Positions 1-64,000 of a DNA stretch of 64,000 nucleotides are shown here, in pieces. Each line of letters starts with the position of its first letter. Position 1 is the stretch's first letter. The translations under genes were made by a program, and so were the position numbers. This stretch comes from Rhodococcus sp. KBS0724 (lineage in GTDB: Bacteria; Actinomycetota; Actinomycetes; Mycobacteriales; Mycobacteriaceae): contig NZ_VCBX02000002.1 in the NCBI RefSeq assembly GCF_005938745.2, positions 372,001-436,000 on the forward strand. The letters are read 5' to 3'. The notes beneath the pieces were generated by a model. The model saw only the letters and a list, made by a program, of their open reading frames with translations. It was not told where the DNA came from and did not search any database.

Positions 1-433
1 TCGCAGGTTGCAGGCCGCGGCGGCCGTTCTGGGACAATGTTCCGATGAGAAATACCCCGAAATCAGAATCTTTGCTCCGCATGCGGGCGGATCGAGAGGA
101 ATCCGACAACGCTCAACGGGGCCACGGCGCCGCGGTATCGAGCTCGAATGAGGACTCCGAGGTGCCGGAGCCCGGTTCGCGTGGCCGGGGTGCCACGATG
201 CGGTCGGCTCGGGCGGAGCTTTCGGCGCATGCGCGTGGGGTGGAGAGTATGAACGAGGCGCTGCATCCTCGGCGAGATTGAAAGCCCGGTACAGCTCCGT
301 GTTGGTGGGCGAGAGGTCCCCGAAAGATTGTGCTGCGATGTCACCGAGCTCGGTGTGTGTGAGGTCTCGAACGGTGGCCTTGTGAATGCACCGCAATCTG
401 TCGAAAACCTTGAAAGGAGGCTGTTTTCGACAG
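1..433. other. Left-end stretch without a supported gene
   Basis: A 78-codon open frame on the plus strand at 45-281 has low-complexity, Arg/Ser/Glu-rich content, no ribosome binding site and no recognisable domain, so I do not call it. The segment runs directly into the decayed resolvase that follows and is most simply old, rearranged DNA at the edge of a mobile-element remnant. Confidence 0.4.
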
Positions 434-706
434 ATGTTGCGCCGGGTTTCGGGCGCAGATCAGAATCCAGCCCATCAAGTCGACGCTTTGGTGCGAGCAG
501 GTAACGACACCGAGAACATCCACACCGACCACGCGGGCGGTGCGAAAGCCTCACGCCCACAACATGAGACGGTCCTGACGTGGCTGCGTAGCGGTGACAC
601 CCTGGTCATCGCCCGCCTGGACCGGCTGGGACGCTCGGTGCTGCACCTGATCACCCTCGGTGCTGACCTGCGCGACCGCGGAATCGGATTGAAAGTCCTC
701 GAGTAG
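434..706 (+). pseudogene. Serine resolvase/invertase remnant (N-terminal catalytic domain)
   Basis: The translation holds the core of a Tn3-type serine recombinase: DQNPAHQVDAL, then GAKASRP, GDTLVIARLDRLGRS and LGADLRDRGIGLKVLE, all typical of the resolvase catalytic domain with its conserved arginine-rich DRLGRS stretch. The usual start (GYARVST, carrying the catalytic serine) is degraded to LRRVSGA, and the frame stops right after KVLE, where an intact protein continues for about 90 more residues including the DNA-binding HTH. The gene therefore lacks both ends and cannot be active. It is a scar of an earlier transposon or plasmid resolution system; no intact transposase or clear terminal inverted repeats are visible nearby. 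Confidence 0.8.
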
Positions 707-944
707 GGCCTTTGCTCGGACACCGTCACCGTGACTGTTGCAGCAGCGCGCTCCGACTGACCTCGGGGTCGAGGCTGATCGTGCCGCCCCTCGAAAGCGG
801 AAAGGTTGGCTTCGGCGGTGCTGCCCGACTGAGACCAGATACAGAACCACTTCACTACGCGCACCCCTCAATACCAGTCCTATCCGTCGCGAGTTCGTGA
901 CGGATGGTGCGCGCGAGTAGGTGTGGTCGGGGGAGAATCCGAGA

Positions 945-1190
945 ATGAACGAACAGAACGACAAATCCAATAGCGCGATGGCTGTTGGCTCTCGGGTCAC
1001 GGTTATGGTGCCTGGTCCCGGCAGCGGCGGCATGGCATATACCGGTGTGGTGATCGAGGACTACGCGAACATGGTCATCGATTCGGAGTCGGTGGGGCGC
1101 AATTGGGCTCCGGTACATCGGTGGGCAATCGCGCTCGATGACGGAAGGCTGATTTTTGCCGATGACGAGGATCTTGCGGCCGCCGACTGA
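945..1190 (+). CDS. Small conserved hypothetical protein (81 aa), one of two paralogues in the window
   Basis: I do not recognise a named family. The ATG was chosen because a GGGGGAG ribosome binding site lies just upstream; a longer GTG start is possible. After a polar N-terminus the sequence is mostly beta-prone (VGSRVTVMVPGPG, then YTGVVIEDYANMVID, then WAIALDDGRLIFADDEDL), which fits a small SH3-like barrel, but that is inference. A clear paralogue, disabled by a one-base frameshift, lies at the right end of the window (AVGSRVTV, VVVDDYA, then GRDWAPALRWTIALDDGRPVF). The conserved core is therefore SRVTV, DDYA, WAP..RW.IALDDGR. The gene stands alone, convergent with the Rep-like gene. Confidence 0.6.
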   Translation: MNEQNDKSNSAMAVGSRVTVMVPGPGSGGMAYTGVVIEDYANMVIDSESVGRNWAPVHRWAIALDDGRLIFADDEDLAAAD

Positions 1191-1212
1191 TGGCTGGGAC
1201 TCATGCAGGTGT

Positions 1213-2502
1213 TCATGCGGGTGTTCTCGTCGAGAGCTGTTCCCGCAGTTGTTTCATGATCTGGGCACGAGCGTGAGCGTCGGCGACGTGTGAATCCCGC
1301 TCCCGTGCCTCGCGCCAGCGCTCTGCTTGTTCGGCTAGACGGGTTCGATCGTTTTCACGGGCACGTTCGGCAGGGGTCTGAGCGGTCCAGTCGATGTGTG
1401 CCAATCGCCAGCGCAGGAACGAGGTCGGTCGTGTGAGTTGTGTGGGCCATACCCAGCCCCGAGTTTGGGTGTCTGCGGTGAGTTCACGTGCGATGTCGCG
1501 ACCGGTCCATCGGGCGGGGTCGATGCCGGCTTGGTCGAGGACGTCGCAGATCTGGCCGACGTGTCGGGTCGTTTTCAGCGCTGGGATGTGGGCGATTAGT
1601 TGGGCGGCGGTGCGTTGCAGTTCGATTGGTCGTGGGGTGGGTTTTTGTGTGTTCTTCGGCTTGCCCGCTCGCGTGTGCGCGTGCGTTGGTGAGAACTTGA
1701 AAACAAGAGATGGAAGAACAAATCCCCAGGAGGGGGATAGGGGGCCACGGCCGCTGTTTTGTGGAGAAGTTCGCGGCGCTGTGCGGGCGCGGTGTTCGGC
1801 GGTGCGAAGTGTTGCGCGAGAAGGTTTTCGGAGCTCCTTGAAGGGTGCGGTGATGGTTGTGACAGCGGTGCGGGGTGAGATGAGTGCCCAGACGGATGCT
1901 GCCCGGAACTGTCGGTGTCCGTGGTGTGCTTCTGCGGCCATGGATTCAATTTTTTGGAGGTAGCGGCCGCGGACGAGTTCTATGGCGACTCCGAGGGCTG
2001 TGAGGACTCGTCTGGCGCGTTTGACTGCGCTGATGCTGACTCCGGCGCGGGTGGCGATGGTGTTGCGTGATGCGGTGATTGATCGGCCGGTTTTACTGTC
2101 GGCGTGGTGGGCGTGTGTTACGGCGACAGCGAATACGGTTTCGGTGCTGACGGTGTGAGTTTTGCAGAGTTGGGTGCCGTTGGGGGAGTTGAGGAGTGTG
2201 CGGACTTGGTGTTGCCAGTGGGGGCGGCTTGTCCAGGTGGGGGTTCGGGCGTGTTGGCCTTCTGCGACGGGGAGTGCCCAGGAGTTGCCGCGTTGGTTGC
2301 TTGTTGCGTTGAGTGTTTCTATGCGGGCGACGTTTTCGGTGGCTTGACGTACAGTGCGGTCCCATTCGTCATCAGTCGGTGGCGCAGGTGTGGACGCTGC
2401 GGGTTGACCGTCGATGATGTGGAACGGTGCGGTGGGGTCGTGTTGTGAAAGTATTGGCGCTGGTTCAGGGCGTGCGTTACCCTGAGGCGTGTTACCTGTC
2501 AT
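1213..2502 (-). CDS. Plasmid replication-initiator-like HTH protein (429 aa)
   Basis: This long basic protein has a helix-turn-helix in its middle (about residues 145-175: TIATRAGVSISAVKRARRVL), a short basic low-complexity linker, and a C-terminal charged helical region rich in Arg, Glu and Ala. The architecture and its position beside plasmid-maintenance genes suggest a replication initiator of an actinobacterial plasmid, but a transcriptional regulator cannot be excluded. The ATG at 2502 is preferred over an upstream in-frame ATG at 2697. It sits inside a perfect palindrome (TTACCTG-TCAT-CAGGTAA), and the extra upstream residues cross a hairpin that looks like leader RNA. The gene is the last of a run of leftward genes, separated from the WhiB operon by about 340 bp with hairpins, so it probably has its own promoter and self-regulation. 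Confidence 0.5.
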   Translation of the reverse strand: MTGNTPQGNARPEPAPILSQHDPTAPFHIIDGQPAASTPAPPTDDEWDRTVRQATENVARIETLNATSNQRGNSWALPVAEGQHARTPTWTSRPHWQHQVRTLLNSPNGTQLCKTHTVSTETVFAVAVTHAHHADSKTGRSITASRNTIATRAGVSISAVKRARRVLTALGVAIELVRGRYLQKIESMAAEAHHGHRQFRAASVWALISPRTAVTTITAPFKELRKPSRATLRTAEHRARTAPRTSPQNSGRGPLSPSWGFVLPSLVFKFSPTHAHTRAGKPKNTQKPTPRPIELQRTAAQLIAHIPALKTTRHVGQICDVLDQAGIDPARWTGRDIARELTADTQTRGWVWPTQLTRPTSFLRWRLAHIDWTAQTPAERARENDRTRLAEQAERWREARERDSHVADAHARAQIMKQLREQLSTRTPA

Positions 2503-2509
2503 CAGGTAA
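2492..2509. promoter_or_regulatory. Perfect palindrome overlapping the Rep-like start codon
   Basis: Two 7-bp arms, TTACCTG and CAGGTAA, are separated by TCAT, whose last three bases are the complement of the ATG start codon of the leftward Rep-like gene. A perfect inverted repeat centred on the start is a good place for autorepression by the HTH protein itself, or for an RNA hairpin hiding the start codon. Direct sequence observation; function inferred. Confidence 0.55.
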
Positions 2510-2586
2510 GTCCCTTCATGTGAGTGAAGAAAATCTGTAGTACCGAAGGCGGAGCGGATATTTCGTCTTCGGTCAGTGACGACGAG

Positions 2587-2643
2587 AGCCCGGCCAGGCT
2601 CTGTGTTGATTCGGCGAATCGTTACGGACCCCCGCAAGGGGGT
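2587..2643. terminator. Hairpins in the leader of the Rep-like gene / possible terminator
   Basis: The strongest element is ACCCCC-GCAA-GGGGGT (2628-2643), followed on the plus strand by TTTCGTCGTTTC, the form of an intrinsic terminator. A second weaker stem (GAGCC/GGCTC, about 2587-2602) lies closer to the gene. On the minus strand both would fold in the 5' leader of the Rep-like mRNA. Alternatives are termination of the upstream WhiB operon, attenuation of rep, or termination of a short antisense RNA that reads through the leader. Confidence 0.45.
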
Positions 2644-2845
2644 TTCGTCGTTTCTGTAGGTACTGCGGTTATTGAGTTGGGTGTCAAGGTTTTTCAACGG
2701 TTGTTGTTTGGTGGTGGGTGGCGTCTTTCGTTAGGTGTAGTGCCGAGTTCGGTGTTGCGGGCGCGGCGGGACGCGGCGCGGCGCGTCGCGGTGAAGACGA
2801 GGCGCGCCTCAAAGTTCGTGTTTGGGGTGCGTGGGCGGTGAAGTG

Positions 2846-2929
2846 TCAGGAATGCGCGGTGCGCAGCGAAAGCACAGTCCCTGCAACGCCTGCCAGTCCC
2901 AGTACTCCAGCGAGAACCAGCGCTATCAC
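2846..2929 (-). CDS. 27-aa membrane peptide
   Basis: A very short gene starts with GTG overlapping the stop of the preceding gene (GTGA). Apart from a few polar residues at its end, it is one hydrophobic helix: VIALVLAGVLGLAGVAGTVL, then SLRTAHS. The four-base overlap is the same coupling used elsewhere in this operon, which is the main reason to believe it. It could be a small membrane partner of the preceding proteins or simply a chance hydrophobic frame; no family is recognisable from so short a sequence. Confidence 0.4.
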   Translation of the reverse strand: MIALVLAGVLGLAGVAGTVLSLRTAHS

Positions 2930-3255
2930 TGTCGATCCGCCCTCGCCGGGATGTGGAGATCGAGAAGACCGCGTAGCGCGTTCGCAACGTCGTGAATCTG
3001 ATCGACTGATGCAGTCTCCGGGTCGGTGGTCACGAGATCTGCGACGTCGAGGAGGCTCTCGCGCATGCCGCCGGACAGTCTTCGAGGTCCGGCGAGCGCG
3101 TCGACGGTCTCTCGGACGATTGTTTCGGCGAGCTGGCGTACTTCTGCGGATTCGGACTCGGTGGGGGAGTCGATGCCGATTTCGTCGAGGATGGAGCGGG
3201 CGGCGGTACTGATCATGGATTCGACCAACGGGGATGCGTATGTCTGTGTTGTCAT
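2926..3255 (-). CDS. Hypothetical protein (109 aa)
   Basis: The protein is acidic and predicted mostly helical, without signal peptide, membrane segment or cysteine motif. Its start (ATG, MTTQTYASPL) overlaps the stop of the upstream gene by four bases, so the two are translationally coupled; a longer frame further upstream is out-of-frame, Arg/His-rich translation of the neighbour. The central part (SPTESESAEVRQLAETIVRE) and the C-terminal part (DQIHDVANALRGLLDLHI) are amphipathic helices. I do not recognise the family. Its place in the WhiB-containing operon next to the Rep-like gene suggests a plasmid-backbone role. Confidence 0.6.
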   Translation of the reverse strand: MTTQTYASPLVESMISTAARSILDEIGIDSPTESESAEVRQLAETIVRETVDALAGPRRLSGGMRESLLDVADLVTTDPETASVDQIHDVANALRGLLDLHIPARADRQ

Positions 3256-3812
3256 GATGCAACTCCCAGGCGTACAAGTGCTTTCGGTATCTCGGCGGGT
3301 GCGGAGTTTGCCCAGTGCGTTGTGGCGGCGGTGATGATTGTGCGAGCCGCAGCAGCGTCTAGTGCGGTGATGATGGCGGTGAACGCGGCGGTGACAGTTT
3401 CGACGCCGGAGACGTCGAGTCCGTCGCAGTGGTCGAGTCCGTCGGTGATCAGTTCGAGGACGCAGGTCGATACTTCCCAATGGCCGGTGTCGTTGGGGGA
3501 GTGCAAGGCCCGCGTCTCGGTGGTCGGGAGCAGTTCGGCGGCCCACAGCTCACGCAAGTTGAGGGGATGGATCGCGTTGGCGGTCAGGCGGCACAACCGG
3601 GCCACCGGCGCACAGGTGTGGCCGAGTCCGTCGACGACCGATGCGAGGCCCCAGTGTGGGTGGGTGAGGAGATCTGCCATCCACATCCATCGCTGGGAGG
3701 GTAGACCGGTCGAGGCTGAGGAGGGAAGTGCGCCCGTACTCAGATCGAGGATGATTTCAGGGAGAGGTCGGTTTCGGTCTTCAAGTTCGGCGAGTAGTAA
3801 ATCTGTACCCAT
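3252..3812 (-). CDS. Hypothetical protein (186 aa)
   Basis: No known domain is apparent. The start ATG (MGTDLLLAELEDRN) was chosen because it lies 11 bp after the stop of the upstream gene, and because the sequence before it becomes Arg/Pro-rich, as out-of-frame DNA does. The protein is globular and Leu/Ala-rich, with a Trp-containing part (QRWMWMADLLTHPHWGLASV), several His/Cys residues (HTCAPVARLCRL, DHCDGLD) and a hydrophobic helical C-terminus (TAAFTAIITALDAAAARTII). There is no export signal. It is coupled to the next gene by an ATGA overlap and is probably part of the same five- or six-gene leftward operon. Confidence 0.6.
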   Translation of the reverse strand: MGTDLLLAELEDRNRPLPEIILDLSTGALPSSASTGLPSQRWMWMADLLTHPHWGLASVVDGLGHTCAPVARLCRLTANAIHPLNLRELWAAELLPTTETRALHSPNDTGHWEVSTCVLELITDGLDHCDGLDVSGVETVTAAFTAIITALDAAAARTIITAATTHWANSAPAEIPKALVRLGVAS

Positions 3813-3823
3813 GTCGAAGTGTC

Positions 3824-4234
3824 CTATCGGGTGGCGTCCAACGAAGCGGGCGGCGTGATTGCGCAAGGTCCGCTGTGTTCGATGCACGGGAGCAGGAATG
3901 GTGCGGGGATCGCCGTGGGGGAGGGCTCGACGGTCAGAGGCCCGTGAGCGTCGATCAGATCGCGAGCATGAAGGACTGCTCTTGAGTCGACGTCGATCAA
4001 ACCGTGGATGTCTCGGGAATCGCCCGGGTGGGCGCTGGTGCGGGCGAAGGACTGGCGGCTGCGGAGTCGTCCGGCGACTTCGACGAGGATCCACGTTCGG
4101 TGATAGCGATCTCGAACCGGTAGGTGCCCTTTCACATCCGCGAGAACGCCGTAGACAGTCCATGCCGATTCGAAGCTGTGCAGCACCAACATGGCTGGCC
4201 GATCACATGTTGGATTGTCGACAGGGCGAGCCAT
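3824..4234 (-). CDS. Hypothetical protein (136 aa)
   Basis: I do not recognise this protein. The ATG giving MARPVDNPTCDRPAM follows the second WhiB-like gene by about 30 bp; the longer frame upstream is the wrong-frame translation of that gene. A predicted beta-rich N-terminal half (MLVLHSFESAWTVYGVLADVKG, then RTWILVEVAGRL) is followed by a more polar half with two cysteines near the end (LPCIEHSGPC). It has no signal peptide. By position it belongs to the WhiB operon. Confidence 0.55.
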   Translation of the reverse strand: MARPVDNPTCDRPAMLVLHSFESAWTVYGVLADVKGHLPVRDRYHRTWILVEVAGRLRSRQSFARTSAHPGDSRDIHGLIDVDSRAVLHARDLIDAHGPLTVEPSPTAIPAPFLLPCIEHSGPCAITPPASLDATR

Positions 4235-4263
4235 CGTTCGATCGACCAACCCAGAAATGCTGC

Positions 4264-4572
4264 TCACGCGGCACTCCCACGCCGGGAACCACGCTGACCG
4301 TCGACACGCCGATAATACGAACGCAACGCCGCATCCGATGTAAGTGGACGGCCACGATGACTGAACGCAACACCCGCCCACACCATCGACCTCGGCGGCG
4401 TCCCCGCATCAACCATGGCCGACAACTCCCGCCGGCACTCCGCCAAACGCAGGCAACGGAAACACTCCGCTCGAGCATCCAACCCGGCATGGTACGAACC
4501 CTCATCGAGATCCCACGACTGCGGGTCAATCGCACACGCCAACACCGTCGGCGGCGGAACAACGGAACTCAC
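4264..4572 (-). CDS. WhiB-like iron-sulfur protein, short
   Basis: Four cysteines with the WhiB spacing are present: C13, then C37-x2-C40-x5-C46 (ECFRCLRLAEC), followed by VWAGVAF in the place of the family's G[VI]WGG turn and a basic C-terminus (YYRRVDGQRGSRRG). WhiB-like proteins are actinobacterial Fe-S regulators that usually bind the housekeeping sigma factor and respond to redox or NO. The gene starts with GTG overlapping the stop of the preceding, larger WhiB-like gene (GTGA), so the two are made together. The altered turn motif is a departure from the consensus. Plasmid- and phage-borne WhiB proteins are known, and a role in regulating plasmid or host genes is inferred. Confidence 0.8.
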   Translation of the reverse strand: MSSVVPPPTVLACAIDPQSWDLDEGSYHAGLDARAECFRCLRLAECRRELSAMVDAGTPPRSMVWAGVAFSHRGRPLTSDAALRSYYRRVDGQRGSRRGSAA

Positions 4573-5267
4573 GCCGCCACCCTCGACGTCGAGCGCGCGC
4601 GAGATGCTCTCGTCAACGCCTCGTACAGCTCCAACCGATCCTGATCGACAAGAGCACCAAGGTTGTCGTACGCGTTGCCAGCCGCAATCATCCGGCGCGG
4701 ACCATCACCACGCGCAACCGCAGAATCTGTTTCCGCCCGGCACTGCGTCAGCAGTGGGCATGCTTCACACGAGGTGATCGCGCTGCGCCACTCCTTCGCG
4801 CTGCGGTCGTCCATCTCCCACGACTTCGCCTTACCTGCGCATAAACCCTTGCCCTTCTCGGTGCTGACAATCGGTACCACACCACGAACCTCCAGCTCCC
4901 GCCGAACAGCCCGCAATGTCGGGCACAGATCACACTCGGCGGTGAACACGAACCCACACCGAGCGCACCTACCCACCCGATCAGGATGATGAGCACCCGC
5001 AATCCGAAGAAGATCGATCGTCGCGTGATTAAACAGCAGTGATCGCGGGGTACGACTGCCGTCCCGACGAGACAACTCACGCAACGCAACAGCAGCATCC
5101 GGGCACAACGGAGCACGCTCCGAAACCCGGAAACCGCAAGCATCGCAACGCCCGTCAACGGAAACATGCTGAGCTGCGACCCGACGAAACGCAAGAGTTG
5201 AAAGCGACGGCGCAGGCAGTGCACCAGATCTGTCGCTGACACATGGACGGTCAACTAATATAGACAT
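4569..5267 (-). CDS. WhiB-like protein with two N-terminal CxxC modules (232 aa)
   Basis: The C-terminal third carries a WhiB-type cluster: C143, C167-x2-C170-x5-C176 (SCEACPLLTQC). Before it are two tandem, mutually similar cysteine modules: C41-x2-C44...C55 (RCDACGF, LCP) and C101-x2-C104...C112-x2-C115 (RCARCGF, CDLCP), each followed by an RELxxR helix. The first module has only three cysteines. WhiB proteins are normally 80-130 residues with one cluster, so this is an expanded architecture, perhaps with zinc or extra Fe-S sites. The ATG is preceded by AAAGGA at good spacing and by a leader with two hairpins. It heads a leftward operon with a second WhiB-like gene; the coupling suggests that the two proteins act in the same regulatory step. 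Confidence 0.75.
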   Translation of the reverse strand: MSILVDRPCVSDRSGALPAPSLSTLAFRRVAAQHVSVDGRCDACGFRVSERAPLCPDAAVALRELSRRDGSRTPRSLLFNHATIDLLRIAGAHHPDRVGRCARCGFVFTAECDLCPTLRAVRRELEVRGVVPIVSTEKGKGLCAGKAKSWEMDDRSAKEWRSAITSCEACPLLTQCRAETDSAVARGDGPRRMIAAGNAYDNLGALVDQDRLELYEALTRASRARSTSRVAA

Positions 5268-5325
5268 CGCAGAATCCTTTCTGCATAGGAAGAAATACTG
5301 GACGGGCGGCAACCCGTTTGGTCTC

Positions 5326-5356
5326 GTCCCCCGGCCGTTCGTAGCGGCTGGGGGAC
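5326..5356. terminator. Strong hairpin between the WhiB operon and the divergent HTH regulator
   Basis: A 12-bp stem (GTCCCCCGGCCG pairing with CGGCTGGGGGAC, one G-T pair) closes a seven-base loop and is followed by TTTC on the plus strand. A smaller stem, ACGGG/CCCGT, lies beside it at about 5302-5317. On the minus strand both fall in the leader of the WhiB operon about 60-90 bases before its start, so they may act as an attenuator rather than as a simple terminator. Confidence 0.5.
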
Positions 5357-5480
5357 TTTCATCTCAGTGAAGTGTTCTACCTCTCGGTTTCAGCTACTTT
5401 TCGTGGCGACCCACCGTACCTATTACAACAATTGCATCGTTTAAAGTCATGCATGGACTAGACCTTAGAGGAGGTACGGC

Positions 5481-5960
5481 ATGGTGTCTAGCAATGAGAA
5501 ATGGAACGCCCCAATGAGCCGTCGAGTGATGCGTGGGTTTGACCCCGCGCGGCTTAGCCATGCCCGAGAGAGCAAAGGCTTTAGCCGTGCAGACCTGGCT
5601 CGACGCGCCGGAGTTGGAGGAGCAACGGTGCAGCAGTGGGAGACTGGCAATCGAAGCCCTCAGGTCGACACGCTCGCTTTGGTGGCACAGACGCTTGGGG
5701 TCCCAATGGGTGCACTTGTCGTGGTTCCGGAAGCGGAACGGTTTCCGGGCGATTGGCGCATCCTTCTTGGCCTCACTCAACCGCAGCTCGGCAAGATGAC
5801 CGGGATCAGCACTTCCATGATTGCTCGGATTGAGCGCGGTGAGGTCTTGTTGACTGATGACAGCGCTCGGAAATTGGCCGATGCTTTGGGAATCGGCGTT
5901 GGTGAATTGCAGGCCAGCTACGAGCGTGCGCGCACACGGCCGGCTGGCGTGCCTGCGTAG
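5481..5960 (+). CDS. Regulator with two XRE-type helix-turn-helix domains
   Basis: The 159-residue protein has two complete HTH_XRE units in tandem. The first (about residues 20-75) contains LARRAGVGGATVQQWETGNRSPQVDTL and the second (about 90-145) contains LTQPQLGKMTGISTSMIARIERGE. Each matches the Cro/CI family pattern, with an acidic/aromatic turn and a following leucine-rich helix. GAGGAGG lies a few bases before the ATG, a very strong ribosome binding site. The gene is transcribed away from the WhiB operon. It is likely a repressor of its own promoter and of a divergent or nearby operon. A second, degenerate HTH often supports pseudo-dimeric binding to an asymmetric operator; that is inference. 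Confidence 0.8.
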   Translation: MVSSNEKWNAPMSRRVMRGFDPARLSHARESKGFSRADLARRAGVGGATVQQWETGNRSPQVDTLALVAQTLGVPMGALVVVPEAERFPGDWRILLGLTQPQLGKMTGISTSMIARIERGEVLLTDDSARKLADALGIGVGELQASYERARTRPAGVPA

Positions 5961-6377
5961 AAGTGCACCCCTACGCGTCGTTTCGTAAGACTCTAACGTG
6001 CAGAACACGGCATTCCTCCGGTGACATTTCAGGCAAGAGAACGTGCGATACCACGGGTACCGCGACGGCGTTGCCTGGCGGGGTCACTTGAAACCACCCA
6101 CTGCCGGAGGCCCCATATGGGGCGCGCAAGATTGCACGTTACAGATCGGTTACATCCACTTGCAAGGCATAGCTTCATATTTGGGCACTAAGTCCCATCT
6201 GACGGAACCCGACGGAGCGCAAAGCCAAAGAGGCATTCCGCGAAATCCAAAGTGACGCAGCAATACTTGAGGAGTGGGCCTGAAGTGTGCTCTCAGGAAA
6301 TTAGTTTGACATAGGGAAATCCACGTAGTGATGACCTGAACGTATCGTCGAGTCGCCCTGGGTCGTTCCTAGCGCTA
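5961..6377. other. Intergenic stretch, no gene supported
   Basis: About 400 bases between two convergent genes. The one open frame (6043-6255) lacks a ribosome binding site, has no recognisable composition or domain and is not called. I see no strong hairpin or repeat. Confidence 0.4.
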
Positions 6378-7379
6378 TTAAAGTGCGGCTCGGATCATGA
6401 CCAGACCCGCCGTTGTGTGCTGATCCAGCGCCATCAGCGATGCATCCACGTCGTACGACTGCCACTCACCGCTAAGTTGACGGAAACGTAATGTGCCGTG
6501 CGTCTTTCCCCTTGCCAGCCCCTCGGACATCGCAAGTGCAATCGGGAGATCTTCCGGATGCATACCTGGCTCGATCTGATCGTCTACAGACTCCCAAGCC
6601 AGCCCTGAAACAGGCTCTCCAATCCACCGGATCAGCCGCAATGTCTTCAGATTGACAATCGCGCGATGCTCGCCCTCATTGGTGGCTGCCTCTAGTACCC
6701 GATACTCGAGGACAACAGGAGGAGGTGCAGATACAACAGACTGCGCTGGGCCGATATCCTGAGTAATGCCACGCAGAATCACCTGCGCTCGTCCATCTTT
6801 CGGATCGGTCTCTTGGAGCATTCGGCACGAGAAGTGAGCTGCTCTCAGCTCTTTGTCATCTCGCTCAACCGTCCACACTGCTTGGTGAATTGTTCCCGGT
6901 TTCGAGTGAATGATCTTCGAAAGCGCTTCGCCTTCGTCATGATTCGTGCGAAGTCTGGTAAAGGCGCCGGCCATTGCTTTCTCCGTGTGACGCTCGGAAG
7001 CAGGAACACCGTAGAGGTCCAGCAGATCATCACTTCCGCTTGCTTTACCTTCGGTGAGGTTGAACGTCCATGCTCCCGCCGGATCTGGTTCGGGTACCTG
7101 CTCGTCCGGTCTGCCAGCCCAGAAATACACGCCATGCAGACGTCCGCCAAATGTTACGAGTGGCTTCACGATGATTCGGCGTCCGCTGTCAGCCGACGTC
7201 CGATCGATTTGTTTGAGTGACGCCGCGACCTCGGCAATTGCGCTTAGCGCGGTGTCGAATGAGCCGTTGCCTTTGAGGACTTTGTCGAGTGCCATGAACC
7301 GGCGAGGTGTGCTTCCCACGCCGATGATGGACGGTGCAGCGTCCCCGAATATTTCGATTAACAACCATTTTGCAGCCAC
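6378..7379 (-). CDS. PAS/GAF-type sensory protein, actinobacterial
   Basis: The 333-residue cytoplasmic protein starts at GTG (VAAKWLLIEIFGDAAPS), preceded by GAGAGGA at good spacing; an upstream ATG would add 16 residues. The N-terminal part (IEIFG...PSIIGVGSTPRRFMALDKVL) and the two following segments, ending with a PAS-like region (EYRVLEA...IVNLKTLRLIRWIGEPVSGLAWESVDDQIEPGMHPEDLP), resemble an actinobacterial group of PAS/GAF-containing proteins of unknown function. I see no kinase, cyclase or HTH output domain, so it would act through a partner. It is followed leftward by no gene; the SDR gene lies about 90 bp upstream on the same strand. Ligand unknown. Confidence 0.55.
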   Translation of the reverse strand: MAAKWLLIEIFGDAAPSIIGVGSTPRRFMALDKVLKGNGSFDTALSAIAEVAASLKQIDRTSADSGRRIIVKPLVTFGGRLHGVYFWAGRPDEQVPEPDPAGAWTFNLTEGKASGSDDLLDLYGVPASERHTEKAMAGAFTRLRTNHDEGEALSKIIHSKPGTIHQAVWTVERDDKELRAAHFSCRMLQETDPKDGRAQVILRGITQDIGPAQSVVSAPPPVVLEYRVLEAATNEGEHRAIVNLKTLRLIRWIGEPVSGLAWESVDDQIEPGMHPEDLPIALAMSEGLARGKTHGTLRFRQLSGEWQSYDVDASLMALDQHTTAGLVMIRAAL

Positions 7380-7469
7380 TGTCTGTGTTCCTCTCCCCGC
7401 GGATGCGAACAGAAGAACACTACGCAAGGTTCTATTGAACTGTCACTTTCGATTTCAGGAACAAGGACG

Positions 7470-8321
7470 CTATCTATCGGGATGAACGTCCCGTCTGATT
7501 CGCTCTGACCGGGCAGAATTAAGCGATGGCAAGATCCGTTGATAGCCTGCGCTTGAGATTCTTGTCACGATGTCGATTAGGCGCGCGTCGTTGCCCACCA
7601 GGATGCGAGACCTTCCTCGTTCGACCCCGCGTAGGATGATGCGGGCAGCAACGTCCGGTTCGGTTCTAGCGATGTTCTTTTCGAACGATTCAATTACCGA
7701 AACCCTGTCCAGTGCGGCGGCCATCCGCGCGCTGCGCGCGATCGACGTCTTGACGCCTCCGGGGAAGACACAGGTCACCTGAACTTGAGGGTGGCTGATT
7801 AGCATTTCCTGGCGTAGTGACTCCGTGAATCCTCGTACGGCGAATTTTGCCGAGTTGTATGCGGCGTACCCCGGAGCTGCCATAAGACCAAATGCCGATG
7901 ACACATTGACTATTTTTCCGTGATCGGATCGAATGATCAAGGGTAGAAACGCTTTCGATGCGTTAACTACACCCCAAAAGTTCACATTCATCACATGTTC
8001 GATGTCCGTGAACTCCGAGTCGAGAATGTCTCCGGAATACAGGATGCCCGCGTTGTTGAATATTGCATCCACGCGGCCAAACTTTTCCGAAGTTTCCACT
8101 GCGCACGCATGCATCGCAGTCCGGTCTGTCACATCAATGCCTGAGAGTAGGCATGAACCAGGTTGCACTCCAATAATTTTCATGGTTTCGTCCAGCGAAG
8201 CTTGGTCGCGATCGAGTAAAGACAGTAAGGCTCCTTGCCTGGCTAATTTGATTGATAATTGTCGTCCGATTCCCGCACCAGCACCTGTCACAACGACCAC
8301 CCGGCCTGCAAAGTAATTCAC
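7470..8321 (-). CDS. Short-chain dehydrogenase/reductase
   Basis: This is a classical SDR of 283 residues. The cofactor-binding motif TGAGAGIG is at residues 12-19, NNAG at 89-92, the catalytic serine in VNVSS near 141 and YNSAK (Y155, K159) follow in the standard order. The Asp at the end of the second strand (LLDRD) favours NAD(H). The extended C-terminal part (VESFEKN...ARTEPDVAARIILRGVERGRSRILVGNDARLI) is typical of SDRs that act on lipophilic or acyl substrates in mycolate bacteria. The substrate cannot be deduced. It lies upstream of the PAS-type gene on the same strand and may share its transcript. Confidence 0.85.
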   Translation of the reverse strand: MNYFAGRVVVVTGAGAGIGRQLSIKLARQGALLSLLDRDQASLDETMKIIGVQPGSCLLSGIDVTDRTAMHACAVETSEKFGRVDAIFNNAGILYSGDILDSEFTDIEHVMNVNFWGVVNASKAFLPLIIRSDHGKIVNVSSAFGLMAAPGYAAYNSAKFAVRGFTESLRQEMLISHPQVQVTCVFPGGVKTSIARSARMAAALDRVSVIESFEKNIARTEPDVAARIILRGVERGRSRILVGNDARLIDIVTRISSAGYQRILPSLNSARSERIRRDVHPDR

Positions 8322-8771
8322 GCATACACAATATCGAGGGAAGCGCTGATGCTCGGATTGAGAAATTGTGAGATTGCGAACCTAGCTCACCGCGAACCGA
8401 AACCATCGACTCATCCACCGAAGGAGTTCCGTGCTCGTATGCTCTGAACTGGAATCTCGCGATTGGCGTTCGGGGTCAGGAGGTTGTACCCGCTTCGCTG
8501 ACTCGTAGGATGGTCAGGTCAAGTTGCCTGTGAGGCCGCCTACAGGCGGTGTGAGGTCTGAACAAGCTCAGTGACACCTCGAGAAATGCTGTGCGCTGGC
8601 CGCACGACGACTGTGGCGCTGCGTTTAGGATTGGCACGGAGACGAAGTGCTGACGGTATCGGCCACGCTATCGGGAGGCATTCCAGCGTCGACGGATATA
8701 GCTGCTCTAGTCTGCTGTCAGCTGTTGCGGCAGTATGCTTCGTGTTGGTTCTGCTCAAGTTTCGGTCGTAT
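8322..8771. other. Intergenic stretch, no gene supported
   Basis: About 450 bases between the SDR start and the end of the sulfur operon. Open frames on both strands here are short and lack ribosome binding sites. A weak hairpin (GAGGCCGCC/GGCGGTGTGAG type) near 8531-8553 could serve as a terminator; otherwise I see nothing definite. Confidence 0.35.
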
Positions 8772-9635
8772 CTACCCGGCTCCGACGACTAGCGGGGCGT
8801 TTGCGTCGAGGACCCATTCGTTGAGCGAGCCGTCGTACACAGTGACATTGCGGTACCCGAGCAATGTGAGGGCGAAGGCGTCCAGGCTCGCTGAAATTCC
8901 GCCTCCGCAGTAGGTGATCACAAGTTCATCCTGACGTGCTATTGCGTCGAATTGTGTTGTCAGTGCGAGAGTGCCGGTCTGAGGGGCGAGCAGGTCCGCA
9001 GCGGGCACCGAGACGGATCCTGGTATGCGACCCGGGCGGCCACGAAATCCGCTGTCGACTTCAGGGTTTTCCGGAGGTAAGGCGCACACGAGCGTTCCGG
9101 GCAGTTCCCCGTTCACGACGGCGAGTACAGCGGATCGGTCGACGAAATACCCGTCCTGTGGATCTGCGACAAAGGTTCCGGCGTCGACCGGTGCTGCGGG
9201 GCCTGACTCCAGCGTGTGACCGGCCACTTTCCACGCCTGCAGGCCACCGTCGAGCACCGCGACTCGGTCGTGGCCGAAGGAGCGGAACAACCACCACAGG
9301 CGCGCGGAGAACGCATTGATCGCATTGTCGTACAGCACGACTCGGAAGTTCGGGCTGATTCCGAGTGTGCGTGCAGCCGCCTGGAATCGGTCGGAATCAG
9401 GGCGGGTGAACACCAGTTGGGCGTCGGGGGAGGAAAACGCGCCGAGCACATCTGCGAATCTTGATCCCGGGATATGCTGGCGTTCGAAGTCGTCTCGGCC
9501 ACTGAGCCATTCGACCCCGCCGCCGTTGCGGGCGACACTCAGCACTGTGGTGTCGACTGTGATGATGTCCCCTTCCTGCAGTGCTGTCGCAAGCCAATCG
9601 GCGTCGACGAGCGCGGGTATTTCGTTGACACTCAT
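8772..9635 (-). CDS. Two-domain rhodanese-type sulfurtransferase
   Basis: The 287-residue protein has tandem rhodanese domains. The inactive N-terminal domain contains HIPGSRF and YDNAINAFSARLWWLFRSFGH...VLDGGLQAW; the catalytic C-terminal domain contains RIPGSVSVPAADLL and the active-site loop TYCGGGISAS with Cys243, then LLGYRNVTVYDGSLNEW. The loop CGGGIS differs from the CRKGVT of thiosulfate sulfurtransferases and the CGSGVT of mercaptopyruvate enzymes but keeps the cysteine. It is the last gene of the sulfur operon, with an ATGA overlap to the upstream monooxygenase. A role in handling sulfite, sulfide or persulfide released from an organosulfur compound is inferred from the neighbours. 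Confidence 0.85.
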   Translation of the reverse strand: MSVNEIPALVDADWLATALQEGDIITVDTTVLSVARNGGGVEWLSGRDDFERQHIPGSRFADVLGAFSSPDAQLVFTRPDSDRFQAAARTLGISPNFRVVLYDNAINAFSARLWWLFRSFGHDRVAVLDGGLQAWKVAGHTLESGPAAPVDAGTFVADPQDGYFVDRSAVLAVVNGELPGTLVCALPPENPEVDSGFRGRPGRIPGSVSVPAADLLAPQTGTLALTTQFDAIARQDELVITYCGGGISASLDAFALTLLGYRNVTVYDGSLNEWVLDANAPLVVGAG

Positions 9636-11032
9636 GCTGTATGCCCCGCTAGATTGTGGGCACGCCGGCCAGGATGGTCGACTGGCAACTGGGGGCCGGT
9701 GCCGGTCAATTTCTCCCGCAGCGTGCTTGGACTCGAATGGTCTGCGTCGGGCGTTTCGAGCAGTCCGCGTGCGCGCAACTCGGGCACGACGTACTGCACG
9801 AAATCGTTCAGGCTGTGCTGGCGCAGCATGTATGCGACGTTGAACCCGTCGACGCCGGTCTCGTCTCGGAACCGTTCGAGCTGGTCGACGATCTCGGAGC
9901 CGGTTCCTACCTGTACGTTTCCCTCTCCGCCGAATGCATAGGCACGTAGCAGGTCTCGTTTGGTGAAGCGGCGCCCGGACCGGCTCAGCCGGCGCAGGTA
10001 GTCCGCCGTGTGCTGGGATGTCTGTCCCTCGACAGGCAGGTCGTCGAGGTTGATCTCGCCGGTATTGGGCAGCGCATCTACGTCGATGCCTGCCCACTGC
10101 TTCAGCACGAACGCGGCGCTGCCCTCGTCGTGGTGATCGACGAAGTCCTCGTACTTGCGTTCCGCGTCTGCCCGTGTGGGGCCCACCACCGGAATGATCC
10201 GGGGGAGGAAGCGCAGGGATTGGGGGTCGCGACCGTGCTTCTCGGCACGATTGCGTATGTCGGACACCAGGAACGACGTCTCTTCCGCGCTGACCGCGTT
10301 GAGGTATACGACCTCGGCGTGAGTGGCCGCAAACTCACGACCCCTCTCACTGGATCCGGCTTGGAACAGGACTGGTGTACGTTGCGGAGACGGCGCGAAT
10401 ACGGGAATCCCCTGAACTGCGAATCGAGGGCCTCGATGGTCGACGGGCCGCACCTTGTCGGAATCGATGTACACCCCACTGTCCGCATCGAGGCGTATAG
10501 CGTCGTCATCCCAGCTGTCGTTCCATAATGCGTAGGCAACAGCGAGGAACTCGTCGCCCCGGTCGTAGCGGTCGTCGTGCTCGAGTAGGTCTGCGAGTCC
10601 GTGGTTGAGCGCTGCCTGACGGGCGTTGGTGGTCACCATGTTCCAGCCCACTCGGCCGCCGGTGAGGTGATCGAGCGTCGCAAACTTTCGGGCCAGACGA
10701 TAAGGGTGGTCGTACGTGATCGACGAGGTAACGACGAATCCGAGTTGTCGTGCTGCCCTCGACATCCCCGGAATCAGGTAGGTGGGGTCGATACGTGGCC
10801 CGAATCCCTGACGCAACTGATGTTCGTGTTGGGCGGGAATGTCCGAGCCGACCGAAGGCATGTCGGCGATAAACAGTGCCGTGAATCCGGCGTCTTCGAG
10901 TTGCCGAGCCAGTGCGTTCCAATAGCTGGGCTTCTTGAACAGTTCCGGCTCGAAGTCCGGATGGTTCCACAAGCCGCTGTCGGCGGCCGGGCCGGCCTGC
11001 TCGACGTAGGTGAGGGTAAACGGTGTGGTCAT
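9632..11032 (-). CDS. FMN-dependent monooxygenase, NtaA/SnaA/DszA type (second copy)
   Basis: This 466-residue protein is a class C flavin monooxygenase of the luciferase-like superfamily. Markers in order are SGLWNHPDF...YWNALARQLEDAGFTALFIADMP, YLIPGMSRAARQLGFVVTSSITYDHPYRLARKFATLDHLTGGRVGWNMVTT, and PQRTPVLFQAGSSERGREFAATHAEVVYLN. The family uses reduced FMN from a separate reductase to oxidise chelating amines (NTA, EDTA) or organosulfur compounds (DBT sulfone, alkanesulfonates). The adjacent ABC transporter and rhodanese favour C-S bond cleavage here. No flavin reductase gene is in the operon, so the reductase must be supplied elsewhere. It overlaps genes on both sides by four bases. Confidence 0.85.
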   Translation of the reverse strand: MTTPFTLTYVEQAGPAADSGLWNHPDFEPELFKKPSYWNALARQLEDAGFTALFIADMPSVGSDIPAQHEHQLRQGFGPRIDPTYLIPGMSRAARQLGFVVTSSITYDHPYRLARKFATLDHLTGGRVGWNMVTTNARQAALNHGLADLLEHDDRYDRGDEFLAVAYALWNDSWDDDAIRLDADSGVYIDSDKVRPVDHRGPRFAVQGIPVFAPSPQRTPVLFQAGSSERGREFAATHAEVVYLNAVSAEETSFLVSDIRNRAEKHGRDPQSLRFLPRIIPVVGPTRADAERKYEDFVDHHDEGSAAFVLKQWAGIDVDALPNTGEINLDDLPVEGQTSQHTADYLRRLSRSGRRFTKRDLLRAYAFGGEGNVQVGTGSEIVDQLERFRDETGVDGFNVAYMLRQHSLNDFVQYVVPELRARGLLETPDADHSSPSTLREKLTGTGPQLPVDHPGRRAHNLAGHTA

Positions 11033-12399
11033 GATGTCCTCACTCCTGCGTTCGTGCCGCGCCCGGGGTGGTTGTCGGGGAGACCTGGACCCCGGCCGGT
11101 GACCTTCTCACGCAAGGTTCCTGCGACGTATTCGGTCTGCACTCGGCCTCGCTTCTGCAACTCGGGAACGACATGGTCGACGAAGTCGTCGATGGTTCCG
11201 GGCTGGACGACCGATGCCACATTGAATCCGTCGGCACCGGTGAAATCGATGAACTCTTCGAGTTCGTCGGCAACATCTTCGGGACCGCCGATGGTCAGCG
11301 CACTGGTACCGAACGCGAAGACTTGGGCGAGTTCGTCACTGGACCAATCGCCACCGGGCTTCTGGCGCCGGAGCGATTCGACGAGACCGCGAGTGTCGGA
11401 CTTGGATGCGATGCCCAACAGTTTGTCCTCGCCGGCTTCGGCGAAATCGATGCCTGTCCATGCTCCGAGCAGCGTGAAGATTCCATCGGTGCTCGAGTAA
11501 CGCAGGAAGTCCTGGAATCGCTTGTGCGCGTCAGCTGTATCGGCCCCGACGATCGGTGTGATCTTCGGGAAGAACAGCACCGACTCGGGATCTCGGCCCA
11601 GTTTTTCGGCCCGCTGCCGGACGTCGTCGATGATGAACTTGGTGGCCTGCATGGTCGGGGTGTTCAAGAAAACCGCTTCGGCGTGCGCTGCAGCGAATTG
11701 TCGTCCCGTCTCTGAGCTTCCGGCTTGAAAGAGAAGCGGAGTGCGTTGGGGTGTCGGATCGACGGTGTGCACTCCCGGCACTGAAAACCATGTGCCGCGG
11801 TGCCCGATTCCCTGCACCTGGGAGGGGTCGGTGTACACGCCGGCGGCTTTGTCGATGACAACCGCGTGATCGCCCCAACTGCGTTCCCACAGTCCGTATG
11901 CGACGTCGAGAAACTCCTCGCCTCGGGCATACCGATCTTCGACGTCGACCTGGGTGGAATGGCCGTGCAACCGGGCGGCGCTGTCGAGATTCGACGTCAC
12001 GATGTTCCATCCGACGCGGCCCTCGGTGAGAAGATCGAGTGTCGAGAGGGTGCGGGCAACGGTGTACGGGTTTTCGTACGTCGTCGACACTGTGACTGCA
12101 AACCCGAGATGCTCGGTCACTTCGGCCATCGCCGGCACCAGATAGGTCGGGTCGTGGATCGGAACCTGAATCGCCCCGGTGAGCGCCGGCGCCGGGTTCC
12201 CTCGGTACACGTCGTAAAGGCCTAGCATGTCGGCGAAGAACACGGCGTCGAACCGGCCACGTTCGAGGGTACGGGCCAATCGGACCCAGTAATCGAGGCC
12301 GGTGAATTCGTGCGCGTGATCGTCCGGGTGTGCCCAGAGTCCGGGCGAGACAGTGGGGCCGTTGACGGTGACCGCGTTGAGGCGGATGCGTTTACTCAT
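11029..12399 (-). CDS. FMN-dependent monooxygenase, NtaA/SnaA/DszA type (first copy)
   Basis: The 456-residue protein is a paralogue of the next gene, with the same landmarks: SPGLWAHPDD...YWVRLARTLERGRFDAVFFADMLGLYD, YLVPAMAEVTEHLGFAVTVSTTYENPYTVARTLSTLDLLTEGRVGWNIVTS and PQRTPLLFQAGSSETGRQFAAAHAEAVFLN. The internal ATG (MSKRIRLNAV) overlapping the upstream stop (ATGA) is preferred to an upstream ATG nine codons earlier. Two dissimilar copies in tandem suggest two successive oxidations or two related substrates, as in desulfurisation pathways where one enzyme acts on the sulfone or sulfonate. FMNH2 must be supplied by a reductase not encoded here. Confidence 0.85.
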   Translation of the reverse strand: MSKRIRLNAVTVNGPTVSPGLWAHPDDHAHEFTGLDYWVRLARTLERGRFDAVFFADMLGLYDVYRGNPAPALTGAIQVPIHDPTYLVPAMAEVTEHLGFAVTVSTTYENPYTVARTLSTLDLLTEGRVGWNIVTSNLDSAARLHGHSTQVDVEDRYARGEEFLDVAYGLWERSWGDHAVVIDKAAGVYTDPSQVQGIGHRGTWFSVPGVHTVDPTPQRTPLLFQAGSSETGRQFAAAHAEAVFLNTPTMQATKFIIDDVRQRAEKLGRDPESVLFFPKITPIVGADTADAHKRFQDFLRYSSTDGIFTLLGAWTGIDFAEAGEDKLLGIASKSDTRGLVESLRRQKPGGDWSSDELAQVFAFGTSALTIGGPEDVADELEEFIDFTGADGFNVASVVQPGTIDDFVDHVVPELQKRGRVQTEYVAGTLREKVTGRGPGLPDNHPGRGTNAGVRTS

Positions 12400-13370
12400 G
12401 ACGTGGGAAGGAAGTCGGTGGTCCACGCGCCGTCGAGGACACTACGGTCGGTGACTGTTCCTTGCCTCAGCTGCAGCTCGTAAATCGCGTCCCAGCGTTT
12501 CTGTGTCTGCCAGCCGAATTGGTGAGTGTCTGCGTCGCCGCTCCAGATGTACGGTACTTGCGCTGCGAATTCGGCGACGATGTCCTCGATCGAACTGTCC
12601 TCGATGTAGGCGGAGAGGATGTCGGCGGCCTTCTGCGGCTCGTCCCGGATGAAGTCCCAGCCCTTGACTGTGGCAGCGACGAATTTCTTGACCAGTTCCG
12701 GATTGTCGTCGATCAACTTACGTGTGGTGAAAAGAACACTGCCGTAGTCATTTTCGGAGATCCTCGGAATCGTTCCGACCTCGATACCCTGCGCTGCAAG
12801 GGTGGCCGGGGTCGATGTTGCGTAGCCCTGCGCGACTGCATCGTTATCGGCTGCGAATGGAGCGTAGCTGCCCTGGAACTGAACCGGGCTTGCCTTGTCG
12901 AGATCGAATTCCTTGACGGTGAGTTCCCAGTCGCCCGAGGACGGTTGGGTGTAAACGGTGCGCCCGTTGAGGTCCGCGAGCGTCTTGATGTCGGCTCCGG
13001 CGTGATACACGTACACAGCAGGACTCTTCTGCAAGGTAGGCGCGAGAGCGACGACGTCGATTCCCTTCTCCCTCGCCTGCAGGAGCGGGCCACCGTACTC
13101 GAGGCCGAACTGTGCTCCGCCACCGGCGACGATCTTGACGCTCGACGCCTCGGTGCCACCAGGTTGCACTGTGACGTTCAGGCCGACGTCGTCGTAGTAG
13201 CCGTTTTCGAGGGCGATGTACGCACCTGCATTGGTGGGTTGGGCGAGCCAGTCCAAGGCGATGGTGACGTCGGTTCCAGAGTTGCTGGCGGTACTGCCAG
13301 CATCAGAGCACGCGGACAGAGTCAGTGCTGTCGCGAGAACGAGTGGAGCGAGCAGACGAATGCGCTTCAT
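12396..13370 (-). CDS. ABC transporter substrate-binding lipoprotein, SsuA/TauA/NMT1 type
   Basis: A lipoprotein signal (MKRIRLLAPLVLATALTLSACS, lipobox LSAC) anchors the 324-residue protein outside the membrane. The mature part has the nitrate/sulfonate/taurine-binding fold: VTIALDWLAQPTNAGAYIALENGYYDDVGLNVTVQPG, the glycine-rich KIVAGGGAQFGLEYGGPLLQAREKGIDVVALAPTLQ and the C-terminal lobe DNPELVKKFVAATVKGWDFI. Some members of the family bind thiamine-pyrimidine precursors, but the linked monooxygenases and rhodanese point to an organosulfur ligand. It follows the permease gene with a 56-bp gap and overlaps the first monooxygenase gene by four bases. Confidence 0.88.
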   Translation of the reverse strand: MKRIRLLAPLVLATALTLSACSDAGSTASNSGTDVTIALDWLAQPTNAGAYIALENGYYDDVGLNVTVQPGGTEASSVKIVAGGGAQFGLEYGGPLLQAREKGIDVVALAPTLQKSPAVYVYHAGADIKTLADLNGRTVYTQPSSGDWELTVKEFDLDKASPVQFQGSYAPFAADNDAVAQGYATSTPATLAAQGIEVGTIPRISENDYGSVLFTTRKLIDDNPELVKKFVAATVKGWDFIRDEPQKAADILSAYIEDSSIEDIVAEFAAQVPYIWSGDADTHQFGWQTQKRWDAIYELQLRQGTVTDRSVLDGAWTTDFLPTS

Positions 13371-13426
13371 GAGAGTTCTTTCGGGGCAGGGGTGTTACGG
13401 ATGTCGACCGGCAATATGAGCGCTGG

Positions 13427-14290
13427 TCAGGAGGTGGAGGACATTTCCGATTCATGCCAGGACGAGAGGAGAAGTCGGCCGAACCATTGAACGATTTGGA
13501 AGAACACGATTCCGAGTGCGGCACACGCGAGACCGGCGGCGAACAGGAGCGGTGTTTCGAAACGGCTCGCCGATTTAGTGATCAGAAAGCCGAGACCTGC
13601 GCGGCCGCTTCCGATTCCGGAAATGTATTCGGCGACGATGACGCCGATGACCGACATAGTGCTCGATACACGCAGGCCACCGACGATGTACGGCATGGAC
13701 GCGGGGATTCGAAGCCGCACCAGGGCTTGCCACTTCGACGCATTGAGCAGCGTGAACAACTCGACCATCCGTCTGTCTGCCGAACGTAAACCGATGAGCG
13801 TATTCGACAATACGGGCACGAACGCCATGATCGTGGCGATGATAACCACCGAAGTCTGGGTCACTCCGAACCAGATGATGATCAAAGGTGCCGTCGCGAT
13901 GCTTGGGATAGTTTGCAGCAGAATCGCATACGGGTAGGCGCTGAGCTCGATGATGCGGTGACTCGACAGCAGAAATGCGCCGAGGATCCCAACTGCTGCA
14001 CTGACCACGAACGCGATCACCGCCTCGGTTCCGGTGATGACGAACGCGGACAGGATCAGCCCGGAATTTTCCGTCGCCGCTTTCAGTACGTCCGACGGGG
14101 CGGGAAAAAGGTACTCGGGGATGTCACGAACCGTGCATACGACCTGCCAGAGAGTAATGACGATAGCGGCCAGCAGAAGCGGAAACACTATGGGAGCCCA
14201 GTTGATACGCCGCGAGGAGCGTCTACTGGGGCGTGCGTGTGCGGACTGCGAGGGTTTGATGGAGTCGGTGATCCCAATATTGGTGGTCAT
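13427..14290 (-). CDS. ABC transporter permease, SsuC/TauC type
   Basis: The 287-residue inner-membrane protein has about six hydrophobic helices (IVFPLLLAAIVITLWQVV first, LLFAAGLACAALGIVFFQIV last) and the BPD-transport motif around LRIPASMPYIVGGLRVSSTMSVIGVIVAEY with the EAA loop for ATPase contact. The region SIATAPLIIIWFGVTQTSVVIIA is typical of sulfonate/nitrate permeases. The chosen start (MTTNIGITDS) overlaps the end of the ATPase gene by four bases; longer frames upstream are the wrong-frame reading of that gene. Confidence 0.88.
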   Translation of the reverse strand: MTTNIGITDSIKPSQSAHARPSRRSSRRINWAPIVFPLLLAAIVITLWQVVCTVRDIPEYLFPAPSDVLKAATENSGLILSAFVITGTEAVIAFVVSAAVGILGAFLLSSHRIIELSAYPYAILLQTIPSIATAPLIIIWFGVTQTSVVIIATIMAFVPVLSNTLIGLRSADRRMVELFTLLNASKWQALVRLRIPASMPYIVGGLRVSSTMSVIGVIVAEYISGIGSGRAGLGFLITKSASRFETPLLFAAGLACAALGIVFFQIVQWFGRLLLSSWHESEMSSTS

Positions 14291-15087
14291 ATTGCTATCC
14301 GCCCGGCATTGTTCTCGAGCGCTGCAGAGATACGGGACACGCTCGCGGTGTATTCGGAATTGTTGCGTACCTGGTCGGCAGGAAGCGCGCCAACCGGATT
14401 GTCGAATTCGGCGACGACGCGGCCCGGCCGCGAGCCGAGGACGGTGATGCGAGTGGACAGGAACGCCGCTTCGAACACGTTGTGCGTCACGAAAACGACA
14501 GTGAGACCCGGCGTGTTCTGCCATATCTTCTTGATCTCGGCCTGCAGGTCCTGACGCGTGATTTCGTCAAGCGCACCGAAAGGTTCATCCATGAGCAGCA
14601 AACTCGGGTCGAGGGTGAGAGCACGGGCAATCGACACACGCATCCGCATACCGCCCGAGAGGTGGCGAGGCAGGTCACGGCTGCGGTCCGCGAGCCCGAC
14701 TACGTCGAGGGCGCGGTCGACGGCTGCGTTTATCTCCTTACGTGGGCGACCAGCCAGGCTCAAGGGTAAGGCGACGTTCCTGCGCACGGTAGCCCACGGC
14801 AAGAGCGTCGCGTCCTGAAAGACGTAGGCCAGTCTGCCGCTGCGCCTAGCCTGCTCAGGTGCACCGCCGAAGACGGTGACGTCGCCAGCTGTTGCGGTGT
14901 CGAGAGCAGCGATCAGTCGCAGGACAGTGGACTTGCCGGATCCGGACGCGCCCAGCAACGAGATGAATTCCCCGGCCGCAATATCGAGGTCGAGGCGCTC
15001 GAGTGCGATGGTGCCGGTGGAGAATGCCTTCTCCACACCGGACATGCTCACGACATGACGTGCGTGGGCGTAGCTGTCTGCAGTCAC
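14287..15087 (-). CDS. ABC transporter ATPase, SsuB/TauB type
   Basis: All nucleotide-binding motifs are intact in this 266-residue protein: Walker A GASGSGKST near residue 45, Q-loop FQDATLLPW, signature LSGGMRMRVSIARAL, Walker B LLLMDEPFGALD and the switch histidine VTHNVFEA. The signature has MR instead of the usual Q in LSGGQ, as in many SsuB/TauB proteins. It is the first gene of the six-gene sulfur operon. GGAGC lies just before the ATG, and a leader with a short Cys-containing reading frame and a hairpin precedes it, suggesting attenuation control. Confidence 0.9.
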   Translation of the reverse strand: MTADSYAHARHVVSMSGVEKAFSTGTIALERLDLDIAAGEFISLLGASGSGKSTVLRLIAALDTATAGDVTVFGGAPEQARRSGRLAYVFQDATLLPWATVRRNVALPLSLAGRPRKEINAAVDRALDVVGLADRSRDLPRHLSGGMRMRVSIARALTLDPSLLLMDEPFGALDEITRQDLQAEIKKIWQNTPGLTVVFVTHNVFEAAFLSTRITVLGSRPGRVVAEFDNPVGALPADQVRNNSEYTASVSRISAALENNAGRIAI

Positions 15088-15139
15088 TGGTTGCTCCTCT
15101 CTCGTCCACGTCGGCTCGTATTCGGTGCACGAGACGGTC

Positions 15140-15163
15140 CTCCACCCAGATGTGCAGGTGGAG
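15140..15163 (-). promoter_or_regulatory. Leader hairpin upstream of the sulfur operon
   Basis: On the minus strand a perfect 7-bp stem (CTCCACC pairing with GGTGGAG, ten-base loop) lies between the end of the putative leader peptide and the ATPase start, about 53 bases before the ATG. It could be one arm of an attenuator whose folding depends on translation of the leader peptide. There is no U-tract, so it may act by pairing with other leader segments or through Rho. Observed stem; function inferred. Confidence 0.45.
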
Positions 15164-15174
15164 CACAGTGGTGG

Positions 15175-15252
15175 TCACGCGAGAGTGTGTAGCTCTTGCC
15201 CCCTCAGTCCGGTTGTCGACCGAGAGCTGGATACGCACTGGTGAGCACGCAT
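15175..15252 (-). CDS. Putative 25-aa leader peptide of the sulfur operon
   Basis: A short reading frame starts with ATG and reads MRAHQCVSSSRSTTG, then LRGQELHTLA, ending 87 bp before the ATPase start. It carries one Cys codon followed by a run of Ser codons. Short leader peptides with Cys codons upstream of sulfur-assimilation operons act as cysteine-responsive attenuators in mycobacteria and are widespread in actinobacteria. Here ribosome stalling at Cys during cysteine shortage would favour expression of the transporter and monooxygenases. No strong Shine-Dalgarno is present, so translation may be leaderless. The peptide itself is unlikely to have a function. Confidence 0.5.
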   Translation of the reverse strand: MRAHQCVSSSRSTTGLRGQELHTLA

Positions 15253-15615
15253 CGGAGTAACGTCACCGCAAATTCCGGCAGGCATCAAAAACACACGAGT
15301 GCCTGCTGGAAGGAAACGATAGGCGGTGGTTTGTCCGAATGTAATGTCTGAAATCAGGCTGATCGGAATACTGGCCCGATCCGGATATCTCAGCTGTAGC
15401 AAAGTGGGGCCTTCCGATCGAGTCACGCATCTGACTGAAACTGGAGCGTTCCACCGCCTCCGTCACCGCGCTTCGGCCAGTGTTTACGCGGCGAACTCTG
15501 CCGGTTTTCAGGCCGTGCTTCGGGCTCTGGAAAATGACGAGGATTTCGTCGCGCATTTTCGGCAGGCGTGTTTCGAGTAGCGTGCTGCGATCGGGTAACG
15601 GATTGACCCATTGAC
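15253..15615. other. Divergent promoter region of the sulfur operon and the RES toxin-antitoxin genes
   Basis: About 360 bases with no supported gene. It must hold the leftward promoter of the sulfur operon and the rightward one of the antitoxin. A direct repeat of a TTGAC-type motif (ATTGACCCATTGACTTGG, then CTTGACCTGG, 15602-15635) lies at the antitoxin start and may be an operator; I see no other clear signal. Confidence 0.35.
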
Positions 15616-16164
15616 TTGGCCCATTCACTTGACCTGGTTGACCAAGGATGGTGGGTATTTGAGCACACCGTTGAAAAGGTCGTGGATGATCAGCTGGACG
15701 CCCTGGGGATGGCGGCCGAGCAGCTTGACGCCGACGACGCCAAGTACGTCGCTGCGGGTGTGAAGAACGTCTTGTCGAGCTTGCGTGCTCGCCGGGTATG
15801 GGAGAACCATATCGGTGCGATTCTCACCCACAAGCAGATGCTCGACGCAACGACCTGGTCGAAGCAAAACCTCAGCCAGGCGGTCAAGGACTCTCGCGTA
15901 CTGCGTCTCCCCGCTGCCGACGGAACGTCCGGGTACTGGTCCGGCGGTCTGACCGATTCCGCTCCGCATGTTCCGATCGCAGGAGTTAAGGAGGTCCTCA
16001 AAGCGTGGGCGTCGGCCGATGCGCAGCCGTGGACCATTGCATCGTGGATGTCGACGGAACAGGCAGAGTTGGGCGGACGAACGCCACGTGCGGCCCTGAT
16101 AGACGGCGACTATCCGTTGGTCGTGACGCTGGCTCGGCACTCGGCAGAAAGGCTGTCTGCGTGA
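15616..16164 (+). CDS. Antitoxin of the Xre/MbcA/ParS type (partner of RES toxin)
   Basis: The 182-residue cytoplasmic protein has a C-terminal part matching the toxin-binding domain of Xre/MbcA/ParS antitoxins: VLKAWASADAQPWTIASWM, then GGRTPRAALIDGDYPLVVTLAR, the equivalent of the family's LGGKTPLDAL...GDxxxVxxLA. The N-terminal region (residues about 20-90) is helical and probably binds DNA, with the GAILTHKQMLDATTWSKQNLSQAVKDSRVLRL segment HTH-like. Its TGA stop overlaps the GTG start of the next gene, the usual antitoxin-first order. The TTG start is the least certain point, since no strong ribosome binding site precedes it. Confidence 0.75.
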   Translation: MAHSLDLVDQGWWVFEHTVEKVVDDQLDALGMAAEQLDADDAKYVAAGVKNVLSSLRARRVWENHIGAILTHKQMLDATTWSKQNLSQAVKDSRVLRLPAADGTSGYWSGGLTDSAPHVPIAGVKEVLKAWASADAQPWTIASWMSTEQAELGGRTPRAALIDGDYPLVVTLARHSAERLSA

Positions 16165-16817
16165 GCGCTCCTCGGGCTGTCCAGCATTTGAGTGAGCCAC
16201 CGTCCCCGGATCAACTCCGGGGAAGGTTTCCTACGCGGACAGTATCGGCTGGGACGGTACTGTATCGGACCCATAAGGAAGGTTTGGGTGCATGGTGGTT
16301 CGGGAGCAGTGACTACCTGTGCGGCCCTGCAGGGGCGATTCGATCTCGCTGGCCCGTATGGGACCTGCTACGCGGCGACATCGGAACTGATCACACTGCT
16401 CGATGCTGGGTCGGAATCCGGTACATCCCTCGGACTGAGATCGACGGCCGCGCATTGTCCGCGGTGGCGGTTGGCCGTGATCTACAGATTGCCGATGTCA
16501 CCTCGAACAAGGCCCTCGAGTTCGGAATGACGTCCGAGATCAACACCACCGTCGACTACGACCTGACCCAACTGTGGGCGGAGGCGTTTCGTACTGCCGG
16601 ATTTAATGGCATGAGATATTGGGCGCGACACGAAATGTCGCACACCCACGCATGTCTCGCGTTATTCGCCGATGGCGGCGATCGTACCCATTCGGCTACA
16701 CGGCCCGGCGATTACGTGGTGACAGACATCGATCTGCTCGTGGACCGGGACGACCTGTGGGTTGCGCTCGAAAAAGAAACCGGTATACAGATTCTCGACA
16801 TTCCAGGGACCTTTTGA
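16161..16817 (+). CDS. RES-domain toxin (NAD+-degrading type), central part apparently frameshifted
   Basis: RES toxins such as MbcT break down NAD+. The 218-codon frame shows the family start (TVLYRTHKEGLGAWWFGSS, with the first conserved Arg) and the family end (ADVTSNKALEFGMTSEINTTVDYDLTQLWAEAFRTAGFNGMRYWARHE). The middle of the family pattern, however, is found in another frame: GRFDLAGPYGTCYAATSELITLL is read about 16333-16403 in the +1 frame. In the main frame this segment becomes unrelated sequence. Two compensating indels, one near the GGGG at 16332-16335 and one near 16405-16430, would explain it. Either the toxin is inactivated or the sequence has errors. It is coupled to the antitoxin by a GTGA overlap. 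Confidence 0.7.
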   Translation: MSAPRAVQHLSEPPSPDQLRGRFPTRTVSAGTVLYRTHKEGLGAWWFGSSDYLCGPAGAIRSRWPVWDLLRGDIGTDHTARCWVGIRYIPRTEIDGRALSAVAVGRDLQIADVTSNKALEFGMTSEINTTVDYDLTQLWAEAFRTAGFNGMRYWARHEMSHTHACLALFADGGDRTHSATRPGDYVVTDIDLLVDRDDLWVALEKETGIQILDIPGTF

Positions 16818-17865
16818 TGTTGATCGTGATGGTGAGTTCATTGCGCGGCAGGCAGTGAGTGTCCGAAGCACACCAACGGTATCGGCGGAGTGATGCCTTC
16901 TCACGAACCAGCTCGGACTAGCTTCCGTTTCGGCTCTACTGATTTCGGCGCCCAGTGGCGAATACCTCGTTAACGGAAATTCGGGTGGCTGTGACCCAGA
17001 GACAGTGTCGTGAGTCGTCGCGGCGCCTAATTCATCATTAAGGTGTGGATGCTGGGCAGCCACTGGTACGGCCAGCTCGGGATCCGGGGAGTTCCGGTGG
17101 TCCCTGTTGACCCGCGGTGCGGACGCTTCTGGTCGCGCTCACCGCCGCCGTGGATACCTTGGTCGATGCCGACCAGGACTCGCGTACGGACGACCTGCTT
17201 GCGGATTCGGTCAGTGTCATCTCGACGGGGACAGAGTGCTCTAACAGGTTAACAAGATTGCACTGCAGTACTTTTCATTTATCAGTGTCCGCTTGATCGC
17301 TTGATCGCTTGATCGCTTGATCGCTTGATCGCTTGATCGCTTGATCGGTTGGTCACGGCGTCGCGCGTCGCAGTGTCGTCCAGGATCCGGCGATGCACGC
17401 GGTGGCCAATGCCAAAGGTAGGAGCGCCCTTGCCATTACTCGGGGGACGTCGACGAACCATGATCCGAGTGCGGGCCACCAGTTAGCCCAGGTGATGACG
17501 ATCGCGGACAGGCCGCGCGCGCCGAAGAGTCCGGTCAGGACAGAGAGCAAACCGGTGGTGTGCCATCGTTGTGGAAGAGAATACCGGTGCAACGTATGAG
17601 CGTGAGTTGCACGCCACGTTGGGGAGAGTGGTGGCGGTTTCACCTCTGAGCTTGCTGTGGGCCAAGGAGCGGCGCAACAACATCGGTGTGCCGAAGGTGC
17701 GGGGAAGGTGACCAGCACTCTTGCAGGTCCGGACTAGTTGGCGGCCGCGAACGGTCTGAAGGTACTGATTAGGGTCGACAGCTCGCGCGCCAGGTGGTGA
17801 AGACATCCCCGGGGCGTTCGATTCGATGTGTGATCGTGTGCTTGTGGTGTCGGTGAACGGCGATA
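16818..17865. other. Degenerate region between two toxin-antitoxin loci
   Basis: No gene is supported in about 1 kb. A leftward open frame at 17353-17718 ends in a hydrophobic part (GLSAIVITWANWWPALGSWF, then ALLPLALATACIAG) that could be the remnant of a membrane protein, but it has an Arg/His/Pro-rich start, no ribosome binding site and no family I can name. The region also holds the octamer repeat at 17291-17354. Confidence 0.35.
17291..17354. repeat. Octamer tandem repeat, 7 perfect copies of GCTTGATC plus one degenerate
   Basis: GCTTGATC is repeated without interruption seven times and followed by GGTTGGTC. It lies outside any supported gene, just downstream (in leftward sense) of a possible membrane-protein remnant. 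Repeat number in such arrays changes by slippage, so it is a candidate variable-number locus. It is too short-period for typical plasmid iterons (17-22 bp) and has no spacers, so it is not a CRISPR. Confidence 0.9.
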
Positions 17866-18120
17866 TCAGTAATGGAACCGTGCCTGTTGGATGATGATCA
17901 CATCATCTTTGATCACATAGACGAGGCGATGTTCGCGGTCGATGCGACGTGACCAGGCGTTCAAGTCGCTGTATCTCAGCGGTTCCGGCTTGCCGATCCC
18001 GGTGAAAGGGTGTCGCTTGATGTCTTTGATCAAATCGTTGATCTTTTTGAGTAGCTTTCGGTCGGCGACCGACCAGTGGGTGTAGTCGTCCCACGCCTCG
18101 TCGGTGAAAGCTATGTTCAT
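17866..18120 (-). CDS. yoeB: YoeB-type mRNA interferase toxin
   Basis: The 84-residue protein is a full-length member of the RelE/YoeB toxin family, ribosome-dependent mRNA endonucleases. The catalytic residues of E. coli YoeB are all in place with identical numbering: Glu46 (GKPEPL), Arg65 (REHRLVY), His83 and Tyr84 at the very end (RFHY). The WSVADRKLLKKINDLIKDIKRHPFTGIGKPE segment is diagnostic. It overlaps the antitoxin gene by four bases (ATGA) and depends on it for neutralisation and for co-repression of the shared promoter. On a plasmid such a pair usually contributes to stable inheritance. Confidence 0.95.
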   Translation of the reverse strand: MNIAFTDEAWDDYTHWSVADRKLLKKINDLIKDIKRHPFTGIGKPEPLRYSDLNAWSRRIDREHRLVYVIKDDVIIIQQARFHY

Positions 18121-18365
18121 TCGAGTAGGTCCCGTTCGGTGTATTCACCGCGTCGGGTCGCCTCCAAACTTCGGATCAGGCGCATCGCGTTTGCGGGCGA
18201 TGACAGCAGGTAGGCAGTTTCGACCATCGAGTCGTAGTCGTCCTTGGAGAGCAGTACTGCGTTGCCCTTCTTCGATACGATTTCGACTGTGGTGTGGTCT
18301 TCGTTGACCTGCTCGATGAGCGGGAACAGCGATTTCCGGGCGTCGCTGGCAGTGATGGCCGACAT
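18117..18365 (-). CDS. yefM: YefM-type antitoxin (Phd/YefM family)
   Basis: The 82-residue protein begins with the Phd/YefM DNA-binding motif (ITASDARKSLFPLIEQVNEDHTTVEIVSKKGNAVLLSKDDYDSMVET) and continues with a region that wraps the toxin (YLLSSPANAMRLIRSLEATRRGEYTERDLLE). It neutralises the YoeB protein encoded immediately downstream and represses the operon by binding GTAC-containing operators, which are visible just upstream. It has the usual length and no defect. Confidence 0.95.
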   Translation of the reverse strand: MSAITASDARKSLFPLIEQVNEDHTTVEIVSKKGNAVLLSKDDYDSMVETAYLLSSPANAMRLIRSLEATRRGEYTERDLLE

Positions 18366-18439
18366 GCAAGATCACCTGCTTTCTGTTCGCGAACGTTGCC
18401 AGTCCTCTTTGGGGAGGGGGTAGCTTAGTGCAGAATAAA

Positions 18440-18479
18440 TGTACCATAGTTGTACCGAAAATCGTACCATTGCGGTACA
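18440..18479. promoter_or_regulatory. Operator array of the YefM/YoeB operon
   Basis: Three GTACC motifs (18441-18445, 18452-18456, 18464-18468) spaced by about one helical turn are followed by the inverse GGTAC (18474-18478); the last two form a perfect inverted repeat with a five-base spacer. YefM of E. coli recognises palindromes with a TGTACA core, and these sites differ by one base. The array ends about 75 bp upstream of the antitoxin start, where the promoter should be. Confidence 0.7.
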
Positions 18480-18682
18480 ACTATAGAAGTTGGTCAGAGC
18501 ATTCGACCCTAAGTGTTGTTGACGCGCTGCACCAGGGCGGGGCATTGCGTCCGTAGCGGCGATATGCCCGAGTGAGAAATCAGACCATGGCTCGCTGGCT
18601 AAATGTGGGTTCGTTCATCATCGGATTTGTCGTCCGGTCGTCCTTGCTGAGCGATCGCAGCGGCTGACCGCCCAGTCGCCCC

Positions 18683-19060
18683 GTGGAGGGTTCGACCCAG
18701 CTATCTGACGCCCTGGCCGACCTCGCTGGGAAACTAGGCAATTGTCAGGAGGGCCTGGTGATCGACTCCGGCACGATCTGGCACTACACCGATGCGGCAG
18801 CGTTTGTCGGAATTCTTGGCTGTTACCCGAGCCCCGCGGTCCTCAGTCCCTCTTCCTCATCCTGATCGATGACAGGCCAACGCAATTAGGAGCAGCTCAC
18901 CGGCGAACAAGAAGCCGTTGTGACGCTTACCCCGCGCGCTCGCACCGCGCCCGCGGTACGAGAAGATCGTTCAGTCGTGTGCGCCGCCGCCAAACTCGAC
19001 CCACGGCACTTGACCTCGTGGCAAAAGTTTCTCGTCCGAACATCCTGCCGTGACGCCGGA
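18683..19060 (+). pseudogene. Remnant of a DUF2971-like protein
   Basis: A short frame contains IWHYTDAAAFVGIL, the recognisable start of DUF2971-type proteins (HYT...GIL, usually followed by LWAT...LND). The reading frame is then lost; related-looking coding sequence continues in other frames (EQLTGEQEAVVTLTPRAR, then VVCAAAKLDPRHLTSWQKFLVRT). The original gene would have been 250-350 codons. I see no start with a ribosome binding site and regard it as decayed accessory (possibly defence-related) DNA. Confidence 0.5.
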
Positions 19061-19589
19061 ATCACCTCATGTCCACACCCACGAAGATAAATACGCTCCA
19101 GAGGAACTGTGACCAGGAAAAGTCGAAATCAACATCCATGGCTGGAGTATGCACCTGTACGACACCCGTAGATGGCAGGGCAGTGTCCGCGAACAGTGCG
19201 TGGTGGACGGTCATGGCACTGGGTCGATCGTCGCGAGCCTCGGGGTTTCGCTCGCACGCCTGAGGTGAGAACGCCGCGGAGTTTCAGCCAGGGGAGAACG
19301 AAGTGCAGAGCATGAAACAACCACCTCGGAAGTGCCGGACATGCATCGTGTTACGGGCGACTCGGTGGAAAGCGCTCGCCGTACAGCGTGTCTCGGATCG
19401 GCCGTCACTGCGCACCGGGCCTTAGAAGACACTTCAGGGCCTAGCTGACCGCACTAACACGCTCTGGATCGATCGTAGTTCCGCGAGGGCGCGAGTTCAC
19501 CAATAGACGATCGGTGACCGGCCAGCGATCGCCGACCGGTCACCGATCCTTGGCAACTTCGAGCGCTACCTACTGATTCGTTCGACGCG
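19061..19589. other. Degenerate stretch without a supported gene
   Basis: A plus-strand frame at about 19117-19263 reads KVEINIHGWSMHLYDTRRW, then QGSVREQCVVDGHGTGSIVA, which has protein-like composition but no start and stops soon after. A tandem duplication of a GATCGGTGACCGGCCA-like sequence (about 19508-19550) is visible and might form alternative hairpins or a terminator for the leftward gene that follows. Nothing else is supported. Confidence 0.35.
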
Positions 19590-20075
19590 TCAAGGGGGAA
19601 TCTCCCGCTGCGGCCTGACCTTGATCGCACGGAATTTGTATCCGTCCTGATCGATGACCGGCTCCCATTCGAAGTCGACTTGCTCGCCGACTTCGAGACC
19701 ATGGATTCCTCCGTCGATTTTGAAACTGTCGCCCGGCTGAGCATGGATGACTTCGTCGGGGTGTAGAGCGCTGTAGAAGGTCCAACAACCGCCCGGGGTG
19801 TCCGCAGAGTCGATGACTCCCCAGCCTTCGTCGTCATTCCACGCGGTGACGACGCCGCTTGCGGGGGTGCCGATCCGGGGCGGGATCGTCTCGTCGAGGT
19901 CGGTGATCTCGCGAACGGTCCCGTCTGGATCGATATCCCAAGTCCTGGAGCTGAACGGACCACTGGTTGCACCGTCGTCGTACTGCTGGCCTCGATTGGT
20001 CAGCGCAAAGTACGAACCGACGAGGACGACCGCAACTGCGACAGCTGCTGCAGCGACACCTTTCGGGCGATTCAC
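19590..20075 (-). CDS. Membrane-anchored cold-shock-like domain protein (161 aa)
   Basis: The GTG start (VNRPKGVAAAAVAVAVVLVGS) is supported by GGAGG upstream. The first 25 residues form a single hydrophobic anchor followed by a polar linker (TNRGQQYDDGATSGPFSSRTW). The C-terminal 85 residues resemble a cold-shock/OB-fold: ASGVVTAWNDDEGWGVIDS...GGCWTFYSALHPDEV...GLEVGEQVDFEWEPV..DGYKFRAIKVRP, paralleling G-V-KWFN-EKGFGFI, FVHFSAI, L-GQ-V-F and A--V of CspA. The RNA-contacting aromatic positions are only partly kept. A CSD on an extracytoplasmic or membrane-tethered protein is unusual; if the anchor points outward, nucleic-acid binding is unlikely. Family assignment is by pattern only. Confidence 0.55.
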   Translation of the reverse strand: MNRPKGVAAAAVAVAVVLVGSYFALTNRGQQYDDGATSGPFSSRTWDIDPDGTVREITDLDETIPPRIGTPASGVVTAWNDDEGWGVIDSADTPGGCWTFYSALHPDEVIHAQPGDSFKIDGGIHGLEVGEQVDFEWEPVIDQDGYKFRAIKVRPQREIPP

Positions 20076-20473
20076 AATCTCAACCTCCAACTTGGTGTTC
20101 CGGAAACGAAGAAGAGATCTCCTCCGATGACTCGATCGTATGGATAGAACTCGTTCCGACGATGCGAAGTGCGAGTTCTGCGTACCGCTCCGAAAGGATC
20201 TCGGCAGTGGGGTAGGTGTTCGGGGAGCATCGGATGCGTCGATGGCGAGTGTGGTGATGGCGGATATCGCGGCCTCGGTGTCGATTCTCCGAAACGCGCC
20301 CAGGTGGAGGGGTGATGTAATTTCCAAATGCGGGTTCACCTAGTGAACCGTTAACGGTGCTCTCAGGTACTTCGCGCCTTATCGTCGACCAGGCTGCGCG
20401 GTAGCGATGCATCGGGTATGTCGCCGGATTCTCCACTCAGCCCGTAGGTACACCTGCTCGTCTAGGAGACATC
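20076..20473. other. Divergent intergenic region before the IclR gene
   Basis: About 400 bases between the cold-shock-like gene and the IclR-type regulator, expected to hold promoters for both. Open frames within it lack ribosome binding sites and are judged spurious. A short inverted repeat (GGTTCACCTAGTGAACC, about 20333-20349) has perfect 8-bp arms around a single base and is a plausible operator. Confidence 0.5.
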
Positions 20474-21388
20474 ATGACAGCCGTACACCGCTCTGCTCAG
20501 TTCGGTTCGATTTTGCCCATGAAACCAATAGTGGAGCGGACGTCGATGGTGGTGTCCGCGCCGGGTGACTTTCCGTCCGTGCTGAGTAAAACTCGAATGA
20601 TCCTCGAGACCTTCAGCAGTGATCAAACTGACCTTTCTCTGACGGAGCTCACTCGGCGGAGCGGAGTGGCGAAGGCGAGCGTGTATCGACTTGCCAACGA
20701 ACTTGTGGAGTGGGGGTTGCTTGAGAAATTTGGCACGAAATACCGTTTAGGACTTCGATTGTTCGAGCTTGGTCAGCTGGTTCCACGTCAGCGAATTCTT
20801 CGTGATGTGGCGTTGCCCTATATGGAGGACCTTCTGCTCGCCACGCAGGAAACTGTGCATTTCGCGGTAGGTGACGGCATTGATGTTCTCTATATCGAGA
20901 AGATAATCGGGCACCGCGGCCTGAACGAACAATCCCGCGTTGCAGGGCGCCTTCCGCTGTACTGCACAGCAACAGGCAAAATGATTTTGGCCTTCTCACC
21001 GCAGTCGGTGTTCGATGAAGTCGTGCAGCAAGGTTTCACGGCGAAGACAAACCGAACGACGATGTCTGTGGCTGTATTGCGTCAACAACTCGATCGGATG
21101 CGAAAAGATCAACTAGCCGTTGAGATCGAAGAGACCAAGCTCGGCTACATGAGCGTGGCTGTTCCGGTCTTCAGCGGACCGTCGACACTCGCGGGGGCAC
21201 TGTCGGTTACCGCACCTACTGCCCGTCTCAATGTCAGCCGTACTATCGGTGCCCTTCGGACTGCCGGTGTGGGTATTACCCGAACGCTGCAGGCAATGAA
21301 ATGCACCCATACGCCGGATGATTCGCTCGAATCCCGGCAAGGTTTGTGTAGCCCGAGGATATGTTCATTCAACAGCTGCGGAAATTAG
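20474..21388 (+). CDS. IclR-family transcriptional regulator
   Basis: Residues about 35-95 form the winged HTH (VLSKTRMILETFSSDQTDLSLTELTRRSGVAKASVYRLANELVEWGLLEKFGTKYRLGLRLFELG). The effector-binding domain follows (VALPYMEDLLLATQETVHFAVGDGIDVLYIEKIIGHRG, LPLYCTATGKMILAF, EIEETKLGYMSVAVPVFSG, GALSVTAP). IclR proteins usually control adjacent catabolic operons in response to a small aromatic or organic acid. AGGAGA just before the first ATG supports this start, although 15 extra N-terminal residues compared with typical members leave an internal ATG possible. It is the only dedicated regulator in the 20-40 kb catabolic island. Confidence 0.88.
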   Translation: MTAVHRSAQFGSILPMKPIVERTSMVVSAPGDFPSVLSKTRMILETFSSDQTDLSLTELTRRSGVAKASVYRLANELVEWGLLEKFGTKYRLGLRLFELGQLVPRQRILRDVALPYMEDLLLATQETVHFAVGDGIDVLYIEKIIGHRGLNEQSRVAGRLPLYCTATGKMILAFSPQSVFDEVVQQGFTAKTNRTTMSVAVLRQQLDRMRKDQLAVEIEETKLGYMSVAVPVFSGPSTLAGALSVTAPTARLNVSRTIGALRTAGVGITRTLQAMKCTHTPDDSLESRQGLCSPRICSFNSCGN

Positions 21389-22083
21389 TCGGACGGATTT
21401 CTAGGCTGGTCGTGTTGCCCGGTCCCTGCGCCTCGTGCATCCCAGGTGTCCGGTCAAACGGTCCGAATTCGCTGTTCAGTCTGACGCACCACTCTGTTCT
21501 CAGTTCTCTTTGAGCGGTAGCGATTTAGCGAAGTCGAGGTAGCGTGGCAGGGTGAAATAGGGCAGATGGTCCGCGGCAACGTTCAACAGTTCGACGGGAC
21601 GAAGATACACTGTCTGATGTGACCACCGCGGTAATGATGTCGCCTCGGCGAGGTCTGGCAGATGTGTTGATACGCAGACCTGCGCGAGGGCAGATGTCTT
21701 GTGGCTGTTTCGTTTCCAAGAACACGGTGTTCTAGCGATATTGTCGATCACATTCGTTGAGGTGATCGACAAATCGAGACCAGTCGTCCGATTGCCGGAT
21801 AGGACGGTCACAGGTGCCGCTATGCGCAGAGGCCGTGGATCGGATCACCCAGATAGCCTTGAATGTGTGGGAACGAGGAGTTAGCCCGACATCCGTCGTA
21901 CCACAGCACCACTGGATATGGCGCGTAACCCCGTCTCTGTCCGTCGCGCGTTTCGAGTAACTTCGACGTTCGCTCCCCTGAAGCACTACAGGCGTGCGAA
22001 CGTATCAGGGACCGCCGAGTGTATGTCTGTTGAAATGCCAGTTGGTACTCGTTGCGAGCTCGGCGTTGCTCGCTTGATTGGGC
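21389..22083. other. Gap with a possible gene fragment
   Basis: About 700 bases without an intact gene. On the minus strand a frame ending near 21500 finishes with FLRPVELL-like sequence (YLRPVELLNVAADHLPYFTLPRYLDFAKSLPL), which has real-protein character but no recognisable family and no intact start, so it may be the 3' end of a lost gene. The rest holds nothing I can support. Confidence 0.35.
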
Positions 22084-23031
22084 TCAAGGAACGACGACTG
22101 CCCGACCCGTGAGCATTCCGTCCTGCATGAGACGTAGAGCCGTGGCGATGTCCTCGAGAGGGAACTCCTGGGTCGCGAGAGTCAATTCCCCGGCGACGAG
22201 TCGTTCCACGATCCCCGGAATCAGCTCCGCCGTGCGTGCATTCTGCCGCATCATGTTTACCGGCAGGATCTTGACATCACTGAGGAGCCAATTGGGTAGG
22301 TCGAGGGTCAGAGATCCGCCTAGGGTGTACCCGATCAACGCTGCGCGGCCGCCAGGAAAAACTCGTGGAATTAGTTGTGAGACAACGTCTCCGCCGAGAG
22401 TGTCGACAAGGACGTTGGCGATCGGTTCTTGCCCTAGCGTCGCAGCGAGTTCTTCGCCCCGGCCGACGACCGGGCGAACGCCGGTAGGGAGGAGTCCGAT
22501 CTGATCGGCACGAGGAATGACGCCGATTACTTCGCTTGCTCCAGCTAGCAGAGCGAATTGAGCTGCCATTGAGCCCACGGATCCGGATGCGCCCGAAACG
22601 ATGACTCGTTCGCCTGGTTTCACCTGGGCGACATCATTGACTGCAACGTATCCGGTCGAGGTAGGCAGGCCGAACGTCGCAGCCACTGAGGGCGAGAGAC
22701 GCGGGTCCACAAGCGTGAGTGCCGTATCTGGAACTACGATGAATTCTGCCCAACATCCGTTTTTGAACAACCCGATGCCGCCGCCGCGAACCAGTACTCG
22801 TGTGCCTACCGCGATACTGTCGGACTCGACAACAATTGCTGCGGCGTTGGTGCCTCCAATATGAGGCAGAGTGGGCTTGATATCGAAAGTTCCACTCGCC
22901 ACTGAAATGTCGAGGTGACCGAGTGCCGCAGCCTCGACTTTTAACAATGATTGGCCAGTCTCCCGGACGGGGATGTCGACGTCGTCGACAGTCGGCGATT
23001 GTCCGAACTCGTGTAGCCGTGCGGCGCGCAT
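22084..23031 (-). CDS. Zinc-less alcohol dehydrogenase / NADPH:quinone reductase-like protein
   Basis: The 315-residue protein belongs to the medium-chain reductase superfamily. It has the GroES-like N-terminus (MRAARLHEFGQSPTVDDVDIPV...LLKVEAAALGHLDISVASG), then GTRVLVRGGGIGLFKNGCWAEF, the core AATFGLPTSTGYVAVNDVAQVKPGERVIVSGASGSVGSMAAQFALLAGASEVIGV with the dinucleotide-binding SGASGSVGS, and the C-terminal LMQDGMLTGRAVVVP. The catalytic-zinc ligands of alcohol dehydrogenases are absent, so a quinone or enoyl-type reductase is expected. It is transcribed opposite to the IclR gene and on its own; role in the catabolic island unknown. Confidence 0.82.
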   Translation of the reverse strand: MRAARLHEFGQSPTVDDVDIPVRETGQSLLKVEAAALGHLDISVASGTFDIKPTLPHIGGTNAAAIVVESDSIAVGTRVLVRGGGIGLFKNGCWAEFIVVPDTALTLVDPRLSPSVAATFGLPTSTGYVAVNDVAQVKPGERVIVSGASGSVGSMAAQFALLAGASEVIGVIPRADQIGLLPTGVRPVVGRGEELAATLGQEPIANVLVDTLGGDVVSQLIPRVFPGGRAALIGYTLGGSLTLDLPNWLLSDVKILPVNMMRQNARTAELIPGIVERLVAGELTLATQEFPLEDIATALRLMQDGMLTGRAVVVP

Positions 23032-24156
23032 GGAGGACTCCTTGGGACTTGTTGGTGAAAGAACGGGAAGGAAAGTAGCAAATGTCAGTTGAGAATTGAG
23101 TCGGATCGTAATCTCTCGATTGATTCGTCCGTGTATTCGAGGATCGTGCGCAATACGTCGGTGGTGTCAATCGGCGCAGTTCCGTTTCTCCGCGCGCCTT
23201 GGGCCTGAAGCTCTCCGGATTGTGGCGTTGATTCCGGCAAGCTGTTCCGCCTGCTGCTCGGGGCGGGAAGGTGGAAGAATCTCCGGTCGCCAACCTAGGT
23301 CATTATTGGCCCCTGTGTGTCAGTCATGAGATCAATTGTTTGCCAGTGACTTTTCGATCGATTGGTTCCCAGCGGAGTCACGCGGCGTGAGCCAGATCTG
23401 GGTGGGAGACAATCGGAACTTCGTCTCCGACCGGAGATCCGTCGAGAGGTGTGTCGGATGAATTGAGCCGCGACTGCTGCGCGGTACCATCCTCGCAGAC
23501 GTTGGGCGTCAGCGACTTTTTCCAGCCTGCAAGTGAATTAGGGAAGGGCTGTTCTCCTCGTGGCTCTTCGCATCCCTTTGCTGTGGTTCGACGAGGATGA
23601 TCTTGTACCCGACTCCGATGAGGATTCGCCGTGCATATCGTGGGAGCGGACTTGAAAATTCGACCACCCGAGCCGATGGTTCGACCACTGCCACTCCATC
23701 CGTTCTGAAAATTGTCAAGCGACTGACTCGTTGTCATCTCGGGCCTGTCCGGGGGTGTTCAATGAGCTTAGGTGCCATCGGAAATGTTTGCGACGAGACA
23801 GGTCTGCTGACCGGACCGAGCCGCTGTTCGATCAACGACTGTGGTCGTGACTCCGTAGACAACGTGTGGTGTGAGACGGGTTCGGACCGGATCCGGCGAG
23901 TCTGGCATTGATAATCCCTTGAGGTGCAGAACGCCTAGAGACTGTCCTGAATCAGTATCAGCGGAGAACCGTAAGTTGGGATCGGGTCCGGACGGTAGAC
24001 CTCATGAGCGGGTCGGCTGAGTGGACCGTCGGCATGGACGGAGCAGTGAGACTGATGCAGTGTGGGTCGCGCTCGGACAAGTAGGTCCGAGCGCGAGATT
24101 CGGTTCGACGAAGCGAGGTAGACGGACATGTCCATCAATCAGAATTTCCGTGTCGT
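23032..24156. other. Intergenic region with a decayed CoA-transferase fragment
   Basis: More than 1.1 kb with no intact gene. The minus strand at 23378-23737 holds the remnant listed separately. The last 400 bases should hold the promoter of the rightward monooxygenase gene; an AC-rich direct structure is not evident, and I cannot point to an operator. Confidence 0.4.
23378..23737 (-). pseudogene. Remnant of a family III CoA-transferase (CaiB/BaiF type)
   Basis: In one minus-strand frame (23509-23718) the text VEPSARVVEFSSPLPRYARRILIGVGYKIILVEP matches the N-terminal Rossmann part of family III CoA-transferases (VVELS.PLA.YAG..LADLGADVI.VEP). The following portion is only readable in a second frame (FPNSLAGWKKSLTPNVCEDGTA). 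The gene is thus truncated and frameshifted, with no catalytic aspartate region left. It suggests that the catabolic island once encoded acyl-CoA activation, now lost in this copy. Confidence 0.5.
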
Positions 24157-25173
24157 ATGAGGGGAATCGAGATCGGAATTCGCCTGCCGCCGTGCAGTTC
24201 CGTGCGAAACATCGCAGAGGCTGCAGCGGAGGCAGAAGAACTTGGATTCGATCAAGTCTGGATCCCGGACTCTCAGCTGTTATGGCGAGATCCCTTCGTT
24301 ACGTTGGCGGCATGCGCGGTGGGTACCACGAGCATCCAATTGGGAACTGCCGTCACCAATATCGTGACTAGGCATACAAGTGTTCTTGCTTCGGCAGCAC
24401 GCACAGTGGCAGAGTTGGCGCCTGGACGTCTCACCCTTGGAGTAGGTACCGGGAATAGTTCGGTGCAGCCGGTCGGTCTACGTGCGAGCCGGCAGTCTGA
24501 ACTGCAGGAGGCCTTTTCGGCTCTTCGTGCGCTATTGGGTGGAGGGGAGTACGAGTTCAATGGTGTTCGAGGGAAGTTGCGAGATCCAGGGCCTGCGTTA
24601 CCCATCTATCTGGCAGCCAGCGGCCCGAAGAACCTCCAGCTGGCCGGCCGCATCGCGGACGGTGCAATTCTGTTGAGCGGGGTTTCTCCCGAAACGCTCA
24701 CGCGAAGTGCGGAGTTGGTGAAATCTGGAGCGGATTCGATAGGGCGGGCAGCAGATTCGGTGGTTCTTACGGTTTCAGCGTATTGTCATGTGACCGATGA
24801 TCTGGCTCGCGACTCCCGCAGGCTCAAGCCAATTTGTGCCGGCATCGCACAGCACGGAGGATCGAGCGCACTGTCTATGGCCGGTATTGATGTGCATGTA
24901 CCCTCTCGTATCGAGGGTTTGTATCCAGATGTTATTCATGCTGAGGATTGGGACCTCGCTGTCGACCTCTGCGGTGAGTGGATCTCAGATGAGGATGCGA
25001 TCAAGTTCGCCCAAAGCTTCTGTCTGTTCGGCACTCCCGAAGAGATAGCTGCCGGTATTGAACGTGTTCAGGACGCTGGGGCATCCAAGATTCTGTTGCA
25101 GCATGTCGGCTCCTATGATCTGCCCTACGAATTGATGAACTCTTTCGCCGGAGCAGTCATGCCTCGCCTGTGA
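24157..25173 (+). CDS. Luciferase-like (F420- or FMN-dependent) oxidoreductase
   Basis: The 338-residue protein is a member of the LLM superfamily of the F420-dependent reductase type, different from the NtaA/DszA type at 10-12 kb. It shows IGIRLPPCSSVRNIAEAAAEAEELGFDQVWIPDSQLLWRDPFVTLAACAVGTTSIQLGTAVTNIVTRHTSVLASAARTVAELAPGRLTLGVGTG and PIYLAASGPKNLQLAGRIADGAIL, the mycobacterial Mer-like pattern. Such proteins reduce or oxidise C=N, C=C or carbonyl groups with coenzyme F420H2 or FMNH2. It stands alone on the plus strand and shares a bidirectional terminator with the convergent hydrolase operon. Substrate presumably belongs to the island's pathway. Confidence 0.83.
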   Translation: MRGIEIGIRLPPCSSVRNIAEAAAEAEELGFDQVWIPDSQLLWRDPFVTLAACAVGTTSIQLGTAVTNIVTRHTSVLASAARTVAELAPGRLTLGVGTGNSSVQPVGLRASRQSELQEAFSALRALLGGGEYEFNGVRGKLRDPGPALPIYLAASGPKNLQLAGRIADGAILLSGVSPETLTRSAELVKSGADSIGRAADSVVLTVSAYCHVTDDLARDSRRLKPICAGIAQHGGSSALSMAGIDVHVPSRIEGLYPDVIHAEDWDLAVDLCGEWISDEDAIKFAQSFCLFGTPEEIAAGIERVQDAGASKILLQHVGSYDLPYELMNSFAGAVMPRL

Positions 25174-25187
25174 CGTTGACCTACCCG

Positions 25188-25226
25188 AGGTCCGATGGCG
25201 CACATAAGTTGCGCACCATCGGACCT
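25188..25226. terminator. Bidirectional terminator between convergent genes
   Basis: A long stem (AGGTCCGATG pairing with CATCGGACCT, extended by GCGCA/TGCGC with a one-base bulge) closes a seven-base loop and ends with TTCTT on the plus strand. It lies between the ends of the monooxygenase-like gene and the leftward hydrolase gene, the usual place for a shared terminator. Confidence 0.85.
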
Positions 25227-25257
25227 TCTTATCGAATAGCTTCGACTTCGTGGCTGT

Positions 25258-26055
25258 TCAGGCTCGTGTGCAGACCGAACTGACAAACTCGCGTACTTCG
25301 TGAGCAAAGCCCTCCGGTTTGTGGTCTACGGACGGAACGCCGGTTCCCTTGATTATCGAAATGCGTGAATCGATCAAATGCTCGGTGAGTTTCGGAACAT
25401 CAGGCAGCGAAAATTCGTCGAGTTCGCCGCAGAGGACCAGGGTAGGTGCAGTGACCAGCCCGATCCGGTCTTCCATTATGTAACTGTTGACAGCTTGATG
25501 TCCTTCCTCAACGCGATCGCCGATCTTAACTGCATCGACGAAGAGTCGATCCAGCAAGTCTGTGCGATCGGAAGGGTAGAAGGGTGCTCGCTTGCGCCAA
25601 AGCTTCGCGAAATGTGAACCGTCCATTGATGTTGGCACTCCGTCGATAGTCGGGCGTGGCGCAATTCGCTCGCGGCGTGCTGCATCGACGTAGGGCACTC
25701 CCGAAAGCGTCAGGCTCAGTACGGCCTGCGGAGTGGAAGCGGCAACTTCCATTCCGATCACTCCTCCCGTGTGGTGTCCGACAATATGAAACTTCTCGAT
25801 CCCGAGGCTATTTGCGAGCGCGAGAACACCGGCGGCGAACAGTTCAATTGTCCACGGTTCCGTCGGTACCGCCGATGATCCAAAACCCAAGGTATCCATG
25901 GCAATTGCTCGAAAGTTGTTATCCAGCAATGGAATGACATCGCGGTACTCGTCGCTGGAGCGTGGTGTCTGGTGGAGCAAGAATATGGGATCGCCGGTTC
26001 CTGATTCGACGTAATGAATTTGACCGAACGACGTATCGGCATAGTGCTTCCGCAT
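25258..26055 (-). CDS. Alpha/beta hydrolase with His at the nucleophile position
   Basis: The 265-residue protein has the alpha/beta-hydrolase plan: oxyanion-hole region FLLHQTPRSSDEYRDV, strand-turn AMDTLGFGSS, nucleophile elbow, acid (CGELDEF) and C-terminal histidine (VDHKPEGFAHEVREFV). The elbow reads GHHTGG (residues 93-98), so His95 replaces the expected Ser of GHSMGG. It may be a non-hydrolytic lyase-type or cofactor-free member, or act with another residue. The ATG chosen is preceded by AAAGGAG; a longer frame adds 30 unconvincing residues. It is the last gene of the leftward catabolic block, 268 bp after the aspartase gene. Confidence 0.8.
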   Translation of the reverse strand: MRKHYADTSFGQIHYVESGTGDPIFLLHQTPRSSDEYRDVIPLLDNNFRAIAMDTLGFGSSAVPTEPWTIELFAAGVLALANSLGIEKFHIVGHHTGGVIGMEVAASTPQAVLSLTLSGVPYVDAARRERIAPRPTIDGVPTSMDGSHFAKLWRKRAPFYPSDRTDLLDRLFVDAVKIGDRVEEGHQAVNSYIMEDRIGLVTAPTLVLCGELDEFSLPDVPKLTEHLIDSRISIIKGTGVPSVDHKPEGFAHEVREFVSSVCTRA

Positions 26056-26323
26056 GTGACTCCTTTGAATGTCAGACGGGCTGGGAATGTCGTTGTTGGC
26101 CGAAACGACGAATGCACGTGTTTGAAGGGACGGAGTGCTTGACATCGGAAGAAGTCAAGCAATTTGAAAATTTGGTTTTCGCAGAACTTTCGACGTTCGA
26201 AATTGCGTCTCCTATCGTGCCGTAGCCCTCCGTGTGATCAAACATATATTCTTCTGATGGCTACTGAAGAGGTTGCTGCACAGTCACTCCCGGTCAGACC
26301 GGAGCCCCCGTGGTGAGGTGATT

Positions 26324-27739
26324 TCATGCGGTTGAGCCCAAGGGGCGTCCCGTGAGGTGGCGGGGTGAGAGTAACCGTGCCAAGACTTCGGGAGGCAGAA
26401 GGTTCCTCTCGGCGACCAACTCCGCAATGCCGCGTCCTTGAGCCAGTGCCTCTTTGGCGATCGACGCGGCCGAGGCATAGCCGATCGCTGGATTGAGGGC
26501 CGTGACCAATCCGACGGAAGCAGCCACGATTTTTTCCAAATGATCCTTGTTCGCTGTAATCCCACGCACGCAGTGTCTATCGAGTGCGATGCATCCCGCA
26601 GTCAGATGGCTGGCGCTTTCGAACAGAGACTTGGCGATGATCGGCTCGAAAGCATTGAGTTGCAGTTGACCACCTTCTGCTGCCATGGTGATGGTGACGT
26701 CGTTGCCGACAACTTCGTAGGCAACCTGATTGACGACCTCGGGAATCACTGGGTTCACCTTGCCCGGCATGATGGATGAACCCGCTTGCCTAGGAGGAAG
26801 ATTGATCTCACCAAATCCTGCTTGAGGTCCTGAGGACAATAGTCGAAGATCATTGCAGATCTTCGAGAGCTTGACTGCAATTCGCTTGAGCACGCCTGAG
26901 AGTTGCACAAAGACACCGACATCTTGTGTGGCTTCGATCAGGTCCTTTGCGCTGACCAAGGTCGAAGTTCCGGTGAGCCGGCGGAGTCCTTCCAACACAA
27001 CCCGCCGATATTCGGGATGTGCGTTGAGAGCTGTGCCGATAGCAGTGCCGCCGAGGTTCAATTCATGCAACAGCAGACGAGCCTCGTCCAAGCGCTCTTC
27101 GTCTTCAGCCAAAGTGACTGCAATGGCCGCGAATTCCTGCCCCAGTGTCATCGGCACCGCATCCTGGAGTTGGGTACGACCGATCTTGACAATCTCCGCG
27201 AACTCCACGGCCTTTTCTGCGAAACCTTCACGTAGCGAAGTGATCGCCGCCCGCAGAATACTCATACTGTCGTCGAGTGCCAGCTTGATGGCCGTCGGAT
27301 ATACGTCGTTGGTGCTTTGACCGAGGTTCACATGATCGAGCGGGTGAACTGTGGAGTACTCACCCCGCGGCAAACCCAAGCTTTCGAGGGCAAGATTTGC
27401 GATGACCTCATTGGCATTCATATTCGTCGAGGTGCCGGCTCCCCCCTGGATGGTATCGACAACAAATTGGTCGTGAAACTCTCCCGAACGAATTCTCTCG
27501 CAGGCCGTGACTATCGCGTCAGCGACGTCGGGTTTCAGGAGCCCAAGCGCACAATTCGATTCGGCCGCTGCCTGTTTCACCAGCGCAAGGGATACGATCA
27601 GAGTGGGGAACGTCGAGATTGCTGTGCCGGTGATCTGAAAGTTCTCCATGGCGCGCGCCGTGTGCGAACCATAGTACGCATACCGAGGCATCGTGATATC
27701 GCCAAGGAAATCGTGTTCGAATCGGGTGTCATCTGTCAT
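26324..27739 (-). CDS. aspA: Aspartate ammonia-lyase (aspartase)
   Basis: The 471-residue protein belongs to the fumarase/aspartase superfamily and fits aspartase in length and signature: the substrate-binding GGAGTSTNMNANEVIANLALE, then HPLDHVNLGQSTNDVYPTA, the central IGRTQLQDAVPMTLGQEF and the catalytic SS-loop GSSIMPGKVNPVIPE. It would convert L-aspartate to fumarate and ammonia. A fumarase II has a very similar pattern and cannot be fully excluded, but TSTNMNANEVIAN and the context of amidohydrolases favour aspartase. ATG giving MTDDTRFEHDFLGD is used. It lies 84 bp after the first M20 amidohydrolase gene in the same direction, so the block probably releases and then deaminates aspartate. 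Confidence 0.85.
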   Translation of the reverse strand: MTDDTRFEHDFLGDITMPRYAYYGSHTARAMENFQITGTAISTFPTLIVSLALVKQAAAESNCALGLLKPDVADAIVTACERIRSGEFHDQFVVDTIQGGAGTSTNMNANEVIANLALESLGLPRGEYSTVHPLDHVNLGQSTNDVYPTAIKLALDDSMSILRAAITSLREGFAEKAVEFAEIVKIGRTQLQDAVPMTLGQEFAAIAVTLAEDEERLDEARLLLHELNLGGTAIGTALNAHPEYRRVVLEGLRRLTGTSTLVSAKDLIEATQDVGVFVQLSGVLKRIAVKLSKICNDLRLLSSGPQAGFGEINLPPRQAGSSIMPGKVNPVIPEVVNQVAYEVVGNDVTITMAAEGGQLQLNAFEPIIAKSLFESASHLTAGCIALDRHCVRGITANKDHLEKIVAASVGLVTALNPAIGYASAASIAKEALAQGRGIAELVAERNLLPPEVLARLLSPRHLTGRPLGSTA

Positions 27740-27823
27740 TGAATTCCTACTTCTATCGTGACCGACACAGACAGGATGGATACGTCTGTCGTGGTGACAA
27801 GGTCTGCCCGACAAAGGGGAGGG

Positions 27824-29041
27824 TCAGTCGACGCGAATGCCTTCGGTGAATTGTGTACGGACGTCGTCCATCAGGCCCGGTGACGACAGAAGCTGAACTG
27901 TCGTGAATGCCATTACGAGTGCGCCGTCGACTACCGCAGCATCGCCCGCCGGCCCGGCCGCAAGGGCGGCTGCCTCATGCGTGTGCATACCCAACCCGGG
28001 AACCAGTTCGATGTTGGGGTGAATCGACGGAATGATCTGGCTGACGTTTCCCATGTCAGTCGACCCTGGAAAGACCTCGGTGAGTGGAGGATCGGTTTTC
28101 CGGCCGACACGCGCGAAGTTCCTTTCGATCAGTTGTGCCAATACCGAGTTGGGTACGATCCCGGCGTAAGTGGGCGCTTGTTTGGTGATCGTGACGGTTG
28201 CTCCGCAGGCGAGCGCTGCACCATAAGCACAGTTTTCAATTCTTGGTTGAAGGTCCTCAACCAGCAGGCGAGTGTCTGGAGCGCGTACATATGCGCGGAT
28301 GGCTGTGCGCTCAGGAATGATATTGGGGGCGTCGCCGCCTTCCCGGATCACCGCGTGGACACGCACGTCGGGAGGGAGTTGCTGGCGAAGTAGTCCGATG
28401 GCATTGAGCGTCAGAACTGCCGCATCCAGCGCGTTGATGCCTTCATGCGGGCTGACGGCAGCATGGGCGGCGCGCCCGGAGAATTCGAAGTCCAGAGCAA
28501 CGCGTCCGAGAGTCCGCATGCTCGAGAGGTTCTCGCCCGAGGGATGCAGCATCATGGCTGCGTCGATACCTTCCAGGCATCCACTTTTGATTAGGTAGTT
28601 CTTACCTCCGCCACCCTCTTCGGCCGGACTGCCGACGATCAGGAGCCTGCCGACTGTGTCGTCGCAGAGGTTCATCCAACGCTTCACCGCAACTGCTGCA
28701 CCGAGTCCCATGGCAGCGATGACGTTGTGGCCGCAGCCGTGGCCAATTTCTTCGAGTGCGTCGTACTCCAAGAATATGGCGATTGTGGGACCGGCTGTTG
28801 CCGAGCCGTATTCGGCGAGAAATGCTGTGGGTAGTCCACCTACACCGGACTCGACTCGAAATCCTTCGTGAGCTAGCGTGTCGGCAAGCAACGTAGATGC
28901 GAACTCTTCTTCGAACCGCAACTCAGGCTTGGCATGGATTCGATGACTGATGTCGAGAAGTGTTGCGGTGTAATTGTCGACATGCGTCCGGATAGCGTCT
29001 TCAGTTCCTGAATCCAAGTCGGTCGAGATTTCTCTAGTCAT
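27824..29041 (-). CDS. M20D-family amidohydrolase (AbgB/ILR1-like), copy 1
   Basis: The 405-residue metallopeptidase-type hydrolase shows the dinuclear-metal ligands of subfamily M20D: Cys103 and His105 in HGCGHN, Glu141-Glu142 in AEEGGGGKN, His166 in MLHPSGEN and the C-terminal GMHTHEAA. The middle (FEFSGRAAHAAVSPHEGINALDAAVLTLNAIGLLRQQLP) is the dimerisation lid. Known M20D enzymes cleave N-acyl amino acids, p-aminobenzoyl-glutamate or indole-acetyl-amino acids. It is a close paralogue of the gene at 31.2-32.4 kb, separated by a hydrolase and an exporter, and lies 11 bp downstream of the hydrolase gene. No signal peptide, so cytoplasmic. Confidence 0.87.
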   Translation of the reverse strand: MTREISTDLDSGTEDAIRTHVDNYTATLLDISHRIHAKPELRFEEEFASTLLADTLAHEGFRVESGVGGLPTAFLAEYGSATAGPTIAIFLEYDALEEIGHGCGHNVIAAMGLGAAVAVKRWMNLCDDTVGRLLIVGSPAEEGGGGKNYLIKSGCLEGIDAAMMLHPSGENLSSMRTLGRVALDFEFSGRAAHAAVSPHEGINALDAAVLTLNAIGLLRQQLPPDVRVHAVIREGGDAPNIIPERTAIRAYVRAPDTRLLVEDLQPRIENCAYGAALACGATVTITKQAPTYAGIVPNSVLAQLIERNFARVGRKTDPPLTEVFPGSTDMGNVSQIIPSIHPNIELVPGLGMHTHEAAALAAGPAGDAAVVDGALVMAFTTVQLLSSPGLMDDVRTQFTEGIRVD

Positions 29042-29052
29042 AGTGTTTTGTC

Positions 29053-29847
29053 CTATCGGATGGCGGTGAGTAGGCCGGGGGCGATGAGGGCACAGAATGC
29101 CTCGAGGTTGTCATTCATCATGAAATGGCCGGCTTTGGGGACTGTAGCGACCTGACAGGTGGCGAGCAGTCCGTCGTCTGGTGTGTTGTTCGAATCGGCT
29201 CCGATCACGTACACCGGCGAAATGACGAGGGCGTCGAGTTGGGCTCGAAGCGCGGGATAACGTTCTGCTACAAGTGATGTAGCCGTACGGTGTAATGCGA
29301 GTGCCGACCATCTGGCGGTCGTTCGCGCGGATCCCGCAAATGGTATCTTGCGCTGTTCATCGCGACGCATCGATTCGAGAAGAGATTGGTACCCGCCTGT
29401 GACGAATTCACTTTCGTTCCAGGAGAGAATCTTTCCGGAAATAATGCCGAGTCCGGGTTCAAGATTCGGTTCGCACAACGTCAGGTGCGCAACGAGATCG
29501 GGACGTGTCGATGCGAGGATTATCGAAATGCTGCCGCCGAGACTGTGGCCGATCACGTGTGCCGACGACACGCCAGCGGCATCGAGGGTGGACGCTATCG
29601 AATCGGCGTGCGATTCAACTGTGTAGCTGAAGTCTTCGGGGTGATCACTCCATCCGCTCCCCAGTAGATCTATCATGATCGATCTGGCATCCCCGTCGAT
29701 TAGAGGATGGGCCGCGACCTCCGCGAATGTCACGGAGCTAGCTGATCCGAGCCCACCGATGTAAACCCGAGTAGCCCGGGCTCCCCGGTTTCCGGTATCG
29801 AAGTACGCCAGCCCACCTGAAATGCCCTCGGGAGTATGGATATGCAC
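29053..29847 (-). CDS. Alpha/beta hydrolase (264 aa)
   Basis: A canonical catalytic triad is visible: nucleophile in IGHSLGGSISI (Ser101 or nearby), acid in IGADSNNTPDD and His in VPKAGHFMMNDN. The N-terminal YIGGLGSASSVTFAEVAAHPLIDGDARSIMIDLLGSGWSD is the oxyanion-hole and strand 4 region. It is probably an esterase, amidase or C-C hydrolase; substrate unknown. It sits between the MFS exporter gene (7 bp) and the first M20 gene (11 bp), so it belongs to the same transcript. Unlike the other alpha/beta hydrolase in this block, it keeps the serine. Confidence 0.85.
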   Translation of the reverse strand: MHIHTPEGISGGLAYFDTGNRGARATRVYIGGLGSASSVTFAEVAAHPLIDGDARSIMIDLLGSGWSDHPEDFSYTVESHADSIASTLDAAGVSSAHVIGHSLGGSISIILASTRPDLVAHLTLCEPNLEPGLGIISGKILSWNESEFVTGGYQSLLESMRRDEQRKIPFAGSARTTARWSALALHRTATSLVAERYPALRAQLDALVISPVYVIGADSNNTPDDGLLATCQVATVPKAGHFMMNDNLEAFCALIAPGLLTAIR

Positions 29848-29854
29848 GATTCCT

Positions 29855-31177
29855 TCACTCTCTGCGGATCGAGCGCTGCGATGCGCGTTTTGCGGTTTGC
29901 AGCGAGACGAATGCGGCTGCTGAAGCTAGCGTCATCACTGCAGCCACGGCAACGCTGTCGTTGCCGAGAACGGCAACCAATGGCGCCGCCGCAGCTGCTG
30001 CCAGGAACTGTCCGAATCCGAGCAATGCAGCGGCACCTCCAGCGGATTCGCCATGACCGGTCATCGCGATGGCCGGCACGTTGGGATTGACAAGTCCGAT
30101 AGCTGTGAGGATCGCTATTACAGGTATCTGAAACCCGAGGAATCCGCCGGTTTCGGTGATTGCCAACGCAAGTAAGACAATTCCGCCGAGCGTTGTCACA
30201 CATAGCGCGCTCAGGCTGATCTGCCCGGGTGTCCAACGAGTGAGTAGTGCGATGTTTGCCTGGGAGCCGATCAACAGTGCCACCGCACCGGATCCGAATG
30301 CAAGGCCGTAGGCCAAACCGTCCAAGCCGAAATGGATTTGGACGATGAAGGATGACCCGGCGATGTAACTCCACTGCACAACGCGGATAAGTCCACCCGC
30401 AACTGTTAGGAGCATGAATGCTTGATCTCGAATCAATGTGGAATACGTGCGCATCACATTTCGGATTCCCGGCGGACGTCTGAGGTCTCGAGGGAGGGTT
30501 TCGGGCATTGCCCACACACCCAGGGCTAGTGCCACGATGCCGAACGCGGCAAGTACGATGAACATCCCGCGCCAGGGGACTAATGTCATGAGGAAGCCGC
30601 CTGCGCTGGGCGCCAAGATCGGAGCAAGACCGATCACCAGCATCAGATGCGAAATCATCACGGCTGCAGCGTGTCCGCGGAAAAGGTCGCGAACTACGGC
30701 GAGAGCCACAACGCCGGTAGCTGCTGCGCCGAATCCTTGCAAGAGCCGTAGTATGCCCAGCATTGCCATCGTATTCGCGAAGAAGCACAGTGAGGACGCG
30801 CCGATATGAAGAATCGTCCCCGCTATGATCGGTGAACGACGGCCGTAGATATCGGAAAGTGGACCGATGACCAGTTGTCCGAACGCCAGTCCCGCGAGAG
30901 TTCCGGCCAGCGTGAATTGCACCGCTGTCTCTGAGACACCGAACTCGTCGGTGATCGTGGGTAATGCCGGTAGATACAGCGCTACGGTAAACGGCCCGAG
31001 GGCGGTGAGCGCTCCGAGCACAAGTACGAATCGAATCCGCTGCCAGTGGCTCAGTTGTGTATCCGGGACTGAGTTGCCCGGGAGAAACACGCCGGCCTCG
31101 GTGGCGACAGGCATCGCGCCGGGTGAGCTGTCGACTTTCAGTGGGGACGTAGCGACTTCGACACTCTTTCCCTTCAA
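29855..31177 (-). CDS. MFS exporter, Bcr/CflA-like
   Basis: The 440-residue membrane protein has 12 expected helices and the drug:H+ antiporter-1 signatures: VLVLGALTALGPFTVALYLPALPTITDEFG, the motif A-like GPLSDIYGRRSPIIAG and motif C-like GLAPILAPSAGGFLM. Bcr/CflA members export drugs or metabolites including amino-acid derivatives. The TTG start overlapping the preceding M20 stop (TTGA), with AGGA at good spacing, is preferred; the first ATG lies 21 codons later with no ribosome binding site. Its place inside the amidohydrolase block suggests removal of a toxic intermediate or product. Confidence 0.85.
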   Translation of the reverse strand: MKGKSVEVATSPLKVDSSPGAMPVATEAGVFLPGNSVPDTQLSHWQRIRFVLVLGALTALGPFTVALYLPALPTITDEFGVSETAVQFTLAGTLAGLAFGQLVIGPLSDIYGRRSPIIAGTILHIGASSLCFFANTMAMLGILRLLQGFGAAATGVVALAVVRDLFRGHAAAVMISHLMLVIGLAPILAPSAGGFLMTLVPWRGMFIVLAAFGIVALALGVWAMPETLPRDLRRPPGIRNVMRTYSTLIRDQAFMLLTVAGGLIRVVQWSYIAGSSFIVQIHFGLDGLAYGLAFGSGAVALLIGSQANIALLTRWTPGQISLSALCVTTLGGIVLLALAITETGGFLGFQIPVIAILTAIGLVNPNVPAIAMTGHGESAGGAAALLGFGQFLAAAAAAPLVAVLGNDSVAVAAVMTLASAAAFVSLQTAKRASQRSIRRE

Positions 31178-32406
31178 ATACCAATCCTGACGCCCTCGAC
31201 AAACGAGTCCTTGACGGCGTCCAGTACACCCGGAGTCGCGAACACCTGCGCAGCGGTCATTGCGAGGATTAAGGTTCCATCGAGGAGTGCCTTGTCGGCG
31301 TCCGGTCCGCCCGCAACCGACGTCGCTTCTCTGGTGTGCATACCCAATCCGGGTACGAACTCGATGCACGGATGGATCGACGGGATGATCTGGCTGACGT
31401 TCCCCATGTCAGTTGAACCTGGAAAGGCCTCGGCACGTTGCGGATTGGACGTACGTCCGACTCGCGTGAAGTTCGCTTCGACGATCGCACCCAGAACTGG
31501 ATTGGGCTGCATCGCCGCATATGTCGGAGACTCCTGTTTGATGGAGACCGTAGCGCCGGTAGCGAGCGCGGCGCCCTTGGCACAGTTCTCGATGCGTGGT
31601 TGCAGATGTTCGACGAGAAACTGTGAATCAGGCGCTCGGAAGCTCACGCGAACGACACTGCGCTCCGGGATGATATTGGGAGCTTCTCCGCCGTCGATGA
31701 CAATCGCATGAACGCGAACATCGGAGGGTAGTTGTTGGCGAAGTAAACCGATTGCATTGAGGGTCAGAACAGCACTGTCGAGAGCATTGATTCCGCGTTC
31801 CGGAGATACCGCCGCATGCGCTGCGCGCCCGGTGAACTCGAAGTCGAGCGACACCCGGCCAAGCGTTGCCATTGACGCCAGGTTTTCTCCCTCGGGATGC
31901 ATCATCATGGCGACGTCGATGTTGTCCAGTCGGCCGCTGTCGATCAGGTAATTCTTGCCGCCACCGCCTTCTTCACCTGGACTGCCGACGACAACGAGTT
32001 TTCCGATGCGGAGGTTTTCCTCGTCCATCCATTGTTTCACGGTTAGTGCCGCGCCCAGTCCGATAGCGGCGATTACGTTGTGGCCGCAGGCGTGACCGAT
32101 CTCTTCCAGCGCATCGTACTCCAAGAAAATGGCAACCGTAGGTCCGTCGTCGGCGGAACCGAAGCTCCCGAGGAATGCTGTGGGAAGGCCGGCGACACCG
32201 ACTTCCGTCGTGAATCCTTCCCGATCCAAGACGTCGACGAGAAGGCTTGCTGCGTAGGTCTCTGTGAATCGAAGTTCGGGACGAGCGTGAATTTTGTGGC
32301 TGATTTCGAGCAGTTCAGTCGAATGGCGATCTGCGATCGATCGCAACGTAGCCTCGAGATTCGCGGGCAGTTCGTATGCGTTCGCGTTTGTATCGGAATT
32401 TGTCAA
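31174..32406 (-). CDS. M20D-family amidohydrolase (AbgB/ILR1-like), copy 2
   Basis: The 410-residue protein has the same metal-site landmarks as its paralogue (HACGHN, GEEGGGGKN, MMHPEGEN, GLGMHTRE) and very similar sequence throughout, for example LTLNAIGLLRQQLP, APNIIPER and EAFPGSTDMGNVSQIIPS. The start is a TTG after AAGGGAGAAG, inside a longer ATG frame that would add 20 residues. It is the first gene of the leftward block and lies 59 bp from the 14-bp inverted repeat of the divergent promoter region. The two copies may act on different acyl groups, or form a mixed dimer as AbgA and AbgB do in E. coli. Confidence 0.87.
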   Translation of the reverse strand: MTNSDTNANAYELPANLEATLRSIADRHSTELLEISHKIHARPELRFTETYAASLLVDVLDREGFTTEVGVAGLPTAFLGSFGSADDGPTVAIFLEYDALEEIGHACGHNVIAAIGLGAALTVKQWMDEENLRIGKLVVVGSPGEEGGGGKNYLIDSGRLDNIDVAMMMHPEGENLASMATLGRVSLDFEFTGRAAHAAVSPERGINALDSAVLTLNAIGLLRQQLPSDVRVHAIVIDGGEAPNIIPERSVVRVSFRAPDSQFLVEHLQPRIENCAKGAALATGATVSIKQESPTYAAMQPNPVLGAIVEANFTRVGRTSNPQRAEAFPGSTDMGNVSQIIPSIHPCIEFVPGLGMHTREATSVAGGPDADKALLDGTLILAMTAAQVFATPGVLDAVKDSFVEGVRIGI

Positions 32407-32464
32407 TTCTTCTCCCTTTTCAACGCTTTGTGACCACACGATGTCCCGATCGGGTGGGGAGGGC

Positions 32465-32499
32465 AACCAATGCGGTCCAAAGAGCGGACCGCATTGGTT
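32465..32499. promoter_or_regulatory. Perfect 14-bp inverted repeat between divergent catabolic operons
   Basis: AACCAATGCGGTCC and its exact reverse complement flank the seven bases AAAGAGC. It lies between the leftward amidohydrolase block and the rightward ABC importer. No T-run follows on either side and no gene ends here, so an operator for a dimeric regulator (perhaps the IclR protein at 20.5 kb) is more likely than a terminator, though a leader RNA hairpin is possible. Confidence 0.65.
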
Positions 32500-32787
32500 A
32501 CCTCATGGATCGCTTGGCTAAGGCTTTGTTGTCGAGCACAATTCGGGAAGGGAAGGCCGGAGACATTGCGGTAACCGGGCCGACTTCTGATTGAATTGTG
32601 TCACTCCTACTGTCGGCTCGGCGTATCACCGCGAAGAAGTCGGACAATTCGCGCGCCGCGAAAACGAACCGTGTAATTCGGTCCGGTCCCGGTTCACTCA
32701 GTGATCCGCGATGCTAGGCGCTTCTTCTGTCAACCACCAGACTTCCTTCTCAACACAAAATGTACGTCCAGTAAAGGGGTTCTGAAC

Positions 32788-33831
32788 ATGGGCGCTATCC
32801 AGGGTTCGACCGGAAGTGTCGGTACGCTCCTGCCCCCGACCTTCCCACGCGACGCCGCGAGTTCGTCTATTCGGGTACCCCCGATGCTGACTTTCCTTGT
32901 GAAGCGGCTGTTTCGCGGTGTGCTCGTTCTCTTCACTCTGTCCATCCTGGCATTCAGTGTCGTGCATCTGATTCCAGGCAATCCCGCTGAGACTCTGGCG
33001 GGCCCCTACAGCGACGCCGAGACGCGGGCACAGATCACCAAAGATCTGGGGCTTGACGGATCGTTGATCTCACAGTACTTCCGATGGATCACCAACTTCC
33101 TCCATGGCGATTTCGGCAATTCGTTCATCAACGGTCTTCCTGTGAAAGACCTGATCTCAGCGAGGATCCCCAACACGCTGCAACTAGCTGTCGGCGCAAC
33201 TCTCGTTTCCGTACTGTGGGGCGTCACCTTCGGGCTCGTTGCAGCGATGAAGCGCGGCCGCCCGTTCGATTGGTTCACCCGCGGTGCAACATTTCTCGGA
33301 ATGGCCACACCGGTCTTCGCTTTCGGCGTCGCATTGGTGTTGTTCGCTTCGATCCTGTTTCCGGCATGGCCGACACTCGGCTTTGTGCCCTTCAACGAAA
33401 ATCCGTCCCAGAATCTCGCAAGTCTGGTGCTGCCTTCGTTGGCGATCGGACTTCCGCTTGGTTCTACTATCTGCAGGTTCATGCGGACGTCGATGCTAGA
33501 TGTCTACGAACATGACTTCATGCGAACGGCTTTGGCTACGGGAAGCACCCGATGGCAGGCAACGATTCGACACGGAGCACGAAATGCTGCGGCGCCCGTT
33601 GTGACGATTGCCGGGCTTCAGATGGCCGGAATTATCGGAGAGTCCATCCTCGTGGAGAATGTGTTCGCGATTCCAGGAATCGGCCAATTGACCATCACCG
33701 CGATCACGCAGCATGACTACGCAGTGACGCAAGCCTGCATTCTTCTGCTCGGCCTCGTATATGTCGTCATGAACTTGATCGTCGACATTCTCTACCCGTT
33801 GATTGATCCGAAGGTTGGAGCGAGCAAATGA
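32788..33831 (+). CDS. ABC transporter permease, DppB/OppB type
   Basis: The 347-residue membrane protein begins near residue 35 with the family hallmark FLVKRLFRGVLVLFTLSILAFSVVHLIPGNPAETLAG, followed by five more helices and the BPD motif GSTRWQATIRHGARNAAAPVVTIAGLQMAGIIGESILVENVFAIPGIGQL. ATG at 32788 is supported by AAAGGGG; a start 32 codons later (MLTFLVKR) would match the family length better. It forms the membrane channel with the next gene product. First gene of the rightward block, four-base overlap with the next. Confidence 0.88.
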   Translation: MGAIQGSTGSVGTLLPPTFPRDAASSSIRVPPMLTFLVKRLFRGVLVLFTLSILAFSVVHLIPGNPAETLAGPYSDAETRAQITKDLGLDGSLISQYFRWITNFLHGDFGNSFINGLPVKDLISARIPNTLQLAVGATLVSVLWGVTFGLVAAMKRGRPFDWFTRGATFLGMATPVFAFGVALVLFASILFPAWPTLGFVPFNENPSQNLASLVLPSLAIGLPLGSTICRFMRTSMLDVYEHDFMRTALATGSTRWQATIRHGARNAAAPVVTIAGLQMAGIIGESILVENVFAIPGIGQLTITAITQHDYAVTQACILLLGLVYVVMNLIVDILYPLIDPKVGASK

Positions 33832-34727
33832 CATTGATGAAGAATGGCGTTACGCAGCAGAAGGATTTGCTCACCACACGTGGATCGAAGCGAAATACAA
33901 CCAGGCTTAGTCGACTCTGGTCGATCATACGAGCTCGACCAGGGCTCAGCATCGGTGTGTTCCTCCTGCTCCTCATGCTCTTGATGTCCGTCCTGGTTGG
34001 AGTACTCCGCCCCTACACTGCAACGGAGGTCAGCGGGATACCATTTCTCGCACCTAATGCAGAGCATTGGCTCGGAACCGACGAACTCGGCCGAGACTAC
34101 TTTGTTCGAGTGTGTGTAGCAGCACGCACTTCATTGTCGATATCCGTCGTCGCAGCCCTGTTGTCCATGCTCGTCGGCTCCACCATCGGCTTGGCTGCGG
34201 GCTTGAAGGGCGGGTTCCTCGATTCGGTGCTGATGGGTGCCGTCGATCTGTTGGTCTCGCTGCCCTCGATAGTGGTGGCGTTGGGTGCGGTTGCCGTATT
34301 TTCCCCTTCGACAACAACTTTGATCATCGTCCTGTCTATTGTCTCGGTTCCGCACTTTGCCCGCGTGATTCGGGCGCGGTGTATGGAGCTTCGTGAACGT
34401 GAGTTCGTGATGTCAGCACGGGTCTCGGGCGTATCGACGGTTCGAATTGCAATTCGCCACTTGATCCCGAATGTATTGACAGTGACCATGGTTCAGCTGT
34501 CGAACACAGCTGCCATCGTGATACTCATGGAGTCTGGCCTCAGTTACTTGGGACTGGGTGTGCAACCACCCACGCCGAGTTGGGGAAAGATGATCGCCGA
34601 ATCTCAGAGCTATATGGTGGAGTCTCCCTGGCTGCCACTGGTTCCGTTCATTGCGCTACTGATCACCTCCTCTGCGTGGGGGCTCATCGGTGAGGGATTT
34701 GCCGCCAAGAAGCACGCCGCAGTGTGA
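33828..34727 (+). CDS. ABC transporter permease, DppC/OppC type
   Basis: The 299-residue partner permease has a first helix GLSIGVFLLLLMLLMSVLVGVL, the family signature HWLGTDELGRDYFVRVCVAARTSLSIS, and the BPD motif ARVSGVSTVRIAIRHLIPNVLTVTMVQLSNTAAIVILMESGLSYLGLGVQPPTPSWGKMI, all in the usual DppC order. It overlaps the DppB-type gene by four bases and is followed after 79 bp by the binding-protein gene. Confidence 0.88.
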   Translation: MTLMKNGVTQQKDLLTTRGSKRNTTRLSRLWSIIRARPGLSIGVFLLLLMLLMSVLVGVLRPYTATEVSGIPFLAPNAEHWLGTDELGRDYFVRVCVAARTSLSISVVAALLSMLVGSTIGLAAGLKGGFLDSVLMGAVDLLVSLPSIVVALGAVAVFSPSTTTLIIVLSIVSVPHFARVIRARCMELREREFVMSARVSGVSTVRIAIRHLIPNVLTVTMVQLSNTAAIVILMESGLSYLGLGVQPPTPSWGKMIAESQSYMVESPWLPLVPFIALLITSSAWGLIGEGFAAKKHAAV

Positions 34728-34806
34728 TCCCACTTTGCCCTGGTCACTGACTTGCGACCGTCCATGTGTGAAGGCCGTCAGATGCCTTCTCGAAGAAAGG
34801 CTTTCC

Positions 34807-36390
34807 ATGAAACGATCGAGCTGGCACTTGAAGCCGGCGATAGTGGCTTCCGCAGCAGTTCTGGCGCTGGTTTTGGCCGCTTGCTCCGGCGGTACCCCCT
34901 CCGTATCCAACTCCGGAGAGAATGCGGGTCCTCCCAAGCGTGGCGGGACGTTGCTTGTGGGTGAAGATACACAGCCTGCAAGTGGGTTGGATCCGATGAT
35001 GGCGCAGGCCCTCGACTCTAAGCGCATGGTTTCCCAGTTCTACGAGGGATTGCTGTCCATGAACAGTGATTTCACCGAGGTACAGCCGGGTCTCGCGACC
35101 GAGTGGAAGCAGACTTCGGAGACAATCTACGAGTTCACACTCCGAAATGGAGCCAAATTTCACGATGGTGAGCTGGTCAAGCCTTCCGACGTGGTCTTCA
35201 GTTTGAATCGAGTGTCCGACCTTGCGCAGAACTCGCCCTATAAGAGGCTGTACAGCCTGAAATCGGTGACCGAAACGGGTCCGGAGACTGTGCAGATCGA
35301 ACTGGCGAAACCTCAGGCGTCCTTGCTCAGCCTTCTGGCGCAGCCGTGGAGCGGTGGAATCGTCAGTGAGGCGTGGGTTACCAGTCATACAGCCGATCAG
35401 ATGAAGACGATGGAGAATGGGACAGGACCGTTTGTATTGTCCGAGTTCCAGGAAGGCGCAGTGATCAAAACTGTGCGCTTCGAAGACTACTGGGATGAGC
35501 AGAAGCCGTATCTCGATGGCGTGGATTACCGATTGATTCCGGCTGAGGCGACTCGTGTCCAGGCATTGAGCTCAGGTTCCATCGACATGATGGAAGTACG
35601 CTCACCGGTGAATGCGGAAAGCCTGCGAAAAAAGGGCGTCACTGTCGGTCCGGAATACAACATCGGTGCGTACTGGCTCGGTATGGATACTTTGTCCGGC
35701 CCCCTATCGGACCCCAAAGTTCGGCAAGCAGTCAACCTTGGTATCGATCGTGATCAGTTGATTCAGGTGGCCGCGCAGGGCGTCGGAACTCTCAGCTACG
35801 CGATTGCTCCCGCCGACCCGTTCGGAACAGATCCGGGACAGGATGCACCCTTTTACAAGTACGATCCCGAAGCCGCAAAGAAGCTGCTCGCAGATGCAGG
35901 CAAGACAAGCGTATCGCTGAAGATGGTTGTTCGCTCGGACAACCCCAAGTCTGTGTCGACGGCCGAGTTGATCAAGCAACAGCTCAGCGGAATCGGCGTA
36001 GATCTCGAAATTCGAACAGTTCCGTTCAGCCAGATCGTCAGCAGCATCGGCAACGGAAATTGGGATGCGGACATGCTTCAGCTCAACAGTGCTCTGAATG
36101 CAGATCCTAGCCAGTATTTAGACCTGTGGTTCGCCAAGGGTGCAGCAGGGACGAAGGTCAACGATCCGGTTCTGTGGCAGATGATGGAAGACGCGGCACA
36201 GGTAACTACAGGCAACGAAGACCGCAAGAAGATGTACGACGACATCAGCGTCTACATCGCTGAAAACTCCTACATGTTGGTACCCTACGCAGCTCCGATC
36301 TTCGTCGACTCCTGGTCCTCGAAGGTGAAGGGATTTGATGCTGACCTGTCCGGAACGCGTCTCTTCCTGAAGGATGCGTGGATCAATTGA
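34807..36390 (+). CDS. ABC transporter peptide-binding-type lipoprotein (SBP family 5)
   Basis: A lipoprotein signal (ASAAVLALVLAACS, lipobox LAAC) is followed by a full-length family 5 binding protein of 527 residues: PKRGGTLLVGEDTQPASGLDPMMAQALDSKRMVSQFYEGLL, FTLRNGAKFHDGELVKPSDVVFSLNRV, DPKVRQAVNLGIDRDQLIQVAAQG and the C-terminal lobe NPKSVSTAELIKQQLSGIGVDLEIRTVPF. Such proteins carry di- or oligopeptides, nickel chelates, or opine- and amide-like compounds. The internal ATG preceded by AAGAAAGG is used. It determines substrate choice of the importer; in this context an N-acyl amino acid or small peptide is the likely cargo. Confidence 0.9.
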   Translation: MKRSSWHLKPAIVASAAVLALVLAACSGGTPSVSNSGENAGPPKRGGTLLVGEDTQPASGLDPMMAQALDSKRMVSQFYEGLLSMNSDFTEVQPGLATEWKQTSETIYEFTLRNGAKFHDGELVKPSDVVFSLNRVSDLAQNSPYKRLYSLKSVTETGPETVQIELAKPQASLLSLLAQPWSGGIVSEAWVTSHTADQMKTMENGTGPFVLSEFQEGAVIKTVRFEDYWDEQKPYLDGVDYRLIPAEATRVQALSSGSIDMMEVRSPVNAESLRKKGVTVGPEYNIGAYWLGMDTLSGPLSDPKVRQAVNLGIDRDQLIQVAAQGVGTLSYAIAPADPFGTDPGQDAPFYKYDPEAAKKLLADAGKTSVSLKMVVRSDNPKSVSTAELIKQQLSGIGVDLEIRTVPFSQIVSSIGNGNWDADMLQLNSALNADPSQYLDLWFAKGAAGTKVNDPVLWQMMEDAAQVTTGNEDRKKMYDDISVYIAENSYMLVPYAAPIFVDSWSSKVKGFDADLSGTRLFLKDAWIN

Positions 36391-38108
36391 CCGAGATCGA
36401 AGTGCGGTCCAGAAGTGTTGATGTGCAGCCATCGTCAGCTGATCCAGTTGTTCAGATCAAGGGCCTGTCGATTGCTTACGGAACCAACCAGGCAAGTGTG
36501 AGAGGCGTTGATCTGGTTGTACGGCCGGGAGAAATTGTCGGCTTGATCGGTGAGAGTGGGAGTGGAAAGAGCTCTGTGGCCATGGCGTGTCTTGGTCTCC
36601 TCGACCAATCTGCGGTCGTCAAAGCTGAGAGATTTTCGGTGTGCGGCACCGATATCGTGGCTGCTGGACCGAAAGATCTTGTTGCGCTTCGTGGCAACCA
36701 TGCGGCAATGGTGTTTCAAGACGCAATGGGGGCGCTGGACCCGTGCATGCGAGTCGGCGCGCAGGTGGCGGAGGTTGTTCGGCGACACCGAGGGATCGGG
36801 AAGTCGGAATCGAAAGCCGCTGTACTGGAGCTTCTCGAAAGAGTGGGGATCCCAAATCCGGAATTGCGGGCCAAGCAGTACCCCCACCAACTGTCCGGTG
36901 GGCTGCGTCAGCGTGCCGCTGTGGCACTAGCCCTCGCCGGCGATCCGGTCCTCCTGCTGGCCGACGAGCCGACTACTGCTCTCGATGTGACTGTGCAGGC
37001 CGGAATTCTTGAGCTATTCCTCTCTGTGCGTGATGAATTCGGTGTTGCCATCCTGTTGATCTCGCATGATATCGGCGTAATCGCGCAGACAGCAGATCGA
37101 GTCGCCGTGATGCTGAATGGCGAGATAGTCGAACAAGGCTCGGTGACCGATGTGCTGTTGGAACCGAGAACGGAATATACGCAAGCACTTCTGCGTGCCG
37201 TACCGACCATCGAAAAGGTTCAGTCCACGACAGGCGAAGCTGCGTCGCGCGGGACGACAGCCGATTCGGGACGCATAATATTCTCTGCCAAGAATATTCG
37301 ACGAACCTACCGATCAGGCAAGGGTGTCGTTCACGCGTTGAAGGACATCACATTGGATGTCCATGCCGGAGAGGTCCTCGGTATCGTAGGTGAATCCGGT
37401 TCGGGAAAAAGCACTCTCGCCAAGCTGTTGATACAGCTGGAGAAGCCGAGCGCGGGATACTTGTCCTTTGAGGGTGCGGAATATGCCAGCATGTCGAGGC
37501 GGGAAATGGGCAAGTTCCGTCGAGCTGTGCAGATGGTGTTTCAGCATCCGGCCGGCTCTCTCAACCCTCGATTGAAAGTGAAAGACTCGGTTCGCGAACC
37601 GCTTCAGGCGGCGGGTGGAGGTTCGTCAGATTCTGAGCGAGTGAAGACAGTTCTCGAAGAAGTTGGACTCCCTCAGGACAGCGGGGATCGGTTGCCCTAT
37701 CAGTTCTCCGGAGGCCAGAAGCAGCGGATCGCGATTGCGAGAGCGATCGCGGGTGCGCCGGAAGTTGTTCTCCTGGACGAGCCGACGTCCGCGCTGGATG
37801 TCACGGTGCAGGCGCAAGTGCTCGAACTCCTGGCGCGAATTCAACGCGATCGCGGCCTTACTTATGTCCTGATTTCGCACAATCTCGCAGTCGTTCGCGC
37901 AATCTGCGATCGTGTCGTCGTCATGCGTTCTGGAGAAATCGTGGAACTAGGAACTGCCGAGGAGGTATTCGACTCGCCCTCCCACGAGTACACGAAGGCG
38001 CTGATTGCTGCGATCCCCTCGACTGATCCGAGGCACCGAACGCTCGCATCAGTGGCGGACTTTGCACCGCCCGCCCCGGAAACTTCGGGTGCAGTAGCGG
38101 GTCTGTGA
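36378..38108 (+). CDS. Fused ABC ATPases, DppD-DppF type
   Basis: Two complete ATP-binding domains are fused in 576 residues. The first has IGESGSGKSS, LSGGLRQRAAVALALA and LLLADEPTTALDVT; the second has VGESGSGKST, FSGGQKQRIAIARAI and VVLLDEPTSALDVT. Each ends with the oligopeptide-transporter C-terminal pattern (EHGV... DVLLEPRTEYTQALLRAVP; EVFDSPSHEYTKALIAAIP). The start overlaps the binding-protein gene: GTG at 36378 or TTG at 36387 are both possible. It powers the importer encoded just upstream. The DppD-F fusion is common in actinobacteria. Confidence 0.9.
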   Translation: MDQLTEIEVRSRSVDVQPSSADPVVQIKGLSIAYGTNQASVRGVDLVVRPGEIVGLIGESGSGKSSVAMACLGLLDQSAVVKAERFSVCGTDIVAAGPKDLVALRGNHAAMVFQDAMGALDPCMRVGAQVAEVVRRHRGIGKSESKAAVLELLERVGIPNPELRAKQYPHQLSGGLRQRAAVALALAGDPVLLLADEPTTALDVTVQAGILELFLSVRDEFGVAILLISHDIGVIAQTADRVAVMLNGEIVEQGSVTDVLLEPRTEYTQALLRAVPTIEKVQSTTGEAASRGTTADSGRIIFSAKNIRRTYRSGKGVVHALKDITLDVHAGEVLGIVGESGSGKSTLAKLLIQLEKPSAGYLSFEGAEYASMSRREMGKFRRAVQMVFQHPAGSLNPRLKVKDSVREPLQAAGGGSSDSERVKTVLEEVGLPQDSGDRLPYQFSGGQKQRIAIARAIAGAPEVVLLDEPTSALDVTVQAQVLELLARIQRDRGLTYVLISHNLAVVRAICDRVVVMRSGEIVELGTAEEVFDSPSHEYTKALIAAIPSTDPRHRTLASVADFAPPAPETSGAVAGL

Positions 38109-38111
38109 GAA

Positions 38112-38145
38112 CTGCAGGGGCGTCGGATTGCCTGCGCCCCTGCAG
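38112..38145 (+). terminator. Hairpin between the importer ATPase and amidase genes
   Basis: A perfect 11-bp stem (CTGCAGGGGCG with CGCCCCTGCAG) encloses a 12-base loop immediately after the ATPase stop. The following bases (AGTTCG) are not T-rich, so it may only attenuate, reducing amidase expression relative to the transporter, or stabilise the upstream mRNA. Confidence 0.6.
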
Positions 38146-38192
38146 AGTTCGTGCCCGGAGATTCTGTGATCGCTTGCATGTCGATATAGGGA

Positions 38193-39641
38193 GTGGTAAT
38201 CATCGATACACAATGGCTGGATGCAACGGCTCAGGCGGAATTGGTTCGTTCGGGAGAGGTATCCTCTCGGGAGTTGATCGAGGACGCCATCGAACGGATA
38301 GAGCGACTTGATCCGGAACTGAATGCGCTCAACCATACTCGATTCGATTCGGCTCGAATTGAAGCGAATGGCGTAAACTCAGATGCGCAATTTGCCGGGG
38401 TCCCGACCCTGATCAAAGGGCTGACCGCAACGGCAGGTGATCCCCACGATCGCGGTACGGCGATCTTGAAAGAACTTGGGGTGACATCGTCGTCGGATGC
38501 CCTGATCGCCAAGAGGTTTCGTGATGCCGGGTTTATAGTCGTTGGACGGTCCGCGGCGCCGGAACTGGGTTTGGTTTCCACCACGGAGAGCAAAGCGCAC
38601 GGTATCACGAGAAACCCGTGGCGACTGGATCTGACCTCTGGAGGCTCGTCGGGTGGGGCGTCGAGTGCGGTGGCCTCAGGAATGGTTCCAGCTGCTCATG
38701 GAGGTGACGGAGGTGGATCCCTGCGCATGCCGGCTGCGTTCTGTCACTTGGTAGGCCTGAAGCCGAGCCATGGATTGATCAGCGCCGGCCCTGGAACGCC
38801 CGACAGATGGGGACACAGCGTCCCCGGCGTTCTTACACGTACGGTCCGCGATACAGCAGGAATCGTTGATGCAGTCTCTGGCGGTGAACCTGGCGATCGA
38901 GGACGGCCGGTCTTGCCGGCAGGCGAGCTGATGGGCGCTCTACATCGTGATCCAGGACGTCTCCGGATCGGATTCGTGACAGCACCACCGGATCAGATAG
39001 ATGCGGTCGATCCGGCTGTGCGTACCGCTGTTGTCGATGCTGCGAGACTTTTGGAGAATTTGGGGCACGATGTGGTCGAAGCGCACCCGGATCCCCTGTT
39101 CGACCCGCATAACCTGAGAGCATTCTTCGACTCGCTCAGTGTGACGGTGGTGCAGGCCGTTGATGCGATTGGCGCCCAGGTGGGGCGTCAGGTGGAATAC
39201 GACGAACTCGACGAGGTCACGAGATTCTGGGAGTCACGCGGCCGTGCAATGTCCGGATTGGATCTTGCCGATTCGCTGACGTGGATAGGTGGATTGCGTG
39301 CGCGCATGGGGCAGTGGTGGGCGAGCGGTTACGATCTGTTGTTGTGTCCAGTCTTTCCGACACCGCCGCCGACATTGAGTTGGCCATGGACGGAACCTGG
39401 AGGAATTCAGAAGTCGGTCGATGTTCTGACGTTCACCGCACCGTTCAATTCGACCGGCCAACCTGCAATCTCGATTCCGTTCGGGTTCACGGAAGACGAT
39501 GCTCCCTTGGCTATTCAGCTCGTTGCAGGGTATGCCCGTGACGATCTCTTGATTTCCGTGGCGGCACAGCTCGAAATGGAGCGGCCTTGGGCTGGAGCTG
39601 TCCCCAAAATGGCTGTTCCAGCCGAGCCTCACATACGGTGA
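38193..39641 (+). CDS. Amidase-signature family hydrolase
   Basis: The 482-residue protein carries the Ser-cisSer-Lys triad of the amidase signature family: Lys in PTLIKGLTATAGDP, cis-Ser in LTSGGSSGGASSAVASGMVPAAHG and nucleophile Ser in GDGGGSLRMPAAFCHLVGLKPS. The Lys context is KG rather than the common KD. The C-terminal region (FTAPFNSTGQPAISIPFGF) is standard. Members hydrolyse aryl or aliphatic amides, including nitrile-pathway amides and acylated amino-acid amides. It starts at a GTG about 85 bp after the importer ATPase, likely co-transcribed, so it is a candidate first intracellular step after import. Confidence 0.88.
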   Translation: MVIIDTQWLDATAQAELVRSGEVSSRELIEDAIERIERLDPELNALNHTRFDSARIEANGVNSDAQFAGVPTLIKGLTATAGDPHDRGTAILKELGVTSSSDALIAKRFRDAGFIVVGRSAAPELGLVSTTESKAHGITRNPWRLDLTSGGSSGGASSAVASGMVPAAHGGDGGGSLRMPAAFCHLVGLKPSHGLISAGPGTPDRWGHSVPGVLTRTVRDTAGIVDAVSGGEPGDRGRPVLPAGELMGALHRDPGRLRIGFVTAPPDQIDAVDPAVRTAVVDAARLLENLGHDVVEAHPDPLFDPHNLRAFFDSLSVTVVQAVDAIGAQVGRQVEYDELDEVTRFWESRGRAMSGLDLADSLTWIGGLRARMGQWWASGYDLLLCPVFPTPPPTLSWPWTEPGGIQKSVDVLTFTAPFNSTGQPAISIPFGFTEDDAPLAIQLVAGYARDDLLISVAAQLEMERPWAGAVPKMAVPAEPHIR

Positions 39642-40055
39642 AGGATCAGCAGTAGATGGCAAGCGGACCACCCTCCGGAAGGTGTGCGGGTGATCAATTC
39701 GCGCAAGCGAATGCCCATCCTCATCGAGGAAGTTGAGGCATTCTGTGTCGTCTGGAGAAAGGTCTGCCGACGCAAAACTTGAGAATGCGAAGTGCTGGTA
39801 GGCAGACATCGAGCCGACACGAAGTACTTTCCCGCCTGGCTCGCAGCGAAGGCGATCCTGTGGCCTCTCGCGGTCACGGCGTGACCGCGAGAGGCCAAAC
39901 ACGAGTGGAAGGTCAATGCAGTGAGCGGATACGACTCAGAAAGGCGACGTCCACAGTGCGGCGACAAACCACTACGCTGGCCCGAGCCGTGGCCGCGGTG
40001 ACTACCCCCGCCCTCGGATGGACAACAGTTCCGCGAGATCCGTCAACTTCGAATC
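39642..40055. other. Boundary between the catabolic island and the conjugation module
   Basis: About 400 bases with the strong hairpin at 39862-39896 and no supported gene. Several open frames on both strands arise from the GC-rich palindrome and have no start signals. Confidence 0.4.
39862..39896. terminator. Perfect 16-bp hairpin downstream of the amidase gene
   Basis: GGCCTCTCGCGGTCAC and its exact complement flank GGC. It lies 220 bp after the amidase and on the other side about 160 bp after the end of the leftward conjugation operon. It has no T-run, yet an uninterrupted 16-bp stem at a convergent junction is most simply a two-way terminator or a protein-binding site. Confidence 0.65.
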
Positions 40056-40514
40056 TCACTGTCCCGGAACACACCCGGTATCACGTGCGTGACCTGTGAG
40101 ATTGGCAGACCAATTGCTTACCGGGATCCGATCGGAAGTGTGTGTTGAACTCATGGAGCCAACGAGTCCCGTGTAATCCTGGGATCCACCCGAGTGCGAC
40201 CCTCGAACGATGTCGTCTCCTTGGACGCCCATACTATCCATGATCGTCGATGGGGTAACCCATACTGGTGCATCCCGATAGCTGTCTCTTGATCGGAACA
40301 CGTTGAGGTGAGCTTCGCGTAGCGGTGGTTCGGTATCCGATCCAGAACCGGCATCGAACGGTGCGCTGCGTCGGACGTGGCCGCTTCGCGTCCCGCCTAG
40401 TAGAAGTGGCGTCGCATCTCGCAAATCTTCGCCAGATCTCGACACCGTATTGACTGCGAAGCCGTAAACAGCTGACTCCACACCATAATCTGAGGCCGTC
40501 GTATGTGCGGTCAC
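40056..40514 (-). CDS. Hypothetical protein at the end of the conjugation operon (152 aa)
   Basis: A frame starting at GTG, 16 bp after the upstream lipoprotein gene, reads MTAHTTASDYGVESAVYGFAV, then a polar, Ser/Arg/Asp-rich protein with no signal peptide, cysteine motif or membrane segment. Codon use is natural and AGAGGA lies about 13 bases before the start, but no family is recognisable, so it could be a remnant. Its upstream extension into the neighbour is the wrong-frame reading of that gene and was removed. Confidence 0.4.
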   Translation of the reverse strand: MTAHTTASDYGVESAVYGFAVNTVSRSGEDLRDATPLLLGGTRSGHVRRSAPFDAGSGSDTEPPLREAHLNVFRSRDSYRDAPVWVTPSTIMDSMGVQGDDIVRGSHSGGSQDYTGLVGSMSSTHTSDRIPVSNWSANLTGHARDTGCVPGQ

Positions 40515-40530
40515 GCAGACGATATATCCT

Positions 40531-41148
40531 CTATTGCACCTGCCGCAGCGCGGCTTTGGCTGTTTGTAGGCTTGCGGTGTACTCAGTGGATATGGTGCTT
40601 CTGTTTGTACTTGCGCGTGAGAACACTCGGCTGCTGGGGTCGTATCCGCGCGGATCGGCGAATTGGACGGCGACCGCGAAGTTGACCGGATCGTTGCGGG
40701 TTTCCGGTGGCACTGTCGCCGCGATATCCATGAAGTGGTGCACGGCCGCTTCCGTTGCCTGGGTGCTTTCTGCACCGCCGGCGTAGTTGGATGGCCAACC
40801 GAATACATCGACGGATGTCTGTCTCCCGGGTCTGCCGCCGCGATTGCCGGCGTACCAGCCGCTCTCGGCTTCTGCGGCGGTGAGTGCGCCGAGCACTGTT
40901 GTTTCGTCGCCATCTCGTGCCGTGACGATTCTGACGATCGATTCGACGGTGTTGTAGCGTCGAATGTCGACTGGGTCGTCGACGTCGATTGCCGGCACCT
41001 GAGTTGCGGCAGAGGTAGTTTCGGCCCGCGGGCTGATATCGGTACCGGCATTGTTGTCGCCGCATGCGGTTAGGCCGGCGACGAGTGCGGCGGCCGCTGC
41101 AAAGTTTCCGATCATGCGGGCTGTGGGGGTCTGAGCGGTGCGCTTCAT
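40531..41148 (-). CDS. Lipoprotein with a lytic-transglycosylase-like fold
   Basis: The lipobox LTAC follows a hydrophobic signal (MIGNFAAAAALVAGLTAC). The mature 170 residues contain ETTVLGALTAAEAESGWYAGNR...FGWPSNY...VHHFMDIAATVPPETRNDPVNFAVAVQFADPRGYDPS, parallel to the actinobacterial lysozyme-like pattern in which AxxAxxESG carries the catalytic Glu and AxAVQ...P..Y ends the fold. An activity on peptidoglycan is possible but unproved, because the Gln/Gly-rich substrate loop is altered. ATG with GAAGG upstream. It follows the VirB8-like gene by 151 bp in the same direction. Confidence 0.55.
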   Translation of the reverse strand: MKRTAQTPTARMIGNFAAAAALVAGLTACGDNNAGTDISPRAETTSAATQVPAIDVDDPVDIRRYNTVESIVRIVTARDGDETTVLGALTAAEAESGWYAGNRGGRPGRQTSVDVFGWPSNYAGGAESTQATEAAVHHFMDIAATVPPETRNDPVNFAVAVQFADPRGYDPSSRVFSRASTNRSTISTEYTASLQTAKAALRQVQ

Positions 41149-41299
41149 TTGATTACCTTCCGATGGTGAGATTCTGGTGTGGGCGACCGGTAGCTCTGAG
41201 ACACTTTGTGCCTGTGCGTTGTTCGCAGTGAAAGTCTTCCCGGAAATTCTCTTGATAGACGAGAACGCGCTGTTGGTGCTCTGGTCGAGGGTGTGCCGA

Positions 41300-41890
41300 T
41301 CAGTACCGGATGCTGCCGATGAGCCACTGTCCACCACCTTTGGTGAGGGTGATCCACACGGTGGTATCCGGTGTGACCGTGGTGGTCTCGTCGCCGACGA
41401 TTACCGTCTGGTGGATGCTGGCCGCGCGGTGAATGAGGGTGTCGGTATCAGGCGGGCAGCCCGAGCAACCGACGCTCACGTCGGCAACAATTTTCGCGTT
41501 GTCCGATGCCCACTGACTCCACTGAGCGCCGGGCCCGCGTTCAGTGTGGACGCCAGCGAGCAGCGAGGCGGCGAGCGGCTCGGTGAACCAGTTCCGTGCG
41601 CGCGCGTAGGCATCGGTGGGGCTGCGATCGGTTGCCGGATACCACGTGAAGGCGACGGATAGTGCTTGGCGGACAGTGTCTTCCGTTTCGTCGGTGTCCG
41701 GGTTCGAGGGGACATCGATGACTGCTGACGATGTCGCTGTGGTTGTCGTGACCGTGGGCGGCGTAGTAGAGGTGGGGGCGGGTGTAGCGGTGCCGGTGTC
41801 CTCGCTCTCGAAGTCGACGAATAGGAACACCAACCCTGCAATTATCGCTGCGGCTACGACGAGAAGGACGAGCTCGCGTTTGTTACTCAC
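41300..41890 (-). CDS. Single-pass membrane protein with an NTF2/VirB8-like extracytoplasmic domain
   Basis: The 196-residue protein has an N-terminal membrane helix (LVLLVVAAAIIAGLVFLFV), a Thr/Pro-rich linker and a compact C-terminal domain (TVRQALSVAFTWYPATDRSP...WFTEPLAASLL...DTTVWITLTKGGGQWLIGSIRY) typical of conjugation NTF2-like proteins of the VirB8 or TcpC group: bitopic assembly factors of the transfer channel. Two cysteines in SVGCSGCPPDTD are unusual for the fold. The GTG start overlaps the stop of the peptidoglycan hydrolase gene. Confidence 0.6.
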   Translation of the reverse strand: MSNKRELVLLVVAAAIIAGLVFLFVDFESEDTGTATPAPTSTTPPTVTTTTATSSAVIDVPSNPDTDETEDTVRQALSVAFTWYPATDRSPTDAYARARNWFTEPLAASLLAGVHTERGPGAQWSQWASDNAKIVADVSVGCSGCPPDTDTLIHRAASIHQTVIVGDETTTVTPDTTVWITLTKGGGQWLIGSIRY

Positions 41891-43449
41891 ATGACCCTCC
41901 GGGCTTTCATATCGTTCTGCAGCGGGGCTTGTTTGACGACGTCCCCGGTGGTGGGCGCGTGAATCATCTGACCGTCTCCGATTGCGACTCCGACGTGACC
42001 CGGCCCGGATCCTGACCATGATCCGAAAACGAGGTCGCCGGGTTGTGCTTGGGCGATCGGGATCTCGACGCCGACCGTCCATTGCTGCTCCGAGGTGCGC
42101 GGCAACGTGACTTGGTTTCCACTGCCTGTGTAGATGGCGTAGCTGGTCAGTCCGGAGCAGTCGAAGCCACCGCCAGTGGTGCCGTTGATGTTGCCGCCGC
42201 CCCACACATACGGGGTGCCGAGGTACTGGCGTGCAGCCTCGACGACCTGCCCGCCGGAAGCAGAGCCAGGAGAGACGACCAGTTCTCCGCTACCGCCGGG
42301 TGCTGCGAATTCGGCCTCGTACGCAAGAACTTTCGCGACGTACGGTTGCGTCTGGGTGGTGTAGTCGCCGCCGCTGGGCATCCCGCCGGCATTCTTCACC
42401 GCGCCCTCGCCTGCGTTGTAGGAAGCGATGTAGAGACTTTTCGGGTCGCCCTTCACCGATCCGTCAGCGATCCAGCTGTCGACCTGCGCTGCGATGGCGC
42501 AAAAGTATCGACCCTGAGCCATGATCGCGTCCCCGTCATCCCAGATCGAGATCGTGCCGTTGCCGTCGTCGTCCTGGCCGTAGGAGGCGAATGTTTCCGG
42601 CATGAACTGCGTGAGACCCTGCGCCCCGCTGCCGGAGGTCAGGCCACGAACCAACCCGGATTCTGCTTTCGCGTCCGAGGCCAACAGAGAGGGCTTGATC
42701 TGTGGGCACAGTGACCCGGCTTTGCGGAACCATGGTTCCATCTCGGGAGGAACGGATCCGGCGTTGAGGTCGCCGCCACCGGCCATGCCGAAACCGGCGC
42801 AGGCGATCGACGACGACGATGCCGCCAGCTGAATGGCGGGCGAATCACTGCCCGCCTCGTCGGCGGGGGAGGGTGCTCCGCCGAGTTTGGTCATCGGGTC
42901 GATCGCGAATCCACCCTGTAGTCGGCCGCCGTCCCAGTATTCGAAATGCAGGTGCGGGCCGGTGGATCCACCGGCGTTGCCGATGTTGGCGATGTGGTCG
43001 CCGGCTTTGACCTGCTGTCCTTCCTTGACGAGGACGCCGTCGTCGAACATGTGGCCGTAGACGGTGCTCACGGGCTTGTCGTCGACGAGTGAGTCGAGCA
43101 CGATCCAGTTCCCGAACCCGGAGGCAGATCCGGCCTTGACCGCGACGCCGTCGAGGGCAGCGTAGATCGGGGTGCCGACGGGCCCGGCGAAGTCGGCGCC
43201 CTTGTGTTCAGTTCCCCAGCGAGGTCCGAACCCGGAGGTGAATGTCGTTGTGCCGTTCTTGGTGGGCTGGGTGATCGGCCCGGAGGCTTTCAGTTCCGTG
43301 TTGCCGCTCGGGGATTCGCTCTTGTCGCTCTCGCTCGACGAGGTGCCGCAGCGGTGCTTGGGAATGACCGGATCATGGGCGCACCCGGACAGTCCCAGGA
43401 CAGCAGCGGTGCCGGCGATGAGGATGAGCCCCACCGGTCGGCGCCTCAC
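41887..43449 (-). CDS. Three-domain peptidoglycan hydrolase: M23, lytic transglycosylase and NlpC/P60
   Basis: The 520-residue lipoprotein (lipobox LSGC) carries three lytic modules. An M23/LytM endopeptidase at about residues 70-170 has GTEHKGADFAG, GHMFDDGVLVKEGQQVKAGDHIANIGNAGGSTGPHLHFEYW. A transglycosylase-type module follows (SLLASDAKAESGLVRGLTSGSGAQGLTQFMPETFASYG, catalytic Glu in AESG). A C-terminal NlpC/P60 domain has FDCSGLTSYAIY (Cys), GHVGVAIG (His) and HAPTTGD. Such proteins open the wall for the conjugation machinery, the VirB1/CwlT role. Having three activities on one chain is more than the usual two. GTG start overlapping the upstream gene (GTGA). Confidence 0.9.
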   Translation of the reverse strand: MRRRPVGLILIAGTAAVLGLSGCAHDPVIPKHRCGTSSSESDKSESPSGNTELKASGPITQPTKNGTTTFTSGFGPRWGTEHKGADFAGPVGTPIYAALDGVAVKAGSASGFGNWIVLDSLVDDKPVSTVYGHMFDDGVLVKEGQQVKAGDHIANIGNAGGSTGPHLHFEYWDGGRLQGGFAIDPMTKLGGAPSPADEAGSDSPAIQLAASSSSIACAGFGMAGGGDLNAGSVPPEMEPWFRKAGSLCPQIKPSLLASDAKAESGLVRGLTSGSGAQGLTQFMPETFASYGQDDDGNGTISIWDDGDAIMAQGRYFCAIAAQVDSWIADGSVKGDPKSLYIASYNAGEGAVKNAGGMPSGGDYTTQTQPYVAKVLAYEAEFAAPGGSGELVVSPGSASGGQVVEAARQYLGTPYVWGGGNINGTTGGGFDCSGLTSYAIYTGSGNQVTLPRTSEQQWTVGVEIPIAQAQPGDLVFGSWSGSGPGHVGVAIGDGQMIHAPTTGDVVKQAPLQNDMKARRVM

Positions 43450-44315
43450 AGTGCACCCGGCAGCGGGGTGTCGAGATCGGGGATCGGGATAGGCCCCGGC
43501 ACCGGGATCGGCGCGCGCTCGAGGCTTGTGGACGGGCTGGTTGTCGAGGCTGCCGGTTCCTGCATCGACGTCGACGTGGCGGTGGCATCGGTGCTGGTCG
43601 TGGATTGTGGTGCCGGGGTGGTAGTGACCATCTCGGGCGTTGGTGCACTCTTGGACGTCGGTGCACTGGTCAGCGACGGAACACCGAGTTTGTCGACCTC
43701 ACTGCGATCGAGAGTCGGCAACGGTGACTGCACCTGCCACACCGAACCCGATCCGGAATCAGTGGCTTTGAGGGTGATCCGCATGTCGCCGGCCTGCGTC
43801 GGCACAACGACCTGCACCGCACTGCCGCCGCCGATGCCGGCCACGCTCTCGCTGCGTGTGGGTCCGGTGATCGCCACCGGCACCAGCGGGCGCGCGTTGA
43901 GGACAGTCACACTCGGCGCGTCGGCGGTGTGCTTGCCGAGCTTGGTTTTCCATTCATTGTTGGAGAGCGACCGGTCGACGTAGATGTGTGCGTATGTCAT
44001 CGCTGTGGCCGGTGGACTCTCGGCGACGGCAGCGGCGGACTTGCCTGCAATCGCCGATTCGGTGACCTCGGTGAGGTCATGTGTGAGGTCTCCGTCGACC
44101 GCCGCATCGGCATCGGCAGAGGCAGAGGCAGTGGGCGTGGTTGGGAATTCCGCTGCGGACGCGGTGTTGGTTGCGGTGGGCGAGTGACTGAACAGTGATC
44201 CGGCGACGAACAGCACAGCGAAAGCGGCGACGATCGTGATCGTCAGGTTGGTCCGTGAGTAAAGGACCCATCGCCGGATCGGCGCGAGTACGGGATTGAC
44301 TGTGTTGGTGGGCAT
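43446..44315 (-). CDS. Bitopic conjugation membrane protein (289 aa)
   Basis: One membrane helix (NLTITIVAAFAVLFVAGSLF, residues about 23-42) anchors a periplasm-facing region. That region has a folded middle part (MTYAHIYVDRSLSNNEWKTKLG...SVTVLNARPLVPVAITGPTRS...AVQVVVPTQAGDMRITLKATDSGSGSVWQVQSP) and a disordered Ser/Thr/Pro-rich tail. The folded part resembles the NTF2-like domains of VirB8/TcpC proteins, here by pattern only. It lies between VirB6-like and hydrolase genes with near-zero gaps, so it belongs to the channel. Confidence 0.55.
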   Translation of the reverse strand: MPTNTVNPVLAPIRRWVLYSRTNLTITIVAAFAVLFVAGSLFSHSPTATNTASAAEFPTTPTASASADADAAVDGDLTHDLTEVTESAIAGKSAAAVAESPPATAMTYAHIYVDRSLSNNEWKTKLGKHTADAPSVTVLNARPLVPVAITGPTRSESVAGIGGGSAVQVVVPTQAGDMRITLKATDSGSGSVWQVQSPLPTLDRSEVDKLGVPSLTSAPTSKSAPTPEMVTTTPAPQSTTSTDATATSTSMQEPAASTTSPSTSLERAPIPVPGPIPIPDLDTPLPGAL

Positions 44316-44318
44316 CCG

Positions 44319-46427
44319 TCACCCCCGGCCGTGGTCGGGGGCACCGGCGGAAGTCAACGACGGCGCCCACAACCGTTGCGCCGACCGGGACGGAGTCGAC
44401 GGGACGGACCGAGTTGTGGGTTTCGGCACCGAACTCTCGACGGAGGCATCGGCAGAGGATGGAGTGAACACTTTTGTCGGCGCGATGTTCGAGCGCGGCC
44501 CGCCGTCCCAGGTCTCGCTCACCGACGAGGAACTGCGCGCAGAGCCGCTTTCGGATCCGACGATCCGGCGAGCGATCACGTTGCCCCCGTTGGTCGCCGG
44601 CACTTGGATCCGAGGCTTCACCGGAGCGTTGTCTTTGCCGGGTTCGGAGGGCTCACTCGTCTGGAGATCACGCTTGGCGGCGTCGAGGTCCGATTCCCGT
44701 CGCGAATTCGTCAGCCGCTGTTGGCGATCCATCGTCTTGCGTGCTTCGACGCGGGACTGATCGACTTCCTGGCGCCGGCGTTGATTGAGCTCGCGGCCCT
44801 CCGGACGTGCGGAGACAGGGTCCTCGTTGTCGCTGCTCTCGGTGTTGGTGTTGTACCGGTCTTTCACATTGTGCGAGACGCGGTCGAACGCAGCCCCGAC
44901 ACCACCTAGAGCGGCTCCCGTCCCACCCGTCGCTGCAGTGAAGAATGCCTTTTTCGTCATCGACTGAACGCCGCGTGCCTTGCGGTTGAGAGGGCCGACC
45001 TTGTTTTGGGTGATCGTCTGCGACATCCGTTTGAACGGCTTCATGATCATCCAGCACACCGCGGTCAAGATGATCATGAACCACAGCCGCCACGTACCGT
45101 CGACGAGTCCGTTGTCGGTGTCGTAGAGCTTGACCAGCGCCATCAAGTAGAGGGCGATGATGACCGCTCCGGCCACACCCCACAGGTATGCCGTCGCGAT
45201 CATCCGGCACACCCGCGAGAGGGTGCCACCGTGTACGGCGGCCAGCGGAACCCAGATCGGAGCGAACAAGATCGCTATTCGAATGGCCAGTAGCGCAGTC
45301 AGTTTGAGTACCGACGCACCGATCCATAGAACGGAAGGCATGGCGAGCTTGAGCATCGCCATGAACCCAATTCCGGTGCGCCCGGAATCTTTCCCCTGGA
45401 ATTGGTTGTACGACAAGTTGAGCCCGGAAAGCTTGTCGACGATGTCGTTTCGGAATTTGTCAGCCTTGAGGTCTGCCAGCTCGCTCGCAGCTGCGTTGTC
45501 TCCGGCGACGTCCTGCTGCTCCGCGTACGAAAATGCCAAGGTGTCGCGCAGTTTCGGACCGAGCTGCAGTTCTTTGTCGTTGAAGTTCGTCCCGAACCAG
45601 CCCTTGCGCCAATCGTCGAGGAAAATCTTGTCGATCAGCACGTTTCGTGGGTCGGCGCTTTCGCTGGACGCGGAGAGCATCTGCCCTTGGGTGTCGGTGA
45701 TGATCGATCCGAAGGTCTCGTCTGCGACCTGGATCGCTTTTTGCGGTGCTCCGACGAACAACGCCCCGATCGCCAACGCGGCTCCGGCAATAGCGACAGT
45801 GCGAGTGACAGCGGCGGCATTGGATTTGAGTGCGTTCCACAGGATCATCGCCGCAACTGCGGTCAGTGCGATACCCAGCCACATCCCGTAGACACCGAAC
45901 ATGCCGTCGGCGATGGAGGAGACGATCTTGTCGAACTGCACCATCGCCGGAGCGATGCCGGCGGCTTCTGCGGTGTGACCGGTCTTGGTTTGGTCGTCGA
46001 GCCAGAATGCGGCGGCAGCGAATCCCTTGCCGATTGCCAGGAAAAGGTTGCCTGTTGACGTGTCTGCAACGGCGCGCGGCGCGTTGACCAGGTCGTTGCC
46101 GCAGCCGAGATCGTAGGTGTGCCACGACAGGCCGGCCCACCCGTAGGTCTCGTAGCCGGTGCCGCTCTCTTTTGGTGTGCGGTCCTTGCTTGAGGAATCG
46201 AATTCCGACGCCATGACTGAGTTCGGGTATTCGGGGGTAGGGACGTCCTTGCAGTCGAATCCGCCCGCCGATGCGGTCCCGCCGCCACCGATCAGCGGCA
46301 GCAGCCCTAGTGCCAGAACCGCCAGAATGCGCCCCACATGTCCGCCCAACCGGTGGCTGCGTCCCCGACTGGGTTGAGCTTGGGTGGCCCCAATTGTGGG
46401 CGTAGGGCGGCGTTCGAGGGTAATCAT
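44319..46427 (-). CDS. VirB6/TrbL-like polytopic membrane protein
   Basis: The 702-residue protein has a signal peptide (LAVLALGLLPLIGGGGTASA), a soluble outer part with several cysteines, then at least five membrane helices (GVYGMWLGIALTAVAAMILW, VAIAGAALAIGALFVGA, SVLWIGASVLKLTALLAIRIAILFAPIWVPLA, ATAYLWGVAGAVIIALYLMALV, LWFMIILTAVCWMIM) and a long charged, disordered cytoplasmic tail. The plan is that of actinobacterial VirB6-like channel proteins. It overlaps the VirB4-like gene by four bases and precedes the bitopic protein by three. Confidence 0.8.
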   Translation of the reverse strand: MITLERRPTPTIGATQAQPSRGRSHRLGGHVGRILAVLALGLLPLIGGGGTASAGGFDCKDVPTPEYPNSVMASEFDSSSKDRTPKESGTGYETYGWAGLSWHTYDLGCGNDLVNAPRAVADTSTGNLFLAIGKGFAAAAFWLDDQTKTGHTAEAAGIAPAMVQFDKIVSSIADGMFGVYGMWLGIALTAVAAMILWNALKSNAAAVTRTVAIAGAALAIGALFVGAPQKAIQVADETFGSIITDTQGQMLSASSESADPRNVLIDKIFLDDWRKGWFGTNFNDKELQLGPKLRDTLAFSYAEQQDVAGDNAAASELADLKADKFRNDIVDKLSGLNLSYNQFQGKDSGRTGIGFMAMLKLAMPSVLWIGASVLKLTALLAIRIAILFAPIWVPLAAVHGGTLSRVCRMIATAYLWGVAGAVIIALYLMALVKLYDTDNGLVDGTWRLWFMIILTAVCWMIMKPFKRMSQTITQNKVGPLNRKARGVQSMTKKAFFTAATGGTGAALGGVGAAFDRVSHNVKDRYNTNTESSDNEDPVSARPEGRELNQRRRQEVDQSRVEARKTMDRQQRLTNSRRESDLDAAKRDLQTSEPSEPGKDNAPVKPRIQVPATNGGNVIARRIVGSESGSARSSSSVSETWDGGPRSNIAPTKVFTPSSADASVESSVPKPTTRSVPSTPSRSAQRLWAPSLTSAGAPDHGRG

Positions 46428-49400
46428 GCTGGCCCGCCGAGTGCGTTTTTCGACGACGAGGAGTTCAGCGCCTCGAAGACGTGCGCGAGGTGCACGTAGT
46501 GGATCCAGCTCGAGCGCACCAACTCGACGTCGTCGGCCATCCGGATCATCCAGCGGCGCGCTTGATCCTGGTACGAGGTGTCGGTGTCTTCGTCGAGGGT
46601 GTCTTCGCCGCCGCTGCCCATTTCGGCGAGGAACTGCTCGAAGCCTTGCCCGGCAGGGAGTTTGAGCAGTTTCAGGGCGCCGGCGATCGCATGGGGGTCG
46701 CCTCCGACGTCGCCGACGAACACTTCGTAGGTCAGTGCGGTCTTGTCGTCGCTGCCGTCAAGTCCGAGGAAGTCGTCCGGGAGCTGCGAGCAGACGAGCG
46801 CGCGGAGCAGGTACTTGCGTGAGTCGCGTGCAATGCGCAGGTTCAGGGTGCGGCCGGCGCCGGTGGATTCGAGGTATTTGTTCTCATCCAGGAAAAGCAC
46901 CTTGCGTACATGGCGCGGCTTTTCGTAGACGAGACGGTTCGCCAGCCACGCGGCCATGTGCATCAGGGGTGCGGTCATCCGCTGTTGCGGAGTCCATTGC
47001 GAGGACGGTGTGCCTTCGGGCGGTAACTGCAGGCCGGGCATCGTCAGGATGGTGAGACGGATGTCGTTGTCGAAGGAATCGGCGCCGCTGCCGATCGTGC
47101 CTTCTTCGGGGAAGAGCACACGTGCTTCGGTGAGCCTGGACATCAATTCGAGCTGCTGATACAGCCCACTGGCGCAGGTCCTGACCGCTTGATCCGGGTT
47201 GTTCTCACTGATGGTCTCGATTGCGGCCAGCACTTCGCGGAGGTTGTGGTTGCTGTCGCCGCCGACCATGTTCGCCGCCAGATGCAGAACGGGTTCGGTG
47301 TGCTCTTGGTGTAGATGGCGTTCGGTGAGCATCATCTTCAGAACGGATACGGCGACCTCGACGCGTTCTGCTTCGGCGGCGCGCTTGTCGGCGTCGAACT
47401 TCGATTGCGCCGCTGCATGTGGATTGGAGTCGCGTGCGAATTCGGTGTTGGCGGTGTCGTATTCGGGGTCCTCGCGCCGGGGGTTGGTGATCACACGGTA
47501 CGGGTTCAGCGCTCCCGCGCGTGAGTCCCGACCTGTGAGTGCGTAGACGCGGGCGATATCGCGGAACTCCGGCAAAGATGCCAGCGCGGCAAGAGGTCCG
47601 GACGGGTCGAGAACGACGCCGTAAGCGCCGGCGCGCACCGCCTGATACACGATCATGCCGGCGAGAAACGTCTTGCCTGATCCAGGTACAGCGACGATCG
47701 GAGTCAGCCCCGACTTGTGCTTGCGTTCGTGGGCGGCGAACAGATCCCAGATCACCGGTCGCGGAGAGATCGATGATGTCTCACCGAGTACGACACCGCG
47801 CCGGTCACCGATGCGGTCGCTGACCGTGGCCATGCCGGCGGCGACAGCTTCGACGTCCATCCGGCGAGCATGGGCGATGTTCGCTTGCGGCTCGCCGGGA
47901 ATGAACTCGCGTAGCAGTTGGTACTGGCCGTGCTCGTGTTCGAGCGCGATGTGCGGGGAGTACATCTCTTGCAGAGCGGAGACCTTCTGCCGAACATCGT
48001 CAGGACTGGTGCCGACGACGGCGACGCGGTACCAGCCGGTGGTCCGCGTCGAGAGTCCTGAATGGTCCTCCTCGACATCGGAGATCACGTTCTGCGCGCG
48101 AGCATGCTGCTGCGCCAACTCTTTCGGCGGCACCTGATCGTGCTCAACGGTGTAGTGGTCGAACTGGCTCTCGATCTTCCCGGTGAGAGAGCGCATCTTG
48201 CGGATGGTCGATGCCTTGTCGTGCAGTTCGATTCGATCCGACCACTCCAGCGGCTCCCCAGAAGGGTCGCCGATGATCTGCCAGGGCAGCATCCGTTCAG
48301 GGATCGGCAACGGTGCCATGCGTCCGACCGTCAACACGATCACCACACCGGTGTAGGTGCGGCCGTCGACCACACCGGAGACTGTGGTGTAACCGTCGCC
48401 AGGGGTCAGGGACAGGTCGGTGAGATCTTCGAGGGCCGCGACGTCGGTCTCCTCCCAATCGCCACCGCCCGCGATCGCTCCACCCGCTTCCAGAGGGAGA
48501 CCGATCGTCGCGGAGCGCCGCAGCAGGTAATCGATCGCAGTCGTAGACGCGGGAACAGCTTTCGCGCCGCGACCCGACATGATCCGCTCCAACGAAGCGA
48601 GATGATCGGCGAGCGCCTTCTGCTCGCGCTCGAAGGCGTCGTCGGCCCACCGGTTCACCCACGTGCAGACCCCGCCCAACAAGGGCCAGTCGGCCGTGTA
48701 CCGCAGCGTTCGAGCAGTCCAATCCAAACCCCGCCCGAGTCCGGAACGCTCAGGTAGTTCGATGCCCCAGTAGCGGCCCTTCATAGTTGCGTTCGACCAC
48801 AACATCGCGTGCTGCTGACCGCGCAGGTAATCCGCCCACGACAGCGCGCCGGGCACATCAGGAATGGGTGTGGCCCAAACGTTGTGGTCGATCGCCCACT
48901 GCGTCACCGGGAACGGGGTGCGCACCACGCGGCGGTGCAGCTTGCGTACGCCTGCTTTCTGCAGGTTGGTCAGGATCATCGCTTCGTCCTGGATGAAGCG
49001 GCGTTGCTTACCGGTGGTGCGGAAATTCCAGGGTCCTTGCTGCTGCCAGAACCACGCCGTCGACGTTGTCGCGGTTCGGGTGATGTTGGCAGAAGTGCCG
49101 GTCAGTTTCAGATGGACGGCCCTGCGTTCGCGCTCCACCCACTTCCTCGCGGCATCCTTCTCGCGATCGGTCGCGGACTTGCGTGCCTTCTTCGTTGTCC
49201 GGCCGCGGCGACCACGACGCCGCATGACCTTCTCGGCGACCTGCTCGGGATCGGTGAACGGTGTCGGCTCGGTGTCCTCGTCGTAGTCGTCCTCGCCGTT
49301 GTCGTCGTAGGCCGGAACCGGTGTCGGGTCGACTTCGGACCACGCTTGTGCAGGACGGCGCGCACTCGACTGCGCAGCTGCCCACGACGGCGGTAGCGAG

Positions 49401-49477
49401 CCCGGAAGAATCACCGGAACCGGATCCTCGACCTTTGGGTCGAACAGTGCGGCAATGTCGTTGTCGGAGGCGGTCAT
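46424..49477 (-). CDS. VirB4-like conjugation ATPase
   Basis: The 1017-residue ATPase has Walker A VAVPGSGKT near residue 600 and a Walker B-like KVLFLDENKYL near 860, followed by FEQF...VFVGDVGGDPHAI and the C-terminal region. The N-terminal third (AARKWVERERRAVHLKLTGTSANI, then WQQQGPWNFRTTGKQRRFIQDEA) is typical of actinobacterial VirB4/TraC-like proteins in which an N-terminal domain meets the membrane proteins. It powers pilus/channel assembly together with the FtsK/TraB-like ATPase encoded divergently. Start ATG overlapping the previous gene (ATGA); longest gene in the window. Confidence 0.87.
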   Translation of the reverse strand: MTASDNDIAALFDPKVEDPVPVILPGSLPPSWAAAQSSARRPAQAWSEVDPTPVPAYDDNGEDDYDEDTEPTPFTDPEQVAEKVMRRRGRRGRTTKKARKSATDREKDAARKWVERERRAVHLKLTGTSANITRTATTSTAWFWQQQGPWNFRTTGKQRRFIQDEAMILTNLQKAGVRKLHRRVVRTPFPVTQWAIDHNVWATPIPDVPGALSWADYLRGQQHAMLWSNATMKGRYWGIELPERSGLGRGLDWTARTLRYTADWPLLGGVCTWVNRWADDAFEREQKALADHLASLERIMSGRGAKAVPASTTAIDYLLRRSATIGLPLEAGGAIAGGGDWEETDVAALEDLTDLSLTPGDGYTTVSGVVDGRTYTGVVIVLTVGRMAPLPIPERMLPWQIIGDPSGEPLEWSDRIELHDKASTIRKMRSLTGKIESQFDHYTVEHDQVPPKELAQQHARAQNVISDVEEDHSGLSTRTTGWYRVAVVGTSPDDVRQKVSALQEMYSPHIALEHEHGQYQLLREFIPGEPQANIAHARRMDVEAVAAGMATVSDRIGDRRGVVLGETSSISPRPVIWDLFAAHERKHKSGLTPIVAVPGSGKTFLAGMIVYQAVRAGAYGVVLDPSGPLAALASLPEFRDIARVYALTGRDSRAGALNPYRVITNPRREDPEYDTANTEFARDSNPHAAAQSKFDADKRAAEAERVEVAVSVLKMMLTERHLHQEHTEPVLHLAANMVGGDSNHNLREVLAAIETISENNPDQAVRTCASGLYQQLELMSRLTEARVLFPEEGTIGSGADSFDNDIRLTILTMPGLQLPPEGTPSSQWTPQQRMTAPLMHMAAWLANRLVYEKPRHVRKVLFLDENKYLESTGAGRTLNLRIARDSRKYLLRALVCSQLPDDFLGLDGSDDKTALTYEVFVGDVGGDPHAIAGALKLLKLPAGQGFEQFLAEMGSGGEDTLDEDTDTSYQDQARRWMIRMADDVELVRSSWIHYVHLAHVFEALNSSSSKNALGGPA

Positions 49478-49875
49478 CGGTGGTCCTCACCGTCGAAATG
49501 GGCACAGGGTTCGGACGTGGATGCGCGCTTGGTCAGCCGTGTCGGGAGTGACACGGACACGGTCTTGCCTGCCTTCGGTGGACGCGGAGCGGCGAGGTCG
49601 TTGAGAGCGGCCTTGAGCACCGAGCGCAGCGGCCGGTCGGGGGTGACGAACTTCGCGATGCGGGTAGTGATCCAGACCGTGATCAGCGCGAGCACCAGAA
49701 GAGTTTTGAAGCCGAGTGGTACATGCAATATTCCCCGAGCGATCACGAACACCACGACGAACGCGGAAGCGCCGACGAGGCCGGCGGTGTAGCGGATCCG
49801 GACAGGCAGGGGATAACCGGTCGGACCGAGGTAGTGCCGGTCTACGCGGTACATCAGGTCGTCGTTGTCGATCAC
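49474..49875 (-). CDS. PrgI/VirB3-like membrane protein
   Basis: The 133-residue protein has two adjacent hydrophobic segments (YTAGLVGASAFVVVFVIARGI and FKTLLVLALITVWITTRIA) after a short polar start and ends in a basic tail. The SCLxxP-type ending and position directly before VirB4 match the PrgI/VirB3 role, in which the small protein links VirB4 to the membrane channel. It overlaps the VirB4 gene by four bases. Confidence 0.75.
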   Translation of the reverse strand: MIDNDDLMYRVDRHYLGPTGYPLPVRIRYTAGLVGASAFVVVFVIARGILHVPLGFKTLLVLALITVWITTRIAKFVTPDRPLRSVLKAALNDLAAPRPPKAGKTVSVSLPTRLTKRASTSEPCAHFDGEDHR

Positions 49876-49917
49876 CGTGTGCTCCGTTCGAGTGGTCTCG
49901 GGGTTGATGTCAACGGT

Positions 49918-50244
49918 CTAGGTGCTGATGCCGACGAGGCCGAGGATCCAGTTCCCGATCCCGGTGGCAGCAGATTCCGAGGTCGCGATCCCGAGATACG
50001 CCAGTCCGAACAGACCCAGGCCGCCGACCGTGAAGACTCTCGAGAGATTGCCTTTGAGTCCGCCGACCAGGACCACACACGCGAGTGCGATCAGGATCGT
50101 GAACACCACGTTGTCCTTGATCCACGCACGCAACCCGCCGGTGTTGACGTCCGTCGATTGCGCGAGAGTGACGACATCCGCAACGGCAGGTGGGTGCGCC
50201 GTCGCGACCGACAGGTCGATCACAGTGGAAGCGATAGAAAACAT
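49918..50244 (-). CDS. VirB2-like small membrane protein (possible pilin)
   Basis: The 108-residue protein has a signal-like start (MFSIASTVIDLSVATAHPP), a short Gln/Asp-rich part, and two hydrophobic helices (NVVFTILIALACVVLVGGL and VFTVGGLGLFGLAYLGIATS) separated by a short basic loop (KGNLSRV). This is the layout of VirB2-type pilins and of TrbC-like proteins. ATG with GGAGAG upstream. It is the first gene of the leftward conjugation operon; a GTTATCCACAGGCG box lies about 80 bp before its start. Cleavage and polymerisation are inferred. Confidence 0.65.
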   Translation of the reverse strand: MFSIASTVIDLSVATAHPPAVADVVTLAQSTDVNTGGLRAWIKDNVVFTILIALACVVLVGGLKGNLSRVFTVGGLGLFGLAYLGIATSESAATGIGNWILGLVGIST

Positions 50245-50322
50245 GAACACTCTCCAACAGGTTGAAAACCAGATCCCACGAATGTGGTTGCGCGGGAACA
50301 TAGAAGAATTGGTGCTTCGACT

Positions 50323-50342
50323 TCAAGGCGCCTGTGGATAAC
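50323..50342 (-). promoter_or_regulatory. Conjugation-regulon box, copy 1 (leftward)
   Basis: On the minus strand the 20 bases GTTATCCACAGGCGCCTTGA are identical to copy 2. The box points toward the leftward operon and ends about 80 bp before its first start. It contains TTATCCACA, a perfect match to the bacterial DnaA-box consensus (TTATNCACA). Role as an operator or DnaA site is inferred from position and conservation. Confidence 0.65.
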
Positions 50343-50344
50343 TT

Positions 50345-51377
50345 CTTCGATTCCCATGAGTGCACATCGGGTTCGGCGTTACTCCGTGCGCTGTGGTGGA
50401 CGAGTCATGCTCAACGCAAGGTTCTTCGGCTCGCGTATGTCGGTTTCTGTCGAGTGGTTGCGGGTCCTTCCATCGTTGCCGAGAGGGGTTTCGTCAACGT
50501 GGTGATGAAAGTCCTGATGGGTAGAGCAGTTGAGGGTGTGGACGTAGGTGGTCGCGCCGGGTCCCGAGCGTTGCGTCGACAGTGGTGGCAATGAGGCTGT
50601 CGATAGCCTTCCGGCATGGTGCCATCGAAGCCCTGCGGAAGGGCTTTGTCGCAGAAGTGGATTCGACCACTCAATTGCGGGTGAGATGAAGCGCGTCGCG
50701 AAGGACTGTGGAACGCCGCCATGAGTGAGCGAAATGTGGGGGTGTGGAAAAGAGGGAACTCATCGGTCCAGACGCCCGCGGAAGCTGTCATTCACGCACC
50801 AGCGTTGGCAGGTGTGAAGTGAGGTAGTTTCACGGGGTAGTTTTGCGGGGTGCCGAAATGGTGTGTGAAACGGGTGTATTCACCGTTCCCCCCTCCGGGG
50901 GTCACTGCCGTTTTCCGGCCCTCCGGGCCGGAAAACGGCAGTGTACTCATGAAAATTGCTCCGCGCCAACTTTTTTCGGTAACTGCTGTTCAGAGGGTTG
51001 CTTTCGGGTGTTGATCGCCGGACCAAGATCACGGCGCGAACAGTCGCCATCGGGGTGATCGAGAACCGATTCAGGCAGGGGTGAAAGGCGACTGACGAAG
51101 CTGCGTCTCGGGCCCGAAACTCGCGACCGCGGACGGTGCGCAGAGGTGTATTCGGCGCTTTGATTTCAGTGCCTCGCAATACCCCTCGAAGCACTCGAAT
51201 CAAGATCATCTCCGCCGCCGTTTCACCCCTTGTCGAGTAGTGGATTCCACGGTTCGCGACGGGTTTATCCAGTGCCACAATCGGTATCGACGAGAGCTGT
51301 CATCGACAGAGGTTCGGTGCTGTCAATCAGCATGCGGGGAACAGGCGTCAGCGCGTCGGCTGCAGGCTAGGAAAAAA
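50345..51377. other. 1-kb divergent intergenic region of the conjugation module (candidate origin or control region)
   Basis: No gene is supported between the two conjugation operons, bounded by the 20-bp inverted-repeat boxes. Inside is a perfect 19-bp hairpin (CACTGCCGTTTTCCGGCCC with loop TCC, 50903-50943) next to a second GC-rich one (CCCC-CTCC-GGGG, about 50888-50901), and a 7-bp stem AAGCCCT/AGGGCTT followed by TTTG (50628-50647). Such a block is a candidate for oriT, the replication origin or a large regulatory region. Confidence 0.5.
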
Positions 51378-51397
51378 GTTATCCACAGGCGCCTTGA
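51378..51397 (+). promoter_or_regulatory. Conjugation-regulon box, copy 2 (rightward)
   Basis: GTTATCCACAGGCGCCTTGA again, now pointing rightward and ending about 88 bp before the FtsK/TraB-like gene. With copy 1 it forms a perfect 20-bp inverted repeat around the intergenic region. Confidence 0.65.
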
Positions 51398-51485
51398 GAA
51401 ACTTTTCCCGACTCTGCGAAAGTGCTCCAACAACACACCCGGCGCGACCTGTAACGGGATTCGAATCGAGCGAAAGGAGCAGTCG

Positions 51486-53597
51486 ATGGGCAGAGGTCAG
51501 CACGACCCCCTCAAGGACTTCCTCATCGACCTCTTCAGCTCCGAGAAGACAACAGGACAGCCCGGCAAATCGGAGAAACCTGCGGTCGGCAAGTACAGCG
51601 CGATCGCGCCATTCATCATCATCGCAACAGCTTTCGCGTTCTACGCTCCACGAATTGTCGAGCTGACCGGGCAGACACCCGAAAGTCAGGGCGCTATCGC
51701 AGCCGTGGCGATTCACGGATACCGCTGGCTTCTCCTGCTCGCCACCCTCGCACTGATCGCACTCGACGTCGTGCGGTTCATCTCGCACCGTCACCGCGTT
51801 CGGCTCGATGCCCACGTACGACAAGCCACCCGGCACCTTCCAGCGAAGGTCACCGTCGGATTCCCGCCCGGTATCAGCGCGTTGCGCAGCGCCAAGATCA
51901 AACTTCCTCGCGGAGCGATCATCCGTCCGAAAGAGATGGACGAATTCACCAGTGCAGTACGTGCTTCCGTAAACCGGCGATCAGGCAAGTGGACCCACAC
52001 GGTTACTCATCAAGCGCACCGAGATCAGATCGTCATCACCCGTAAGCACGTGAAACCCGACACCCGCTCCGATCGCCACCGGGTCCTCGAACAGGTCCTC
52101 GTGGGCGGGCCGCTCAAGGACACGGCCGTCACTGTCGACTCGTACGACGACAACGGTTCCGAGACCGGCTACAAGATCACCTACAGCCAGTCGATGTCGA
52201 GCGGCGTGCACGGGTTCCAGCGCAAAATCGACGAGGCTCTCACCTCCCTCGCCGGAACCCACGAGTCAGGGCGCACCTGGGCGACGGAATGGTTCCCGTC
52301 CGAAGGTTTTCTTCTGATGACGTTGCGTGCTCCGCTGCCGACTCGCGTGGATCATCCGCTGGAGCTGGTCGACGAGAATCTGCGCCACCTTCCCTATGCG
52401 ACAGCGGAATCGGATCTGACCATGTTCTGGGACATTTCCACGAAATCGAACAAGCCGCATTGCCTGATCGTCGGCCCGACCGGCGGCGGCAAGACGTCGG
52501 TTATCCGCACACTGCTCACAGAAGCTGCGCGCCGCGGAATTCCGTTCCTGGGCGTCGATCCGAAAATGATCGAACTCGACGGACTCGAGGGGTATCCCGG
52601 TTGCGCTGCAATCGTCTACGACGCTGTCCGCTCGGCAATGCTGGTGCGCGCGCTGCACTGCGAGATGATGGCCCGCAATCACTACGTGCACGTGAAGAAG
52701 ATCGAGCCCTCGGAGCTTCCGCTTCTGATCACCGTGCTCGACGAATTCTTCATCCTCTCCGGCAAGTGGCAGCGACTGGCGAAGACAGGCGACGACGAGA
52801 CCCGCGAGATGCTCAAGGAACTCGATCCGCTCGGTGCATGGGCCGATCTCGCGGTGCTCGCACGATCCGCTGGTATCCGCTTGTTGCTTGGTGTGCAGCG
52901 TCCCGACGCGTCACTGTTCGGCGGCGCATCCGGTAACGCACGCGACAACTTCGGCACCCGAATTTCGCTCGGTAATCTTTCGCAGGACGGAGCGATGATG
53001 CTGTGGGGAGAGTCCCAAGTCGGCCGCGAAATCGACACCTCCGTTCCCGGTCGTGGTGTGGCATTGGGCAACGACGGCTCTCCCGTGGATGCGCAGATGT
53101 GGTGGACGCCGAACGTCGACCCCCACCCGAACAAGTGGAATCAGCTTTCGGACTCCGAGAAGGCGATCATCAACGGGCTCCGGCCACAGGTGGAACCGCA
53201 GATTGCGTTCTACTCGAAAGAGTTGCGCCAGTTCGTCGAATCCGAACGCTCGATGGCCACGACAGCGCGCGAACGCGGCTACGCCCCGGAGCCGACGCAA
53301 CTCGGCGAAGACCACACGGATCAGGCCGTTCCTGCCGCAGCCGTGGACGACGACGTCGATGCGATTCCGGCTCACTCGGTGACCGAAGGAATGACGATCC
53401 TCGTTACCGGCGAGGACGGAACCGAACACGAGGCAACCGTCTTCGCCGTGACCGTCATCCGCAACAAGGACACCGGCGATGTCACCGAAACCACGATCAC
53501 CGTGGGCGGCACCGGACGGGTGAAAAACCACATCACCTACGGGCCGCACGAAGTGGTGTTCCTACCTGAGCCGGACAAGGTCCTCGAGTCCGTGTGA
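51486..53597 (+). CDS. FtsK/SpoIIIE-type DNA translocase (TraB/TcpA-like coupling ATPase)
   Basis: The 703-residue protein has two N-terminal membrane helices (YSAIAPFIIIATAFAFYAPRI and GYRWLLLLATLALIALDVVRFI), an alpha-domain region and a C-terminal motor with Walker A VGPTGGGKT (near residue 335), Walker B LLITVLDEFF (near 420) and the VLARSAGIRLLLGVQRPDAS region of the FtsK family. The C-terminal 100 residues are an extra acidic and beta-rich part. Proteins of this group drive double-stranded DNA transfer in actinobacterial plasmids or act as coupling proteins of TcpA type. ATG preceded by GAAAGGAG. First gene of the rightward operon. Confidence 0.9.
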   Translation: MGRGQHDPLKDFLIDLFSSEKTTGQPGKSEKPAVGKYSAIAPFIIIATAFAFYAPRIVELTGQTPESQGAIAAVAIHGYRWLLLLATLALIALDVVRFISHRHRVRLDAHVRQATRHLPAKVTVGFPPGISALRSAKIKLPRGAIIRPKEMDEFTSAVRASVNRRSGKWTHTVTHQAHRDQIVITRKHVKPDTRSDRHRVLEQVLVGGPLKDTAVTVDSYDDNGSETGYKITYSQSMSSGVHGFQRKIDEALTSLAGTHESGRTWATEWFPSEGFLLMTLRAPLPTRVDHPLELVDENLRHLPYATAESDLTMFWDISTKSNKPHCLIVGPTGGGKTSVIRTLLTEAARRGIPFLGVDPKMIELDGLEGYPGCAAIVYDAVRSAMLVRALHCEMMARNHYVHVKKIEPSELPLLITVLDEFFILSGKWQRLAKTGDDETREMLKELDPLGAWADLAVLARSAGIRLLLGVQRPDASLFGGASGNARDNFGTRISLGNLSQDGAMMLWGESQVGREIDTSVPGRGVALGNDGSPVDAQMWWTPNVDPHPNKWNQLSDSEKAIINGLRPQVEPQIAFYSKELRQFVESERSMATTARERGYAPEPTQLGEDHTDQAVPAAAVDDDVDAIPAHSVTEGMTILVTGEDGTEHEATVFAVTVIRNKDTGDVTETTITVGGTGRVKNHITYGPHEVVFLPEPDKVLESV

Positions 53598-53655
53598 CCC
53601 CCTGAACGCTTTTACCCCCGAACCCTCGAAACACCACAAGAAAGGTCCTATCGCC

Positions 53656-54012
53656 ATGGCTCGTCGTATCTCCCAGTCGATCACCCCCACCACCGAGGAC
53701 ATCAAGTTACTGCGTGGTCCCTTCGCACCGACCAAGGGCGGCGGGGATCCAGTCATCACCGCACTGCGCAAGGTCCTCAAAGACGGCGTCCCGACGTGGC
53801 TCGCCAAGCTCAGCGAAGAGCAGGAGTTGACTCAGCCGCGCCTCGACGAGATCAAAAGTGCCGTCGCGACCCGCCGCCAGATCATCGAGGTTCTACCCGA
53901 AGGCAAGGCACGAGAGGACGCCCTGGCGGCACTCGACAAAGCAGTCACCATCGTCTCGGAGATGGACAACGAACTCTCCGGCGTCGCTGCATTCAGCGGA
54001 ACGAACGCCTGA
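53656..54012 (+). CDS. Hypothetical helical protein (118 aa)
   Basis: A small cytoplasmic protein of mostly helical, charged composition (WLAKLSEEQELTQPRLDEIKSAVATRRQIIEVLPEGKAREDALAALDKAVTIV) placed between the FtsK-like and ParA-like genes. No family is recognised. AAAGG lies upstream of the ATG, and its stop shares two bases with the next start (TGATG-type overlap), so the two are coupled. A role as an adaptor or DNA-binding partner of the ATPases is plausible but unproved. Confidence 0.6.
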   Translation: MARRISQSITPTTEDIKLLRGPFAPTKGGGDPVITALRKVLKDGVPTWLAKLSEEQELTQPRLDEIKSAVATRRQIIEVLPEGKAREDALAALDKAVTIVSEMDNELSGVAAFSGTNA

Positions 54013-55526
54013 TGTCCGCCCTTGCCATCGAGATCACCGGCGAGCGGACCGCCGTCGCGCGCGGGGCAGGGGCCGAAGAGGTGGAACTGACCGCCGACAA
54101 GGGACAGTCGATCCACGCTGTGATTGCTGCGTACAGCCGCAAGTATTCAGCTGATGCAGGTGCACCGGTAGAGGTCGTCGTGAACGAAGCAGGACGCACG
54201 AATTACCTCACCGTCACCCCTGACGGGAATGTCTCGCGGTCGTTGCCGACAGGGCCGATCGTCGCAGCGGCTGCTGAGGCGGAAGTTCCGCAGGTCGATG
54301 CTGCACCGGAACCGGTCACGATGTCCGTCACCGCCACGTCGCAGCAGTCGGACGTAGCCGAGGAACTAGCGGGCGAGCCGGAAGAAGGTCCGGTAGATGT
54401 TGCACCGGAACCGGTCACGATGTCCGTGGCCCCCACCGGCCACCTGCCGGTTTCCGCCCCCGACGCAGTGCGGCGGGAAGGCAACGCGCAGCGGCCGCGC
54501 CCACCAGTCCCGTGGCAGCGTCCCAACCCCGATACAAGCGCCCGTCGGTCACAGGCAAACGCCTCCACACCAAGCACGCGTCCCGCGATGTCGGTACTCG
54601 CTGCTCCCGAGATCACGCCCGGATCAAACGAACCCGCGCGCACAGGTATTCGGGGTCGACTCAATGCCGTTCTGAACCTGGGACTGGCACCGAAACTAGA
54701 GTCCGCCGAGATGCGTCAACGCGCCGCAATCGCTGCGATCACCGGTCCGATTCCGGGGTTCTCGATCGTGACAGTGGCCAACCCGAAAGGGGGTGTCGGC
54801 AAGACCCCGATCGCAGTCGGATTGAACGCTGTCATCGCTCAGCATCGGGGAGCGGGAAGCACGGTCTGCGCGGATGTTGCAGAGGTCGGGGGCAGTCTCG
54901 CTGACCGCGTCTCCGTTCCACCGCGCGCCGGTCAGGATGTACTCGCACTAGTTGCCGCGCAGGCCGCAGCACCAGGAAGTATCCGTCCTTCCGAGCTGTC
55001 GCGGTTCCTGGCACGTCAGCCAGGCGGTGAAGACGTCGTGGCCGGCACTTTCTACGGATTCGACGGTGCCGCCCTGGGATACGACGACGTCGAGTCGTTG
55101 GCCACTGTCCTGTCCGAGCATCGCGAGATTCTCATCGCCGATACCGGCAACAACAGGTTGGCCGGGAGTTGGCAGTGGGCGACCTCGAACGCGAACGTCC
55201 TCGTCGTTCCAGTGCCATTGCGCCGGGATGCCGCCGCTGCCGCGCACCGGATGCTGCTCGACCTCGCTGCTACCGCGGGATCACACATCCTGGCCCGCAC
55301 GATCGTCGTTATTACCGACGGGCCAGGTGATGCTCCGATGGTCGAGATCGAGGCCGTCGATGCGTTTCTCGACGTCGGTGTCCATTCGGTTCGTCGGATG
55401 CCGTTCGAGCCGTTGTTCGCGTCGGGAGAGCGGATCGCGTTCTCCCAGCTTCGCTCGACGACCACCGAATCCCTGACTGTCGTTGCCTCGACCGTCATCG
55501 ACCTGATCGCCCACGCCGCGCTCTGA
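54012..55526 (+). CDS. ParA/MinD-type ATPase with a long N-terminal extension
   Basis: The C-terminal half is a ParA-type ATPase with deviant Walker A NPKGGVGKTP (near residue 258; the family's Thr/Ser after GKT is Pro here), then VCADVAEVGGSLADRV and EILIADTGNNRLAGSW, where Walker B-like DTG follows. The N-terminal 230 residues are a globular start (SALAIEITGERTAVARGAGAEEVEL) and a disordered part with a repeated APEPVTMSV motif. In conjugation modules such proteins position the machinery or, in the partition role, segregate the plasmid; the place within the transfer operon favours the former. The loss of the small residue after GKT may slow hydrolysis. Confidence 0.75.
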   Translation: MSALAIEITGERTAVARGAGAEEVELTADKGQSIHAVIAAYSRKYSADAGAPVEVVVNEAGRTNYLTVTPDGNVSRSLPTGPIVAAAAEAEVPQVDAAPEPVTMSVTATSQQSDVAEELAGEPEEGPVDVAPEPVTMSVAPTGHLPVSAPDAVRREGNAQRPRPPVPWQRPNPDTSARRSQANASTPSTRPAMSVLAAPEITPGSNEPARTGIRGRLNAVLNLGLAPKLESAEMRQRAAIAAITGPIPGFSIVTVANPKGGVGKTPIAVGLNAVIAQHRGAGSTVCADVAEVGGSLADRVSVPPRAGQDVLALVAAQAAAPGSIRPSELSRFLARQPGGEDVVAGTFYGFDGAALGYDDVESLATVLSEHREILIADTGNNRLAGSWQWATSNANVLVVPVPLRRDAAAAAHRMLLDLAATAGSHILARTIVVITDGPGDAPMVEIEAVDAFLDVGVHSVRRMPFEPLFASGERIAFSQLRSTTTESLTVVASTVIDLIAHAAL

Positions 55527-55602
55527 CCCACTGTCGTGCGGCACTGCCGTTCGACGTGCGTATCGGCCTCCACCAGTAGTTTCCTCATCGAAAGGCATCA
55601 CT

Positions 55603-56820
55603 ATGAGTATCGACATCACCGCGGGCAACCTAGCATCGCGGCGTGCACAGCAGGGTGTTCGGCATCGCCGCCGCAGTGCCGCGCGTCAGGTCACTGTCGC
55701 TGTTGTCGCTAGCGCAGCGGTCGTGGCCGGCATCGCCTTCGCGCCTTCCGCAACGGCAGCACCGGGACAGGCCGGCATCACCGACGGCGGGGGACAGGCA
55801 GGTATCTCACAGGGCGGCGGACAGTCCGGTGTGACCACTGAAACTCCCGCGCCGGCTCCGCCGCAGCCCGCGCCGACCTACTGGGTCGAACCGCCCGCGC
55901 AGTACCAGAACATCACCTACCAGCGGCTGGCGAACTTCGACTACAACACCAACACCTACACAGGTCAGTCCACCAACTACGACGCCACACCGATCGATTA
56001 CAGCCAGCTCCATCTCCCCGGCCCGGCCCCGATCATCGCGCCGATCATCGCCCCGCGCGATACCCTCCGCTTCGGCACATTCCATATCGCGCAGCCGAAC
56101 TGGGTTTCCGATGCAGACCTCGAACGGACCAACAACACCACTGCCGTTGTCGAGTCGATGGTCGCGACGTTCTGGCATTCGACCGGTGTTCCCGTGGACA
56201 AGGCAAGCCGCGAGTCCGCAGCGCAGGTCGCCGGCGCTGCCGGCGGCGCATTGAGCGGTGGGCTAGCGCTCGCAGCACCGTTCGCGACAGGCGGTGCGCT
56301 GATCGGCGGCACCATCGGCGGCAATATCGGCATGGGCTTGGGTAACGTCTTCGTCCCCGGTATCGGTTGGGTGGCAGGCGGATTGGCCGGTACAGGCGCA
56401 GGTGCGGGTATCGGTGCACTGGCACTAGGTGTTCCGGCTTTCCTCACGGGCGCAGTCGGCGGCGGAATCGGTGGATTCGTCGCGGCCACCGCATACGGTG
56501 CCGGCGAACTCGGAGAACCCGTCGACATCGAGATCCCGGACGTCGACCAGCCCGCTGTGACAGCGCAGACACAGAACGTCCTCACCGAGTGGGAGAACTC
56601 CGGACCGGTCGGGCAGTTCGCAGCTAACACAGTCCGCGACACCGTTGCCGCCGCTCCTGCAATCGATGCTCAGGTCCGCGACTTCGTGGGAGCGCAGCCC
56701 GGCGGTCAGCAGATTATCGAGCAGGTCGACTCAGCCCTGACGGACTATTTCCAGAACGCCTCACCGGGTCTGGCATCCACGCTGATCAGCGAAGCAATCG
56801 GCGGCGGCGCACAGGCATAA
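55603..56820 (+). CDS. Secreted glycine-zipper protein of the transfer operon (405 aa)
   Basis: A long signal peptide (QVTVAVVASAAVVAGIAFAPSATAAPGQ) is followed by imperfect repeats (GQAGITDGGG, GQAGISQGGG, GQSGVTTE) and a Tyr/Asn-rich part (PPAQYQNITYQRLANFDYNTN). A roughly 100-residue glycine-zipper hydrophobic region follows (AGAAGGALSGGLALAAPFATGG, then GGTIGGNIGMGLGNVF... GAVGGGIGGFVAATAYG), and a helical end. Gly-zipper regions form membrane-spanning pores or oligomers. It could be a surface or channel component; I know of no characterised equivalent. AAAGG precedes the ATG. Confidence 0.6.
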   Translation: MSIDITAGNLASRRAQQGVRHRRRSAARQVTVAVVASAAVVAGIAFAPSATAAPGQAGITDGGGQAGISQGGGQSGVTTETPAPAPPQPAPTYWVEPPAQYQNITYQRLANFDYNTNTYTGQSTNYDATPIDYSQLHLPGPAPIIAPIIAPRDTLRFGTFHIAQPNWVSDADLERTNNTTAVVESMVATFWHSTGVPVDKASRESAAQVAGAAGGALSGGLALAAPFATGGALIGGTIGGNIGMGLGNVFVPGIGWVAGGLAGTGAGAGIGALALGVPAFLTGAVGGGIGGFVAATAYGAGELGEPVDIEIPDVDQPAVTAQTQNVLTEWENSGPVGQFAANTVRDTVAAAPAIDAQVRDFVGAQPGGQQIIEQVDSALTDYFQNASPGLASTLISEAIGGGAQA

Positions 56821-56919
56821 CCCACAGCAACGCATAGCTCGGTCGGGGCGGGCGGCATACCTGCCGTCCGCCCCGACCTGCCACTGGCAATGACAACGAC
56901 GAAAGGCGAGTGCGCCGAC

Positions 56920-57645
56920 ATGAAGTCGATCCTGAGCACCAAGACCACAAGGCATCCGGCAGTGATCGATACGCTCGGCGGCGCACCTGCCGGGGCACCG
57001 AAAGCCGCTCGACCCGCAACCGGCTCACCGAAAACCTCCAAGGCCCCGAAAGCCACCAAGGCGCCGAAGCCCCCGAGGGCACCGAAAGCACCACGCTCAC
57101 CGAAGGACGCGCCGCCGCGGCGCCCCTACCTACTGCGATACGCGGCAGCATTACTGCTGGTTGTGGCACTACTCGGCTGGTTCCTGCTGCGCGTGTTTTC
57201 CGGATCCGACACCTTTAACCCGGTGATCGCTCAGAGCGACGAGGTAGCTCCCACATCGATGCCGGCCCTGGCGGTCACCCCGCCGGCAGTCGCCACCGAA
57301 CCAGTTGCCGACCCCAGTGCCTGCCGCACTGACCAGGGCGATCAGAAGACCGGCGCGGGCGTTATCGCAGCCTTCGAACATGCCTACTACATCACCCGCT
57401 CCGCAGACGCGGTCCGAGCGCTGGCCACCCCCGACACCTCGCTACCTCTTGCGGACAAGATTCAAGCTGGAATCGACTCCGTTCCCGTAGGAACCACGCA
57501 TTGCGTGCGCATCACTGCGGTCACGTCCGGTGTTTACTCCGTCGTTCTCGCGGAAATGCGTCCCGGAATTGCCCCCGAGCAGTACCCACAGACGATCACC
57601 ACCAAGGACATCGACGGCCGTTGGTTCGTCGACAGCATCAGCTGA
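56920..57645 (+). CDS. Bitopic membrane protein with NTF2/VirB8-like domain
   Basis: A basic Lys/Pro/Ala-rich cytoplasmic tail (SPKTSKAPKATKAPKPPRAP) precedes one membrane helix (YAAALLLVVALLGWFLLRVF) and an outer domain of about 110 residues (GVIAAFEHAYYITRSADAVRALATPD...THCVRITAVTSGVYSVVLAEMRPG...DGRWFVDSI), typical for NTF2-like conjugation proteins. The tail could bind DNA or the ATPases. An in-frame ATG ten codons upstream is possible, but AAAGG is positioned for either. It is the third NTF2-like candidate in the module. Confidence 0.6.
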   Translation: MKSILSTKTTRHPAVIDTLGGAPAGAPKAARPATGSPKTSKAPKATKAPKPPRAPKAPRSPKDAPPRRPYLLRYAAALLLVVALLGWFLLRVFSGSDTFNPVIAQSDEVAPTSMPALAVTPPAVATEPVADPSACRTDQGDQKTGAGVIAAFEHAYYITRSADAVRALATPDTSLPLADKIQAGIDSVPVGTTHCVRITAVTSGVYSVVLAEMRPGIAPEQYPQTITTKDIDGRWFVDSIS

Positions 57646-57690
57646 TCCACCACCGCGACGACATTCCTTTTCAGAGAGACGAAAACTCCA

Positions 57691-58212
57691 ATGAACCACT
57701 CAGCCAAGCGAACCCGACGATCATTCGCTGTCGCCGCCATCGGGGTACTCGCCGCGTTGACCGCGTGTGGAAGCGGTGACAGTCGCGCCGCTACCGGTGT
57801 ATCCGCCTCCAGAAGTGGCACGATCGTCACCGACTCGACCGACGATCTCGGTTCCATCATCATCGGCTGGGGCGAAAAGCGCTCCGACACCGAGATCACC
57901 ACCCCGAAACCCGAGGACATCACCGCCCGCTGCACCGGCACAGGCGAGAACCTCGTCGTGGACATCTCGGCACCGAACGGCTGGAAGATCAAGGCATTTA
58001 ACCCGTCCCAAGTTCTTACCGTCGAGAACACCGAGCAGGACCTGTCCGGAGACATCGACACAACAAACCAATTCCTCGAAGCCCTGCACTCGATCGACTG
58101 GTCGAACCCTGACCAGGTCGACATCGCGGCCACCGCTGATGCACCGGCCGACTGGAACTCGTCCTACGGGCAAGGACGTGTCTATCTGTCCCTGCACGTC
58201 GACTGCACCTGA
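57691..58212 (+). CDS. Lipoprotein (173 aa)
   Basis: The signal ends with LTAC (lipobox), placing the mature 145-residue protein on the outside of the membrane. It has a compact beta-rich core (TAQCTGTGENLVVDISAPNGWKIKAFNPSQVLTVENTEQDL-like sequence in the middle) and a Cys near the end (LHVDCT) that could pair with TARCTG. No enzyme motif is seen. The ATG follows the VirB8-like gene by 45 bp. A channel-associated lipoprotein (VirB7-like role) is possible. Confidence 0.65.
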   Translation: MNHSAKRTRRSFAVAAIGVLAALTACGSGDSRAATGVSASRSGTIVTDSTDDLGSIIIGWGEKRSDTEITTPKPEDITARCTGTGENLVVDISAPNGWKIKAFNPSQVLTVENTEQDLSGDIDTTNQFLEALHSIDWSNPDQVDIAATADAPADWNSSYGQGRVYLSLHVDCT

Positions 58213-58258
58213 TCGGTGGGAATCGACAACTAACGTCATGACCCAATGTCAACGGAGA

Positions 58259-58272
58259 GTTATCCACAGGCG
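58259..58272 (+). promoter_or_regulatory. Conjugation-regulon box, copy 3 (rightward)
   Basis: GTTATCCACAGGCG matches the first 14 bases of copies 1 and 2, in the direction of the cutinase-like gene whose start is about 120 bp further on. It falls between two co-directional genes, implying an internal promoter. Confidence 0.6.
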
Positions 58273-58392
58273 GGTTGATGCGGCGCGTCAGATACGTCAC
58301 TGTGTGCGCTCACCTGAAAGGTGGGCGCGGTTGACGGGACATCGGCGGTGCACACCGGAAGGTGCATTGTCCCTTTGGTAGATGAGGTGCAC

Positions 58393-60390
58393 ATGGCGCT
58401 CCCACGTCCGAAAGCTCGCCGCGCGGTCACCCTGTTGGTGATTGCCAGCGTCGCCACAAGTTCGGTCGCACTCACCGCTCCTGCGATTGCCCATGCGGCG
58501 CCGACCACGTGTGCAGCGACGTTCAATCTGTTCATTCCCGGCACCTGGGAAACGACCGAAGATGCTGACCCTTCAGCGCCGGTCGGCATGCTCAAACCCG
58601 TTGCCGATGCCCTCAAGAGCGCGCATGGCAGCGACGCCGAGATTTACACGCTGCCGTACATGGCGCGCGCATTCGATAACGGCCACACCTACGCAGACAG
58701 CAAAGCCGACGCTCTCACCAAATCGAAGCAGATCTTGTCAAAGATTGAGAATGCTTGCCCGAGCACCAAATTCACCATCATCGGTTACTCGCAGGGCGCG
58801 GACGCTGCCGGTGACCTCGCGTCCGAGATCGGGAACGGCAAGGGTGCGGTCGATGCTGGTCAAGTTCTCGCAGTCGGTCTGCTCGCTGATCCTGGTGCCG
58901 GAACGAAAGGCTCTGCGACGGTCGGCCCGCGCACTTCGGGCCACGGTATCGCCGACCCGCGCCCACAGGGGATGGGTTCGCTCTCTGGCCGCGTGGCCTC
59001 GATCTGCGATCCAGGAGACCTGTATTGCTCGATCGAGAAGGGCTCGAGCCCGATACTCGGTTCGCTCGGCTCGATCCTGACAAAGAGCCCCAGCGGCGCC
59101 GCGACCGACACGGTGGCCGGCGGGAACAGTCGACTCGCCACCGCGATGACGTCGGATTTCTCCGGCTCAGATCTGCCTGCGCTGGCGGCGAACGTTGCCA
59201 CGCTCGGGAAGCGGCTCTCCGAGCCGGCCGTCGACATCAAACAGGTAGCGGTAGCCGCATCATCGATCGCGAAGACCCTCGCGCCATTGGCGGACCTCCT
59301 CGACTCGGGAGCGGCGAACCCGCAAGCGAACGGCCAACTCGCGGCCGCACCGGTTGGTACGGCCGAGTACAACGCGTCCGAAGTCCTCACCAGGGCGGGG
59401 CAATCCGATCTCACTGCAGCCCTCGATACCGCCACGAAACTCGCAGACACCGCGAACAGGCTCACCGGCCGTGACGGCGGTGACTCTCTGCGCTTGCCGT
59501 CGACCTCGGCGGAGGTGCAGACCCTGACCAGGGCCGCAGAGTCTCTCGGCGTGCAGGTCGCACCACTGGCATCGACCCCCTCCGATGCGATCACCTCGGC
59601 CACCAGCGTGCTGTCGGTACTCAAACCGACGGTGGTGGTCAATCAGGTTCTCAATGTCGCCACCGGTATCACCTCGCTCGACATGCCCGGCATCCTCGAG
59701 AATCTGACTGTGCTGCCGCAGAGGGTCGCCGCGCTCGACGCGCGCGGTGCTCACGAGATCGCGGGTGAGCTCAATAATCAGTTCTCACCGTTGATCACGA
59801 TGGCTGCAGCTGTTGATCTGACATGGGTCTCGCAGGTGCTTTCGGTCATCCCCGACCCCTCCGGTGCTACTCAGATCGCGGCACTCGTCGCGTCGATCCT
59901 CGCAAACGTTGACGTGATCAAGTTGGCGAACATCGTCGGGCAGATCCAGGAGATCGCCTGGGCTGCTGTCGAAAAGCTTCTACCTCCACTGGGGAAGCTG
60001 CCTGATCCGCTCGGCGCAGCCGCAGCCATGACGGGTCTCGTTCCGGTTGGCCTGGATTTGGCGTCGGTGGCGATGAACATGCTCTCCGGTAAGGCCACCA
60101 AGACCCCGCCGGCACTGATGGGTAAGCAGACGAACGCGGTCTCCACGAGCATCACCACCGCGGCGGAGAACCTGGATTTGCCGCAACTGTCGGACTCGTT
60201 GGTGAAGTTGTCGCAGTCGCAAGAGGCAGAGGACCTCGCCTCCTTGGTCGGCGAAGGACTGCGCGCTGCAGACTTTTTCGCCTCCGGTGCTCATACCAAC
60301 TACAACTCACTCGTCGTCGACAACGCCGGACGCAGCGCCATTGTGTGGCTCTCGGACTGGCTCAATCTCCAGATCGGACGTGCCGTATGA
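58393..60390 (+). CDS. Secreted cutinase-like protein with a long C-terminal region
   Basis: A signal peptide (AVTLLVIASVATSSVALTAPAIAHA) precedes a cutinase/alpha-beta-hydrolase domain with the nucleophile in IGYSQGADAAGD (Ser133) and an acid in VASICDPGDLYC (Asp206 or 209). The His that normally follows about 12-15 residues later in H..Y is not there: the text continues SIEKGSSPILGSLG. About 430 further residues form an Ala/Leu/Val-rich helical region not found in ordinary cutinases (usual length 200-250). Cutinase-like proteins act on esters of the mycolate cell envelope and occur in conjugative regions of rhodococcal plasmids. ATG with GAGG upstream. Confidence 0.75.
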   Translation: MALPRPKARRAVTLLVIASVATSSVALTAPAIAHAAPTTCAATFNLFIPGTWETTEDADPSAPVGMLKPVADALKSAHGSDAEIYTLPYMARAFDNGHTYADSKADALTKSKQILSKIENACPSTKFTIIGYSQGADAAGDLASEIGNGKGAVDAGQVLAVGLLADPGAGTKGSATVGPRTSGHGIADPRPQGMGSLSGRVASICDPGDLYCSIEKGSSPILGSLGSILTKSPSGAATDTVAGGNSRLATAMTSDFSGSDLPALAANVATLGKRLSEPAVDIKQVAVAASSIAKTLAPLADLLDSGAANPQANGQLAAAPVGTAEYNASEVLTRAGQSDLTAALDTATKLADTANRLTGRDGGDSLRLPSTSAEVQTLTRAAESLGVQVAPLASTPSDAITSATSVLSVLKPTVVVNQVLNVATGITSLDMPGILENLTVLPQRVAALDARGAHEIAGELNNQFSPLITMAAAVDLTWVSQVLSVIPDPSGATQIAALVASILANVDVIKLANIVGQIQEIAWAAVEKLLPPLGKLPDPLGAAAAMTGLVPVGLDLASVAMNMLSGKATKTPPALMGKQTNAVSTSITTAAENLDLPQLSDSLVKLSQSQEAEDLASLVGEGLRAADFFASGAHTNYNSLVVDNAGRSAIVWLSDWLNLQIGRAV

Positions 60391-60845
60391 GTCCCCGAGC
60401 CCACAACCCCGCTGCCCGATGGACCTCGTGCGAGAAGTGCGGTCACCGCGGCTATCACACACGCGGTGATGCGAAGGCAGTTCGCAAACGCCACCACGGC
60501 ACCAAAGGGATGGCCGTGTTCTCCTGCCCCCACACCAAGGGCTTGTTTCACGTCGGACACCGGCCGAACGCGTTGAGCAGCGGGGAGATTGATCGCAACC
60601 TGCTACGAGTGCAGGCCCTGAAATCGGACACCGCCGCAGAAAGCTTTCGAGTCGCGCCGTTCACGACATGCCCTGCATCGGCGGTGTCATCGTCTGAATC
60701 TCACTCCGGCCGGACCCTCGCAGCCGAGCCCATGGTCGCAACCACCGATGCCCGCCGACTGGAACGCACCCGACGGGTGCGCACCGCACCTCGGTGTCCC
60801 TGCACCTCGACCGCATCCGATCAGAATAAGGAAACGACAGAATGA
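60387..60845 (+). CDS. Small zinc-ribbon-like protein (152 aa)
   Basis: The N-terminal 50 residues hold WTSCEKCGHRGYHTRGDAKAVRKRHHGTKGMAVFSCPHTKGLFHVGH: a CxxC pair, then C and two His residues in the order of a small zinc-binding fold. The rest is Ser/Thr/Arg-rich and possibly disordered. The start ATG overlaps the cutinase-like gene stop (ATGA), and its own stop overlaps the next ATG in the same way. Similar short CxxC...C..H proteins of unknown function are common in actinobacterial accessory DNA; I know no role. Confidence 0.65.
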   Translation: MSPRAHNPAARWTSCEKCGHRGYHTRGDAKAVRKRHHGTKGMAVFSCPHTKGLFHVGHRPNALSSGEIDRNLLRVQALKSDTAAESFRVAPFTTCPASAVSSSESHSGRTLAAEPMVATTDARRLERTRRVRTAPRCPCTSTASDQNKETTE

Positions 60846-61762
60846 ACTCCCCGAACTTCGATGACACGGAACATCATGCCCACCTGCACAATTCGCTTCC
60901 CGAGAAAAGTGTCGCTGCCTGCGGGCAGGCCGAGTACTCCGAGAACACGTGCGAGAGATTAGTGCCCCACGCCTTCACCGTGCTGCCGGGCGACGAGGGA
61001 TCGCCCGTGGTCATTCATGTTCCGCATTCCTCGCGCCTGATCCCGCCCGATATCCGCGCCGACCTGATGCTCACCGACGAGGAACTTGCCGAAGAGTTGG
61101 ACGAGGCCACCGACACCGCCACCGACGAGATCGCACTTATCGCCCTGGCCCACGTCCGTCTGCGGCCCACGATAGTGATCAACCACCTCTCACGCCTGGT
61201 CATTGACCCGGAACGGTTCCCCGACGGCGACCCGGCTGAGGCGTTCGGCCGCGGCGCCGTCTACACCCGGACCTGCTCCGGGGCGCCGCTGCGCGCCGAC
61301 CCGTACTCATCTCGGGCGGAACTGATCGACGCCTATTTCCGTCCCTACGCCGACGCCGTCACCACCGCAGTCGAGAACAGGTTGAACGCTTGCGGGCAGG
61401 CGATCGTCATCGACCTGCACTCGTACCCGGAGAAGCCGTCCGCGTTCGAAGACCCTGCCGCGCCGCGGCCACCGTTGTGCATCGGCACCGACCCCCAGCA
61501 CACCCCGCCATGGTTGATCGGCGCTGCCCGTGGCGCTTTCACGTCCCTCGGCGAGATTTCCGAGAACACGCCCTACAGCGGAACCTATGTGCCACTGCAG
61601 CACTACGGCACCGATGCCCGGGTGTCGTCGGTGATGATCGAACTGCGCCGCGACACCTACCTGACCGATCCAGTCGCACCGCACCCCGAACGCATCGCGC
61701 AGCTCGGCCGCGACCTCGCTGCCCTCATCGATGCAGTCAGCGACCGAGCCGCCGATGTGTAA
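60842..61762 (+). CDS. N-formylglutamate amidohydrolase-like protein
   Basis: Family landmarks are present: VVIHVPHSSRLIPPDI near residue 57, INHLSRLVIDPERFPDG, GRGAVYTRT, VIDLHSYPEKPS and SSVMIELRRDTYL. These are the zinc-site and substrate-binding motifs of N-formylglutamate amidohydrolase. It is 306 residues, slightly longer than usual because of an N-terminal tail. Its presence inside a transfer operon, coupled on both sides by overlaps, is odd for a histidine-degradation enzyme. The fold may be used here for another amide, perhaps in the cell wall. Confidence 0.8.
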   Translation: MNSPNFDDTEHHAHLHNSLPEKSVAACGQAEYSENTCERLVPHAFTVLPGDEGSPVVIHVPHSSRLIPPDIRADLMLTDEELAEELDEATDTATDEIALIALAHVRLRPTIVINHLSRLVIDPERFPDGDPAEAFGRGAVYTRTCSGAPLRADPYSSRAELIDAYFRPYADAVTTAVENRLNACGQAIVIDLHSYPEKPSAFEDPAAPRPPLCIGTDPQHTPPWLIGAARGAFTSLGEISENTPYSGTYVPLQHYGTDARVSSVMIELRRDTYLTDPVAPHPERIAQLGRDLAALIDAVSDRAADV

Positions 61763-62903
61763 ACCCAAACCCGGCCCACGCTGCACCCCGCACATCCGCA
61801 AGCGTCTCGACAAAGCCGCCGCCCGCATCGATTCGGCCCGCGCCGCGCTTGAGGAGAATCCCAGCCACGCCCGCCTGCGACAGCGCGTCGCGGCCGCCGA
61901 AGCCGCCCATCGCGACACCCGCGATCTCTACGACTCCACCCCCGGCGGCCAGAACGAACTCCGCACGGCGATTTCCGCCGAACCCGATCTGGAGCGCCGA
62001 GCCGAGCTGACGCGGCGACTGGCCGCCGGAGAGCAGTTGCGCGCCGAACAAACCGAGGCACTGCGCCGCGCACGAACCGGCGTGGCGGACAATGACAACG
62101 AGAGAAACGAGAGAGGAGAACATGATGGACGAACCGATGACGCAGGAACGCCGCGAAAAGTTTTGGAGGCAGTACGGCTGGAGTCCGGAACTGCCGGCGG
62201 CCAAGCGGGCGGAAATCGAGAAATACTGGTCGGATCCGGAGATCGAGGAAGCCCAAGCCCTCGGCTTTTAATAGGTGACCGCCAGATCCAACCGGTCACC
62301 GACCACACCCTCCCTGCCGACGAACGCGAAAGCTTCGCCGCGCGCGGACTGTCCGCACCCACGCTTTACGAACTGAATCCCGCCGACGCGGGCGTCTACC
62401 GCGAGCAGATGCTCGAGCTCACCCGAAAAAACTCGCACGCCGCATCGGTTCACGTCTACGGCGAAACCGAATACCGGCAGATGCGACTTCTGGTCACTGA
62501 CGACGGAAAAGCCGGCGTCGCACTCAAAGACGACGAAATCGTCTCCGCATTCGCGCACAAGGACAGCGCACACCCGAGGTCAGTGCAATCGATGCTCCGC
62601 CAGGCCACCGCCCTCGGAGGTCACCGTCTGGACTGCTTCGACACCGTTCTCCCCAAGCTGTATTCGGATGCCGGATTCGTCCCCGTCGCACGGCTCGCCT
62701 GGAACGACGACTACGCACCCGACGGCTGGGACTACCAACAGTTCAGCCGATTCAACGGCGGACGGCCTGACGTCGTATTCATGGCCTACGACCCCGACCG
62801 CGTCGGAGGCATGTACACGCCAGGAGCAGGGCAGTACGTCGACGACTACGACGTAGGTATCGCCCGCGCCCAGGCGTACCAACCAGGCATGTCGAAAACA
62901 TGA
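61755..62903 (+). CDS. Coiled-coil protein with a C-terminal acetyltransferase-like domain (382 aa)
   Basis: The start MCKPKPGPRCTPHIRKRLDKAAARIDSARAALEEN, followed by about 100 residues of Arg/Glu/Ala-rich helix, is a form seen in other actinobacterial accessory genes. A loose middle (residues about 120-180: NERNERGEHDGRTDDAGTP) is poor in structure and coincides with a well-formed small gene in another frame. The C-terminal part (DDGKAGVALKDDEIVSAFAHKDSAHPRSVQSMLRQATALGGHRLDCFDTVLPKLYSDAGFVPVARLAWND) resembles a GNAT-like fold. The ATG overlaps the previous stop by eight bases. The loose middle suggests that two genes may have been fused. Confidence 0.55.
   Translation: MCKPKPGPRCTPHIRKRLDKAAARIDSARAALEENPSHARLRQRVAAAEAAHRDTRDLYDSTPGGQNELRTAISAEPDLERRAELTRRLAAGEQLRAEQTEALRRARTGVADNDNERNERGEHDGRTDDAGTPRKVLEAVRLESGTAGGQAGGNREILVGSGDRGSPSPRLLIGDRQIQPVTDHTLPADERESFAARGLSAPTLYELNPADAGVYREQMLELTRKNSHAASVHVYGETEYRQMRLLVTDDGKAGVALKDDEIVSAFAHKDSAHPRSVQSMLRQATALGGHRLDCFDTVLPKLYSDAGFVPVARLAWNDDYAPDGWDYQQFSRFNGGRPDVVFMAYDPDRVGGMYTPGAGQYVDDYDVGIARAQAYQPGMSKT
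62122..62271 (+). CDS. 49-aa protein nested in another frame
   Basis: Start ATG-ATG is preceded by the very strong ribosome binding site GAGAGGAG. The product begins MMDEPMTQERREKFWRQYGW, then has SPELPAAKRAEIEKYW and SDPEIEEAQALGF; it has the well-balanced composition of a real small helical protein, whereas the host gene's frame over the same bases is low in complexity. This points to a true gene inside the 382-residue frame, or to the long frame being spurious in this part. Function unknown. Confidence 0.5.
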   Translation: MMDEPMTQERREKFWRQYGWSPELPAAKRAEIEKYWSDPEIEEAQALGF

Positions 62904-62934
62904 GGGGCGCAAGCAATAGGTAACGACATGACCG

Positions 62935-62953
62935 AGGACAACAGGAGTGTCCT
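62935..62953. promoter_or_regulatory. Inverted repeat before lsr2
   Basis: AGGACA and TGTCCT are separated by seven bases about 70 bp upstream of the Lsr2 start, in an AT-richer stretch that should carry its promoter (ATTATCAGATACTGCAGATAA). A possible operator; short arms keep confidence low. Confidence 0.35.
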
Positions 62954-63020
62954 GAATTATCAGATACTGCAGATAACATGAACAAGATATTCATTCAGCA
63001 TTACAACGAAGAGGATTCCT

Positions 63021-63380
63021 GTGGCCGAAATATTTATTCGCCAACTTATCGACGATCTCGACGGAAAACCGATCGACACCGGATTGGGACACGAAGTCAC
63101 CTTCGCCTATCAGGGCATCGACTACCGCATCGATCTCAGGCCGACTAATGCCGACAAGATCGAAGCGGCGTTCGCCCCGTACATTAAGGCGGCGGAGAAG
63201 GTCTCCTCTTCCGGCAAAGCCCGTTCGAAAACGCAGACTGCGACCAAGGCATCTGGATCCGGTCGATCAGCCGAGCAACTGAAAGCAATTCGGGACTGGG
63301 CCGGCAATAACGGCTTCGACGTCTCCCCACGTGGGCGGATCAAAGCCGATGTCATCGACGCTTTCGACGCCGCACATTGA
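63021..63380 (+). CDS. lsr2: Lsr2-family nucleoid-associated protein
   Basis: The 119-residue protein is a plasmid-encoded Lsr2: the oligomerisation domain ([55 protein letters not shown]), a basic linker and the C-terminal DNA-binding helix region ([35 protein letters not shown]) carrying SPRGRI in place of the RGR AT-hook-like motif of Lsr2. GTG start with GAGGA upstream. It would bind AT-rich DNA and silence foreign or plasmid genes, including perhaps the conjugation operons. Confidence 0.92.
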
Positions 63381-63465
63381 TACTTGTGAACAGCATCTTG
63401 TCTGACTGACACACAACGAGTAATGAACTTGCATTCCGTGATTTTCTTCGGTGAGACGAAGTGAT

Positions 63466-63690
63466 TCAGGCGAGTTCGAGACCACCCTCGGCGGCGAAAA
63501 CCGGACGGCCGTCGTCGAGGGCGATCGTCCACCGCAGCGCCGGCGCCCAATCCCGCCCTAGTTCGGAGCTGTCGATGACGAATCGGCGTAGTCGTCGACC
63601 ACGACCACGACCTGCGGTTTGGTATTGCCGAACGGTGATCCGGGTGTCGGAATTACGGTGACCCGAGAACCGACCGCAATTGGGCCGGTG
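63466..63690 (-). pseudogene. Frameshifted paralogue of the small gene at 945-1190
   Basis: One minus-strand frame reads AVGSRVTVIPTPGSPFGNTKPQVVVVVDDYAD and then stops. The next frame continues FVIDSSELGRDWAPALRWTIALDDGRPVFAAEGGLELA up to a stop. Joined, they align along their length with the protein at 945-1190. Restoring one base in the AA run at 63581-63582 (forward strand) repairs the frame. No convincing start is visible, so the 5' end is approximate. It is either a recent pseudogene or a one-base sequencing error. Confidence 0.7.
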
Positions 63691-63894
63691 CGCTGAGCGT
63701 CGAAATCGGCATAGGGCTGATTTTGACAGAGCCCGATAACTGCGGTGGAAGTAGCTAATCCATCCTGAGCGTTGTGTACTTGCACTTGGCGCCGACGGCG
63801 ACTTGTGCGGCGGGGAAGCATAAACGGATAGAGGTCAGGACCTCCCGCACAGCGAAATTGGCAGCGAAGCCACGAATGTACGGTATCGTGCAGT

Positions 63895-63920
63895 CTGATT
63901 GCAGTTGAAATTGCAATCAG
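63895..63920. promoter_or_regulatory. Perfect 9-bp inverted repeat at the divergent right end
   Basis: CTGATTGCA and TGCAATCAG flank GTTGAAAT. It lies 45 bp before the start of the rightward gene that runs off the window and upstream of the leftward pseudogene, a typical operator position. Confidence 0.55.
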
Positions 63921-63965
63921 AATCGACCAATGCTCGTTGGTGAGCACCATTCTCTAAGGACGGCC

Positions 63966-64000
63966 GTGATCAAGCCCAGTCATCTAGTAGCCCTCGCTTG
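63966..64000 (+). CDS. Start of a gene running off the window
   Basis: A GTG preceded by AAGGA at six-base spacing begins VIKPSHLVALA and stays open to the end of the window. Only eleven codons are visible, so the product cannot be identified. The upstream inverted repeat supports a promoter here. Confidence 0.35.
   Translation, partial: MIKPSHLVALA

Follow-up and report, generated by a model that had tools for sequence, protein, structure and literature searches.

Described systems with related features

Regulation of several transfer promoters through one class of operator is known from plasmids that use the transfer activator TraJ. The AcaCD system of IncC plasmids, in the available part of its published description, resembles the locus reported here in the same respect. 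Our locus differs from both in that the class of box changes between plasmid lineages while the genes of the regulon stay the same, and in that no activator gene is assigned here. A further parallel is offered by the plasmid NAH7, for which the accessible portion of PMC12421886 describes activation of transfer genes by ParB-parS(NAH), so that a DNA-binding protein of replicon maintenance and a repeated site near the transfer genes are again combined. There, however, the reader is the plasmid's own ParB and the host is a proteobacterium, whereas here the conserved half of the site matches the box of the chromosomal initiator, and the host is an actinobacterium. Promoters regulated by DnaA, such as those of nrdAB and dnaA, carry DnaA boxes in the promoter region, and at the high-affinity boxes of nrdAB, bound DnaA can activate and may contact the beta subunit of RNA polymerase (PMC8203912, in the part available). 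The locus described below is unlike these promoters in having a single box per promoter, 6–7 bases before the −35 hexamer, and in lying on a plasmid; the character string "conjugat" does not occur in that review, as far as its accessible text extends.

Among rhodococcal plasmids, the TraB translocase pVAPN_0320 of pVAPN (PMC5434932) and the transfer genes of PR4 (PMC4676930) have been named, and the available parts of these two articles describe no promoter or operator of such modules. The plasmids pVAPN94-14 and pNSL1 carry the same divergent VirB4-like/FtsK-like module as the one studied here, and pNSL1 also has a cutinase, but their box belongs to another class. In the literature searched (titles and the beginnings of abstracts, with thin coverage of subscription journals), we recognised no account of a DnaA box or a common operator at promoters of conjugation genes, a silence that is weak evidence of novelty. 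The articles on which we draw, each in part, are PMC8203912, PMC5434932, PMC6540685, PMC4676930, PMC13270200, and PMC12421886.

One oriented box upstream of three transcription units

We analysed a stretch of 64,000 nt (the window), which belongs to a replicon of 490,908 bp (contig C2). A pattern search of the window found an exact 14-mer three times, at 50329–50342 (−), 51378–51391 (+), and 58259–58272 (+), which agrees with the positions and strands proposed in the first-pass annotation. As was also proposed, the first two boxes are identical over 20 bp (50323–50342 and 51378–51397). The third shares 18 of the same 20 bases. The 13-mer TTATCCACAGGCG occurs three times in the 7.25-Mb genome, always at these places, and the reversed pattern used as a control is absent. 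When three mismatches were allowed, the window contained 5 matches where 5.26 were expected, which leaves nothing remarkable beyond the exact copies. The box has an asymmetric sequence directed toward the gene, and, with the gene starts that are supported by relatives (50244, 51486, and 58393), it ends 78, 88, and 120 bp before the next gene, the same distances as those annotated. The perfect DnaA box noted earlier is likewise present in all three copies, as the 9-mer TTATCCACA contained in the distal half GTTATCCACAG (50332–50342, −; 51378–51388, +; 58259–58269, +), which was located by pattern search and is conserved in relatives. The exact copies are thus real, but the unit that is common to relatives is a different one, namely GTTATCCACA followed by 6–7 bases and the TTG of the −35 hexamer, and the GGCG that follows this 10-mer is found only in the close relatives of the window. 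Outside the window, the same replicon carries a fourth GTTATCCACA at 124291, upstream of a second cutinase gene.

The first box precedes a minus-strand unit headed by a gene for a pilin-like small membrane protein of 108 aa (49918–50244, −) and containing a VirB4-like ATPase gene (46424–49477, −). The second precedes a plus-strand unit whose first gene encodes an FtsK/SpoIIIE-domain, coupling-protein-like product of 703 aa (51486–53597, +). The third lies before a cutinase-family gene (665 aa; 58393–60390, +), downstream of which lie a small ORF of zinc-ribbon type and the gene for an N-formylglutamate amidohydrolase (60842–61762). The description of all three as conjugation units therefore holds for the pilin-like and FtsK-like units, but the third contains no recognised transfer gene. 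The comparisons below offer good support for the view that the three units are regulated through one common site, whose oriented copies would serve the pilin/VirB4-like secretion operon, the operon of the FtsK-like coupling protein, and the cutinase unit.

In the centre of the divergent region lies a hairpin (50902–50944) followed by AAAATTGC..GCGCCAAC..TTTC, and the whole element (50902–50979) is a candidate oriT. Boxes 1 and 2 stand inverted around this conserved hairpin and oriT-like core, an arrangement that would also suit a cis-acting site of replication, partition, or transfer, for instance one flanking oriT, with the place at promoters being secondary. We consider this highly improbable, given that the copies before distant cutinase genes keep both the box and the −35/−10 geometry, and that orientation and spacing follow the promoter.

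Position of the box relative to predicted promoters

Each bipartite site lies directly upstream of a putative promoter with a TTG-type −35 hexamer and a spacer of 17–18 bp. Before the pilin/secretion operon, TTGAAG (50321–50326, −) begins 5 bases after GTTATCCACAG and is separated by 18 bp from TATGTT (50297–50302, −); before the FtsK/coupling-protein operon, TTGAGA (51394–51399, +) and GAAAGT (51418–51423, +) are also 18 bp apart; and before the cutinase gene, TTGATG (58275–58280, +) and CACTGT (58298–58303, +) are 17 bp apart. The same geometry is found in the related modules described below. Of the 53 upstream regions compared, 11 of which were anchored by hand and which include near copies among modules, 42 fit a TTG −35 and a −10 with 18 bases between them. 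A 17-base spacer fits 5 others, bringing those at 17 or 18 bp to 47, and any other spacer between 12 and 24 fits at most three. The six leftover upstream regions look alike and have a −10 outside the search pattern. These are the features of housekeeping-type promoters (TTG −35, NANNNT −10, near-fixed spacing), and we infer that the regions are promoters.

The near-fixed spacer would also be compatible with an alternative sigma factor that reads a long promoter including the box, but this is very unlikely, as the pilin promoters have an ordinary TANNNT −10 and TTGA or TTGG in their −35 hexamers, and TTG follows the 10-mer after either 6 or 7 bases rather than at one set distance. With the −10 hexamer placed at −12 to −7, the distal half would fall at roughly −53 to −43, while the proximal half adjoins the −35. 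Activators that contact RNA polymerase commonly bind at such a position, which suggests activation through the distal half GTTATCCACA, although a repressor could bind there too.

Conservation and divergence among related modules

DNA related to the divergent region is present in 63 plasmid records. We compared 11 plasmid regions (8 chosen for spread among 40 listed records and 3 from another search) and all 16 genome contigs with an FtsK alignment, which gives 27 modules with the window's included; the distant plasmid pRWAY01 (L069) was kept apart. The modules fall into class A, which has the 10-mer (12 modules), and classes B (6), C (8), and D (1, from Nocardia), the last three sorted by eye. 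Both divergent promoters could be placed in 26 modules, the FtsK start of one (L065) not being located. The 10-mer GTTATCCACA stands at both promoters in 12 of the 26, at neither in 14, and never at only one. Because class A is defined by the 10-mer, its invariance there is partly a matter of definition, and this all-or-none count, from loci chosen by FtsK, is the fairer figure. In the classes that lack the 10-mer, even the closest sequence near the −35 differs from it at 3 to 6 positions. The first-pass annotation had named absence of the motif from homologous modules as grounds for abandoning it. The outcome is divided: 12 modules have the 10-mer, and the 14 without it have another box, common to both promoters, at the same promoter position. 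On pRWAY01, too, there is no DnaA box at this place, yet its promoters have a box in common.

The two halves of the site behave differently. Class-A FtsK proteins range down to 54% identity with that of the window, with the 10-mer unchanged. The 30 class-A promoters, which comprise 24 distinct strings and count near copies too, have A before the 10-mer in 29 cases, and the gap to TTG measures 7 bases in 17 and 6 in 13, with 12 different gap forms. For the 8 bp before the −35, agreement is 0.84 between the two promoters of a module, 0.58 within a class, and 0.33 between classes (permutation p = 5e-5, the smallest possible value). Control stretches farther upstream agree no more within modules (0.27 and 0.26) than between them (p 0.56 and 0.79), the corresponding series of upstream control values being 0.27, 0.26, and 0.28, but smaller agreement also appears between the −35 and the −10 (0.41 within modules against 0.37 and 0.32; p 0.00045) and downstream (0.35, 0.35, and 0.32; p 0.04), so the within-module effect is strongest at the box and not wholly confined to it. 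A set of 18 modules thinned by hand gave the same picture of the box. Within a plasmid, then, the proximal halves change together, whereas the distal half is kept or absent as a whole.

In a tree of FtsK proteins, a single branch separates the 12 class-A rows from the B and C rows, and PD630 plasmid 3 (L067) comes out as the sister of B and C combined. These relations suggest an old DnaA box that disappeared in the line leading to B and C, with the root of the tree uncertain because the outgroup and the Nocardia row sit on long branches.

The box is also largely specific to these genes. The pattern GTTATCCACAGN{4,8}TTGA has 19 matches, 3 of them in the window, in 9 of 28 genomes of the genus, a set to which the window's genome belongs, and the reversed control has none. 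All but one of the 19 precede a pilin, FtsK, or cutinase sequence; the exception (L035, in genome G010) is an orphan box with none of these after it. Over 301 genomes of the family, the N7 form of the pattern has 24 matches in 13 genomes, again with none for the reversed pattern. Within the genus it has 21, comprising 12 already known and 9 new ones, and all nine precede pilin, FtsK, or cutinase sequences, two of them (in G005) an FtsK that matched only in part, at 44–46% identity. The three matches outside the genus precede no such gene and look like chance. Across the genome, genus, and family scans, the site is therefore common to several transfer promoters and nearly absent elsewhere, as would be expected of the operator of a regulon.

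The cutinase gene as the third member

The sequences compared contain nine cutinase genes (two each on C2 and pUSK13_2 and one each on PD630 plasmid 3, pNSL1, L007, L008, and L069), and all nine have their own plasmid's box upstream. On class-A plasmids, the exact 10-mer precedes all seven cutinases. These include the second gene on C2 (124377–126377), which was located through the fourth GTTATCCACA in front of it. The pNSL1 cutinase has a class-C box, assigned by eye, and the long box of L069, GACACGCCCGA..GCGTGCGGGGGTC, occurs exactly three times in its 21.6-kb locus, once before each of the three units. This association does not depend on proximity, as the cutinase box lies 23 kb from the nearer divergent promoter on pUSK13_2 and 33 kb on PD630 plasmid 3. 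The cutinase has similarity to Culp6 that falls below the cut-off of that family. No GTTATCCACA was found in the 260 bases upstream of the N-formylglutamate amidohydrolase copies that we found. On pNSL1, a class-C-like sequence, recognised only by eye, is present at 6834 (−), about 150 bases before the N-formylglutamate amidohydrolase gene. The set of genes suggests that mating machinery (channel and coupling protein) and envelope remodelling (cutinase) are switched on together.

Candidate readers of the box

The 9-mer TTATCCACA matches the DnaA-box consensus. The genome has a single match to Bac_DnaA_C, at C1:1273–1470 on the chromosome, which we take to be dnaA; a search for a plasmid-borne DnaA-like DNA-binding domain found none at E 1e-3. 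The genome contains 20 copies of the 10-mer GTTATCCACA but only 4 of the reversed pattern, and 15 of the 20 are chromosomal. Nine of these 15 are found no farther than 0.5 Mb from the dnaA end (p 8e-5, with distances chosen afterwards and close pairs counted as independent), and one, at C1:1739, lies just after the dnaA gene. By comparison, TTATCCACA with another preceding base occurs 7 times (reversed control 10), and the variant TTGTCCACA occurs 45 times in the host (reversed control 30). On the host chromosome, the 10-mer is therefore likely to be a DnaA box. That DnaA also reads it at the transfer promoters is plausible, with indirect support from the perfect 9-mer, its all-or-none conservation, the concentration of the 10-mer near the dnaA end, and the single, chromosomal DnaA domain.

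Several observations count against DnaA. A DnaA site should tolerate the variant TTGTCCACA, but none of the 53 promoters has it near the −35, each either carrying the 10-mer exactly or departing from it by 3 mismatches or more. A single DnaA box per promoter is also few for a cooperative protein. Moreover, 14 of the 26 modules and pRWAY01 share a box that is not a DnaA box, which means that DnaA is not needed for the design.

The main alternative is that one plasmid-encoded regulator reads the whole 20-bp site, that the likeness to a DnaA box is accidental, and that the other classes are the sites of diverged versions of this regulator. Each lineage examined (B, C, and the Nocardia module L056, assigned partly by eye) has its own box in the same place, pRWAY01 and pNSL1 each have one box at all three of their promoters, and the asymmetry of the box toward the gene would suit such a protein. 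We regard this as quite possible but less likely than not. The distal 10 bp are unchanged in class A down to 54% FtsK identity, whereas one class-B and two class-C modules with FtsK proteins 74–75% identical have different boxes, and this combination disfavours a single co-evolving reader. In addition, the module proteins scanned have no HTH-type domain by Pfam, with Lsr2 encoded just beside the module (63021–63380).

The first-pass annotation had proposed the plasmid's HTH and Lsr2 proteins as candidates. The backbone protein encoded at 5514–5957 (+) has two HTH_3 domains in tandem, which would fit a bipartite, asymmetric site, and homologues are encoded on each of the four complete plasmids compared and appear in 278 plasmid records. 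As the reader, it is nevertheless unlikely, since it is not inherited together with the box. The modules L004 and L005 have identical proximal halves and FtsK proteins 94% identical, but their HTH proteins are only 55% identical and differ at residues in the recognition helices (helices placed by eye). The gene lies beside replication genes without a box-like 18-mer (up to 3 mismatches) before it, and the tally of homologues extends to plasmids of Streptomyces, Gordonia, and Mycobacterium, outside the genera whose modules were compared. Lsr2 is weakened as a candidate in another way: it has matches in C2, L062, L068, and PD630 plasmid 3 (33%), but none at E 1e-3 in pUSK13_2, which has the same box, or in pNSL1, which has another, both of these being complete and having all three units.

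Two other proteins were considered. The ParA-like protein of the FtsK operon was rejected as a DNA-binding regulator, having no HTH by Pfam and a middle stretch that is poorly conserved and rich in gaps. For a WhiB-like protein on the replication side, the pNSL1 copy alone matched Pfam WhiB, with an E of 0.026 that falls short of the cut-off. A scan of the four complete plasmids with an exact 7-base seed, tolerating 3 mismatches among 18 bases, found no box-like sequence before the HTH or rep genes. Stray places with 3 mismatches occur on two of these plasmids (C2 at 29476, 253587, and 381294; pNSL1 at 85757).

We favour, at slightly less than even chances, a bipartite activator site in a transfer regulon of three promoters. 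Its distal half would most likely be bound by the host's own DnaA, and its proximal half, the 6–8 bases before the −35, which is specific to the plasmid lineage, would probably be read by a plasmid-encoded factor. Activation rather than repression, DnaA as the reader, and the existence of this second factor are inferred.

Implications for plasmid transfer in rhodococci

None of the papers that we found describes how the transfer genes of large rhodococcal plasmids are switched on. The comparison delimits a small regulon on the basis of its promoters, and it ties a cutinase-family gene to conjugation even in plasmids where the genes are unlinked. It also divides the site in a way that can be tested, with one half matching the box of the host initiator and the other drifting with the plasmid. 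It is quite possible, if far from assured, that host DnaA directly gates a dispersed regulon (channel, coupling protein, and envelope esterase) through one frozen box per promoter, timing mating competence to the initiation state of the host, and that sister lineages lost this host input and kept the plasmid-specific half. If DnaA does read the box, plasmid transfer would be linked directly to the initiation cycle of the chromosome.

Further boxes outside the window

The replicon carrying the window, C2, has a second cutinase gene outside it that is also accompanied by a box (G000 C2:124291-126377), and its product shares 52% identity with the window cutinase. The box there reads GTTATCCACA and is followed, as judged by eye, by TTGTCG-18-GACACT. 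Also by eye, we recognized a class-C-like box in plasmid pNSL1 at 6834 (-), with TTGGTC-18-GACAAT, about 150 bases upstream of an N-formylglutamate amidohydrolase gene. The distant plasmid pRWAY01 carries a long box, GACACGCCCGA..GCGTGCGGGGGTC, that has no relation to the DnaA box, with one copy upstream of each of the three units, at 8911 (-), 9237 (+), and 19135 (+).

Two boxes in genome G005, one near the start of a large contig (C1:12746) and the other 7.79 Mb into it (C1:7792048), each precede an FtsK-like sequence in which the match begins only at residue 150, with 44-46% identity; these boxes are possibly relics at chromosome ends. An orphan box in G010 (C4:112914) has a promoter-like stretch, and there is no pilin, FtsK, or cutinase gene downstream of it.

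Genes shared among the plasmids

Two proteins encoded in the window have homologues in all three other complete plasmids. The rep-side gene (4569-5312, minus strand) adjoins the tandem-HTH gene, and its product contains CxxC pairs and a C-terminal C..C-X2-C-X5-C pattern that is reminiscent of WhiB proteins. The other is a small basic zinc-ribbon-like ORF 3′ of the cutinase (60345-60845, plus strand). In pUSK13_2 (39565-43402 of locus L096), the cutinase is preceded by a DUF2637 gene and two further genes whose similarity to the telomere proteins Tap and Tpg is weak and below the cut-off. Homologues of their PD630 counterparts are found in C2 near 146-148 kb.

A hairpin in the divergent region

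Roughly midway through the divergent region, at window positions 50902-50979, there is a hairpin, whose pattern CACTsCC..GGsAGTG is present in 25 of the 28 modules, followed by a less strict core, AAATTGC..GCGCCAAC..ATTTC. These elements look like a candidate origin of transfer; alternatively, they may form a two-way terminator.
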